The translations under genes were made by a program, and so were the position numbers. A model generated the notes under the pieces. The model ran no database searches. It was not told the DNA's origin and worked only from the letters and a program-made list of their open reading frames with translations. Source: Acidobacteriota bacterium (GTDB lineage Bacteria; Acidobacteriota; Terriglobia; Terriglobales; Acidobacteriaceae). From it: 39,420 nt of DNA. The stretch covers positions 1-39,420 of the forward strand of contig QIAH01000358.1 in assembly GCA_003225465.1 (NCBI GenBank). Direction: 5' to 3'. Numbering within the stretch: the first letter of the stretch is position 1; the number at the start of each line of letters is the position of its first letter. Shown here one piece after another: positions 1-39,420 of this stretch.

Positions 1-61
1 CTATCCCACTGGAGTGGCCGCTCCGCCTCGCTAACCCGTTGCCCACCGTCTGGAGGACGTC

Positions 62-1138
62 GTGACAGCAGAACAATCGAAGCGGTTCGTGAAACCTTTG
101 CGAGTGGTGGTCGGACACGGAACGAAGGCGGAGAAAGGTTTTTATGCGCGCATGTCGATGCCTACTCCGGAGGCGCTTGCGCCTGGCCTTCCACCTACGC
201 CGGCACATGACTTAATTTTCCACGGCGGACACACGATTGCTGATCTCGTATTCACGAGTTTTTATGTCGGTGCTGCGTCAGCCTGGAAGGCGAGTGACAT
301 TCAGAACATTGACAAGGCACTGGCCGCTGCCATGTCGGATGTGGATTTGAACAATGTAATGTCGCAGTACTATCCGGGCGGGAAGATCACAAGCACATTC
401 AAACCTTCGCAGACGTTGGCGGGTCCGCCACCAAAAGTTTTCTCGCAGGGTGATGTCGAGAACCTGGTCCAACAACTGTTCACCAACGGCTCGCTCAAGG
501 GCTTCGATTTCGCCTCGACTGTGTTCAATTTCATGTTGCCCAGCGGGACGATACTGAATACAGATACGGCTCCCACCGGTGGGGCAGCTGCGGCGTTAAA
601 GAAGCCGCCGAAGGGCCCGATTCCTGTGGAGCAGGAAGAAGATTCCACGCAAGGATTGGGCGGTTATCATGGTTCCGTTCACGTGGGCAGCGCGACGCCG
701 GTCATCGTCTACTATGCGATTGGAGTGTATTCCGAAACGCTGCCCGACGGCGCCGTGAATGGCATTCCGGTTTTCGATCAGTCGTGGAAGAACGTGGTGG
801 CGACCTTCTACCATGAACTGAACGAAGCGCGGACGGACGCCGATGTCGAAGACGCGATTCGTGCAGGCAATGATCCTAATGCGACCAAGTTTCTGGGTTG
901 GACTTCGCGACAGGGCGAAGAATGCGGCGACTTTCCGGTGGCAGAAGCCAATCCGCTGACGCAGGTCTTTCAGGAAGTGAAACTCACCGATGGAAGCGGG
1001 ACCGCGCCGGTTCAGTTCCAGTACTCCGACGCCGTCCATGGGCCCGAAGGACCACGCAGCACGCCTGCGTTGTTCGCGGGACAGTTACAGGCAAAGGGCG
1101 CTGGTCACGGCCACGGTGGCGGCAAAAAGAAGCGATAG
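62..1138 (+). CDS. Unrecognised 358-aa protein with HELNE motif
   Basis: I do not recognise the family. The GTG start is supported by a ggagg ribosome binding site at 52-56 and an in-frame stop at 32-34 just upstream. There is no signal peptide or clear membrane segment. The middle is rich in Gly, Pro and Ala around residues 165-205. A well-structured stretch follows (VIVYYAIGVYSE, then NVVATFYHELNEARTD). The HELNE sequence could be part of a metal site, because the His, first Glu and last Glu are spaced like a partial zincin helix, but no further ligand is evident. The C-terminus is a low-complexity GHGHGGGKKKR tail that might bind metal or nucleic acid. The gene converges with the GH16 gene, whose stop lies 9 bases away, so it is not part of that unit. 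It is likely a real gene, judged from codon pattern and start signals; its function is unknown. Confidence 0.75.
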   Translation: MTAEQSKRFVKPLRVVVGHGTKAEKGFYARMSMPTPEALAPGLPPTPAHDLIFHGGHTIADLVFTSFYVGAASAWKASDIQNIDKALAAAMSDVDLNNVMSQYYPGGKITSTFKPSQTLAGPPPKVFSQGDVENLVQQLFTNGSLKGFDFASTVFNFMLPSGTILNTDTAPTGGAAAALKKPPKGPIPVEQEEDSTQGLGGYHGSVHVGSATPVIVYYAIGVYSETLPDGAVNGIPVFDQSWKNVVATFYHELNEARTDADVEDAIRAGNDPNATKFLGWTSRQGEECGDFPVAEANPLTQVFQEVKLTDGSGTAPVQFQYSDAVHGPEGPRSTPALFAGQLQAKGAGHGHGGGKKKR

Positions 1139-1147
1139 TGCCAGCAA

Positions 1148-2035
1148 TTACGGGCTGGAGCGCTTGTAGACTCGCACGTAATCGACCAGCATGCTTTGTG
1201 GAAACTTGGTAGTGTAGTCGGGAGACCCTGGCCAGTCGCCACCGACCGCGACATTCAGCAGGATGAAAAAGGGATGGTCGTAAACCCACTTCGCTCCTGA
1301 GGGCAAATCCGCGGGCGTGCGCGTGGCGTAAAGATGATCGTCGACGTAGAAGCGAATCACGTCCGGCTGCCATTCCACAGCGTAGATGTGAAAACCGTCG
1401 GCGAAATTCTGCCCGGCCGGCAAGGCGAATGGTGAGCCAATGCCCTTATCGCCGGAATAGCCGGGACCGTGGATTGTGCCGTGTACGGTGGACGGCTCCT
1501 TGCCGATGTTTTCCATAATGTCGATCTCTCCGCAGGCGGGCCAGTGCTTCGAGTCGATGTCGTTGCCAAGCATCCAGAAGGCTGGCCAGATGCCCTGTCC
1601 ACGCGGGATTTGAATGCGAGCCTCAAAGCGGCCATAGGCCTGCTCGAATTTGTGGAGAGTCTTGATTCGGGCTGAGGTGTAGCCAAACAGCACGCCTTTC
1701 TCATCGCTGTAGCCTTCGTGGCGGACCGTGATGACAAGCTTGCCAGCTTGTGTCTGCACATTTTGCACGCGGTTGGTGTAGTACTCGAGTTCGTGATTGC
1801 CCCATCCGTTGCCGCCGGTTTCGATGACCCATTTGCTGGCATCCGGCACGGAGCCGTCGGCGCCGTTGAACTCATCGCTCCAGACGAGGGTCCAAGGGGA
1901 AGGGTTAGTGGGAGCGGGATTGTTCTGGGCGGGTGGGAGTTCCTTGGCAGCAAGACTATTTGCAGCTGCAACCGACGGGCGAGGACGCCCGCCGCTCCAT
2001 TGACAGAGCGAAATCAGCAAGAGCAGCGTGAGCAT
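1148..2035 (-). CDS. Secreted GH16 family beta-glucanase (laminarinase-like)
   Basis: This is a glycoside hydrolase family 16 protein, expected to cleave beta-1,3 or mixed beta-1,3/1,4-glucans outside the cell. The GH16 signature GEIDIMENIG is present, giving nucleophile E170, D172 and acid/base E175. Flanking family motifs include WSDEFNG near residue 52, GRFEARIQIPRGQGIWPAFWML before the active site, and LNVAVGGDWPG and VDYVRVYK at the C-terminus. At 295 aa it is a single catalytic domain without a carbohydrate-binding module. The N-terminus (MLTLLLLISLC) is a short hydrophobic export signal followed by a Pro/Asn-rich linker. Part of this region (GGRPRPS) is encoded by a dispersed hairpin repeat also found at 3437-3461. 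No clear Shine-Dalgarno sequence precedes the ATG, so the start is less certain than the family. The exact glucan is not predictable from sequence. Confidence 0.92.
   Translation of the reverse strand: MLTLLLLISLCQWSGGRPRPSVAAANSLAAKELPPAQNNPAPTNPSPWTLVWSDEFNGADGSVPDASKWVIETGGNGWGNHELEYYTNRVQNVQTQAGKLVITVRHEGYSDEKGVLFGYTSARIKTLHKFEQAYGRFEARIQIPRGQGIWPAFWMLGNDIDSKHWPACGEIDIMENIGKEPSTVHGTIHGPGYSGDKGIGSPFALPAGQNFADGFHIYAVEWQPDVIRFYVDDHLYATRTPADLPSGAKWVYDHPFFILLNVAVGGDWPGSPDYTTKFPQSMLVDYVRVYKRSSP
1974..1998. repeat. Dispersed 25-bp hairpin repeat, copy 1
   Basis: This copy matches 3437-3461 at 23 of 25 positions. The arms gacgggcg and cgcccgcc surround a 4-base loop and are followed by gctcc. 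One arm position is mismatched. The copy lies inside the signal/linker region of the GH16 gene, where it encodes GGRPRPS. It resembles REP-like palindromes, but only two copies are visible here. Confidence 0.6.
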
Positions 2036-2085
2036 GATCGATATTATGCATCGAATGCCATGAATGACGAAGCTTGGGTAGGAGA

Positions 2086-3402
2086 TCAGCCGCGATCGAC
2101 TGACGATGGCTCGAGTCGCTGAGAGAGCGCCTTTGTTTCCAGTTCGCCTTCCCAGCGGGCCACCACTATAGTGGCTACGCCGTTGCCGATCATGTTGACC
2201 AGGGCGCGGAACATGCTCATAAAGCGATCGATCCCGAGGATCAAGGCCATGCCTGCGACCGGGATGGTAGGGATAACGGAGAGGGTTCCGACCAGCGCAA
2301 TGAAGGCTGCGCCCTGCACCCCGCTCGCACCCTTCGACGTCAAAACCGCGACGGCGAAGATGGTGAGTTGCTGCAAGAGCGTGAGATGAGTATTGGTCGC
2401 TTGGGCGACGAAGAGCGCCGCCAATGTCATGTAGAGGCTGGTGCCGTCGGTGTTGAACGTATAGCCGGTTGGGACGACCAGTCCCACCAGCGGTTTCGAG
2501 CAGCCGAGTTTTTCCATCTTCTCCATGAGAGTGGGAAGAGCTGTCTCGGACGAACTCGTCGCCAGTACGAGCAAGACTTCTTCCTTGATGTAGAGCAGGA
2601 ATTTCACGATGCTGAAGCCGGCTACGCGCGCGATTGCACCCAGCACGGTCAGCACAAACAGAACTGAAGTGATCCAGAACGTGCCAATCAATTTGATCAA
2701 GGGGCCAAGCGAGGCAATCCCATACTTGCCCACGGTGAAAGCCATGGCGCCGAAAGCGCCGAGGGGGGCGAATTTCATGAGAATATTCACGACGCCAAAC
2801 ACGGCAACCGAGAGCGCGTCGAAGAAATCGATCAGGGGCTTGGAGCGCGATCCGACCGCTGAGAGCGCGAAGCCAAATAGAATCGAGATCAGCAGGACCT
2901 CCAGGATATCGCCCTTCGCAAAGGCATCGACCACGGTGGTCGGGATGATGTGCATCAGAAACTCGGTGACACTTTGCGCCTTGGCCTGTCCGGCGTAGTC
3001 TGCGACCGCTTTGGCATCGAGCGTTCTGGGATCAACATTGAAGCCGCTTCCTGGGCGCACGACATTGCCGATGACCAGGCCGATGAGCAAGGCCACCGTC
3101 GAAACGATTTCAAAGTAGATCAGGGCCATGCCGCCCACGCGGCCGACCTTCTTCAGGCTCTCCATGCCCGCGATTCCGGAAACTACCGTGCAGAAGATGA
3201 TCAGCGTGATGATCATCGAGATGAGGCGGATAAAAGCATCGCCGAGAGGTTTCATGGCGATGGCGCGCGCGGGACTGAAATAGCCGAGCGCGACTGCAAC
3301 TGCCATGGCAAAGAGAACCTGCACCCAGAGCGTGGCGTAGAACGGCTTAGGGCGTGGCGTTTGAGTTGCGGCGCGCGTGACTGATTCGCTTAGGGTGCCC
3401 AT
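2086..3402 (-). CDS. dctA: Dicarboxylate:cation symporter, DctA type
   Basis: This is a dicarboxylate/amino acid:cation symporter (DAACS family) of the inner membrane, importing C4-dicarboxylates such as succinate, fumarate or malate with protons or sodium. The diagnostic region is clear: the serine-rich reentrant loop [16 protein letters not shown], then [20 protein letters not shown] and the [18 protein letters not shown] helix that forms the substrate and cation site. At 438 aa it has the usual family length with multiple hydrophobic segments. The ATG at 3402 has gagga a few bases upstream. It lies in the same direction as the secreted hydrolase gene, 80 bases downstream of it. The gap contains a 25-bp hairpin repeat, so co-transcription is possible but not shown. 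A glutamate/aspartate carrier (GltP-like) is the main alternative; the loop resembles DctA more closely. Confidence 0.9.
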
Positions 3403-3436
3403 GGTTCCTCGTCAGAAAATGCGCCGCTTCGCGGTT

Positions 3437-3461
3437 GACGGGCGGGGACGCCCGTCGCTCC
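3437..3461. repeat. Dispersed 25-bp hairpin repeat, copy 2
   Basis: A perfect 8-bp stem (gacgggcg / cgcccgtc) with loop ggga is followed by gctcc. It sits in the 80-base gap between the secreted hydrolase and dctA genes and matches the copy at 1974-1998 at 23 of 25 positions. It could affect readthrough or mRNA stability between the two genes. No T-run follows on the minus strand, so it is not called a terminator. Confidence 0.65.
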
Positions 3462-3482
3462 AACCACGGTGTCGGTTCGGGG

Positions 3483-4718
3483 TTAGTGTTTCTCGTCGGG
3501 GGCTTGGAGTGTGCGGACCAGCCACGGGATGATGACTTGCTTGAAGATCAGCGGATCGGGCCAAACTTTTACCTGACGCCCGAGATGGCCGCCCTGCGGG
3601 TTGATCCATGCCGTCTTGGGCACGTCCCCTTTGCTCATCAGAAGGTAAAGGTCCTCAATGGGAACCTGCGTATCGAGCACGCCCCCGATGACGAGCATGG
3701 GAGCCATGGGCTGACCCAGAAGGCCCTGTTTGACCAACGACAGGTTCGGAAAAATTTTTGTCATGTCATCGATCGAGTTGGCGCCATCTATGATCGACAT
3801 CAGCGCAGGCGCCTGGTCGAAGAGGTACTCGCGGTTTCCGAACAAATGGTTCATCAGGAAATCCTTCTGGAAGAAGGCATCGACGGGAGGAGATTGCGCG
3901 CTGGTGCCGCGGAGGCGGACGCGTTCGACAATCGCCATCTTGGTTGCCCAATACGCACCCCAGCTGACCCCGTGAATGGCGAGGCGATTCTTGTCGATCT
4001 CAGGACGGCTCTGCGCGTAGTCGATGACTGCCGAGAGCATCCGGTCGGCGTGCTCGCTGACCTTGATCGGCGCCTGGCCCGTGCCAGGTCCATCGACGGC
4101 AAGAAATCCAATACCGAAGGGGAGTATGCCGGCGAAGCTCTCCGATAAGTCTTCCTTCCGGCTGTCGAGCCCGTTCACGGCGATCACCAGCGGCACCGGA
4201 CCCTTGGCGTCCTTGGGCAGACGCAGGTAGCCGACGATTTCCTTGCCCTCGAATGGAATATGGACCACTTGCAACGGCGGATCGAGGAACTTCGTGTGTG
4301 CGAGAAAGGCCTCGAGGGCTTTGGCGTAGGCTTTTTGTTTACCAGGAGAGACCGGAACCGGCCACCGTCCGAATGAATAAATCCGCCAGGCGCGGATGTA
4401 GTTGGCATTCGCTTTCGCAGGATCGCTGGCTTCGAGCGACTTGGCTTCGTTCGCATACCGATCGCCGACCTTCATAAAAGCGGCGGCCCACTCATCTTTG
4501 TCTTTGGTGTGGATGGATGCGAAAGCCTCTTTTACATCGGCGGGATCGAGACCGATCAGCGGGTACATCCCATTTTCCGCGCGATGAATGGCCTCGGTCT
4601 TGATTTCATCAAGCGTGCGTTCAGTGCGTTGTTGGGCGAACGCGAATCGAGTGAGCGCGAGTGCTGTGAGGAGCGCCATGGAAGCGATGTGGAGGCGTGC
4701 AGGGAAGAAGCGTGGCAT
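3483..4718 (-). CDS. Secreted FrsA-like alpha/beta hydrolase
   Basis: This is an alpha/beta-hydrolase of the FrsA/esterase type. The serine nucleophile is in HGVSWGAYWA (G-x-S-x-G). A likely catalytic Asp lies in GGVLDTQVP and the His in PQGGHLGR near the C-terminus. An oxyanion/strand motif PLVIAVNGLDSRKE precedes the nucleophile elbow. The N-terminus MPRFFPARLHIASMALLTALALTRFAFA is a signal peptide ending in an Ala-x-Ala site, so the enzyme is probably periplasmic or secreted. I place the start at the ATG at 4718, which has aagga about 10 bases upstream; an in-frame ATG at 4736 lacks such a site. An N-terminal helical cap of about 120 residues precedes the hydrolase core, as in FrsA and 2,6-dihydroxypseudooxynicotine hydrolase. 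The substrate is unknown; hydrolysis of an ester or C-C bond is inferred only from the family. Confidence 0.8.
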   Translation of the reverse strand: MPRFFPARLHIASMALLTALALTRFAFAQQRTERTLDEIKTEAIHRAENGMYPLIGLDPADVKEAFASIHTKDKDEWAAAFMKVGDRYANEAKSLEASDPAKANANYIRAWRIYSFGRWPVPVSPGKQKAYAKALEAFLAHTKFLDPPLQVVHIPFEGKEIVGYLRLPKDAKGPVPLVIAVNGLDSRKEDLSESFAGILPFGIGFLAVDGPGTGQAPIKVSEHADRMLSAVIDYAQSRPEIDKNRLAIHGVSWGAYWATKMAIVERVRLRGTSAQSPPVDAFFQKDFLMNHLFGNREYLFDQAPALMSIIDGANSIDDMTKIFPNLSLVKQGLLGQPMAPMLVIGGVLDTQVPIEDLYLLMSKGDVPKTAWINPQGGHLGRQVKVWPDPLIFKQVIIPWLVRTLQAPDEKH

Positions 4719-4845
4719 GAAAGCGATTCCTTTCATTTGCAGCGCACGCGAGAAGGCAGTCTCGGCGCGACCTTAAAAACGGGATCATTAGAAAAGGGCC
4801 GAAACCGAAGTCCAGCCCCTTACCCCCTCAGAATAAATCGTGTTG

Positions 4846-7800
4846 CTAAAAGGTAAGTTTCAAGCCCAACTGTAGGGCGCGACTGCCGCCCGACCCGATG
4901 ACCGGGTTGGAAGCGGCTACGTCAGGCGTAGCGCAACCGCAGCCGAAACCTCCCGGGCCCGGAACGGATGGATCGTTGTGTCCCCATCCGTTCTGACCTC
5001 CGAATGGGTTGGCGAAGTTGGGATGATTCAGGACGTTAAAGAATTCGGCACGGAACTGCGCGCCGAAACGCTCCGTGAATTTCCAGTTCTTGGCGACCGA
5101 GAAATCCCAGTTGTAGAAGCCGCCGTCGCGAAAGAGGTTGCGGGGCATGGTTCCGAATGTTCCCATGGCGGGAGGAATCATTACCGAGTTCCCCTTTGCA
5201 TAGCAGCCGAACGCTGCCAGCGAGTCCAGAGCTCCAACCGCGGTTGCATTGCTGATACAAGCTGCCGGAGTGGCGCCTGGGTTCGCGGGGTCGAACGTGA
5301 AATACGGAATCGGGTTCGCTCCTGACTTGAAGTCGCTGGGATGGCCGAAGAAATCCCAGCGATCATTGCCGGCGAACGTGCCGCTAACATTTGTGCCAGT
5401 ATCCATGGGACCCCAAGGCTGGCCGCTTGCCAACGTGACGATGGAATTGAGCTGCCAGCCTTCGAGTAACTGAGCGAATGACTTTCTGCTGGGGAGGGCA
5501 TAGGTCAAGGAGAGCGTCAAGCGGTGGCGGATATCGAAATCGCTGCTGGCGTACTCGTTTTGCGGATGGGTGCTGTCTTGGGGCAGGCCGAGACCGGCGC
5601 CGAAGTCCCAGTTCGCGCCCACTTGATCGAGACTGTGCGAATAGGTGTAGCCGGCGATGAAGGTGAACCCGCGGAAGTTGCGGGCAGTAAGCGTACTCTG
5701 CAGGCCGTTGTAGTTCGATCTATAGATGTTGCCCATCATGTAGATGTTATTGAGAAAGGGGAAGGTGCCGTTGAAGGGGCGTCCAGACTGGCCGTCCTGG
5801 CCGGGATCATTCGCGGCGACGTCCTGGTTGATATCGCGGATGCCGACGAGATTGGCGCCGTGATTGCCAACGTAAGCCATTTCGAGCGATAGGTTGGGGT
5901 TAAAGGCATGCTGCACCCCGAACGTCCAGTGATAGACGTAGGGAGTGCTGAATTTTCGGTCGATGCCGAGAATGCCGCAGCCACCACCGGTGCAGTCGAG
6001 AGGGGTAGTCGGAAAGACAGTGCCCTGGATGCCGGTGATGGCGGGATCCCAGTTAATTCCACCGGCAGTGGGATCGCCACCCGAAAAGCCGACGACGCCA
6101 ACGGCGATGGAGCCTCCACCCGGACTGACGCCGACGCCCCCCGTTGGAATAGTGGCCAGGCCAAGAGAATTGTTCAGAGCAAGAAAGGACTCCCAGTTGA
6201 GAGTCTCATAAATCAGGCCAGCCCCACCGCGGACAACCGTCTTGCCATTTCCGCCGATGTCCCAGGCGAAGCCGGCGCGAGGCGCAAAGTTATTATGGTC
6301 GCCTTGATAAGGACTTTTGATTTGGTGGCCGACTTGCTCGAGACTGACACTGGGATCGAAGTTGCCGAGCAGGTTGTGTTCTTCCTTAATCACGGTGTTC
6401 AACTCATACCGAATCCCGAAATTTAAGGTGAGATTCTTTGCGATCCGCCAATCGTCTTGCACGAAGCTGGCATATCCCCAGTTGTGAATATGGCGAGTGG
6501 GATCGCCGACCAGCTGCGTTGCAGAACACGGGATACCGCCCAGGAAATCCTCGAGCGTGTTGTTGTAGACGTCGTTGCAGAATCCGAACTTGATGCGTCC
6601 GCGAACGCCGCCGTAGGCGCCACCGCTGAAGGCATCCCGATGGATCTCGGCACCGAACTTCAGCGCATGCTTGCCGAAGGTGTAGGAGACATGGTCGACG
6701 AACTGGAAGCGGGTATCGGGGCCCTGAATCTTGGGCCAGTTGAATCCACCAAGCTCCTGCGGGAATTCGTACCAACCGGCGATGTTGATGCGGGGAAGGC
6801 CGCCGTACAGAGGATTGGTGACGCCCGTATCGAGGCCGTAGCTCGAGGCCGGCCGATTGTGATCGTTGGTGAAAGTAGGCTGGTACAGGCGGTTGTAGCC
6901 AAAGCGCGCTTCGTTTACCAAGCGAGAGTTGGCGATGAAGGTCCAGTTCGCGCCCAGAACCTGGGCGCGGGTGTGAATCTGGGTCAGCCACTGCGGCTGC
7001 AGCTGTTGCGCGTCGGAAACAGTGCCAGAATTGTTTCCAAAGAAGTAGCGTCCGCTGATCACGTTGCGGTCGCTGATGTGGTCATCGATCTTTACTACGG
7101 CGTTGTCGGCGCTGACGGTGTTGGGCAGTCCATAGTTGATGGCGGTGGCCCCGTTCGGATTGGTGCCGTCGTTCGCGGGAAAGCCCTTGCCATTGCAGGA
7201 AATCGGAGGGCCCAGGGTGCAGCCGCCGATCTGCAGACTCACCGGACTGATGGGAATGCCTTTGCTTTGCATGTCGGCGAGGGCGTCGATGATGCTGGTG
7301 GTCGGATCACCGGCGGGATTGCCTGCGCCCGCCAGCGAGACGGTCAGCGGCGTGGTCAGCGTGCCGGTGTTGCCGACGGTGTAGCGCTGCCCTTCGTAGG
7401 CTCCAAAGAAGAACACTCGATCCTTGACGATGGGGCCGCCGATGCTGGTCCCAAACTGCTCGAGATTTCTCGGGTTCTTTGCCTGCGTCGAAGGATTGAA
7501 GTAGTTGCGGGCGTCGAGCGGTGTGTCGCGGCCGAAAGCATAGGCAGTTCCGTGCACGCTGTTGGTCCCAGACTTCAGGCCTACGTTGACAATGGATCCC
7601 GGTTTCCAGCCGTACTCTGCGGGAGGATTCTGCTGGAGGTTGAACTCCTGGATCGAATCGATCGGCAGGATCGTGGCCGAGTCTCCGGCAATGCCGGCAC
7701 CATTGATGATGCTTTGTCCGGAGAAGGGCTCGCTGTTGAAGAGGCCGTCGATGAGGTAGGCGTTATCTTCGGCGCGCAGGCCGTTGCTGCTGGTGGTGGA

Positions 7801-8322
7801 AAATCCACCGCCCGGATAGCGAACTACACCGGGGCGCAACTGGAGAAGGTTTTCATAGTTGCGTCCGTTTAGGGGGAGTTCGTTGATTTCTCTGTTGCTG
7901 AGCGTCCCACCCAGGGTGGACGTGGTGGTGTTAAGCAGCGGGATTTCTTCGGTGACGACTACGGTCTCATTCGCCTGACCGGGCGGCAGCACCAGATCAG
8001 TGGCCACGTCCTGAGCGACTTCGAGCGGGACGTTCACGCGCTCGACCGTCTTGAATCCCTTGGCCTCGCCCCGCACCTTGTAGGTACCGGGCAGTAAGTT
8101 GGGAGCGACGTAAGCGCCGGAGTCGTCCGTAGTCAGGTTTCGGGTGGTTCCCCTCTCAGTATCGGTGATGGTCACGGCGGCGCCGCGAATGGCAGCGCCG
8201 GTCGAATCAGTGACGGTGCCCAGGATGCGGCCGCTAACAGTCTGGGCGAAAACCGGAACGGATGCGAGCACGAGTGCCACGATCACACCCAGCACCCAAA
8301 TGCTCTTCGACAGAGAACGCAT
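4846..8322 (-). CDS. TonB-dependent receptor, Oar-like
   Basis: This is a large outer-membrane receptor of the Oar-like TonB-dependent group that is expanded in Acidobacteriota. The start at 8322 is chosen because ggagg lies 7 bases upstream and because MRSLSKSIWVLGVIVALVLA followed by PVFAQ is a clear signal peptide. The longer open frame to 8460 would run through the promoter and operator. Mature residues about 25-110 form a carboxypeptidase-regulatory-like beta-sandwich (GRILGTVTDSTGAAIRGAAV, LLPGTYKV). A plug follows (EIPLLNTTTSTLGGTLSNRE, INELPLNGRNYENLLQLRPG), then a long beta-barrel ending LQLGLKLTF with the C-terminal Phe typical of outer-membrane barrels. At 1158 aa it is full length. 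The ligand is unknown. The divergent neighbour is an aldehyde dehydrogenase, and both promoters carry FadR-type palindromes, so I infer it imports the precursor of the substrate oxidised by the downstream genes. Confidence 0.88.
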   Translation of the reverse strand: MRSLSKSIWVLGVIVALVLASVPVFAQTVSGRILGTVTDSTGAAIRGAAVTITDTERGTTRNLTTDDSGAYVAPNLLPGTYKVRGEAKGFKTVERVNVPLEVAQDVATDLVLPPGQANETVVVTEEIPLLNTTTSTLGGTLSNREINELPLNGRNYENLLQLRPGVVRYPGGGFSTTSSNGLRAEDNAYLIDGLFNSEPFSGQSIINGAGIAGDSATILPIDSIQEFNLQQNPPAEYGWKPGSIVNVGLKSGTNSVHGTAYAFGRDTPLDARNYFNPSTQAKNPRNLEQFGTSIGGPIVKDRVFFFGAYEGQRYTVGNTGTLTTPLTVSLAGAGNPAGDPTTSIIDALADMQSKGIPISPVSLQIGGCTLGPPISCNGKGFPANDGTNPNGATAINYGLPNTVSADNAVVKIDDHISDRNVISGRYFFGNNSGTVSDAQQLQPQWLTQIHTRAQVLGANWTFIANSRLVNEARFGYNRLYQPTFTNDHNRPASSYGLDTGVTNPLYGGLPRINIAGWYEFPQELGGFNWPKIQGPDTRFQFVDHVSYTFGKHALKFGAEIHRDAFSGGAYGGVRGRIKFGFCNDVYNNTLEDFLGGIPCSATQLVGDPTRHIHNWGYASFVQDDWRIAKNLTLNFGIRYELNTVIKEEHNLLGNFDPSVSLEQVGHQIKSPYQGDHNNFAPRAGFAWDIGGNGKTVVRGGAGLIYETLNWESFLALNNSLGLATIPTGGVGVSPGGGSIAVGVVGFSGGDPTAGGINWDPAITGIQGTVFPTTPLDCTGGGCGILGIDRKFSTPYVYHWTFGVQHAFNPNLSLEMAYVGNHGANLVGIRDINQDVAANDPGQDGQSGRPFNGTFPFLNNIYMMGNIYRSNYNGLQSTLTARNFRGFTFIAGYTYSHSLDQVGANWDFGAGLGLPQDSTHPQNEYASSDFDIRHRLTLSLTYALPSRKSFAQLLEGWQLNSIVTLASGQPWGPMDTGTNVSGTFAGNDRWDFFGHPSDFKSGANPIPYFTFDPANPGATPAACISNATAVGALDSLAAFGCYAKGNSVMIPPAMGTFGTMPRNLFRDGGFYNWDFSVAKNWKFTERFGAQFRAEFFNVLNHPNFANPFGGQNGWGHNDPSVPGPGGFGCGCATPDVAASNPVIGSGGSRALQLGLKLTF

Positions 8323-8354
8323 TACGGAACCTCCAACGACAGAGTGGAAGCTTG

Positions 8355-8376
8355 TGGTCCGACAGCTGTACCACCA
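8355..8376 (-). promoter_or_regulatory. FadR-type operator over TonB receptor promoter
   Basis: On the plus strand two 11-bp half-units abut: TGGTCCGACAG then CTGTACCACCA. They form an inverted repeat with arms TGGTnnnACAG / CTGTnnnACCA. On the minus strand a perfect -35 TTGACA (8394-8389) is followed after 18 bases by a TACAGC -10 (8370-8365) preceded by TG. The palindrome therefore covers the -10 and probable start site of the receptor gene. The pattern resembles the FadR-family consensus TnGTnnnACnA. Binding by the regulator at 10046 is inferred. Confidence 0.6.
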
Positions 8377-8418
8377 TACGAAGATAGATGTCAAGGAATT
8401 TTGGGTTTCCGGGTTTAC

Positions 8419-8459
8419 TTGACCGGACCTTGGGCGTCGGTGGTATTGTGGTCGGACCA
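8419..8459 (+). promoter_or_regulatory. Aldehyde dehydrogenase promoter with perfect TGGTCGGACCA operator
   Basis: TTGACC at 8419-8424 and an extended -10 (TG-G-TATTGT, TATTGT at 8444-8449) are 19 bases apart, which is slightly long. The perfect palindrome TGGTC-G-GACCA at 8449-8459 starts at the last -10 base and would cover the transcription start. This is the textbook FadR-subfamily GntR operator form. The promoter elements are moderate matches; the palindrome is exact. Confidence 0.55.
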
Positions 8460-8558
8460 ATTTTGCGCCCCATGCGCTGCGACGGACATCTTAATAGCAG
8501 TCAGATTTATTTGTCAGATGGATTGGAAGATTAAACGGACTTGGAGGTCTTTGGAAGT

Positions 8559-9923
8559 ATGGGAATCGCTACCGTTAACCCTGCCACAGGAGAGGTCGTA
8601 AAGACCTTTACCGCGCTCAGCGATGCGGAGGTGGAAGCCAAAGTTCAACGCGCTGCGGAAACCTTCTTAAGCTACCGAAAGGTTCCATTCGCAGATCGCG
8701 CGCGGCTGATGACCAAGGCTGCCGAAATCCTGGAAAAAGAGAAGGAAGTTTTCGGACGGCTCATGACCCTGGAGATGGGCAAGCCGCTGCGGGCTGCCAT
8801 TGCGGAAGCCGCCAAGTGCGCGACTGCGTGCCGGTACTACGCCGAGAACGCTGAGCGTTTCCTGGCCGACGAAATTGTTGACACCTCCGCCAAGAAAAGC
8901 TTTGTCCGCTATCTTCCCATCGGTCCGGTACTGGCAGTGATGCCGTGGAATTTTCCTTTCTGGCAGGTCATTCGATTCGCGGCACCGGCACTGATGGCTG
9001 GAAATGTGGGATTGTTAAAGCACGCTTCGAACGTTCCGCAATGCGCGCTCAAGATCGAAGAGCTTTTCTGCCGCGCCGGCTTTCCGCAGGGCGCGTTTCA
9101 GACATTGCTGATCGGGTCGCAGAGAGTGGATGACCTGCTGAATGATCCACGTATTGTGGCCGCAACGTTGACGGGCAGCGAGCAAGCGGGCATCCAGGTG
9201 GGTATGGGCGCGGCCAAGAGAATCAAGAAAGTTGTGCTTGAGCTCGGCGGCAGCGATCCGTTTATCGTGATGCCCAGCGCGGACCTGGATGCAGCGGTCG
9301 AGACGGCGGTGGAGGCCAGAATCATCAATAACGGGCAGTCCTGTATTGCGGCCAAGCGCTTCATCGTTGCCGAGCCGATTGCAGATGCATTTGAGAGAAA
9401 ATTTGTCGCGCGCATGGAGGCGCTGGTGGTCGGCGATCCTACAGATGACAAGACAGAGCTTGGTCCACTCGCGAATGCCGATGCAGTTACTTCGCTGGAC
9501 GCGGATGTGAAGAAGACGGTGGAGGCTGGTGCCCGCCTCGTGACGGGAGGGCATCCGCTGAAGCGTCCAGGGAACTATTACGCGCCCACGGTGCTGACGA
9601 ACATTCCCAAGAATTCGCCCGCCTACCGGGAAGAGCTCTTCGGACCGGTGGCTTCGATCTTTCGAGTGAAGAATCTTGATGATGCGATCCGGGTTGCGAA
9701 CGACAGCCGCTTCGGCCTGGGTGCAAGCGCATGGACACAGGATGACGAGGAGCGCGAAAGGTTCGTTAATGAACTCGAAGCCGGAATGGTTTTCATCAAC
9801 AAGATGGTCGCCTCCGACCCGAGAATTCCGTTTGGTGGCGTGAAACAGTCCGGATATGGCCGCGAACTGGGTGTTCACGGCATTCGGGAGTTCACGAATA
9901 TCAAGACTGTGTGGATTCAGTGA
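8559..9923 (+). CDS. Succinate-semialdehyde-type aldehyde dehydrogenase (GabD1-like)
   Basis: This NAD(P)-dependent aldehyde dehydrogenase resembles the GabD1 group of succinate-semialdehyde dehydrogenases, oxidising an aldehyde to its acid in the cytoplasm. The catalytic Cys is C262 (NNGQSCIAAKRF) and the general base Glu is E228 (VLELGGSDPF); their spacing of 34 is canonical. Subfamily motifs include VMPWNFPFWQVIRFAAPAL, GLLKHASNVPQCA and FGPVASIFRV. The ATG at 8559 is chosen because it is preceded by ggaggt at 8543-8548 and gives the usual GabD N-terminus (ATVNPATGEVV). A TTG at 8541 in the same frame overlaps that ribosome binding site and is unlikely. It is divergent from the TonB receptor and upstream of the regulator gene. 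Substrates other than succinate semialdehyde, for example methylmalonate or malonate semialdehyde, are possible given the neighbouring hydroxyacid dehydrogenase. Confidence 0.92.
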   Translation: MGIATVNPATGEVVKTFTALSDAEVEAKVQRAAETFLSYRKVPFADRARLMTKAAEILEKEKEVFGRLMTLEMGKPLRAAIAEAAKCATACRYYAENAERFLADEIVDTSAKKSFVRYLPIGPVLAVMPWNFPFWQVIRFAAPALMAGNVGLLKHASNVPQCALKIEELFCRAGFPQGAFQTLLIGSQRVDDLLNDPRIVAATLTGSEQAGIQVGMGAAKRIKKVVLELGGSDPFIVMPSADLDAAVETAVEARIINNGQSCIAAKRFIVAEPIADAFERKFVARMEALVVGDPTDDKTELGPLANADAVTSLDADVKKTVEAGARLVTGGHPLKRPGNYYAPTVLTNIPKNSPAYREELFGPVASIFRVKNLDDAIRVANDSRFGLGASAWTQDDEERERFVNELEAGMVFINKMVASDPRIPFGGVKQSGYGRELGVHGIREFTNIKTVWIQ

Positions 9924-9939
9924 AGATTTTGAACTCAAT

Positions 9940-9987
9940 TTGCAAGGGACGCGCGGTATTTGGTAAAGTGGTATGACAGCTTGACCA
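9940..9987 (+). promoter_or_regulatory. Promoter and operator of the FadR-family regulator
   Basis: TTGCAA at 9940-9945 and TAAAGT at 9964-9969 are separated by 18 bases. TGGTATGACAGCTTGACCA (9969-9987) begins on the last -10 base. It shares the TGGTnnGACAGCT core and a following ACCA at the same distance with the site at 8355, which suggests negative autoregulation. The match is weaker than the palindrome at 8449. Confidence 0.5.
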
Positions 9988-10045
9988 GTAGGTTATCTGG
10001 CTTGCGGTCGGGCTGGTTTCCACGGCTTCCAAGGGTACTTGGGCT

Positions 10046-10810
10046 ATGACCAATCAATCTCTCGCTCCCTTTGGGGACAAACCCGTGTACAAAGCCGTTC
10101 GGACATCCCGTCTTTACGAGCAAATCGTTCAGCAGATCGAGGAGTCGATCCTCAAGGGCGCGCTGAAACCCGGGGATCAACTCCCCGCAGAACGCGAACT
10201 CGCCCAGAACTTCGGCGTGAGCCGCACGGCAGTGCGGGAGGCAGTCAAGGCGCTGCGCGAGAAGGGCCTGGTGGAAGCGTACTCGGGGCGCGGAACATTT
10301 ATCACGAACGGAACGTCCCAGGCGATCCGGCAATCGCTCGACCTGATGAGCCGCATCGGTCAACAGGAAGGGCTGGCGCATCTGGCTGAATTGCGGCAGA
10401 TCCTTGAGCCGGAGATTGCTGCCTTGGCTGCAACGCGGATTGAAGATCAATTGCTGGCGACCATGCGCGAGGCGGTCGCGACCATGGACCGGAGTCTGCA
10501 CGATCCCGACGCTTACATCGAGGCCGATCTCGATTTCCACCTGGCGCTGGCCGAGGCGGCCGCGAACCCCCTGGTGCTTTCGCTGCTCGATTCGATTGTT
10601 GGCCTTCTGCGTGAGCAGCGGCTGCGTATTTTCAGGATCGATGGCGGACCCGAGCGTGGGCAGTTCCATCACAAGCGCATTCTGGCCGCAACCGAGGCGC
10701 ACGATCCGGAAAAGGCTCGGGCGGCCATGCGGGCGCACTTAGGGCAGGTGCGCGAAGACTCGAGGGATTCTTCGGCCGAGGAACCTCCTTCCTCGAAATC
10801 AAGCACGTAA
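10046..10810 (+). CDS. FadR-subfamily GntR transcriptional regulator
   Basis: This is a GntR-family repressor with a C-terminal FCD ligand domain. The winged helix is at residues about 15-85: LYEQIVQQIEESILKGALKPG, then the recognition region ERELAQNFGVSRTAVREAVK and the wing GLVEAYSGRGTFIT. The FCD domain (about 100-235) keeps the likely metal and acid ligands: DLDFHLALA, QFHHKRIL and a late MRAHL His. At 254 aa it has the normal FadR-subfamily length. The ribosome binding site is weak (aaggg about 8 bases upstream). The reductase and 2-oxoacid dehydrogenase genes follow directly; the next ATG is only 16 bases after its stop. FadR-type palindromes lie at its own promoter and at the divergent aldehyde dehydrogenase and TonB receptor promoters. 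I infer it represses all three until a carboxylic-acid ligand binds. The ligand is unknown. Confidence 0.9.
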   Translation: MTNQSLAPFGDKPVYKAVRTSRLYEQIVQQIEESILKGALKPGDQLPAERELAQNFGVSRTAVREAVKALREKGLVEAYSGRGTFITNGTSQAIRQSLDLMSRIGQQEGLAHLAELRQILEPEIAALAATRIEDQLLATMREAVATMDRSLHDPDAYIEADLDFHLALAEAAANPLVLSLLDSIVGLLREQRLRIFRIDGGPERGQFHHKRILAATEAHDPEKARAAMRAHLGQVREDSRDSSAEEPPSSKSST

Positions 10811-10826
10811 TCGGAGACAAGGACGG

Positions 10827-11708
10827 ATGGCAAAACTGGGGTTCGTCGGCTTGGGCGTGATGGGCAGTCAGATGGTGAATCGGCTGCTCGAAAAAGGCCA
10901 CACGGTTACGGGCTACAACCGCACTCGTGCGAAGGCGCAATGGCTGATCGACAAAGGCATGAAGTGGGCCGACTCCCCACGCGCTGTAGCCGAAGCCTCC
11001 GACATTACCTTTGCCATGGTTACAAACGCGGCTGCGATTGCTGCCGTTACCGATGGGCCGGACGGAATCATCGCAGGTTTGGGCGCGGGGAAATACTTCA
11101 TTGATATGAGCACGGTGAGTCCGGAGGTGAGCCGGGCCACTGCGGCCAAAGTTCGCGCGAAGGGCGCGGACATGGTGGATGCGCCGGTCTCGGGCAGCGT
11201 CATCACGCTTCAGGAGGGCAAGCTTTCGGTGATGGTGGGCGGGCGCAAAGAGACTTTCGAGCGCGTGAAACCTTTGCTCCTGGATATCGGACCGAAGGTC
11301 ACGCATGTGGGCGCCAATGGGCTGGCGCTGGCGATGAAGATTGCCGTGAATCTGAGCCTTGCGGTGCAGATGATGGCGTTCTCTGAGGGCGTGCTGCTGG
11401 CCGAGAAGAGCGGCATCCGCCGGGAAGTTGCGGTCGATGTACTCACGCACAGCGCAATTGCCTCTCCCATGATCCAGTACCGCGGGCCATTCATCCTGCA
11501 GCAGCCCGGCGAGGCATGGTTCGATTGCAACATGATGCAGAAAGACATGCTCCTCGCCATGGAACTGGGAAGGCAGTTGAATGTGCCGGTACCGACCACG
11601 GCGGTCAGCAATGAATTTCTGACGGCGGCGCGCGGCATGGGGTGGGAGAAGAAAGATTTCGCGGTTGTATTCGACGTCCTGGCGCGGATGTCGGGGGTGA
11701 TGCAATGA
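10827..11708 (+). CDS. 3-hydroxyisobutyrate dehydrogenase-family reductase
   Basis: This is a beta-hydroxyacid dehydrogenase of the family that includes 3-hydroxyisobutyrate dehydrogenase, tartronate-semialdehyde reductase and glyoxylate/succinic-semialdehyde reductase. The N-terminal Rossmann motif is GFVGLGVMGSQM. After the beta-turn, YNRTRAK (Asn-Arg) suggests NADPH preference. The substrate motif DAPVSGSVITLQEGKLSVMVGG is intact, and the catalytic Lys is K171 (ALAMKIAVN), exactly the family position. At 293 aa the length is standard. It starts 16 bases after the regulator and overlaps the E1-alpha start by 4 bases (ATGA), so the genes are translationally coupled. With the nearby aldehyde dehydrogenase it suggests interconversion of a 3-hydroxyacid and its semialdehyde before oxidation by the 2-oxoacid dehydrogenase. 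The true substrate cannot be read from sequence. Confidence 0.9.
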   Translation: MAKLGFVGLGVMGSQMVNRLLEKGHTVTGYNRTRAKAQWLIDKGMKWADSPRAVAEASDITFAMVTNAAAIAAVTDGPDGIIAGLGAGKYFIDMSTVSPEVSRATAAKVRAKGADMVDAPVSGSVITLQEGKLSVMVGGRKETFERVKPLLLDIGPKVTHVGANGLALAMKIAVNLSLAVQMMAFSEGVLLAEKSGIRREVAVDVLTHSAIASPMIQYRGPFILQQPGEAWFDCNMMQKDMLLAMELGRQLNVPVPTTAVSNEFLTAARGMGWEKKDFAVVFDVLARMSGVMQ

Positions 11709-12700
11709 CCATCATCACCGAGCGTTCCAAGACTACGACAACGAAAGCGGAACAAGCTCTGCGAATGTACCGGCAGATGCTTGCGATCCGGCTATTCGAA
11801 GAGCGGGTGAACGACCTTTACACGCGCGCGCTAATGCCCGGGCTCGCCCATCTTTATATTGGCGAGGAAGCAGTCGCGGTCGGTGTGTGCGAAGCGCTGC
11901 ATAAAGATGACTACATTACCAGCACGCATCGCGGGCACGGTCACTGCCTGGCCAAGGGCGCTTCGCCAGATCGCATGTTTGCCGAGTTGCTGGGGAAGGA
12001 AGCGGGCTATTGCCGGGGCAAGGGTGGATCGATGCACATTGCCGATCCGGCGACCGGCAATCTGGGCGCGAACGCCATTGTCGCGGGCAGCGTCGGGATC
12101 GCGACCGGCGCGGCATTTGCAGCGCAGCGGCTGGGCAATGGGCGCGTCGCGGTTTGCTTTTTCGGCGAAGGGGCTCTGGGACAGGGATCGCTATATGAGG
12201 TAATGAACCTGGCGCAGCTTTTTAAATTGCCGGTCATCTATGTTTGCGAGAACAACCTCTACACCGAGTACACGCATTTTTCCGAGACTACGGCGGGCGA
12301 AATTCTGAACCGCGCAACCGCGTTTGGATTGGAGGCGGCCATGGTGGATGGGCAGGATGTGCGCGCGGTGCACGAAGCCGGATCCCGCCTCATTGAGCGT
12401 GCCCGCCGCGGAGAAGGCCCGGGCTTCCTGCTGGCGAATACTTATCGCTACACAGGCCACCATGTGGGCGACATCGCCCGCGAGTATTACCGCCCAAAAG
12501 CGGAAGAGCAAGAGTGGAAAATGGACCGGGATCCGATCAAGAACCTGACCAAGTGGCTGCTCGAGCAGAAACTCGCCGATAGCGTGCAATTGTCGGCCAT
12601 GGAATCAGAACTCACCGCAGAAATGGACAAAGCGGTCGAGTTTGCGGTGACCGCGCCGTATCCCTCGCCGGAAGAAGTGGAGCAAGATGTCTATGCCTGA
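11705..12700 (+). CDS. 2-oxoacid dehydrogenase E1 component, alpha subunit
   Basis: This is the thiamine-diphosphate-dependent E1-alpha subunit of a pyruvate, acetoin or branched-chain 2-oxoacid dehydrogenase complex, which decarboxylates the 2-oxoacid and passes the acyl group to the E2 lipoyl arm. The ThDP-binding motif runs from GEGALGQGSLYE to YVCENN. The phosphate-binding region includes HRGHGHCLAKG and CRGKGGSMHIAD. At 331 aa it fits the two-subunit E1 type. The ATG at 11705 overlaps the previous stop by 4 bases, and the gene overlaps E1-beta by 14 bases, so the three genes are co-translated. The E1-alpha of acetoin dehydrogenase is equally close by length and motifs. Without an alignment I do not choose between acetoin and pyruvate as substrate. 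Confidence 0.9.
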   Translation: MTIITERSKTTTTKAEQALRMYRQMLAIRLFEERVNDLYTRALMPGLAHLYIGEEAVAVGVCEALHKDDYITSTHRGHGHCLAKGASPDRMFAELLGKEAGYCRGKGGSMHIADPATGNLGANAIVAGSVGIATGAAFAAQRLGNGRVAVCFFGEGALGQGSLYEVMNLAQLFKLPVIYVCENNLYTEYTHFSETTAGEILNRATAFGLEAAMVDGQDVRAVHEAGSRLIERARRGEGPGFLLANTYRYTGHHVGDIAREYYRPKAEEQEWKMDRDPIKNLTKWLLEQKLADSVQLSAMESELTAEMDKAVEFAVTAPYPSPEEVEQDVYA

Positions 12701-13688
12701 AGTCGCCCAGAGGGAAGTGACGTTTGCGCAGGCGATCCGGGAAGCGCTGGCGGAAGAGATGCGGCGCGACGCGACGGTATGCATCCTCGGCGAGGATGTA
12801 GCCGAGGCGGGTACTCCGTTTAAGGTACTTTCCGGGCTGGTCGAGGAATTCGGGAAGGATCGCGTACTCGACACTCCAATTTCGGAGGCAGGATTCACGG
12901 GCATGGCGGTGGGCGCGGCGATGACGGGATTGCGGCCCGTGGTCGACATCATGTTCGGGGATTTCATCACCCTGACGATGGACCAGATGGTCAATCAAGC
13001 GGCCAAAGTTCATTACATGTCGGGCGGAAGGTGGAAAGTTCCGATGGTGATGCGCACCACACTGGGCGCGACGCGCCGCTCGGCTGCACAGCACTCGCAA
13101 TCTCTGCATGCCTGGTTCAGTCACGTGCCCGGGTTGAAAGTCGTACTGCCATCCACGCCCTACGACGCCAAGGGACTGCTCAAGACAGCTATCCGCGATG
13201 AGAATCCCGTTGTCTTCTTCGAAGACAAGATGATGTACAAGCTCAAGGGGCCTGTGCCAACGGAGGAGTACACCATTCCGCTGGGAGTTGCTGACATCAA
13301 GCGCGAAGGAAACGACATCACATTGGTTGCAACCAGCAGCATGGTGCAGGTGGCGCTGGGAGCATCGACACTACTGGAAAAAGCTGGCATCAGCGCCGAG
13401 GTAATCGATCCGCGGACGACCTGGCCGCTGGACGAAAAAACCCTGATTGACTCCGCGAAGAAAACTTCGCGGGTGATTGTGATCGATGAAGGTTATGGAC
13501 GCTATGGCGTCACGGCGGAGATTGCGTCCGTGATCGCGGAAGGCGCATTTTACGATCTGGATGCGCCTGTGAAGCGGATGGGAGCGATGCATGTGCCCAT
13601 TCCGTTCTCACCACCGCTCGAAGACGCTACTGTCCCGACGGAGAACTCCGTATTTGAAGCGGCGCGAGCGCTTTGCAATCGAAACTGA
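12687..13688 (+). CDS. 2-oxoacid dehydrogenase E1 component, beta subunit
   Basis: This is the E1-beta partner of the preceding gene; together they form the alpha2beta2 decarboxylase. Family motifs are clear: the N-terminal TFAQAIREALAEEMRRD, GEDVAEAGTPFKVLSGL, DTPISEAGFTGMAVGAA, and the loop RTTLGATRRSAAQHSQSLH. The C-terminal transketolase domain contains EVIDPRTTWPLDEKTLIDSA and VIDEGYGRYGVTAEIA. The 333-aa length is normal. The start overlaps the E1-alpha reading frame by 14 bases. An M24-family gene separates it from the E2 gene, which is unusual for such operons. No dihydrolipoamide dehydrogenase (E3) is encoded nearby, so E3 must be shared from elsewhere in the genome. Confidence 0.9.
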   Translation: MSMPEVAQREVTFAQAIREALAEEMRRDATVCILGEDVAEAGTPFKVLSGLVEEFGKDRVLDTPISEAGFTGMAVGAAMTGLRPVVDIMFGDFITLTMDQMVNQAAKVHYMSGGRWKVPMVMRTTLGATRRSAAQHSQSLHAWFSHVPGLKVVLPSTPYDAKGLLKTAIRDENPVVFFEDKMMYKLKGPVPTEEYTIPLGVADIKREGNDITLVATSSMVQVALGASTLLEKAGISAEVIDPRTTWPLDEKTLIDSAKKTSRVIVIDEGYGRYGVTAEIASVIAEGAFYDLDAPVKRMGAMHVPIPFSPPLEDATVPTENSVFEAARALCNRN

Positions 13689-13711
13689 AATCCGAGTAAA
13701 GGAGGCGTGTC

Positions 13712-15058
13712 ATGGCACTGCCTACTCATGGAACGATGGCGGTCGATTGGGAACAGCGAATCGACTTTGATCGGCTGCGCCGCGAACGCCTGCAGCGGGT
13801 GAAGGATATGCTGGCGAAGTCGGAAATGGGCTCGCTGCTTTGCTTCGACATGAACAACGTGCGTTATCTGACAGCAACGCACATTGGCACGTGGGCACAG
13901 GACAAGGCGAACCGGTTCACGCTCCTTCCACAGAATGACGAACCGATTCTCTGGGACTTCGGATCGGCGGCCCGGCATCATCAACTGCATTGCCCGTGGC
14001 TCGGGGAGCGCTCGCGGCCGGGGATTTCGATGTTGCGGGGCGCAATGACGCCCGAGATGGGGCGCGCCGAAGACGTTGCCAAGAAAATTCATCTTGAGCT
14101 GGAAATGCGCGGCCTGCAGAAAGAGCCGGTGGGTATCGACATCATCGAGCCGCCCGTTCTCTTTGCATTGCAGAAGCTGGGACTCGAAGTGGTGGACGGC
14201 CAAGCGCTGATGTCAGAGGCGCGCGTCATCAAGACGCAGGACGAGATCGCACTCCTGAATACTTCCGCGATGATGGTGGATGCCGCTTATGACGAGTTGT
14301 ATCGCACCATGAAGCCCGGATTCAGCGAGAACGAAGCCGTCGGCCTGGTGAGCAAAGTGCTTTACGATCTGGGCTCGGAATACGTTGAAGCGGTGAATGC
14401 GATTTCTGGCGAGCGCTGCAATCCGCATCCGCACGTGTTTTCCGATCGCGTGCTCAGGCCCGGCGATCCCGTGTACTACGACATTTTGCATTCCTACATG
14501 GGATACCGCACCTGCTACTACCGATGCTTCACGATCGGCTACGCCTCGCACGCGATGGTGGACGCATACAAGCGGTGCCGGGATTATCTCGATGCAGCCA
14601 TCGAGTTGGTGCGGCCAGGGCGCACAACGGCGGAGATCGCAGCGGTCTGGCCGAAGGCGACGGACTTCGGTTTCCCCAACGAAGAAGCTGCGTTCGCGTT
14701 GCAGTACGGGCACGGCATCGGCCTGGCGATCTGGGAGAAGCCCGTGATCAGCCGGCTGGTTTCGTTCGATCATCCCTGCGAAATCAAGCCTGGCATGGTG
14801 TTTGCGCTGGAGACGTTCTGGCCTTCGACGGATGGGTGGAGCGCGGCTCGCATTGAAGAAGAGATCGTGGTCACGCCCACCGGCCACGAGGTGATCACCC
14901 GGTTTCCGGCAGAGCAGTTGCTGGTTGCTGGAGCGCACTATTTCACCGTAAACGGTCCGCTCCCGACCACGCGCGAAAGCGAATCGGAACCGAGCCGGGA
15001 CGTGAAAGAGATGATCGAAGCCAGCGCGCGAATGGAGCGCGTCACCGTAGGAGATTAG
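13712..15058 (+). CDS. M24 metallopeptidase-fold protein with Asp-to-Cys metal-ligand change
   Basis: This 448-aa protein has the creatinase/aminopeptidase P layout: an N-terminal domain (RLRRERLQRVKDMLAKSEMG to about residue 165) and a pita-bread catalytic domain. Family metal ligands are D257 (GDPVYYD), H334 (YGHGIGL), E367 (MVFALETFW) and E382 (RIEEEIVV). The second Asp, expected 11 residues after the first in the GY..D..R.F motif, is Cys268 (GYRTCYYRCF). A second Cys sits at position 272. A ggagg lies 7 bases before the ATG. It stands between E1-beta and E2 in one operon, which points to a metabolic rather than a general peptidase role. Non-peptidase members of this fold include creatinase, DMSP lyase DddP and ectoine hydrolase, and any such C-N or C-S lyase/hydrolase activity is possible. 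The substrate is unknown. Confidence 0.85.
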   Translation: MALPTHGTMAVDWEQRIDFDRLRRERLQRVKDMLAKSEMGSLLCFDMNNVRYLTATHIGTWAQDKANRFTLLPQNDEPILWDFGSAARHHQLHCPWLGERSRPGISMLRGAMTPEMGRAEDVAKKIHLELEMRGLQKEPVGIDIIEPPVLFALQKLGLEVVDGQALMSEARVIKTQDEIALLNTSAMMVDAAYDELYRTMKPGFSENEAVGLVSKVLYDLGSEYVEAVNAISGERCNPHPHVFSDRVLRPGDPVYYDILHSYMGYRTCYYRCFTIGYASHAMVDAYKRCRDYLDAAIELVRPGRTTAEIAAVWPKATDFGFPNEEAAFALQYGHGIGLAIWEKPVISRLVSFDHPCEIKPGMVFALETFWPSTDGWSAARIEEEIVVTPTGHEVITRFPAEQLLVAGAHYFTVNGPLPTTRESESEPSRDVKEMIEASARMERVTVGD

Positions 15059-15082
15059 CAGTTCAGCCTTCCCCCTCTCTAT

Positions 15083-16276
15083 ATGCCCATCAGCGTTGTC
15101 ATGCCCGCTCTCGAAATGGCGCAGGAAACCGGCAAGCTCATTGCGTGGCTGAAGAAGGAAGGAGATCGTGTCAGCAAAGGTGAGCCGCTGCTCGAGATTG
15201 AAACGGACAAGGCGATCATGGAAATCGAGTCTCCTGGTGAAGGCGTGCTGGGAGGCGTGAAGGCCGAGGCAGGAGCCGAGATTCCCGTCGGGCAAACCAT
15301 CGCGTGGATTCTGCGGCCCGGAGAGAACGTCCCCATCGATCAGCCCGTTTCGCAATCAGGCCGGCATAAGGAACACCCGAGTTCGCAAGCTGTTCCGGTC
15401 ACAACGGAGGTAGCGGCCAAATCTGCCGCGCAGAATAGGGTTTCTCCCAAGGCGCGGCGGCTCGCAAAGGAACTGAAGGTCGATCTCACTGAGGTTCGCG
15501 GGTCAGGCGCGGGCGGCGAGATTCTGGCATCCGACATTGAGGCGGCCGCAGGAGCACCGGCGAAACAGCAATTGCCAACAGCGGCTCAAACTTCCGCCGA
15601 TTCGCTGAGTACCATCGCACGCCTGATGGCGGAGCGTACTACGCAGAGTTGGACTTCCGTTCCGCACTTCTTTGTAGTGCGCGAGGTCGACGCAGGGGCG
15701 TTGAATGGGGTGCGTGTGCAAATTGCCGCTGCTTTTGAGAACAAGCAGAGTTTGAGAATCACGCACACCGATTTACTGATTGCGCTGGTCGCGCGGGTTC
15801 TTGCGCGGCATCCGCGCGTCAACGCAAGCTGGATGGGCGACGGCATCCACAACAACGCGGACGTGAATATCGGCCTCGCCATGGCGGTAGAAGATGGCGT
15901 GGTTGCGCCGGTGATTCCGGGTGCAGACCGCCTCGATCTCGGTCAAATTGCGGCGCATCGCAAGGACCTGACCGAACGCGCCCGTGCCGGCAAGTTGCGC
16001 CACGCAGATCTGGCTGGGGGAACTTTCACGATCAGCAATCTCGGTATGTACAACGTAGATGCGTTCAGCGCGATCATCATTCCACCGCAAGCCGCCATCC
16101 TGGCAGTCGGCCACATCGCGGATCGCGTTGTTCCATTCGAAGGGAAACCCGCCATCCGGCCCATGCTTACCCTGACCCTCTCGGCCGATCACCGCGTGAT
16201 CGATGGCGCGCGCGCAGCCCTCTTTCTGGACGAGTTGGTGCAAGCCATGTTGTTTCCGGGCAAGTGGCTGGAGTAG
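15083..16276 (+). CDS. 2-oxoacid dehydrogenase E2 acyltransferase
   Basis: This is the dihydrolipoamide acyltransferase core of the complex, moving the acyl group from E1 to CoA. Residues 1-78 are one lipoyl domain with lipoylated K43 (IETDKAIMEIES). A flexible linker is followed by the peripheral subunit-binding domain (RVSPKARRLAKELKVD, GSGAGGEILASDIEAA). The C-terminal CAT domain ends with the active-site motif DHRVIDG, giving catalytic H370 and D374. At 397 aa with a single lipoyl domain it is a normal bacterial E2. The ATG is preceded by a pyrimidine-rich stretch rather than a Shine-Dalgarno sequence, but the lipoyl domain begins immediately, so this start is well supported. The next gene is over 100 bases away, so the operon probably ends here. 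Confidence 0.92.
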   Translation: MPISVVMPALEMAQETGKLIAWLKKEGDRVSKGEPLLEIETDKAIMEIESPGEGVLGGVKAEAGAEIPVGQTIAWILRPGENVPIDQPVSQSGRHKEHPSSQAVPVTTEVAAKSAAQNRVSPKARRLAKELKVDLTEVRGSGAGGEILASDIEAAAGAPAKQQLPTAAQTSADSLSTIARLMAERTTQSWTSVPHFFVVREVDAGALNGVRVQIAAAFENKQSLRITHTDLLIALVARVLARHPRVNASWMGDGIHNNADVNIGLAMAVEDGVVAPVIPGADRLDLGQIAAHRKDLTERARAGKLRHADLAGGTFTISNLGMYNVDAFSAIIIPPQAAILAVGHIADRVVPFEGKPAIRPMLTLTLSADHRVIDGARAALFLDELVQAMLFPGKWLE

Positions 16277-16393
16277 TTGCTATCGCTGAAGGTCAATTTT
16301 TCTATCAACTACAGCCTGAATTTCCTCATTTCGTGTGAACCTTATCACAGCGTAAAACTTTCAACACGGCTATAGTGTGGATGGGTATCGTCC

Positions 16394-18061
16394 ATGCCGG
16401 ATATGTCTTCAATGGACGCTGGCATCCGCCAACTGACGCCAAAGCAGCTGCGTGCAGCGGTAGCGAATTTTCTGCCCAAGAGCGGCTCGGAGGCGGAAAG
16501 AATCAGCACAATTGAAGCGGGGCTGCGCAGCCTGGCCGGTCAATCACTGCGCGATGCGATGGCCGAGTGGATTGTCGACGAGATTGTTCCGGTCAAAAGA
16601 TTGGTGCCCGAAGCGTACGAGAACTGGCGCGCTCCGGTGAGAGAAGCGATGATATTTGTGGTGGCACACCTGTCGCCGGCACGACTCGCTCCTAAAGTCC
16701 TCGAGCAGCTGGAACTACCAAAACGCACCTCAGCGGAAGCGCGGCTGCTTCGCCTGATCGCAAAAGTTCCCGGACTGCAGAAACTGGGGCAAGTTATCGC
16801 GCGCAACCAGCACCTCCGGCCGGCGCTTCGCGATGCGCTGGCGCGTCTGGAAAACGGGATTCGCGATGTAAAAGCGCAAGAAATCCGCGAGATCATTCAG
16901 CGCGATCTTGGCGAACGGGTGAAGACCTACGATGTTCGTGTCGAACGCAAAATCCTCTCCGAGGCGAGCGTGAGCGCGGTGCTGCGCTTCACGTGGCGCG
17001 ATCCCGAGAGTGGGCGGCGTGAGCGCGGCGTCTTCAAAGTCTTGAAGCCTCACATCCCCGAATACTTCGCCGAAGACATGGATTACTTGCAGGGATTGGC
17101 GCATCATTTCGCGGACCGCCATCACACCTATGGTTTCCCTTCGCACCTGATTCCCGACACTTTCAAGAAAGTCCGACGCCTGTTGCGCCACGAAGTCAAC
17201 TTTCGCCGCGAGCAGAAAACGCTGCTTGAGGCTGGAGATCTCTATCGCAACCTGCGCGGCGTGCGCGTGCCGCGCCTGATTCGGCCCTTATGTTCGTCGA
17301 GGATCACGGCCCTGACGGAAGAACGAGGGATCAAAGTGACGAATGCAGCGGCTCGCTTGGCGGTTTCACAACGCCGGCGAGTGGCGGAGCAGTTGGTAGA
17401 GGCGCTGGTGGCCTTTCCTCTACTTTCGTCGCGGGAGGACGTGATCTTCCATGGAGATCCGCATGCGGGGAATCTTCTTTATGACCGCAAAACCGGAGAG
17501 CTGACGATTATCGACTGGGCGCTGCGGGAACGGTTGAGCCGCGAGCAGCGTCGGCACCTGGCAGTGCTGTTCGCCATGGTGGGGCTGCGCGATGCGGTGG
17601 GAACTCGGAACGAAGTGTTTGCGCTGACGCAGCAGAAGATCCGCAGCTCATCCGCGCGCGGGCGGGCAATCGGTGATACGGTCAGGCATTTCCTTGACGA
17701 GCTTCCTGCGACGAGTTGGCCTAGCATGGTAGATGTGATGAGGCTACTGGAACGTCTGGCGATGATAGGCGTGAGATTCCCGGCTTCGTTGATCATGTTG
17801 TCGAAGGTCATGTTTACGCTGGACGGAATCCTGGGAGACATCGCGGGCGCTGACAACGAAATGGGCGCGGCCATTGTGCGGCACATGGTGAAGCACTGGA
17901 TCACCGACCGGAAGGCGTTTCGTTCTCCTCTTGCAGTGAAAGATTGGGTGACGTTGCAGTGCAGTTCACTTTTGTACACGCCGCGGCTTTGGATGCGTTG
18001 GGAGCGTGCGATTCTAGATCGGTTGTTGCCGGATGTGGCCGGGCTTACGCCCTCGGCGTGA
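16394..18061 (+). CDS. UbiB/ABC1/AarF-family kinase-like protein
   Basis: This is an atypical protein-kinase-like ATPase of the ABC1/UbiB family, linked in other organisms to quinone biosynthesis or lipid transport. The first 180 residues are an unusual helical extension (LTPKQLRAAVANFLPKSGS onwards). The kinase-like core has VFKVLKP with the nucleotide-binding Lys, the family helix HEVNFRREQKTLLEAG, the catalytic loop FHGDPHAGNLLYD and the metal-binding motif TIIDWALRE in place of DFG. It lacks the obvious C-terminal transmembrane pair seen in UbiB. At 555 aa it has the usual length. It stands alone between the E2 gene and a terminator-like hairpin at 18068. The start at 16394 follows a TATAGT box at 16371-16376 that may be its -10; I see no convincing -35. 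The precise target is unknown. Confidence 0.85.
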   Translation: MPDMSSMDAGIRQLTPKQLRAAVANFLPKSGSEAERISTIEAGLRSLAGQSLRDAMAEWIVDEIVPVKRLVPEAYENWRAPVREAMIFVVAHLSPARLAPKVLEQLELPKRTSAEARLLRLIAKVPGLQKLGQVIARNQHLRPALRDALARLENGIRDVKAQEIREIIQRDLGERVKTYDVRVERKILSEASVSAVLRFTWRDPESGRRERGVFKVLKPHIPEYFAEDMDYLQGLAHHFADRHHTYGFPSHLIPDTFKKVRRLLRHEVNFRREQKTLLEAGDLYRNLRGVRVPRLIRPLCSSRITALTEERGIKVTNAAARLAVSQRRRVAEQLVEALVAFPLLSSREDVIFHGDPHAGNLLYDRKTGELTIIDWALRERLSREQRRHLAVLFAMVGLRDAVGTRNEVFALTQQKIRSSSARGRAIGDTVRHFLDELPATSWPSMVDVMRLLERLAMIGVRFPASLIMLSKVMFTLDGILGDIAGADNEMGAAIVRHMVKHWITDRKAFRSPLAVKDWVTLQCSSLLYTPRLWMRWERAILDRLLPDVAGLTPSA

Positions 18062-18067
18062 GGTGGC

Positions 18068-18091
18068 GCCCCCGAAGGGGCTCGGCTTTTT
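18068..18091 (+). terminator. Probable terminator after UbiB-like gene
   Basis: A 5-bp GC stem (gcccc / ggggc) with loop cgaa lies at 18068-18081, followed by tcggc and a run of five T at 18087-18091. It begins 7 bases after the UbiB-like stop codon. The stem is short and the T-run is offset by 5 bases, so the call is moderate. Confidence 0.45.
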
Positions 18092-18103
18092 CTACGGGGC
18101 CTT

Positions 18104-18123
18104 CCCAGCGCTAACGCGCTGGG
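18104..18123. repeat. Intergenic palindrome CCCAGCG-N6-CGCTGGG
   Basis: A perfect 7-bp inverted repeat with a 6-base loop (ctaacg) sits between the convergent UbiB-like and GMC oxidoreductase genes. The rest of the 246-base gap, including 18124-18307, holds only a second small GC hairpin near 18138 and nothing I can assign to a gene. The sequence resembles short intergenic palindromes that occur repeatedly in Acidobacteria genomes; that comparison is from memory. Confidence 0.5.
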
Positions 18124-18307
18124 CTAATGAATTTCCCCGCTGCGCGGCTGGAGCTGAGGTAACGAGTAGGCACATCCGGTTTGTCGCTTTCTTTCGGGCT
18201 TGGCAGAGCTTATGGATTCTGATCCGCAGTCTCTGTCCTGCTCAATGGTCACCCTGTTGTTAGCCTTCTGCGGGACTGGGAACGGCGTCATGCATCCCGC
18301 CTTCGCA

Positions 18308-20011
18308 TCATGTTGCTCCAGATTTTTTCAGAATGTGCGGATTCTGATCCTCGATCCAGACCTGCACTGGAGGCGCGTCGTTCCACTGCGATTCTGCCGC
18401 GGGCGGGATGAAGCTCATCGCTCGCTCGGCGAGCGCAGTGATGGTGAGGCTGGGGTTGACACCCAGATTGGCCGCGATCACCGAGCCATCGCAGATGTAC
18501 ATGTTGCGGTAGCCGAAGACGCGGTGTTGGGAGTCAACGACGCCATGATTCGGCGAATCGGCGACCACGCAACCGCCGATGCAGTGGGCAGTGCCTGGGA
18601 CATCGAACAGAATTTCGGGAAGCATGCTCATGGGGAAGCCTCCCGTGAGCTGGGCGAACTTCTCGGCAAACTGGTTGGCTTTCGGGATGTACGTCGGGAC
18701 CTTATCGCCACGACTGACGAGGAATTTGCGGAACGGCCAGAACCAGGGACGCTGCCATTGCATTTCAATCTGGTTATCCAGCGCCTGCATGCACAGCAGA
18801 ATGACAAATTCACGCGCCCATCCCCAGGGTTGCAGCACGCGCAGCGTCTTGAGCGGGTGGCGGAGGAAAGAGTTGGCGACATTCTTCAGCCAAAGGCCAA
18901 TCCGTCGCGGCCCCGGGCGCCCATTGGTCAGAATGGTGGTCAGCACGCCCATCACGTCGGAGCCCGCAGGATATCGGACTGCCTCGATGTGCGTGTGCTC
19001 GTCGATATAGACGCCAGAGCCGATGGCGATGCCTTGGGAGAGGTCTTCGTGGTAGCCAGGCATGCGCGCTCCAATGAGCGACTCGGAATTGGTGCGCACG
19101 TGTTTCCCCAACTCGGCACTGAGCCGAGGCAGGGCATTCTTCTCTTTCAGTCGAAAGAGCAGTTCCATCGTGCCTAGCGAGGATGCCGCGAATACCACTC
19201 CCCTGCACGTGAATCGCTGGGGATGCCGGCGAATCCAAGCAGTGGAGCGTACTGTACTGACCTCATAGCCGGCGCTGCCATCGTTTGCCCCAGCGAGCGG
19301 CCGGACGTCGACGACTTGAGTTTCAGGGAAAATCTGTGCTCCGTGTTTTTCAGCCAGGTAGAGGTAGCTGAGATCGAGAGTGTTTTTGGCACCGAAACGG
19401 CAACCCATCATGCAACCGCCACAGCCGAGACAAGTGGTGCGGTCCGGGCCCTCTCCTTTGAAGAAAGGGTCAGAAAAAATCTGATTCCCTGGCTGTCCTT
19501 CCGCAGGCTGAAAAATCCCCACCTTAGTGCGATAAAAGGTGGAGCCCACGCCGGTCGCCTCGGCGGCTTGTTTTAGAAGGAGATCAGCAGGGCCAAGAAT
19601 GGTGTTATCTGTCGCTCCCAGCATGCGGGCTGCGCCTGCGTAATGCTGAGGCATTTCTAATTTCCAATTCGCGAGCCCTGTCCACGAGCCCGCCTCCCAC
19701 ACTTTTTCGGGAGGCGTGAGCAATGTGCACGCATAAGTGATCGATCCTCCCCCGACCGCACAGCCATGAAAGATGGTCACGTGCCGGAAGAAACGCATGT
19801 TGAAGAAGCCGCGCAGGCCAAGTTTGGGACGCCAGAACCAGCGATGGATCGACCAACTGGTTCGCGGCAAGGTTTCGGGTGTCCAACGGCGGCCCATTTC
19901 CATCACGGCAACGCCGTAGCCTTTCTCCGTCAGGCGATGCGCGGACACGCTTCCGCCGAAGCCGGACCCGATCACGATGAAATCGAAATCAAATGAATCG
20001 TGGGGCGACAT
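18308..20011 (-). CDS. GMC-family FAD oxidoreductase (cholesterol oxidase-like)
   Basis: This is a flavin-dependent GMC oxidoreductase, expected to oxidise a primary or secondary alcohol, probably on a lipid. The N-terminal FAD motif is DFIVIGSGFGGSVSAHRL, and the second FAD loop is FHGCAVGGGSITYAC. The C-terminal active-site region contains GTAHCIGGCVV, with the family His, and NMYICDGSVIAANLGVNPSL. A four-Cys segment (CLGCGGCMMGC, 19400-19432) is followed by RFGAKNTLDLSYLYLAE, as in ChoD-like actinobacterial proteins. At 567 aa it has the expected length. The ATG has aggag 4 bases upstream. It is the last gene of the minus-strand cluster, 107 bases after the phosphopantetheinyl transferase. 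Its position suggests it tailors the megasynthase product, but that is inference. It could equally act on an unrelated sterol or alcohol. Confidence 0.88.
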   Translation of the reverse strand: MSPHDSFDFDFIVIGSGFGGSVSAHRLTEKGYGVAVMEMGRRWTPETLPRTSWSIHRWFWRPKLGLRGFFNMRFFRHVTIFHGCAVGGGSITYACTLLTPPEKVWEAGSWTGLANWKLEMPQHYAGAARMLGATDNTILGPADLLLKQAAEATGVGSTFYRTKVGIFQPAEGQPGNQIFSDPFFKGEGPDRTTCLGCGGCMMGCRFGAKNTLDLSYLYLAEKHGAQIFPETQVVDVRPLAGANDGSAGYEVSTVRSTAWIRRHPQRFTCRGVVFAASSLGTMELLFRLKEKNALPRLSAELGKHVRTNSESLIGARMPGYHEDLSQGIAIGSGVYIDEHTHIEAVRYPAGSDVMGVLTTILTNGRPGPRRIGLWLKNVANSFLRHPLKTLRVLQPWGWAREFVILLCMQALDNQIEMQWQRPWFWPFRKFLVSRGDKVPTYIPKANQFAEKFAQLTGGFPMSMLPEILFDVPGTAHCIGGCVVADSPNHGVVDSQHRVFGYRNMYICDGSVIAANLGVNPSLTITALAERAMSFIPPAAESQWNDAPPVQVWIEDQNPHILKKSGAT

Positions 20012-20118
20012 ACGCTCCTATCAGGACGCCTTTCTGGGAGTCGCTAGACCCGCTCTCCCAGCTGCGTCGAGCCGGATTGCCAATCTGTACCGTGATCACC
20101 AACGCGAGCACCTGTTGA

Positions 20119-20859
20119 TTACGCCAGACGATTCAATGAAGCGGACTCATCAAAGTGGTTTGCAAGCGTCAGACAGATGGGCGCCTCCGGACGCGGACTC
20201 GCGACCACGGTTTGCAGGTTGGCCGCCGTGCTTCGCGACCAACCATCAAACATTTGCCCATCTGAACAGCGAACCTGAAAAGGACTCCAGCCAAAAAGAT
20301 CGCAAGCTCCAAGCGAAGGGCTTACCATGACCGAGCGAGTATCGAGTCGCAATCCTTCATGAAGAGCCTTCAGCACGCTCTCTTTTGCACTCCAAAGCAG
20401 AGCAACCATGCGGGGGCGTTCTGCCACCGAGATGCGAGCGAACAAAGCTTGTTCGTCGGGATGAAAGTAGTCAGCGATAAATGCGTCGCTGTGTGGCTCC
20501 ACGAGTTCCAGATCGCAACCTAATTGGACACCCGAACGAGCAACCGCACAGAGAGCAGTTCCTTCCCGATGGCTCAGCGAAATCGTAAGTGAGGGACCGG
20601 CCTTGCCGAGATACACTTCGGGCGCCCCCGACGTGGACGCGCGGATCTTAATCCTAGCGAGCGCGCGGGTGGAGGTCGGAAGACTCAAACAAGTTGCTAC
20701 CGCGCATTTGGCGGTCCAGCGGCCTAATCGCCAATCGGTGCGCCGTTTCAGAAAGCGCATGGTGTTGAGCCATTGGATCTCATCGTCGCACAGCCAATCG
20801 TTTCCTGACGGTACCTCGGCTTGCCGCTGCTCGAGCAAATACACTCGCATAAAGTCCAT
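20119..20859 (-). CDS. 4'-phosphopantetheinyl transferase, Sfp type
   Basis: This enzyme transfers the phosphopantetheine arm of CoA to carrier-protein domains. Both diagnostic motifs are present: GCDLELVEPH (magnesium-binding GxDxE) and WSAKESVLKALHEGL (W-x-x-KE-x-x-x-K). An upstream SLSHREGTALCAVA motif fits the CoA-binding strand. From the ATG at 20859 the protein is about 246 aa, the usual Sfp length. A second ATG at 20850 has a better spaced aggtgg and may be the real start. A longer frame upstream would overlap the carboxylase gene and has no family similarity. It starts 4 bases after the carboxylase stop, so it is translationally coupled to the synthase cluster. That placement mirrors the PfaE-type transferases that activate PfaA carrier domains. 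Confidence 0.9.
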   Translation of the reverse strand: MDFMRVYLLEQRQAEVPSGNDWLCDDEIQWLNTMRFLKRRTDWRLGRWTAKCAVATCLSLPTSTRALARIKIRASTSGAPEVYLGKAGPSLTISLSHREGTALCAVARSGVQLGCDLELVEPHSDAFIADYFHPDEQALFARISVAERPRMVALLWSAKESVLKALHEGLRLDTRSVMVSPSLGACDLFGWSPFQVRCSDGQMFDGWSRSTAANLQTVVASPRPEAPICLTLANHFDESASLNRLA

Positions 20860-20863
20860 CCAC

Positions 20864-23800
20864 CTACGCTGCTGCCTCCTCGCACTCCTCGCTCGCCAGA
20901 CTCTCCTCCCGCGCGATTCCGCGCTCGATGGCATCGATGAGATACGGGCGCAAGTCTGCCGGAGGAAGGATGCGATTGAGCGCGCCCACGTCGAGAGCGC
21001 GTTGCACGCTGTGCACACGGTCGAACTCGGCGGCCATTTCGCCAAGTTTCTCGGAATGAATGATGGCGAAAAGTTCCTCCCACTGGGTGCGCAAGCGCAC
21101 TTTTTCCGCGCCTTCGGCCTTAGCGAGCGCCTGGTTTAAAGGCTGCAGACGCGGATCTTTCTTCGTGCGTGCTTCCACTTCGCCCGCGAAGACAACTGCG
21201 GCCGCGGGAGCTCCGCCGATGACGGAAGCATAAGTGCCTTCCAGGGCGGCGACTTCAAGCTGTTCGTTGAGCGCCCGGGAGAAGACAACGTAGGCGCCGC
21301 CGTGATAGCGCGAGATCACGCAGAACACGATCGGCCCCTTGAAATTGACGACGGCCCTGCCGATCTCCGCGCCATATTCAAGTTGCAGCCTCCGCATCGA
21401 CTCGGGCGAGCCGTCAAATCCAGAAAGATTGGCGAGCACAACGAGCGGCCGATTGTTGCTGGCGGCGTTGATGGCACGCGCTACTTTCTTCGAAGACTGC
21501 GGGAAGAGCGTGCCGGCGCACCACTGGTCGGGGCCATCGGCGGGAACAAATCCAAATCGCGGCACGGGGCGCGATTCGATGCCGATGAGGCAAACGGGAT
21601 AGCCGCCGAGATGCGCGTCCCAGACCACGGTCGTCTCGGCGGCGCGCATGCCTGCCCAGCGTTCGAGGGGCGCATGGTCCTGATCGACGACCGCCTTCAT
21701 CACCTTGCGAATCTCGAAAGCCTTCTTTCTGCCGGGGTTGGTTTCATCGGACAAGATGTCGCCGATGCGCGCGAAACCCTCCTCACCGTTTTCGCTGTGC
21801 ACATAATCGCGAACGTCGCGCTGGACCGGGTCGCTAGTTTGAGCGGGCCGGGGGAATCGTTCGCCCGGCTCGATGTAAGTGTGGTCGTAGTGACGCATCA
21901 AAATGTGGCACGCTTCATCGATGTCTTTGGCCCAGTATTGTGCCTGTCCGTTCAGGCCCATGATGCGGTCGTAGCCGCCGATGCCCTGGTTATCTTCGGC
22001 GGAGACGCTGCCGGAATAATCCAGCGCGCGTTTTCCGGTCAGGACCATGGCGGCTTTGGGCGTCATCACCAGGATGCCGCGAGTGTGCATGAGCATGGTG
22101 GCTTCGGCGTTCCAATACGGCTGGGCTCCGACGTTGATGCCGTTCACGAGCAAGTTGACTTCGCCGCCCGCTTGCGTGAACTCGATGAGCCGCCGCAGGA
22201 CACGCGCAATCCAGTCCATGTTCTCGACGCCGCTGTCCATGGAAATCTTTGCGCCTGCGGAGATGGGGAACCATTCCAGCGGGACGCCCTTCTCCTCGGC
22301 CAAATCCAACGCCGCCAGGATGCGCTGGCACTCTGCTTCGGCGAGGGCGCCAAGATCTTTGCTGGGATCGCCCAGCAGCATGACGCGGGTCATACCTTTG
22401 GGATAGCGAGCCGTGAAGTTGCGGATCACGCCCACGACAATGTTCGCCTTGTTCTTGCCGTATGGGCGAATCACGGGGACGAGGTGGTTTTCGGCATCGA
22501 GATCGTGTTCCACAAATTCGCCCGGAGGAAACTCTGCCCCAGTGCTCTCCGGAGAGGGCGTGAGCATCCGAATAATCTCGTATGGGTAAATGAGGCCACG
22601 CTGGCGCATGCGGACAACTTTCTGTTCATATTCGGCCAGCGGTTTTAAGGGTTGCAGTTTGTCGGCGGGGCGGAAGGTGATCAGCATTCCGGTCGCGCCT
22701 GGGCTGGAAATGCGAATGACCATGTCGCGCAATTCGCCAGTCGCGGGATTGGGAATGCGGGTACGCACGACGACCTGTTCGAGGCCGAGGCCTTCGGTTG
22801 CAGGGGCAAGCCGGTGCACGATGTCGCGAAGTTCGTCGCGCCCCAGGGTGAGTGGCGGCCAAACGTACAGAAAGATGCGGTTCCAATGCAGGCGCTCTTG
22901 CGCTCGCCGGCGGGACTGGAAAAGCCGGATGCTGGCGAACGCCTCAGCGAGCATGCGCTCGAGGTGTGGGAGTTGCACGACGCGCCCCGTTTCATCGCGC
23001 ACCGGCGTGACATCGCGAACTTCCGCGCAGGCGAACAGGCGCTCATCTTTGGGATTCTCCCGAGCGACAGCGTGCAGCAGATAAACATCTTCGACAGTGG
23101 GCAACCGCTCTATATTGAAGTTGCTGAGCCGCCACAGGTGGAGGCGCTTCCCCATCATCGGATGCAGGCCACGATAGACTTGTTCTTCCTGATATCCAGT
23201 GGCGCAAGGACGATAGGTGAAGTGCTGCATGCCTCCGATTCCCTTGCCCATTCCTGGACCTGCGACCGCAACTACGATGCGGCGGATCGCGCGCGGAAAG
23301 CCGGCTTCGGAGAGGATCCTCTGCAGATCCAGTTGCGTCACCTCGGGATCGTTCGGGCGAGCATCGTGCCATGTGTAAAAATCAATCACGATGTCATGGT
23401 CGGCAGGCACGGCTGCGATCAGGGGAAACAGCGTTTGCACGGACTCGCTCAGGTGAGCATAACTTGCGTGCGTCGCGAACACGTGGATGTGCTTCCCTTC
23501 ATAGTCGTATTCCGCGCAAGCGTAGCCATGGCCATTGGAGGTCAGGGAGCGGAAGCGGGTGAAGGTTCGAATGCGGTAGTAGCGCTTCGTGAGCGCCTCG
23601 AGCATCAATTCGCGCATTTCAGGCGAGGCAGCGGCGAAGCGTCCGCACAATAGACTCACCAGCGGCTGCGGACATTCGACCAATGCACGAACTCTCTCGT
23701 GGCGGTCGACAGCATGCGGGTTGGCCGCCATGTAGGCCAGGTGTTCCTCCATCTGGACATACACGTTGCGCCGCGCCTTCTCAAACAGCGGTTGATCGAA

Positions 23801-26458
23801 ATAGCGGTAGCGCACTTCACGCGCCAGGTCGCTGATTGCTAGAAAGTTCCCATTGGTAATGGAAATCATGCGATCGAGCAGAGTACGGAAAGATTCGCCG
23901 CCTTGGGCCGCGGGTGCACCTGCCGAACGCAACCGACGTTCAAGAACGGCCATCACGGGAGCGATCTGCTGAGCAACGCGTTGATGCGATTTATAGATCC
24001 AGAGGAGGCTTTCCTCCAACTGGGGTGAGCGGTCGAGAGACTGCACACCGTAGTGCCCAAGCGCTCGTTGCAAAGAGTTGACGAAGCTAGCCGGCAGGCT
24101 CTCCCCGCGCGTGTCAATCATGCGCAGATAGGCGAACAGGTACGCCTCGGCGCTGGGTTCTTCGCCACTGATGCGATGGTTGACCTCAGGTTCGCGTAGG
24201 AAAAGTGAACAGAGATCCACAAAAATGTTGAGAATCTCGTCTTCTTCCTGTCGGATCTCGTCGCTATCGACGGAACAATGTTGTGTCCAGTCGACGAGCA
24301 GGCGCGTGCTTTGCTTGGGTTCCACATCAAAACCCAACATGAATTGCCGAAGCTCCTGCAGGCTTCGGTGGCAGTTGCTTGGAGTCGGTTCTCCAGCTGT
24401 TTCGAAGGATCGCGATGCGCCCAACACGACGTGTTCCTCGGTCTCGGCCGCGCTCTTGACTGCATCGGGTTCGATCTGCACGAGAGGCGCACCGGTGTCC
24501 ACCTGCACATTCGGGATTGTGAAGATTTGGCGCACTCTTCCGGAAAATGGGGCCACCACCTTCATTTCCATCTTCATCGCTTCGAGCACGGCCAGGCGAT
24601 CGCCGGCGGAAACAACATCACCGGGCTTGACAGTGATCGAGACGACCACGGCGGGCGAGGGCGCGTGCACGATGCCGCCATCGTCGCGGTCGATCTTGTG
24701 CGCGACTCCGTCCACTTCAATTCGGTAACTGAGTCCGTTGGCGACGGAGATGATGTGAAAGTGACGTCCCAGAGTGGTGAGCCAATATTCGCCTTGACCC
24801 AGGCGGTCGAGGTGAGCATCAATTTGTGATCCATTCACCTGCACACGATAGTTCTGAGGAGCGAGGCGGTACGTGGTAGCCGAGTACGTATGGCCGCGAT
24901 AACGCAGTTCCACGGCGTGGCCGACTTCGTCGCGAACTTGAGGGCGTCCGCGAACCGCCGAAGCATAAAACTGAGTCTGTTCCACGGCCAAAGCTGCGTT
25001 GTAAGCTTCAATGGCGGCCTGCACAAGCGCCACGTCGGCATAACGGCGGGAGAGATGCCTGCCATTGGCGGCCAGTTCGTCCAGCCAGCCCGTGCTCATG
25101 TCGCCGCGCTGCACTTCGGGATTGCTCAGCAATTCCACCAGAAACGATTTGTTGCTGGCTCCTCCCTGAATAACGACAACACTCTCGCGCAGGGCGCGTT
25201 GCAGGCGAGCGAGAGCTTCTTTCCGGTTCCTGCCGTGGGCAATAATCTTAGCGATCATCGAGTCGAATTCGGGCGCGATCGAATCGCCTTCCGCAACGCC
25301 GGTATCAATCCGCACGCCAGGACCCGTCGAGGTTCGAAAACGCTGGATGATGCCAGGGGCGGGCGCAAATCCATTCTCCGGATCTTCCGCATTTAAACGG
25401 ACCTCAATGGCATGGCCGATAGTGCGCGGAGGTTCACCTTCGAGGCGTCCGCCGCGCGCGACATGGATCTGCAGTTTCACCAGATCGATGCCCGTCGTGC
25501 ATTCCGTTACCGGATGTTCGACCTGCAGCCGGGTGTTCATCTCAATGAACCAGAACTTGCTGAGTTCCGGGTTGTACAGGAACTCCACCGTTCCGGCTCC
25601 CCGGTAACCTGCCACTTTGGTCAAGCGCAGCGCAGCATCGCGCAACTCACGATCTTGCTCGACACTGAGAATCGGGCAGGGCGCTTCTTCGAGAATCTTT
25701 TGATGGCGGCGCTGCACCGTGCAGTCGCGCACGCCGGCTGCCCATGCCGTTCCAAAATGATCCGCGATGACTTGCACTTCGACGTGATGCGCGTCGGGCA
25801 GGAGTTGTTCAACGAAAACGGTAGGATCTCCGAAGGCCTTGAAAGCCTCGGCGCGCGAACTCTCAAATGCGACAGGAAGGTCGGCGGGCGACCTGACTTC
25901 GCGAATGCCCCGCCCTCCGCCCCCAGCCGTCGCTTTAATAAGGAGGGGATAGCCCAATTGCTCGGCATGATGGAAAGCGTCGGTCAGGGTTTCTGCCGGA
26001 CCTCCGCTCCAGGGCACGACCGGAATCTGCGCCTGCTCCGCGAGCCGCTTGGAGGCGATCTTGTCGCCGACGCGGCGCATAGCTTCACCGTCTGGGCCGA
26101 TGAACGCGATACCCATCTCGCGGCAGAGGTCGGCGAAGGCGGCATGCTCGGCCACGAAGCCCCATCCTACCCAAACCGCTTCCGCACGCGCCGCGCTCAG
26201 AGCACGGGCGAGGTGTTCATAATCCACGTAGCTGCAGCGGAGTTGTTGGGTCTGTGGGTCAAGCACATGCGCGGGACCAAGGTACACGGCTTCGTCGGCT
26301 TCGCGAACAAACATGGCATTCCGGTCGGGATCAGTGAACAGCGCGATGGTGCGCAGTGCTACCCCGTACTCTTGAGTGAACTCGCGGGCCGCATGAATGA
26401 AACGCATTGCGGCCTCGCCCCGGTTGACGATCGCCACGCGCTCGAATTCGTGGTTCAT
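20864..26458 (-). CDS. Single-chain biotin-dependent acyl-CoA carboxylase (eukaryote-like ACC layout)
   Basis: One 1864-aa polypeptide carries all steps of acyl-CoA carboxylation. Residues 1-455 are biotin carboxylase (RVAIVNRGEAAMRFI; ATP-grasp glycine loop KATAGGGGRGIREV; EMNTRLQVEHPVTE). A BCCP domain at about 593-646 has the biotinyl Lys K629 in VLEAMKMEM. A central region (about 670-1270) includes YRGLHPMMGKRLHLWRLSNF and HWNRIFLYVWP, resembling the central domain of eukaryotic acetyl-CoA carboxylase. The carboxyltransferase (about 1275-1850) has FPISAGAKISMDSG, VLTGKRALDYSG, ANLSGFDGSPESM and RYHGGAYVVFSRALN, matching both halves of a fused CT. It lies 41 bases downstream of the megasynthase, with ggag before its ATG, and is coupled to the transferase gene. 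The likely role is supplying malonyl-CoA or an alkylmalonyl-CoA extender. The acyl substrate is not determined. Confidence 0.9.
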   Translation of the reverse strand: MNHEFERVAIVNRGEAAMRFIHAAREFTQEYGVALRTIALFTDPDRNAMFVREADEAVYLGPAHVLDPQTQQLRCSYVDYEHLARALSAARAEAVWVGWGFVAEHAAFADLCREMGIAFIGPDGEAMRRVGDKIASKRLAEQAQIPVVPWSGGPAETLTDAFHHAEQLGYPLLIKATAGGGGRGIREVRSPADLPVAFESSRAEAFKAFGDPTVFVEQLLPDAHHVEVQVIADHFGTAWAAGVRDCTVQRRHQKILEEAPCPILSVEQDRELRDAALRLTKVAGYRGAGTVEFLYNPELSKFWFIEMNTRLQVEHPVTECTTGIDLVKLQIHVARGGRLEGEPPRTIGHAIEVRLNAEDPENGFAPAPGIIQRFRTSTGPGVRIDTGVAEGDSIAPEFDSMIAKIIAHGRNRKEALARLQRALRESVVVIQGGASNKSFLVELLSNPEVQRGDMSTGWLDELAANGRHLSRRYADVALVQAAIEAYNAALAVEQTQFYASAVRGRPQVRDEVGHAVELRYRGHTYSATTYRLAPQNYRVQVNGSQIDAHLDRLGQGEYWLTTLGRHFHIISVANGLSYRIEVDGVAHKIDRDDGGIVHAPSPAVVVSITVKPGDVVSAGDRLAVLEAMKMEMKVVAPFSGRVRQIFTIPNVQVDTGAPLVQIEPDAVKSAAETEEHVVLGASRSFETAGEPTPSNCHRSLQELRQFMLGFDVEPKQSTRLLVDWTQHCSVDSDEIRQEEDEILNIFVDLCSLFLREPEVNHRISGEEPSAEAYLFAYLRMIDTRGESLPASFVNSLQRALGHYGVQSLDRSPQLEESLLWIYKSHQRVAQQIAPVMAVLERRLRSAGAPAAQGGESFRTLLDRMISITNGNFLAISDLAREVRYRYFDQPLFEKARRNVYVQMEEHLAYMAANPHAVDRHERVRALVECPQPLVSLLCGRFAAASPEMRELMLEALTKRYYRIRTFTRFRSLTSNGHGYACAEYDYEGKHIHVFATHASYAHLSESVQTLFPLIAAVPADHDIVIDFYTWHDARPNDPEVTQLDLQRILSEAGFPRAIRRIVVAVAGPGMGKGIGGMQHFTYRPCATGYQEEQVYRGLHPMMGKRLHLWRLSNFNIERLPTVEDVYLLHAVARENPKDERLFACAEVRDVTPVRDETGRVVQLPHLERMLAEAFASIRLFQSRRRAQERLHWNRIFLYVWPPLTLGRDELRDIVHRLAPATEGLGLEQVVVRTRIPNPATGELRDMVIRISSPGATGMLITFRPADKLQPLKPLAEYEQKVVRMRQRGLIYPYEIIRMLTPSPESTGAEFPPGEFVEHDLDAENHLVPVIRPYGKNKANIVVGVIRNFTARYPKGMTRVMLLGDPSKDLGALAEAECQRILAALDLAEEKGVPLEWFPISAGAKISMDSGVENMDWIARVLRRLIEFTQAGGEVNLLVNGINVGAQPYWNAEATMLMHTRGILVMTPKAAMVLTGKRALDYSGSVSAEDNQGIGGYDRIMGLNGQAQYWAKDIDEACHILMRHYDHTYIEPGERFPRPAQTSDPVQRDVRDYVHSENGEEGFARIGDILSDETNPGRKKAFEIRKVMKAVVDQDHAPLERWAGMRAAETTVVWDAHLGGYPVCLIGIESRPVPRFGFVPADGPDQWCAGTLFPQSSKKVARAINAASNNRPLVVLANLSGFDGSPESMRRLQLEYGAEIGRAVVNFKGPIVFCVISRYHGGAYVVFSRALNEQLEVAALEGTYASVIGGAPAAAVVFAGEVEARTKKDPRLQPLNQALAKAEGAEKVRLRTQWEELFAIIHSEKLGEMAAEFDRVHSVQRALDVGALNRILPPADLRPYLIDAIERGIAREESLASEECEEAAA

Positions 26459-26499
26459 ATCATCTCCACTCGGCAGTTGGTCACTGGAAAAACGCGCAC

Positions 26500-29400
26500 T
26501 CAGGCCGCGACGAGTTCCTGTGACATCACGTTTCGCAGTGCTTTCAGTTGATCGGCATTCACAGCATTCGGTGTGGCTACCGTTCGATAGCCGCTGAGCT
26601 GAACATAGCGTTTTCCTGATGCGTCCACGACCTCCGCATCGAAGCTTCCGCTGACCGGGTCAGGTGTGATTACCGCGTACAAACGGGTGTCAGGCAGGGT
26701 CGCTCCACATGATGCGGTGACGCAATTGACGAGGTGCGGCAATCCCATGCTGCCTTCTTTGCCAATCTCCCAGAGGCCCGCCGTCTGGAAGCACAGTTCG
26801 ATCAGCCGCGGCGACATCACCGTAGGCAGTTCCGCGGGGTGATGATTGGCGGGCAGACTTTTTGCCAACAGCCCGATCATGCGATTTCCATCCCACCACG
26901 CTCGCTCCAGCACCTGGTACGCCGGTCCATGGAAGTAGATTCGGTAGATATCAGGAGCGTCGACCGTGCGATCTACGTGCATGGTGGGCGGCGAGACAGA
27001 CAGCATTTGCGCAGGCGATTTCGTCAACCGGACGCGACCCGTGAAGTGCGTGGTCGTTTGCGGCTCCGATTGATTCGGGAGTGTGCGGCGGCCAATCAGG
27101 CGGCAATTCGCCACCAGTTCGTCCGCTTGGGAATGAATGCTGACTTCAATCGTTACCGTGCGCGCTTCGTGTCGGTAGAACTTGAACGGCGCAAGGAAAG
27201 ATATTTCTTCGATGGCTTTGACATGCCAGCCCGGAAGCATGCGCAGCGCAGCTTCTGCGAAGGCTTCGATGCCCATCACACCCGGGAGCACGGGCGTGCC
27301 GTCAATCTGGTGATCGTATAAGAACGGTTGAGTTTTGGGATCGAGCGTGCTCTCGACAACCAGCCCGCTGTAAAGGCCCATGCTGGCCACCTTGCCGATC
27401 ATCGGGCCTTGGGGCGAAAGCTCTTTCTCGGGAGTAGCAGCGGCATTCGTTTCGACACCTCCGGTCGGGTCCCACTCTTTTAGCAACACGCCAAGACGCT
27501 GGCCGATGACGATTTCGCCGCGCGTGCCGCCCGCCGTCAGTTCGCGACGGATCAACGGAACGCCCGCTTCGGGCGGCAGCATGTCGATTCCGGCGCTTTC
27601 CATGACTTTCGGGATTGAGCCGCGGGTGGCCATGCCGATCCCACCCCATGCGGTCCAATCAATGGCGATGCCGCGGGTGTCTGGGCGAGTGGTACGGAAG
27701 CTCGACGTGATCTTGCACAGCAGATCGTTCGCGGAGCTGTAATCCGTCTGTCCCGGATTGCCGAAGCGCCCTGCGATCGAACTGAAGGCCACGGTCGCGC
27801 CCAGAGGCATGTCGCCGATGGCATGCAGCAGGTGGAAGAAACCATCGCTCTTCACGTCAAAGACCAGGTCAAATTCGCGCTGGTCTTTCTCGGAAAGAGA
27901 GCGGCTACGCTCGAGCCCTGCCGCATGCAGCAGTACATCGATGCGGCGGCTGTGCTCGCGCACATGGCGGATAATCTTCGAGACAGCTTCCGCGTCGGTG
28001 AGATTGACGCTGAAATAATGAGGCGTGCCGCCTGCGGCGCGCACGGCCTCAATGGCGTTGAGTGCGGCCTGCTCTCGCTCCAGGGCCCACAGTTCTTTCT
28101 CCACCAGAGCAGGAGTCGCCCGCTCGCCCCGCGCCTGAATGCGCGCAAACAGATCGCGCTTCAGATTGTCCTTGTCGGTCGCAAAGCGCTTCAGATCGGG
28201 ATTATCAGGATTCGGCTCGGGCACGACATCGAGCAGGTAGAAGACTCCACCCGAAGCTACAGCCAAGTCCGCAGTGATCGCGGAAACAATTCCTCCGGCG
28301 GCCCCCGTGATGAGAAATACGGTGTTCTCATCCAGGGTGAGACCGGGTTGCCCATCAATAGCAGGTTGCTCTTCGAGCCCAACCGTCCAGCGCACACCTT
28401 GCTTGTAGCCAATCTCGATTGCTCCCGGATCGCGCTGCGTTTCCTCCACCAGAAGTTCCGCGACTTCTTGCGGACTGCGCTCAAGCTCGAAATCCACTGC
28501 TTTCACGAGAGCGTCCAGACGCTCCCGCTTGTAGGTTTTCGCGAAGCCCGTGACGGCGCCGCCCAAGGGCGCGATCGCTCCCGCTTCGTCGTAGCCGTGC
28601 TGTCCGCCGAGCCGAGTCGCCGACAAGAAGAAAGTTCCCGGCTTCGAAATCTGCTCGTAGAGCACGCGCATCGTGGTGTAAAGCGATTTGACTCGTACGC
28701 GCACAGCTTCGTGCCAGGCGGCGAGATCCATATCGCGGAGATTGCCTTCATTATCGAGAGCGGGGAGCCAGCACACGCCATCGATTGGGCCGCTCGCGAT
28801 CCAATTCGTGAGAGTAGTCGTCAACGTCTCGACATCAGAGCCGTTGTCGAGGCGCAGGACCTCCGTTCCTTTTGCCTGCAGCAGGCGCGCCAGTGCATCC
28901 GCAACTCCGCCTTTATCCGGCATGATGACCACGCGGCGCCCGGCGGCAAGCGTGACGTTCGTCGACTTGCATTCGGTCAGCGGCGGGCGCAAGACGGGCA
29001 GCGGCACCCGTCGAGGAATCCGATTGGCGGCCTCCAAACTGGCAGGAACTGGGCGAGGTTTCTTGCTGGGTGCCTGGACCATAGGCGCGGAGGCCGCAGG
29101 CGCTGGTGTTGAGGTGGCTTCGGATGTTGTGACGATCGCATTCGGTCGTGTCCCGGACCGGTCGCGGGCAAACTGGATGACGTGAGCCAGTGTTGGGAAG
29201 TCACGTAATCTGAGATTCTCATCGCGCGGAATGCTGTAGGTAGCTCGGATCGCGGCAAACATTTCCGCCTGCTTGACCGTGTCGATTCCAAGGTCGGCCT
29301 CGAGATCGAGATCCAGGTCGAGCATCTCCTTGGGATACCCGGTCTTTTCGGCAACAATCGTGAGGACTTTTTCCTTGATGGATTCATCCGTGACTGGCGG

Positions 29401-32400
29401 GACGGAGGTCGGGGTCGTCGCAGGCAATGACGCACCAACTGCAGCCAGCGCGGGGGAAGCGAGAACGCCCAAGTCGGGGCGCTTTTCATACACAAAGCGA
29501 ATGACATGCGCGAGAGTGGGGTAGTCGCGCAGCTTGCGGCTTTCATCGCGCGGGATGGTGTAAATCTCGCGAATGGCAGCGAACATTTCCGCCTGGTCGA
29601 GGTCGAGATCCAGCATGTCCTTGGGGTAGCCGGTCTTTTCGACGACCAAGGCGAGAATGCGCTCTTTGACGGAGTCGTCCTCGGTCTCGCTCGCAGCAAT
29701 CTCGACACGGGTGGAAGACCTCTCCTCTTCTTTCATTGCCGGCGCGGGTGAAAGGGCAGTTATCGAAGGCGGAATCGCCACCGCCAAATCCGGGCGCTTC
29801 TCATACACAAACCGGATGACGTGGGCGAGCGTCGGGTAATCGCGCAGCTTGCGGCTTTCATCGCGCGGAATGCTGTAAATCTCGCGAATGGCAGCAAACA
29901 TCTCCGCCTGTTTCACAGTATCCACGCCGAGGTCGGCCTCAAGGTCGAGGTCGAGATCCAGCATGTCCTTGGGGTAGCCAGTCTTCTCGACGACAAGAGC
30001 GAGAATTCGCTCTTTAACGACACTATCCCTGTGCAGTTCCGCAGGCGAGCCCACAGATGCAGTCAACTTAACATCTTCTTCTTTGATTACGGCCGGTTGC
30101 ACGGGAGCGGGGGCGGGGGTTGCATTGATCAAGTCCGGGCGCTTCTCAAACACGAAGCGGATCACATGCGCCAGCGTGGGGTAATCGCGCAGCTTACGGC
30201 TTTCATCGCGCGGGATGTTGTAGATCTCGCGAATGGCCGCGAACATTTCCGCCTGCTTTACGGTATCGACGCCGAGGTCCGCCTCAAGGTCCAGATCGAG
30301 ATCAAGCATGTCCTTGGGATAACCAGTCTTCTCGACGACAAGGGCCAATACACGCTCTTTCACCGAATCGGAGAGCTGGTCCCCGGCGAAAGGGGCTGCA
30401 GCGCTTGCCTCTACGGCCGAGATATGTAGCTGAGCCGGCGCTGGTGGGCCAGCAGGCAGACTCGCTAAATCCGGCCGCTTCTCGAACACAAAGCGGATCA
30501 CGTGTGCCAGCGTCGGGTAATCGCGCAGCTTGCGGGTCTCGTCCCGCGGGATCTTGTACGCCTCGCGGATCGTGGCGAAGACTTCAGCTTGCTTGACGGT
30601 GTCAACGCCCAGGTCAGCTTCGAGGTCGAGATCCAAATCGAGCATATCGACGGGATAGCCGGTTTTTTCTGCGACCAGAGCCAGCACTTTCTCTTTGACG
30701 GCATCGCTCTGCTTTGTGGCTGGCGTGGCCGCAGGTTCGCCTTTCGGCGCTGATCCCGAAGGGATGGGGATTGGCGTGGGTTTTGCGATGGGAGGTGCGG
30801 CAGCGACCGCGACAAAATTTTTGGGTTCGGGTTCCGCAATGACCCTGGATGGGATCGCTGCCGGCACGGACGTCGGACCTGGAGTCGGCGTCGACTGCGG
30901 AGACGGCACGACGGGCACGGTTCGCACCTCGGTGGGTTGCGGAGCCTGTGCGCGCGCGGTTTTATCCTGTACCCGCAGAGTGCGCTGCACCACTTCGAGG
31001 TTCACGGCAGGACGGCCTGCGATGCTGCTCAACCAGGCATTCCAGGTAGCCGCGTCGGAGATCCGGTAGGCATAGCCAAGAGCGTTCGGGCTGGGGCGAA
31101 CGCCATCTTTCGTTTTGACCCAGCGCAGCAGCATCATGCTGATCTGCGAACCGAATCCGGCGCCCAGGTGTATGGCGTAATCGATGGGATAGGTGCCGCC
31201 TTTGGACAGATTCAAAGAACCGAGTTCCGGGTCGATTTCCTTGAAGTTGGCAACGGGGGGCACGCAGCCGGTTTCGAGCGCCTTTACGGCGACGACATCT
31301 TCGATGCCGGTACCCATCGCGTGACCCGTCATACCCTTGGTGTTGGCGATCACGATGCGATCGGCGACATCTTTGAAGACGCGACGTAGGGCGTGAATCT
31401 CGGCCGAAGCGCTTCCGCCGCGCGCGGGAGTGTAGGTTTCGTGCGAGACGAAGACGGTCCTCGGCGCGATGTCTCGCCGCGCAATACCGCTGTGCGTCTC
31501 TGCTTCGGCGATCAGGTGCTCCATGACCTGGCCGATGTGCTCGACATCGAGACGAGTTCCATGGAATGCGCTGTTGGCGGTGACGGTGGAGAGTACCTCG
31601 CAAATAGGCTGAATGCCGCGTTGGCGTGCGGCCTTGGCGGTCTCGACGACGAGTGCGGCAGCGCCCATGCCGATGATCAGGCCATGACGGCGACGGTCAA
31701 AGGGAACTGCGGCCTCGGCCACAAGGTCGTCGGTGGCTGCAGCGCCGCTTGCCAAGAACCCAGCACCCATCCAATCGATGAGGTGGTCGGAAGTGACGTC
31801 ATCGGCGGAGAGAACGATCACGCGGCTGCAACGGCCAGCGTGGATCCAGTCCTGCGCCAGGGAAATGGCTTGCGTGGTGGTCGCGCAGGCCGAGTTGAGC
31901 TGCGTATTTGGACCCCTGGCCCCGATGAATTCGGCGAATTGCGAATGCCCCATCGACAAGGTGCGCAACAGGAAGCGGCGCTCGAAGACGTAGGGGGCTT
32001 TGTCAATCAAGGCGCGCAGTTCCGCGATCCGCTGGTCCAGTTCTTGCCCGACTTTGGCATTGCCGTTGCCATTGAACTGGACGCGGAGGCTTTCGAGAAC
32101 GGAGAGCTTGTCGCGGCGAGCCTGGTCGGCGTAGTAGCGTGCCATTTCGTCAGCGAAAGAATCCAAGCCCGGGAACGCCGAGGCGAAAATCACGCCGGTA
32201 TCGTCGCGGAGAGCGTTGGGGAGGGCCCAGCGATCCGGCAATTGCGTGCCTTTGCTGGTTTTCTTGTAGCGCATTACCAGCGGTATGCCGGCGTCGCGCA
32301 GTGCATCGAGCCCGGCGGCGATGGCGAGTTGCGTGTCACGGTCGAGGGCTGCCAGGCGATCGGCTGAGATGCCGAATTCCGCTTCCAGATTGAACTCATG

Positions 32401-35400
32401 GCCGCGGCCGGCAAGCTTGATGACGTCCGCGACATTATTAATAGTGTCGAAGTGTGGATCTCCGTTATCGCTCTTCACCAGTCGCGTGATGTGCTTGTCG
32501 AGCATGCCCTGGCGAAAGCGCGCGGGGATGGGCTCGATGAACTGATCGCCACGGAGAATGCGGGCGACGTTGCTGTCATCAAAGATGTGGTCCGTGCCGG
32601 GGAGTCCGAGAGCGGCGCCCGTAATCACGACCGGTTCTTTCGACGTGCTGGGGCTCCCTTCTTCGGAAGTTCTCCAGTTATGCTCGAGAAATTCGGCGAA
32701 GAGATGTCCAAGCTGGGCGTAGCGATTGCCATTCACGGGCGCAGAAAGTGCAGAATCTGCTTTCGGCTTAGCGACCGCCAGGACAGAAACAGCAACTTCG
32801 GGCGATGATGGCGAGACAGCTTCGACTTTCGTCGAGACCTCGGGCTTCGCTTCGCCGATCCCATGCCCCAAACCGGCCGCGTACATGCAGCACAAGGCCT
32901 GGTTGAATGCCGGGATGTCTCCGACCTTGGGATGATTGCTGAAAATGGCGACTACGTCGCCGTTCGCGCCGAGCACGTCTTCGGCGAATCCCTGGAGAGC
33001 TTTCTTCGGGCCAACTTCGACGAACATGCGCGCCCCCGCGGTGTACAACGTCCGCAGCCCCTTGATGAATTGCACGGGAGCGGCAACCTGCTGTGCGAGG
33101 ATATCGAGCATCTGCGGCACGATGTTCGGACCCGTGGGATAGAACTCGCCATTGACGTTAGCGACGATGGGCAGCCGCGACGAGGCGAGATGTAGACGCT
33201 CCAGCACGCACCGAAGCGGTTCGCTGGCGGGCGCGACGATGGAAGTGTGGAAGGCGTGACTCACCGGCAGCGCCGAGACTTCGTAACCCGCACTGATGAG
33301 CGCAGCCATGGCCTGCCCGACTGCGGGGCTGGCGCCGCCGATCACGGACTGGTGCTCACTATTGATGTTGGCGATCACCACGTAGCCATCGATGGTTTTC
33401 AGGGTGCGCTCGATTTCCTCTAAGGGAGCGAACACCGCGGCCATGCGGCCCTTATCGGCTGGGGAGAAGCGCGTCATCTCGCGGCCGCGCGCGGCGACCG
33501 CTTCCAGAGCGTCGGCAAACGGTAGGCCGCCGGCGGCAATCAAGGCTCCGTATTCGCCCAAGCTGTGTCCCATGACGAAGTCGGGTTCAATGCCATAGGC
33601 GGCAAGCAGGCGTGTGAGGGCGAGGTCGGTGGCGAGAACAGCAGGCTGCGTGATTGCTGTCTGACGAAGATCGTCTTCGGCTTTTGCGAGCGCGTCCGCG
33701 TCGATGGTGTCGACGAAAATGAAGTCGCTGAGCGGCTTGCCGAGGATGGGTGTCATGATCCGGTCGGCTTCGGCGAACGTATCAGCGACGATAGGCTCGC
33801 GCGAACGAAGAGGTCGGAGCATGTTCAGGTACTGCGAACCCTGGCCTGGATAGAGGAAGGCCACCTTCGGCGCAGGACCGTGTCCGCGGAAGATGCCTTG
33901 GGCGCGCAGGACCTTCCAAATCGCCGGCTGATTCGCGGCAAGAGCCTTCAGCGCGGAAGCGGACTTAGTCGCCAGGTCCGCAGAATCTGCATAGTCGATC
34001 GCGAGTCTTTCGGGCGCGCACAGATCCGCTTGGGCGGGGGCGGCGGGAGCCGACGCACGACCAGACTTGGCATCTTTTTCCACCGCGCGCAGACGCACGG
34101 TCAGCGCAGCGTCAGACTCGGCACCAATAAGCAATACGCCGCGAAGCGGGGCTTTGCATGAGGACCCATCGTGGGCACTGCGGGAAACATCTTTTGTAGT
34201 CATCATGATCTCTGCCGTTCTCTGCGGGATGTCACTCACCGCCACTGTTTTCTTTCCGTTTCCGTTGAGCCGGTGAGGAATGTATTCCTCGATCACGGCA
34301 TGAAAGTTGGTGCCGCCGAATCCGAAGGCACTCAGGCCGGCGCGGCGCACCGTGTCTCCAGGCACGTCCCAAGGCTTGAGTTCGGTGTTCACATAAAGAG
34401 GAGAGTGGGCGAAGTCGATATCCGGGTTCGGATGCTCGCAGTGCACGCTGGGCGGCAGAACCTTGTGATGAAGCGCGAGCGTCGCCTTCAGCAGTCCCGC
34501 TGCGCCAGCCGCGCCCTTTAGGTGTCCGAAATTTGACTTGACCGACCCGAGCGCCACCGAGTGAGCAGGAAGGTGGAAGCTACTCAGCGCGTCGACCATG
34601 CTTTGCACTTCGACCACGTCGCCGACGCGCGTGGAGGTGCCATGGCCTTCGATGTAAGTGGCGGTGGCCGGAGACAGGCCGGCATTCTGCCAGGCGCGCT
34701 CGATGGCGAAGCGCTGGCCAACCGGATTCGGAGCGGTGATGCCTTTCCCCTTGCCGTCGCTCGATCCTCCCATGCCGCGCAGGACTGCGTAAATCTTGTC
34801 GTGATCGCGCTCCGCATCGGCCAAGCGCTTGAGCAGGAAGATCGCTGCGCCTTCTCCCATCACGAAACCATCGGCACCCTCTGCATAAGGACGAGTGCCG
34901 GTCGCGGACAGGGCGCCGATCTTGCAGAACTTTACGAAAGTGGAGGCGCCCATGTTGCGGTCGATACCGCCGGTGACCGCCACGTCATAATGATTCTGTA
35001 TGAGACCCTCGGATGCTGAACTGATGGCTGCCATCGCAGAGGCGCAAGCCGCGTCACACACGTAGTTGGGCCCGTGAAAGTTGAAGATGTTCGCAACGCG
35101 CCCGGCAATACAGTTTGCAAGCTCGCCGGGCATGCTGTCTTCGGTGATCGCGGGCAGACGCTTTCCGACGCGTTCCTGAAATTCGCGCACGATGTTGTTG
35201 CGCACGGCGTCTGGCAGGGCCGCGAAACTCGCGCTTGCCTCCAGGTCATGGGCGTACTCCGGAAAATACGCGCGCATCACTGTCAAGTAATGCCTCTCTC
35301 CCCCCAAGGCATTGCCGAGGATCACCGCCGTGCGGTCGAGATCCATGGGCCGCTCGGGATAGCCGTAGTCCTCGAGGGCTGCGCGCGTGCAGGCGATGGC

Positions 35401-35694
35401 CCACTTCTGTGAGCCATCCATTGCGTCGGCGACGCGCGGGGGAACCGGCAGGCGCCATTTCAACGGATCCCAGGTGTAGTCGCGTACCCATCCACCGATC
35501 TTGGAGTAAGTCTTATCGGGCGCATGTGGATCGGGATCGTAAAACAGCTCGGGATCCCAGCGATCTGCCTGGACTTCGGTGACGCTATAACGGCCGCCCT
35601 GAATGTTTTCCCAGAAAGCCGATACGTTGGGTGCGTCGGGCAGAATGGCGCCCACCCCAACGATCGCGATGGCTCGAGAGGAAGTGTTATCCAT
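26500..35694 (-). CDS. PfaA-like lipid megasynthase, KS-AT-KS-(carrier)5-KR-DH
   Basis: This 3064-aa iterative type I synthase resembles PfaA of polyunsaturated-fatty-acid synthases. Start 35694 has agggg 7 bases upstream. Domains: KS1 1-475 (C217 in CDAACASA; EGHGTSTRVGD; SNFGHLKGAAG); AT 606-910 (S711 in GHSLGEYGA; His in SHAFHTS); KS2 1018-1526 (C1270 in NSACATTT; SHETYTPARGG replacing HGTxT; TGHAMGTG); five carrier-like repeats 1663-2181; KR 2250-2738 (TGAAGGI; SSIAG; Y2652 in TDYSSAN); DH 2778-3064 (H2795 in DHQIDGTPVLPG; HGPAYQ). The extra KS between AT and the carriers is not in PfaA. No enoyl reductase or thioesterase is visible. Carrier repeats 1, 2, 3 and 5 have Thr (T1699, T1811, T1926, T2139) at the attachment position; repeat 4 lacks that segment. 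KR and DH without ER predict an unsaturated or polyene chain. The product is unknown. Confidence 0.9.
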   Translation of the reverse strand: MDNTSSRAIAIVGVGAILPDAPNVSAFWENIQGGRYSVTEVQADRWDPELFYDPDPHAPDKTYSKIGGWVRDYTWDPLKWRLPVPPRVADAMDGSQKWAIACTRAALEDYGYPERPMDLDRTAVILGNALGGERHYLTVMRAYFPEYAHDLEASASFAALPDAVRNNIVREFQERVGKRLPAITEDSMPGELANCIAGRVANIFNFHGPNYVCDAACASAMAAISSASEGLIQNHYDVAVTGGIDRNMGASTFVKFCKIGALSATGTRPYAEGADGFVMGEGAAIFLLKRLADAERDHDKIYAVLRGMGGSSDGKGKGITAPNPVGQRFAIERAWQNAGLSPATATYIEGHGTSTRVGDVVEVQSMVDALSSFHLPAHSVALGSVKSNFGHLKGAAGAAGLLKATLALHHKVLPPSVHCEHPNPDIDFAHSPLYVNTELKPWDVPGDTVRRAGLSAFGFGGTNFHAVIEEYIPHRLNGNGKKTVAVSDIPQRTAEIMMTTKDVSRSAHDGSSCKAPLRGVLLIGAESDAALTVRLRAVEKDAKSGRASAPAAPAQADLCAPERLAIDYADSADLATKSASALKALAANQPAIWKVLRAQGIFRGHGPAPKVAFLYPGQGSQYLNMLRPLRSREPIVADTFAEADRIMTPILGKPLSDFIFVDTIDADALAKAEDDLRQTAITQPAVLATDLALTRLLAAYGIEPDFVMGHSLGEYGALIAAGGLPFADALEAVAARGREMTRFSPADKGRMAAVFAPLEEIERTLKTIDGYVVIANINSEHQSVIGGASPAVGQAMAALISAGYEVSALPVSHAFHTSIVAPASEPLRCVLERLHLASSRLPIVANVNGEFYPTGPNIVPQMLDILAQQVAAPVQFIKGLRTLYTAGARMFVEVGPKKALQGFAEDVLGANGDVVAIFSNHPKVGDIPAFNQALCCMYAAGLGHGIGEAKPEVSTKVEAVSPSSPEVAVSVLAVAKPKADSALSAPVNGNRYAQLGHLFAEFLEHNWRTSEEGSPSTSKEPVVITGAALGLPGTDHIFDDSNVARILRGDQFIEPIPARFRQGMLDKHITRLVKSDNGDPHFDTINNVADVIKLAGRGHEFNLEAEFGISADRLAALDRDTQLAIAAGLDALRDAGIPLVMRYKKTSKGTQLPDRWALPNALRDDTGVIFASAFPGLDSFADEMARYYADQARRDKLSVLESLRVQFNGNGNAKVGQELDQRIAELRALIDKAPYVFERRFLLRTLSMGHSQFAEFIGARGPNTQLNSACATTTQAISLAQDWIHAGRCSRVIVLSADDVTSDHLIDWMGAGFLASGAAATDDLVAEAAVPFDRRRHGLIIGMGAAALVVETAKAARQRGIQPICEVLSTVTANSAFHGTRLDVEHIGQVMEHLIAEAETHSGIARRDIAPRTVFVSHETYTPARGGSASAEIHALRRVFKDVADRIVIANTKGMTGHAMGTGIEDVVAVKALETGCVPPVANFKEIDPELGSLNLSKGGTYPIDYAIHLGAGFGSQISMMLLRWVKTKDGVRPSPNALGYAYRISDAATWNAWLSSIAGRPAVNLEVVQRTLRVQDKTARAQAPQPTEVRTVPVVPSPQSTPTPGPTSVPAAIPSRVIAEPEPKNFVAVAAAPPIAKPTPIPIPSGSAPKGEPAATPATKQSDAVKEKVLALVAEKTGYPVDMLDLDLDLEADLGVDTVKQAEVFATIREAYKIPRDETRKLRDYPTLAHVIRFVFEKRPDLASLPAGPPAPAQLHISAVEASAAAPFAGDQLSDSVKERVLALVVEKTGYPKDMLDLDLDLEADLGVDTVKQAEMFAAIREIYNIPRDESRKLRDYPTLAHVIRFVFEKRPDLINATPAPAPVQPAVIKEEDVKLTASVGSPAELHRDSVVKERILALVVEKTGYPKDMLDLDLDLEADLGVDTVKQAEMFAAIREIYSIPRDESRKLRDYPTLAHVIRFVYEKRPDLAVAIPPSITALSPAPAMKEEERSSTRVEIAASETEDDSVKERILALVVEKTGYPKDMLDLDLDQAEMFAAIREIYTIPRDESRKLRDYPTLAHVIRFVYEKRPDLGVLASPALAAVGASLPATTPTSVPPVTDESIKEKVLTIVAEKTGYPKEMLDLDLDLEADLGIDTVKQAEMFAAIRATYSIPRDENLRLRDFPTLAHVIQFARDRSGTRPNAIVTTSEATSTPAPAASAPMVQAPSKKPRPVPASLEAANRIPRRVPLPVLRPPLTECKSTNVTLAAGRRVVIMPDKGGVADALARLLQAKGTEVLRLDNGSDVETLTTTLTNWIASGPIDGVCWLPALDNEGNLRDMDLAAWHEAVRVRVKSLYTTMRVLYEQISKPGTFFLSATRLGGQHGYDEAGAIAPLGGAVTGFAKTYKRERLDALVKAVDFELERSPQEVAELLVEETQRDPGAIEIGYKQGVRWTVGLEEQPAIDGQPGLTLDENTVFLITGAAGGIVSAITADLAVASGGVFYLLDVVPEPNPDNPDLKRFATDKDNLKRDLFARIQARGERATPALVEKELWALEREQAALNAIEAVRAAGGTPHYFSVNLTDAEAVSKIIRHVREHSRRIDVLLHAAGLERSRSLSEKDQREFDLVFDVKSDGFFHLLHAIGDMPLGATVAFSSIAGRFGNPGQTDYSSANDLLCKITSSFRTTRPDTRGIAIDWTAWGGIGMATRGSIPKVMESAGIDMLPPEAGVPLIRRELTAGGTRGEIVIGQRLGVLLKEWDPTGGVETNAAATPEKELSPQGPMIGKVASMGLYSGLVVESTLDPKTQPFLYDHQIDGTPVLPGVMGIEAFAEAALRMLPGWHVKAIEEISFLAPFKFYRHEARTVTIEVSIHSQADELVANCRLIGRRTLPNQSEPQTTTHFTGRVRLTKSPAQMLSVSPPTMHVDRTVDAPDIYRIYFHGPAYQVLERAWWDGNRMIGLLAKSLPANHHPAELPTVMSPRLIELCFQTAGLWEIGKEGSMGLPHLVNCVTASCGATLPDTRLYAVITPDPVSGSFDAEVVDASGKRYVQLSGYRTVATPNAVNADQLKALRNVMSQELVAA
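29150..30705 (-). repeat. Five tandem carrier-domain coding repeats in the megasynthase
   Basis: There are five in-frame repeats of about 80 codons with 25-35 codon Ala/Pro/Glu linkers, approximately at 30470-30705, 30126-30370, 29780-30030, 29465-29680 and 29150-29390 in gene order 1 to 5. All contain EKTGYP, DMLDLDLD (EMLDLDLD in repeat 5), IPRDE and a nearly fixed LRDYPTLAHVIRF. Repeats 2, 3 and 4 are the most alike, consistent with recent duplication or gene conversion. Repeat 4 has a 33-base in-frame deletion with its junction between 29595 and 29596. Confidence 0.93.
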
Positions 35695-35783
35695 GATGAA
35701 GCCCCTTTTATGAACGTAAGAAGAAGTGGAAGGGCCGGCGTGTCGAAGCACAGCCCTTGCGCCCGAGCGTTTTTGCCGAAGAC

Positions 35784-36197
35784 CTACGCCGCCTGATCTG
35801 CCCGCTTGGCGACGCGGTTGTAGAGCACATCTGCCACATAGTCCATATCCGAGATAAGGCCGGCTTGAGCCTGGTGAATCGCCGGCAATCCCAAAGTTGT
35901 TTCGAAGGCGGAGAGATCGGTATTGCTCACACCTCCGGCGCCGATGATCCAGCGCACGCCTTCCTCGCCGACCTTGAGTGCGGCCTCGCGTGCGAAGATG
36001 CGGCTGATCGCCGCGAGCGCGCTGGCGTCAAAACGATGATTGGCTTTTTCGTTCAGCTTGTTGTCGGCCATCAAGGCAGCGCGGCGTGCCAGGCTACCGG
36101 CGCACTCCGTGTAGGCGATCAACTCGCCCAGCCGCAAGAGGATGTGCTGGAAACGAGTCAGCCTCGCGACCCGCGCCTTTTCCATGACCTCTGCCAA
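35784..36197 (-). CDS. Separated C-terminal domain of the acyl-CoA dehydrogenase
   Basis: This 137-aa frame has no catalytic motif of its own. Its sequence ([54 protein letters not shown]) looks like the helical C-terminal extension of long acyl-CoA dehydrogenases. It overlaps the last 40 bases of the preceding dehydrogenase gene in the -1 frame and starts at a TTG (36197) or an ATG four codons later (36185), with only a poor ribosome binding site. Two readings are possible: a frameshift that broke one long gene, or a separately translated subunit coupled to the upstream gene. The coding pattern remains clean to the stop, so either the break is recent or the fragment is still used. The megasynthase starts 89 bases downstream. 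Confidence 0.65.
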
Positions 36198-37423
36198 TTG
36201 GGGTGAGAGGCATGCAGCTTCTCAAACTTGTGTGCCTGCTCGTGATAGTGCTGTCCGCGGGTTTTGAGGTGAAGCTGCCAGCGATCGCGCGCGATGGTCA
36301 TCTCCATGATTTCGGAGGTGCCTTCATAAATCGTGGTAATGCGCACGTCGCGCTTGATTTTCTCCACCATGTATTCGTGCGTGTAGCCGTAGCCACCGAG
36401 CGCCTGGATACTGGCGTCAGCCGCCAGATTCCCTGCCTCGGTCGCCATGTATTTTGCGATCGCACCTTCGGTGTTCAGACTGCCTTCACCCGCGTCAATC
36501 CGTTCCGCGGTCTCTTCGATGTAGGAGCGGGCGGCCTCCAGCCGAGCGACGTTCGGGACAATGAGCTTGTGTGTATACCCCTGCTTTTCTGAAAGCGGAG
36601 CCCCGGCCTGGATGCGCTTCGTGGAATAAGGAATAGCGCGATCGAGCGCGGCCCATCCGGCGCCGAGGCCGAACGCCGCAACCATCAAACGGGTGTAGCC
36701 GAATACCAGCTGCGCCTGGATCAGGCCCTGCCCCTCGACTCCGCCCAGCAGACGATCGGCGTCAACATAGACGTTGTCGAGTGCGAGCGCTGCGGTGTTG
36801 CTCAGGCGAATGCCGTGCTTGTCTTCAGGCTCGTCATGGGTAAATCCCTTCGCGCCTTTCTCGACGACGAACCAGCTTGGGCCAGTTGGTGTGCTGGCGA
36901 GAATTGTGTACGCGTCAGCCACTCCGCCGTTGCTGATCCATTGCTTGTTACCGGTGATCTTGTAGCCGATGGTGCGCCCATCCTGGCTCACCGGCTCCGC
37001 CGTGGTGCGCAAAGCCCCGAGATCGCTGCCCGCTTCGGGCTCGGTTGCACCGTAAGCGAACAGCAGTCCCTCTTCTGCGATGCGTGTCAGCCAGAGCTTC
37101 TTTTGCTGGGGCGTGGCGCCGACGGTAATGGGATCGCTGCCCAAGAACGTCGCCAGCACAGCGGTTGCCACGCCCAAATCGATACGAGCCATCTCTTCGC
37201 AGACGCAGTACACGTCGAACGTGCCGCCACCCATGCCGCCGAATTCTTCCGGAATAAATAGGAGTTGAATACCCAACTTGTCGGGGCTGCACATGTGGCG
37301 CACGATTTCGAGCGGGCACTCGTCGCGCGCGTCGAGGTCGATCAACACCTCGTCAGTGAGTCGCTTCTTGGCGAACTCACGCAGGGACTTCAGGCTCAGC
37401 TTCAAAGTCTTGTTGGCAATCAT
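36158..37423 (-). CDS. Acyl-CoA dehydrogenase
   Basis: This FAD-dependent enzyme of the acyl-CoA dehydrogenase family introduces a 2,3 double bond in an acyl thioester and passes electrons to ETF. The substrate/FAD motif is [18 protein letters not shown], and [19 protein letters not shown] is the second signature. The catalytic Glu lies in [13 protein letters not shown], the medium/short-chain position. The FAD-contact region is [19 protein letters not shown]. At 421 aa its last 15 residues (after HASHPN) read [12 protein letters not shown] and look like out-of-frame sequence, because the natural continuation appears in the -1 frame. It starts 10 bases after etfA, so the three genes form one electron-transfer unit. 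The substrate could be a free acyl-CoA or a chain on the megasynthase. Classic beta-oxidation is the simpler alternative. Confidence 0.9.
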
Positions 37424-37433
37424 GATCTCGACC

Positions 37434-38420
37434 TCATTTCGCGGAAACGCTCTGCATTTCGCGGATTTTGTTCGTCATCTCGGGCAGGAACTCCAGGATG
37501 TCGTCGACGATGCCGATATCGGCCACCTGGAAAATCGGGGCTTTTGGATTCTTGTTGATGGCAATGATGAAGGGATTTCCCTTGATACCCGCCAAATGCT
37601 GGAAAGCTCCGCTGATACCGCAGGCCAGGTAGACCTTGGGCTTGACGGTCTTTCCCGAGGAACCGACCTGGCGCGACTTCTCGAGCCACTTGGCATCGAC
37701 CACCGGCCGGGAGCAACTCACCGCGGCGCCGAGCACATCGGCCAATTCCTGGGCGATGCCGACGTTATCTTTTTCTTGTATGCCGCGGCCGATCGAGACC
37801 AGCACGTTGTGCTTGGTGATGTCGACCTCGCCAGCTTCGGCGACCACTGTCTGCAGATAGCGCCGGCCTGCCGCGAGAGGGCCAACTTCGGAAGACTTGT
37901 CGACGACTACTCCGGCGAGCGGCGCGCTCGATGAAGGCTTAAACGCTCCCGGACGCACCGTGATCACGGCTCCAGATGAGTGGTCACAACGCACATGCGC
38001 GCTGACCTGCCCCCCGAATTCCTGACGGACGACAGTCATGGCTGTCCCGGATCTTTCCGTGACGTCCAGAATGTCTGAGACAAACGCCTCATTCAGTTTG
38101 ATCGATAGTCCCGGCGCGAGATCAATTCCGAAGTGATCATGCGGGACCAATACAATGCTGCCCGGCGGCAGAACTTTCATGAGGGCCTTCCGAATCAGCT
38201 CGGCATTGGGATAGGCGAGGTTCTCGCTGGCGATCTTCCACACTTCCGGGAAGGTAGTCCGGAGAGCGTCGCAGATTGTGTCGAGGCTCGCGCCCCAGCC
38301 CGTCACGAGCGCCGTCGGAGATGCAGCGGGATCGATTTTCCGTGCCACCGCGAAAAGTTCCATTGCCGAGTCGTCGACGATGCCGTTCCTGTGTCCGATG
38401 TAAGCAAAGATTCGTGCCAT
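37434..38420 (-). CDS. etfA: Electron transfer flavoprotein alpha subunit
   Basis: This is the FAD-binding alpha subunit of ETF, which accepts electrons from acyl-CoA dehydrogenases. The C-terminal FAD domain is unmistakable: [33 protein letters not shown], and [20 protein letters not shown] followed by [11 protein letters not shown]. At 328 aa it has the normal length. The ATG overlaps the etfB stop as TAATG, so translation is coupled. The acyl-CoA dehydrogenase gene follows after 10 bases. With an Fe-S CCG-domain protein upstream of etfB, the electrons probably reach the quinone pool. Confidence 0.95.
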
Positions 38421-39211
38421 TACTTCAGCCCTCCTTTGGCCGCCATGAGCTCCAGTACTTTGTCGATGTTTTCTTCGCGGCTGCCGGAAAGCATCTCGGC
38501 TCCTTTGCCTAGTGCCGGCACGAAGTAATCCACCCGCGTGACTTTGGCCCCCACTTCGCCGACCGAGCCCGGATCCACGGCTAATTCGGCGGCGTCCGGA
38601 GTTGCGATCGGCACCGAGGCCACGGCGCGAATGCCGCGCATGCCGACATAACGTGGCTCGTTAATACCCGTCTGAATTGACAGCACGCAGGGGAGGTCGA
38701 TTTCGCTGATCTCGCGATTGCCGCCTTCAATTTCGCGGCTGATTTTTAGTTTCTTGCCATCGAGGATCTCGATCGAGTTCACGAGCGACGCGAAGGGATA
38801 ATCAAGCATGGCGGCCAGCATTCCGCCCACCTGTGCGGCGCCGTCTTCGGCCTGCACTCCGGTCAGGATGAGGTCGTAATTTCCTTTGGCCACGAAGCCT
38901 TTCAGAATCGCGGCAATCCCCCGGCCATCAGAGCCTGCGAACGCGGGATCAGAGATCAGAACTCCGTGGGTTGCTCCCATGGCCATCTCCCGGCGGAGGA
39001 TTTCCTCATCGTCTTCCCCGCCGACTGTGACCACGGTGACTTTGCCGCCGACGCGAGCGACGATCTGTAGCGCTTCTTCGACCGCGTAGTTATCCGGCTC
39101 GTTCACCGAATAGATGAGCTCGTCGCGCTCGATATCGTTGCCGGTGCTGTTCAGTGAGATTTCGTTTTCCGACGTATCGGGTACCCTGCGCGCGCACACT
39201 AGAATTTCCAC
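38420..39211 (-). CDS. etfB: Electron transfer flavoprotein beta subunit
   Basis: This is the AMP-binding beta subunit of ETF. Motifs include the N-terminal ILVCARRVPDTSENEISLN, the AMP region VGGEDDEEILRREMAMGATH, LILTGVQAEDGAAQVGGMLA and the recognition-loop region PCVLSIQTGINEPRYVGMRG. The 263-aa length is typical. The start is GTG at 39211 with ggagg 7 bases upstream. The upstream Fe-S protein stop lies 3 bases before it and the etfA start overlaps its stop by one base. Such spacing makes a single operon very likely. Confidence 0.95.
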   Translation of the reverse strand: MEILVCARRVPDTSENEISLNSTGNDIERDELIYSVNEPDNYAVEEALQIVARVGGKVTVVTVGGEDDEEILRREMAMGATHGVLISDPAFAGSDGRGIAAILKGFVAKGNYDLILTGVQAEDGAAQVGGMLAAMLDYPFASLVNSIEILDGKKLKISREIEGGNREISEIDLPCVLSIQTGINEPRYVGMRGIRAVASVPIATPDAAELAVDPGSVGEVGAKVTRVDYFVPALGKGAEMLSGSREENIDKVLELMAAKGGLK

Positions 39212-39214
39212 GTT

Positions 39215-39420
39215 TCAACCTCCCAGAGTGGTAGCTGCCGGTTGCGGAGCAGGCCGGACCATCTGCTGGTCCACCAGTTCCGCCAAATCGATGGCAGTCA
39301 TCTTTCCTTCCAAACCTGCGACCTTGATGGCATCCTCGATGTTGGCCATACAGAACGGACACGCCGTCACGATCACGTTGGCGCCCGCGTCGGCTGCCAT
39401 CTGGACTCGCTTCACGCCCA
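39215..39420 (-). CDS. CCG-domain Fe-S protein, C-terminal part (cut by window edge)
   Basis: Only the last 68 codons are in the window; the 5' part continues beyond 39420. The visible GANVIVTACPFCMANIEDAIK segment is the second CCG (Cys-rich) motif of heterodisulfide-reductase/GlpC-like Fe-S proteins, followed by DLAELVDQQM and a short Pro/Ala tail. Proteins of this type next to etfBA usually carry electrons from ETF to menaquinone. The stop is 3 bases before the etfB GTG, so it is the next upstream gene of the cluster. The 5' end, the ferredoxin domain and any membrane part cannot be seen here. Confidence 0.8.
   Translation of the reverse strand, partial: GVKRVQMAADAGANVIVTACPFCMANIEDAIKVAGLEGKMTAIDLAELVDQQMVRPAPQPAATTLGG

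Follow-up and report, generated by a model that had tools for sequence, protein, structure and literature searches.

M24 metallopeptidases such as prolidase and aminopeptidase P hold a dinuclear metal centre through a ligand set of Asp, Asp, His, Glu and Glu, and a further histidine, seven residues past the ligand His, has a role in the peptidases. The same fold is found in ectoine hydrolase (DoeA), which acts on a small molecule, and in creatinase, which works without metal. DddP enzymes are DMSP lyases. For one of them, RdDddP (4b28), the published description gives six metal ligands that are invariant in DddP (Asp295, Asp297, Asp307, His371, Glu406 and Glu421), with Asp377 as the base favoured by the authors (PMC4108388). 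The protein described here is encoded in a 39,420-nucleotide stretch of acidobacterial DNA (the window).

An M24-fold protein with cysteine at the second metal position

The gene lies at 13712-15058 on the plus strand and encodes 448 residues. Over residues 182-389 it scores 118.7 bits with Pfam M24 (PF00557), above the cut-off of 23, which places the protein in the M24 superfamily. A profile search of solved structures returned DddP first (4s00, 4s01, 4rzy and 4b28; E 4e-38 to 6e-35), followed by proline dipeptidases.

The initial annotation had proposed that four of the five M24 ligands are kept and that the second metal Asp is replaced by cysteine, and this arrangement was confirmed. The retained ligands are D257 (codon 14480-14482), H334 (14711-14713), E367 (14810-14812) and E382 (14855-14857), all on the plus strand. 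They correspond in the profile alignments to Asp295, His371, Glu406 and Glu421 of RdDddP, so that four of the six ligands are common to both; chain numbers were matched to the published numbering by motif spacing. The second Asp (Asp307 of RdDddP) is Cys268, encoded by TGC at 14513-14515 (+) within GGATACCGCACCTGCTACTACCG (14501-14523), and C268 aligned to the second metal Asp in all five profile alignments shown (four DddP sequences and one proline dipeptidase). The dinuclear metallopeptidase set is thus interrupted at its second member. The histidine seven residues past the ligand His is also absent from the window protein, which has Trp341 there (14732-14734, +); of 39 Asp-type M24 proteins, 33 carry a His at this position.

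An AlphaFold2 model of the window protein was generated from alignment A2, in which the protein is joined by 30 of the 80 close homologues (31 sequences in total); L052, which has a stop at codon 437, is absent. The model is poor: mean pLDDT was 60.8, and residues 235-256, 267-281 and 326-347, which form active-site loops, scored below 50.

A 2-oxoacid dehydrogenase operon surrounds the gene

The M24 gene belongs to a run of genes that are all on the plus strand. The first encodes an aldehyde dehydrogenase of the succinate-semialdehyde dehydrogenase (SSADH) type (8541-9923), which reaches 708.4 bits with NCBIfam PRK09406 and so stays under that model's cut-off of 730. It is followed by a GntR/FCD-family regulator (10046-10810; Pfam GntR, FCD) and a beta-hydroxyacid dehydrogenase of the 3-hydroxyisobutyrate/tartronate-semialdehyde reductase type (10827-11708; Pfam NAD_binding_2, NAD_binding_11). 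The best PDB matches of the latter are 3pef, 3pdu, 3cky (2-hydroxymethylglutarate dehydrogenase) and 3doj, some of which reduce succinic semialdehyde. Next come the 2-oxoacid dehydrogenase E1 alpha (11642-12700; Pfam E1_dh; likely start ATG 11705 from the translation), E1 beta (12687-13688; Pfam Transket_pyr, Transketolase_C), the M24 gene and E2 (15083-16276; lipoyl, E3-binding and catalytic domains in Pfam). The placement of the M24 gene between E1 beta and E2, already part of the initial annotation, was upheld by these Pfam assignments.

The same genome encodes aceE above its cut-off and two other E1beta-like genes at 44% and 42% identity, so the operon E1 is not the sole candidate pyruvate dehydrogenase and, on these comparisons, looks specialised. 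A housekeeping pyruvate dehydrogenase role was rejected, since aceE lies elsewhere in the genome. Valine catabolism was also rejected, because the window operon has no genes for acyl-CoA steps.

The reading that we prefer, to which we assign a probability of roughly one half, is that the M24 protein would be a non-peptidase enzyme with a cysteine in its metal site that feeds a dedicated 2-oxoacid dehydrogenase. The non-peptidase part of this reading is firmer than the metal part.

The window contains several other features. Near the operon, on the minus strand, are a DctA dicarboxylate transporter (2086-3402; NCBIfam 636.5 bits, cut-off 513) and a large TonB-receptor-like protein (4846-8460, named by eye). 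Further along, a single protein of 1864 aa (20864-26458, -) contains biotin carboxylase, biotinyl, ACC_central and carboxyltransferase domains, a fused arrangement typical of eukaryotic acetyl-CoA carboxylase. The same strand carries a 3083-aa synthase (26500-35751, -) whose domains are ketosynthase, acyltransferase, carrier, ketoreductase and dehydratase. Near it (20119-21045 and 36158-39211) lie genes for a phosphopantetheinyl transferase and an acyl-CoA dehydrogenase, and two for electron-transfer flavoproteins.

The cysteine is fixed among close homologues and across the clade

To assess conservation, 80 homologue loci were fetched out of 215 relatives found in the genome collection, with best-segment identities of 83-97%. 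Those whose titles were read are acidobacterial (Acidobacteria, Terriglobia, Edaphobacter and similar). D257, C268, H334, E367 and E382 are present in all 81 ORFs passing E 1e-100, the window's own copy included. Within a phylum sample, the M24 gene was found in 15 of 396 genomes (E<=1e-40). A DNA motif for GYR[TS]CYYR was likewise present in 15 of the 396, with a single copy per genome that always lay inside the M24 gene found by the protein search; the reversed control pattern occurred in 8 of 396, none of them among the 15 motif carriers. The gene is thus patchy in the phylum, yet strongly conserved in the genomes that have it.

Relatives on plasmids of Rhodococcus, Streptomyces, Paenarthrobacter and Rhodobacterales (53-62% identity) and of haloarchaea (about 34-37%) extend the family well beyond Acidobacteriota. 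The cysteine was found in all 15 clade plasmid loci read, out of 483 matching plasmid records, while two rhizobial plasmid proteins at 27% identity have Asp at position 268. Scans of viral contigs recovered no relative, either among the 45 stretches matched with alignment A1 or among the 2 matches to one M24 protein of the window's own genome.

Alignment A1 combined 6 acidobacterial and 15 plasmid rows (Acidobacteriota, Actinomycetota, Alphaproteobacteria and haloarchaea). C268 is its sole invariant cysteine (21/21 rows). Position 341 is more variable: Trp in the 6 acidobacterial and 4 of the 5 actinomycete rows, His in the 6 Rhodobacterales rows and in Streptomyces YIM 121038, and Tyr in the 4 haloarchaeal rows. 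Loss of His341 is thus not a feature of the clade, since other lineages within it carry His or Tyr there.

The residues fixed around the cysteine bear on a first alternative, a metal-free enzyme like creatinase, in which the M24 pocket would be kept without a dinuclear centre and Cys268 would serve as nucleophile, acid/base or substrate contact. Such a role would fit the clade-specific R266, C268, Y269, Y270 and R246, which cluster around the site and are the same in all 17 clade rows compared; the 39 other M24 proteins vary at these positions, except for Asp at 268, and the R246 equivalent is Arg in 13 of the 39. Creatinase also matches the clade profile, at a distance (1chm, E 9.9e-13; 7yto is similarly distant). 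However, D257, H334, E367 and E382 are invariant in 21/21 A1 rows, which suggests that metal binding is still under selection and favours its retention. We consider a metal-free enzyme unlikely. The preferred non-peptidase reading places Cys268 in the active site, where it would most likely be a thiolate metal ligand.

Other M24 proteins keep the aspartate

Elsewhere in M24 the position equivalent to 268 was read in 41 loci, of which 39 are distinct, and all 41 have Asp. These comprised 30 loci for PF00557 from 13 genomes, the window's own included and taken from a longer list of matches, together with 5 own-genome loci, 4 acidobacterial paralogues and 2 rhizobial loci. His, Glu and Glu are kept in all 41; at the D257 equivalent, 40 have Asp and one has Glu. 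Since Cys is present in 81/81 close homologues and 21/21 diverse rows, against Asp in 41/41 other M24 loci, the substitution is, as judged from these alignments, more than chance or sequencing error. The cysteine observation is stronger than first stated, since the residue characterises a clade with members in both bacteria and archaea.

The phylogeny provides further evidence. In a tree of 56 rows, the 17 Cys rows lie on one side of a branch with support 100/97, recovered in 100% of 200 bootstrap trees. These are 17 of the 21 A1 rows, four close acidobacterial rows being left out, and L145 and L160 are absent as duplicates of L083 and L084. The acidobacterial Asp paralogues (L093, L102-L104) join the Cys clade next, with support 98/92. 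The root is by midpoint only, and the tree program flags long branches meeting at deeper joins, namely XL164 and 7 more with the 23-row group holding the Cys clade, and XL121 with 1 more. The simplest reading is a single change from Asp to Cys.

These comparisons also weigh on the possibility that the protein is a working peptidase, like prolidase or aminopeptidase P, in which Cys can stand in as a ligand. Public annotation names the bacterial plasmid relatives Xaa-Pro peptidase family protein, and H334, E342 and R380 are indeed kept across the Cys clade, but the second Asp that every one of the 41 other loci keeps is absent from every clade row. In addition, the window lineage has Trp for His at 341, scores fall far under peptidase cut-offs (PepQ, 60.9 bits for the window protein against 630), and the operon resembles small-molecule catabolism. 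We consider peptidase activity improbable. The Xaa-Pro peptidase name is probably wrong for the whole group, from soil Acidobacteriota to haloarchaea, because the cysteine is fixed, the Cys proteins form a single clade, and the gene sits in this operon.

The gene set is conserved across genomes

Genomic neighborhood analysis covered 88 acidobacterial loci, at least two of them duplicated (L031/L124 and L037/L131), and each gene was scored only in loci with a sufficiently long flank. Upstream of M24, E1beta was found in 81 of 83 loci, E1alpha in 75 of 78, the beta-hydroxyacid dehydrogenase in 70 of 72 and the GntR regulator in 60 of 69; E2 was found downstream in 77 of 80. Among the 55 well-flanked loci, relatives of SSADH, DctA and the TonB receptor occurred anywhere in the locus in 25, 13 and 38, respectively. 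The exceptions are few: L014 and L130 have no E1; L014, L047 and L130 have no E2 in the flank; and L076 and L080 have no dehydrogenase upstream. L014 has no E1 between the dehydrogenase and M24, and L130 keeps SSADH, dehydrogenase and M24 in the absence of both E1 and E2, so the linkage of M24 to E1/E2 is not absolute.

Outside Acidobacteriota, E1 genes accompany M24 in 6/6 Rhodobacterales, 3/5 actinomycete and 2/4 haloarchaeal loci read. The six Rhodobacterales plasmids encode, in this order, M24, E1alpha, E1beta, a lipoyl protein, SSADH and E2, together with a sugar-type ABC transporter and SDR genes; their E1beta is 71-72% identical to that of the window, and four of the six also have a relative of the beta-hydroxyacid dehydrogenase. 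A plasmid of Phaeobacter inhibens P92 bears the cluster. Among the actinomycetes, Streptomyces YIM 121038 combines dehydrogenase, M24, SSADH, E1 and E2 in one place. In two other actinomycete loci, L106 and L115, E1 lies further off (about 13 and 8 kb), and none was seen in the stretch read of L105 and L107, although L107 has an E3 gene. Haloferax and Natrialba have E1 genes within 8 kb of M24, and none was seen in the stretch read of the Halorussus and Halorubrum loci (L112 and L118).

Linkage to E1/E2 in several phyla might point to a catalytically dead M24 protein that regulates the 2-oxoacid dehydrogenase or helps to assemble it, but this idea merits little credence given the invariance of the four ligands and many other residues, the fact that M24 and E1beta have the highest identities among the operon proteins (by eye), and the retention of M24 in L130 without E1/E2.

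Asp-bearing homologues in the same operon context were looked for. None was found: all 81 close homologues carry Cys. For the four Asp paralogues, recovered from the phylum sample at E<=1e-40, the surrounding 5.6-15 kb that were read contain no match to E1/E2 or to the other operon genes at a threshold of E 1e-5. A D-2-hydroxyacid-dehydrogenase-like gene adjoins the paralogue in all four of these loci (L093, L102, L103 and L104), and an alcohol-dehydrogenase-like gene does so in three, both named by eye.

Accessory genes and the substrate

Several loci carry additional genes next to the core set. In one locus (L064:6410-7686), the only one of 103 searched, E1beta and M24 are separated by genes for the alpha and beta subunits of nitrile hydratase, each of which passes its NCBIfam cut-off. 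An amidase adjoins GabD in L127 and L128 (the L128 aldehyde dehydrogenase passes the GabD cut-off, 838 against 828), and an amidase is also present in the Paenarthrobacter cluster L106. The L128-type amidase was found in 2 of 103 loci; weaker matches in L037 and L131, which are one record, look like GatA by eye. RidA was found in 2 of 103 loci, both from Paenarthrobacter, on the opposite strand in one of them; in L107 it ends where M24 begins. The presence of RidA beside M24 would be in keeping with conversion of an enamine or imine to a 2-oxoacid.

A LigM/DesA-like demethylase with a cupin is present in another 2 of 103 loci (L070:10534-12362 and L130:10024-11838), with 77% and 85% identity between the loci. 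The demethylase scores over the NCBIfam LigM cut-off and under that of DesA. In L070 the pair comes immediately downstream of E2, and in L130 it follows M24. Lignin O-demethylation was not adopted as the function, as these genes occur in just the two loci. Sulfonamide breakdown was also considered and not adopted: L107 lies near sulR, but the remaining annotated plasmid clusters that were read list no sulfonamide gene (L115 carries no annotation).

Together, the accessory genes, which differ between lineages, suggest that small, often nitrogen-bearing substrates enter at different points and that the core set handles a shared intermediate. The neighbours with nitrogen chemistry are sporadic, and this counts against the preferred reading.

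Proposed catabolic route

The preferred reading can be set out as a sequence of putative steps. A cytosolic, non-peptidase enzyme of a distinct DddP-related M24 clade, with its second metal Asp fixed as Cys, would most likely act on a small carboxylate, probably one that contains nitrogen, and break a C-N or C-X bond in it through hydrolysis or beta-elimination. This would yield a 2-oxoacid, or an enamine or imine precursor of one, which the E1alpha/E1beta/E2 complex would turn into an acyl-CoA. The beta-hydroxyacid dehydrogenase and the semialdehyde dehydrogenase may dispose of the other fragment. Of the initial interpretation, the operon setting is supported, and the operon has a catabolic look; the interpretation as a whole is partly supported.

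The clade spreads over soil Acidobacteriota, plasmids of actinomycetes and Rhodobacterales, and haloarchaea. More tentatively, it may be an ancient clade of bacteria and haloarchaea in which one swap of Asp for a thiolate accompanied a new, non-peptidase reaction, possibly the one by which substrate enters an undescribed catabolic pathway that ends in a dedicated 2-oxoacid dehydrogenase. A literature search with few terms, its scope excluding most subscription papers, returned no recognisable description of the operon or of a Cys-type M24 clade. The locus also points to a catabolic pathway for which that search found no description. Should the cysteine bind metal, nature would have redesigned a much-studied metal site in an unusual way.

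Comparison with described M24 enzymes

The kinship with non-peptidase M24 enzymes that the initial annotation had proposed is supported by the profile matches, with DddP the closest and DoeA weaker. The alignment to DddP spans profile positions 23-408, which cover both domains, and all 21 A1 rows match the NCBIfam DddP model at E<=0.001. Two of the six RdDddP ligands are nevertheless missing, Asp297 falling in a gap of the window protein and Asp307 corresponding to C268. The proposed base Asp377 corresponds to Trp341, a position that is W, H or Y across the clade. The window protein reaches 117 bits against the DddP equivalog cut-off of 600. Because Asp297, Asp307 and Asp377 are absent and the score falls this far short, the protein is, on profile evidence, DddP-related but not a DddP. 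With the DddP tests failed, DMSP was rejected as a substrate.

DoeA shares with the window protein the M24 fold and serves as an example of a small-molecule hydrolase, but both DoeA models score far below their cut-offs (60.7 against 575 for NF038259 and 58 against 613 for TIGR02993). Prolidase and aminopeptidase P (M24B) share the fold, the D, H, E and E ligands and Arg380, and have the second Asp and a His where the window protein has Cys268 and Trp341. The acidobacterial paralogue that groups with the Cys clade (98/92) is 33% identical to the window protein and keeps the Asp, positioned one residue further on as in DddP, where the window protein has Cys268.
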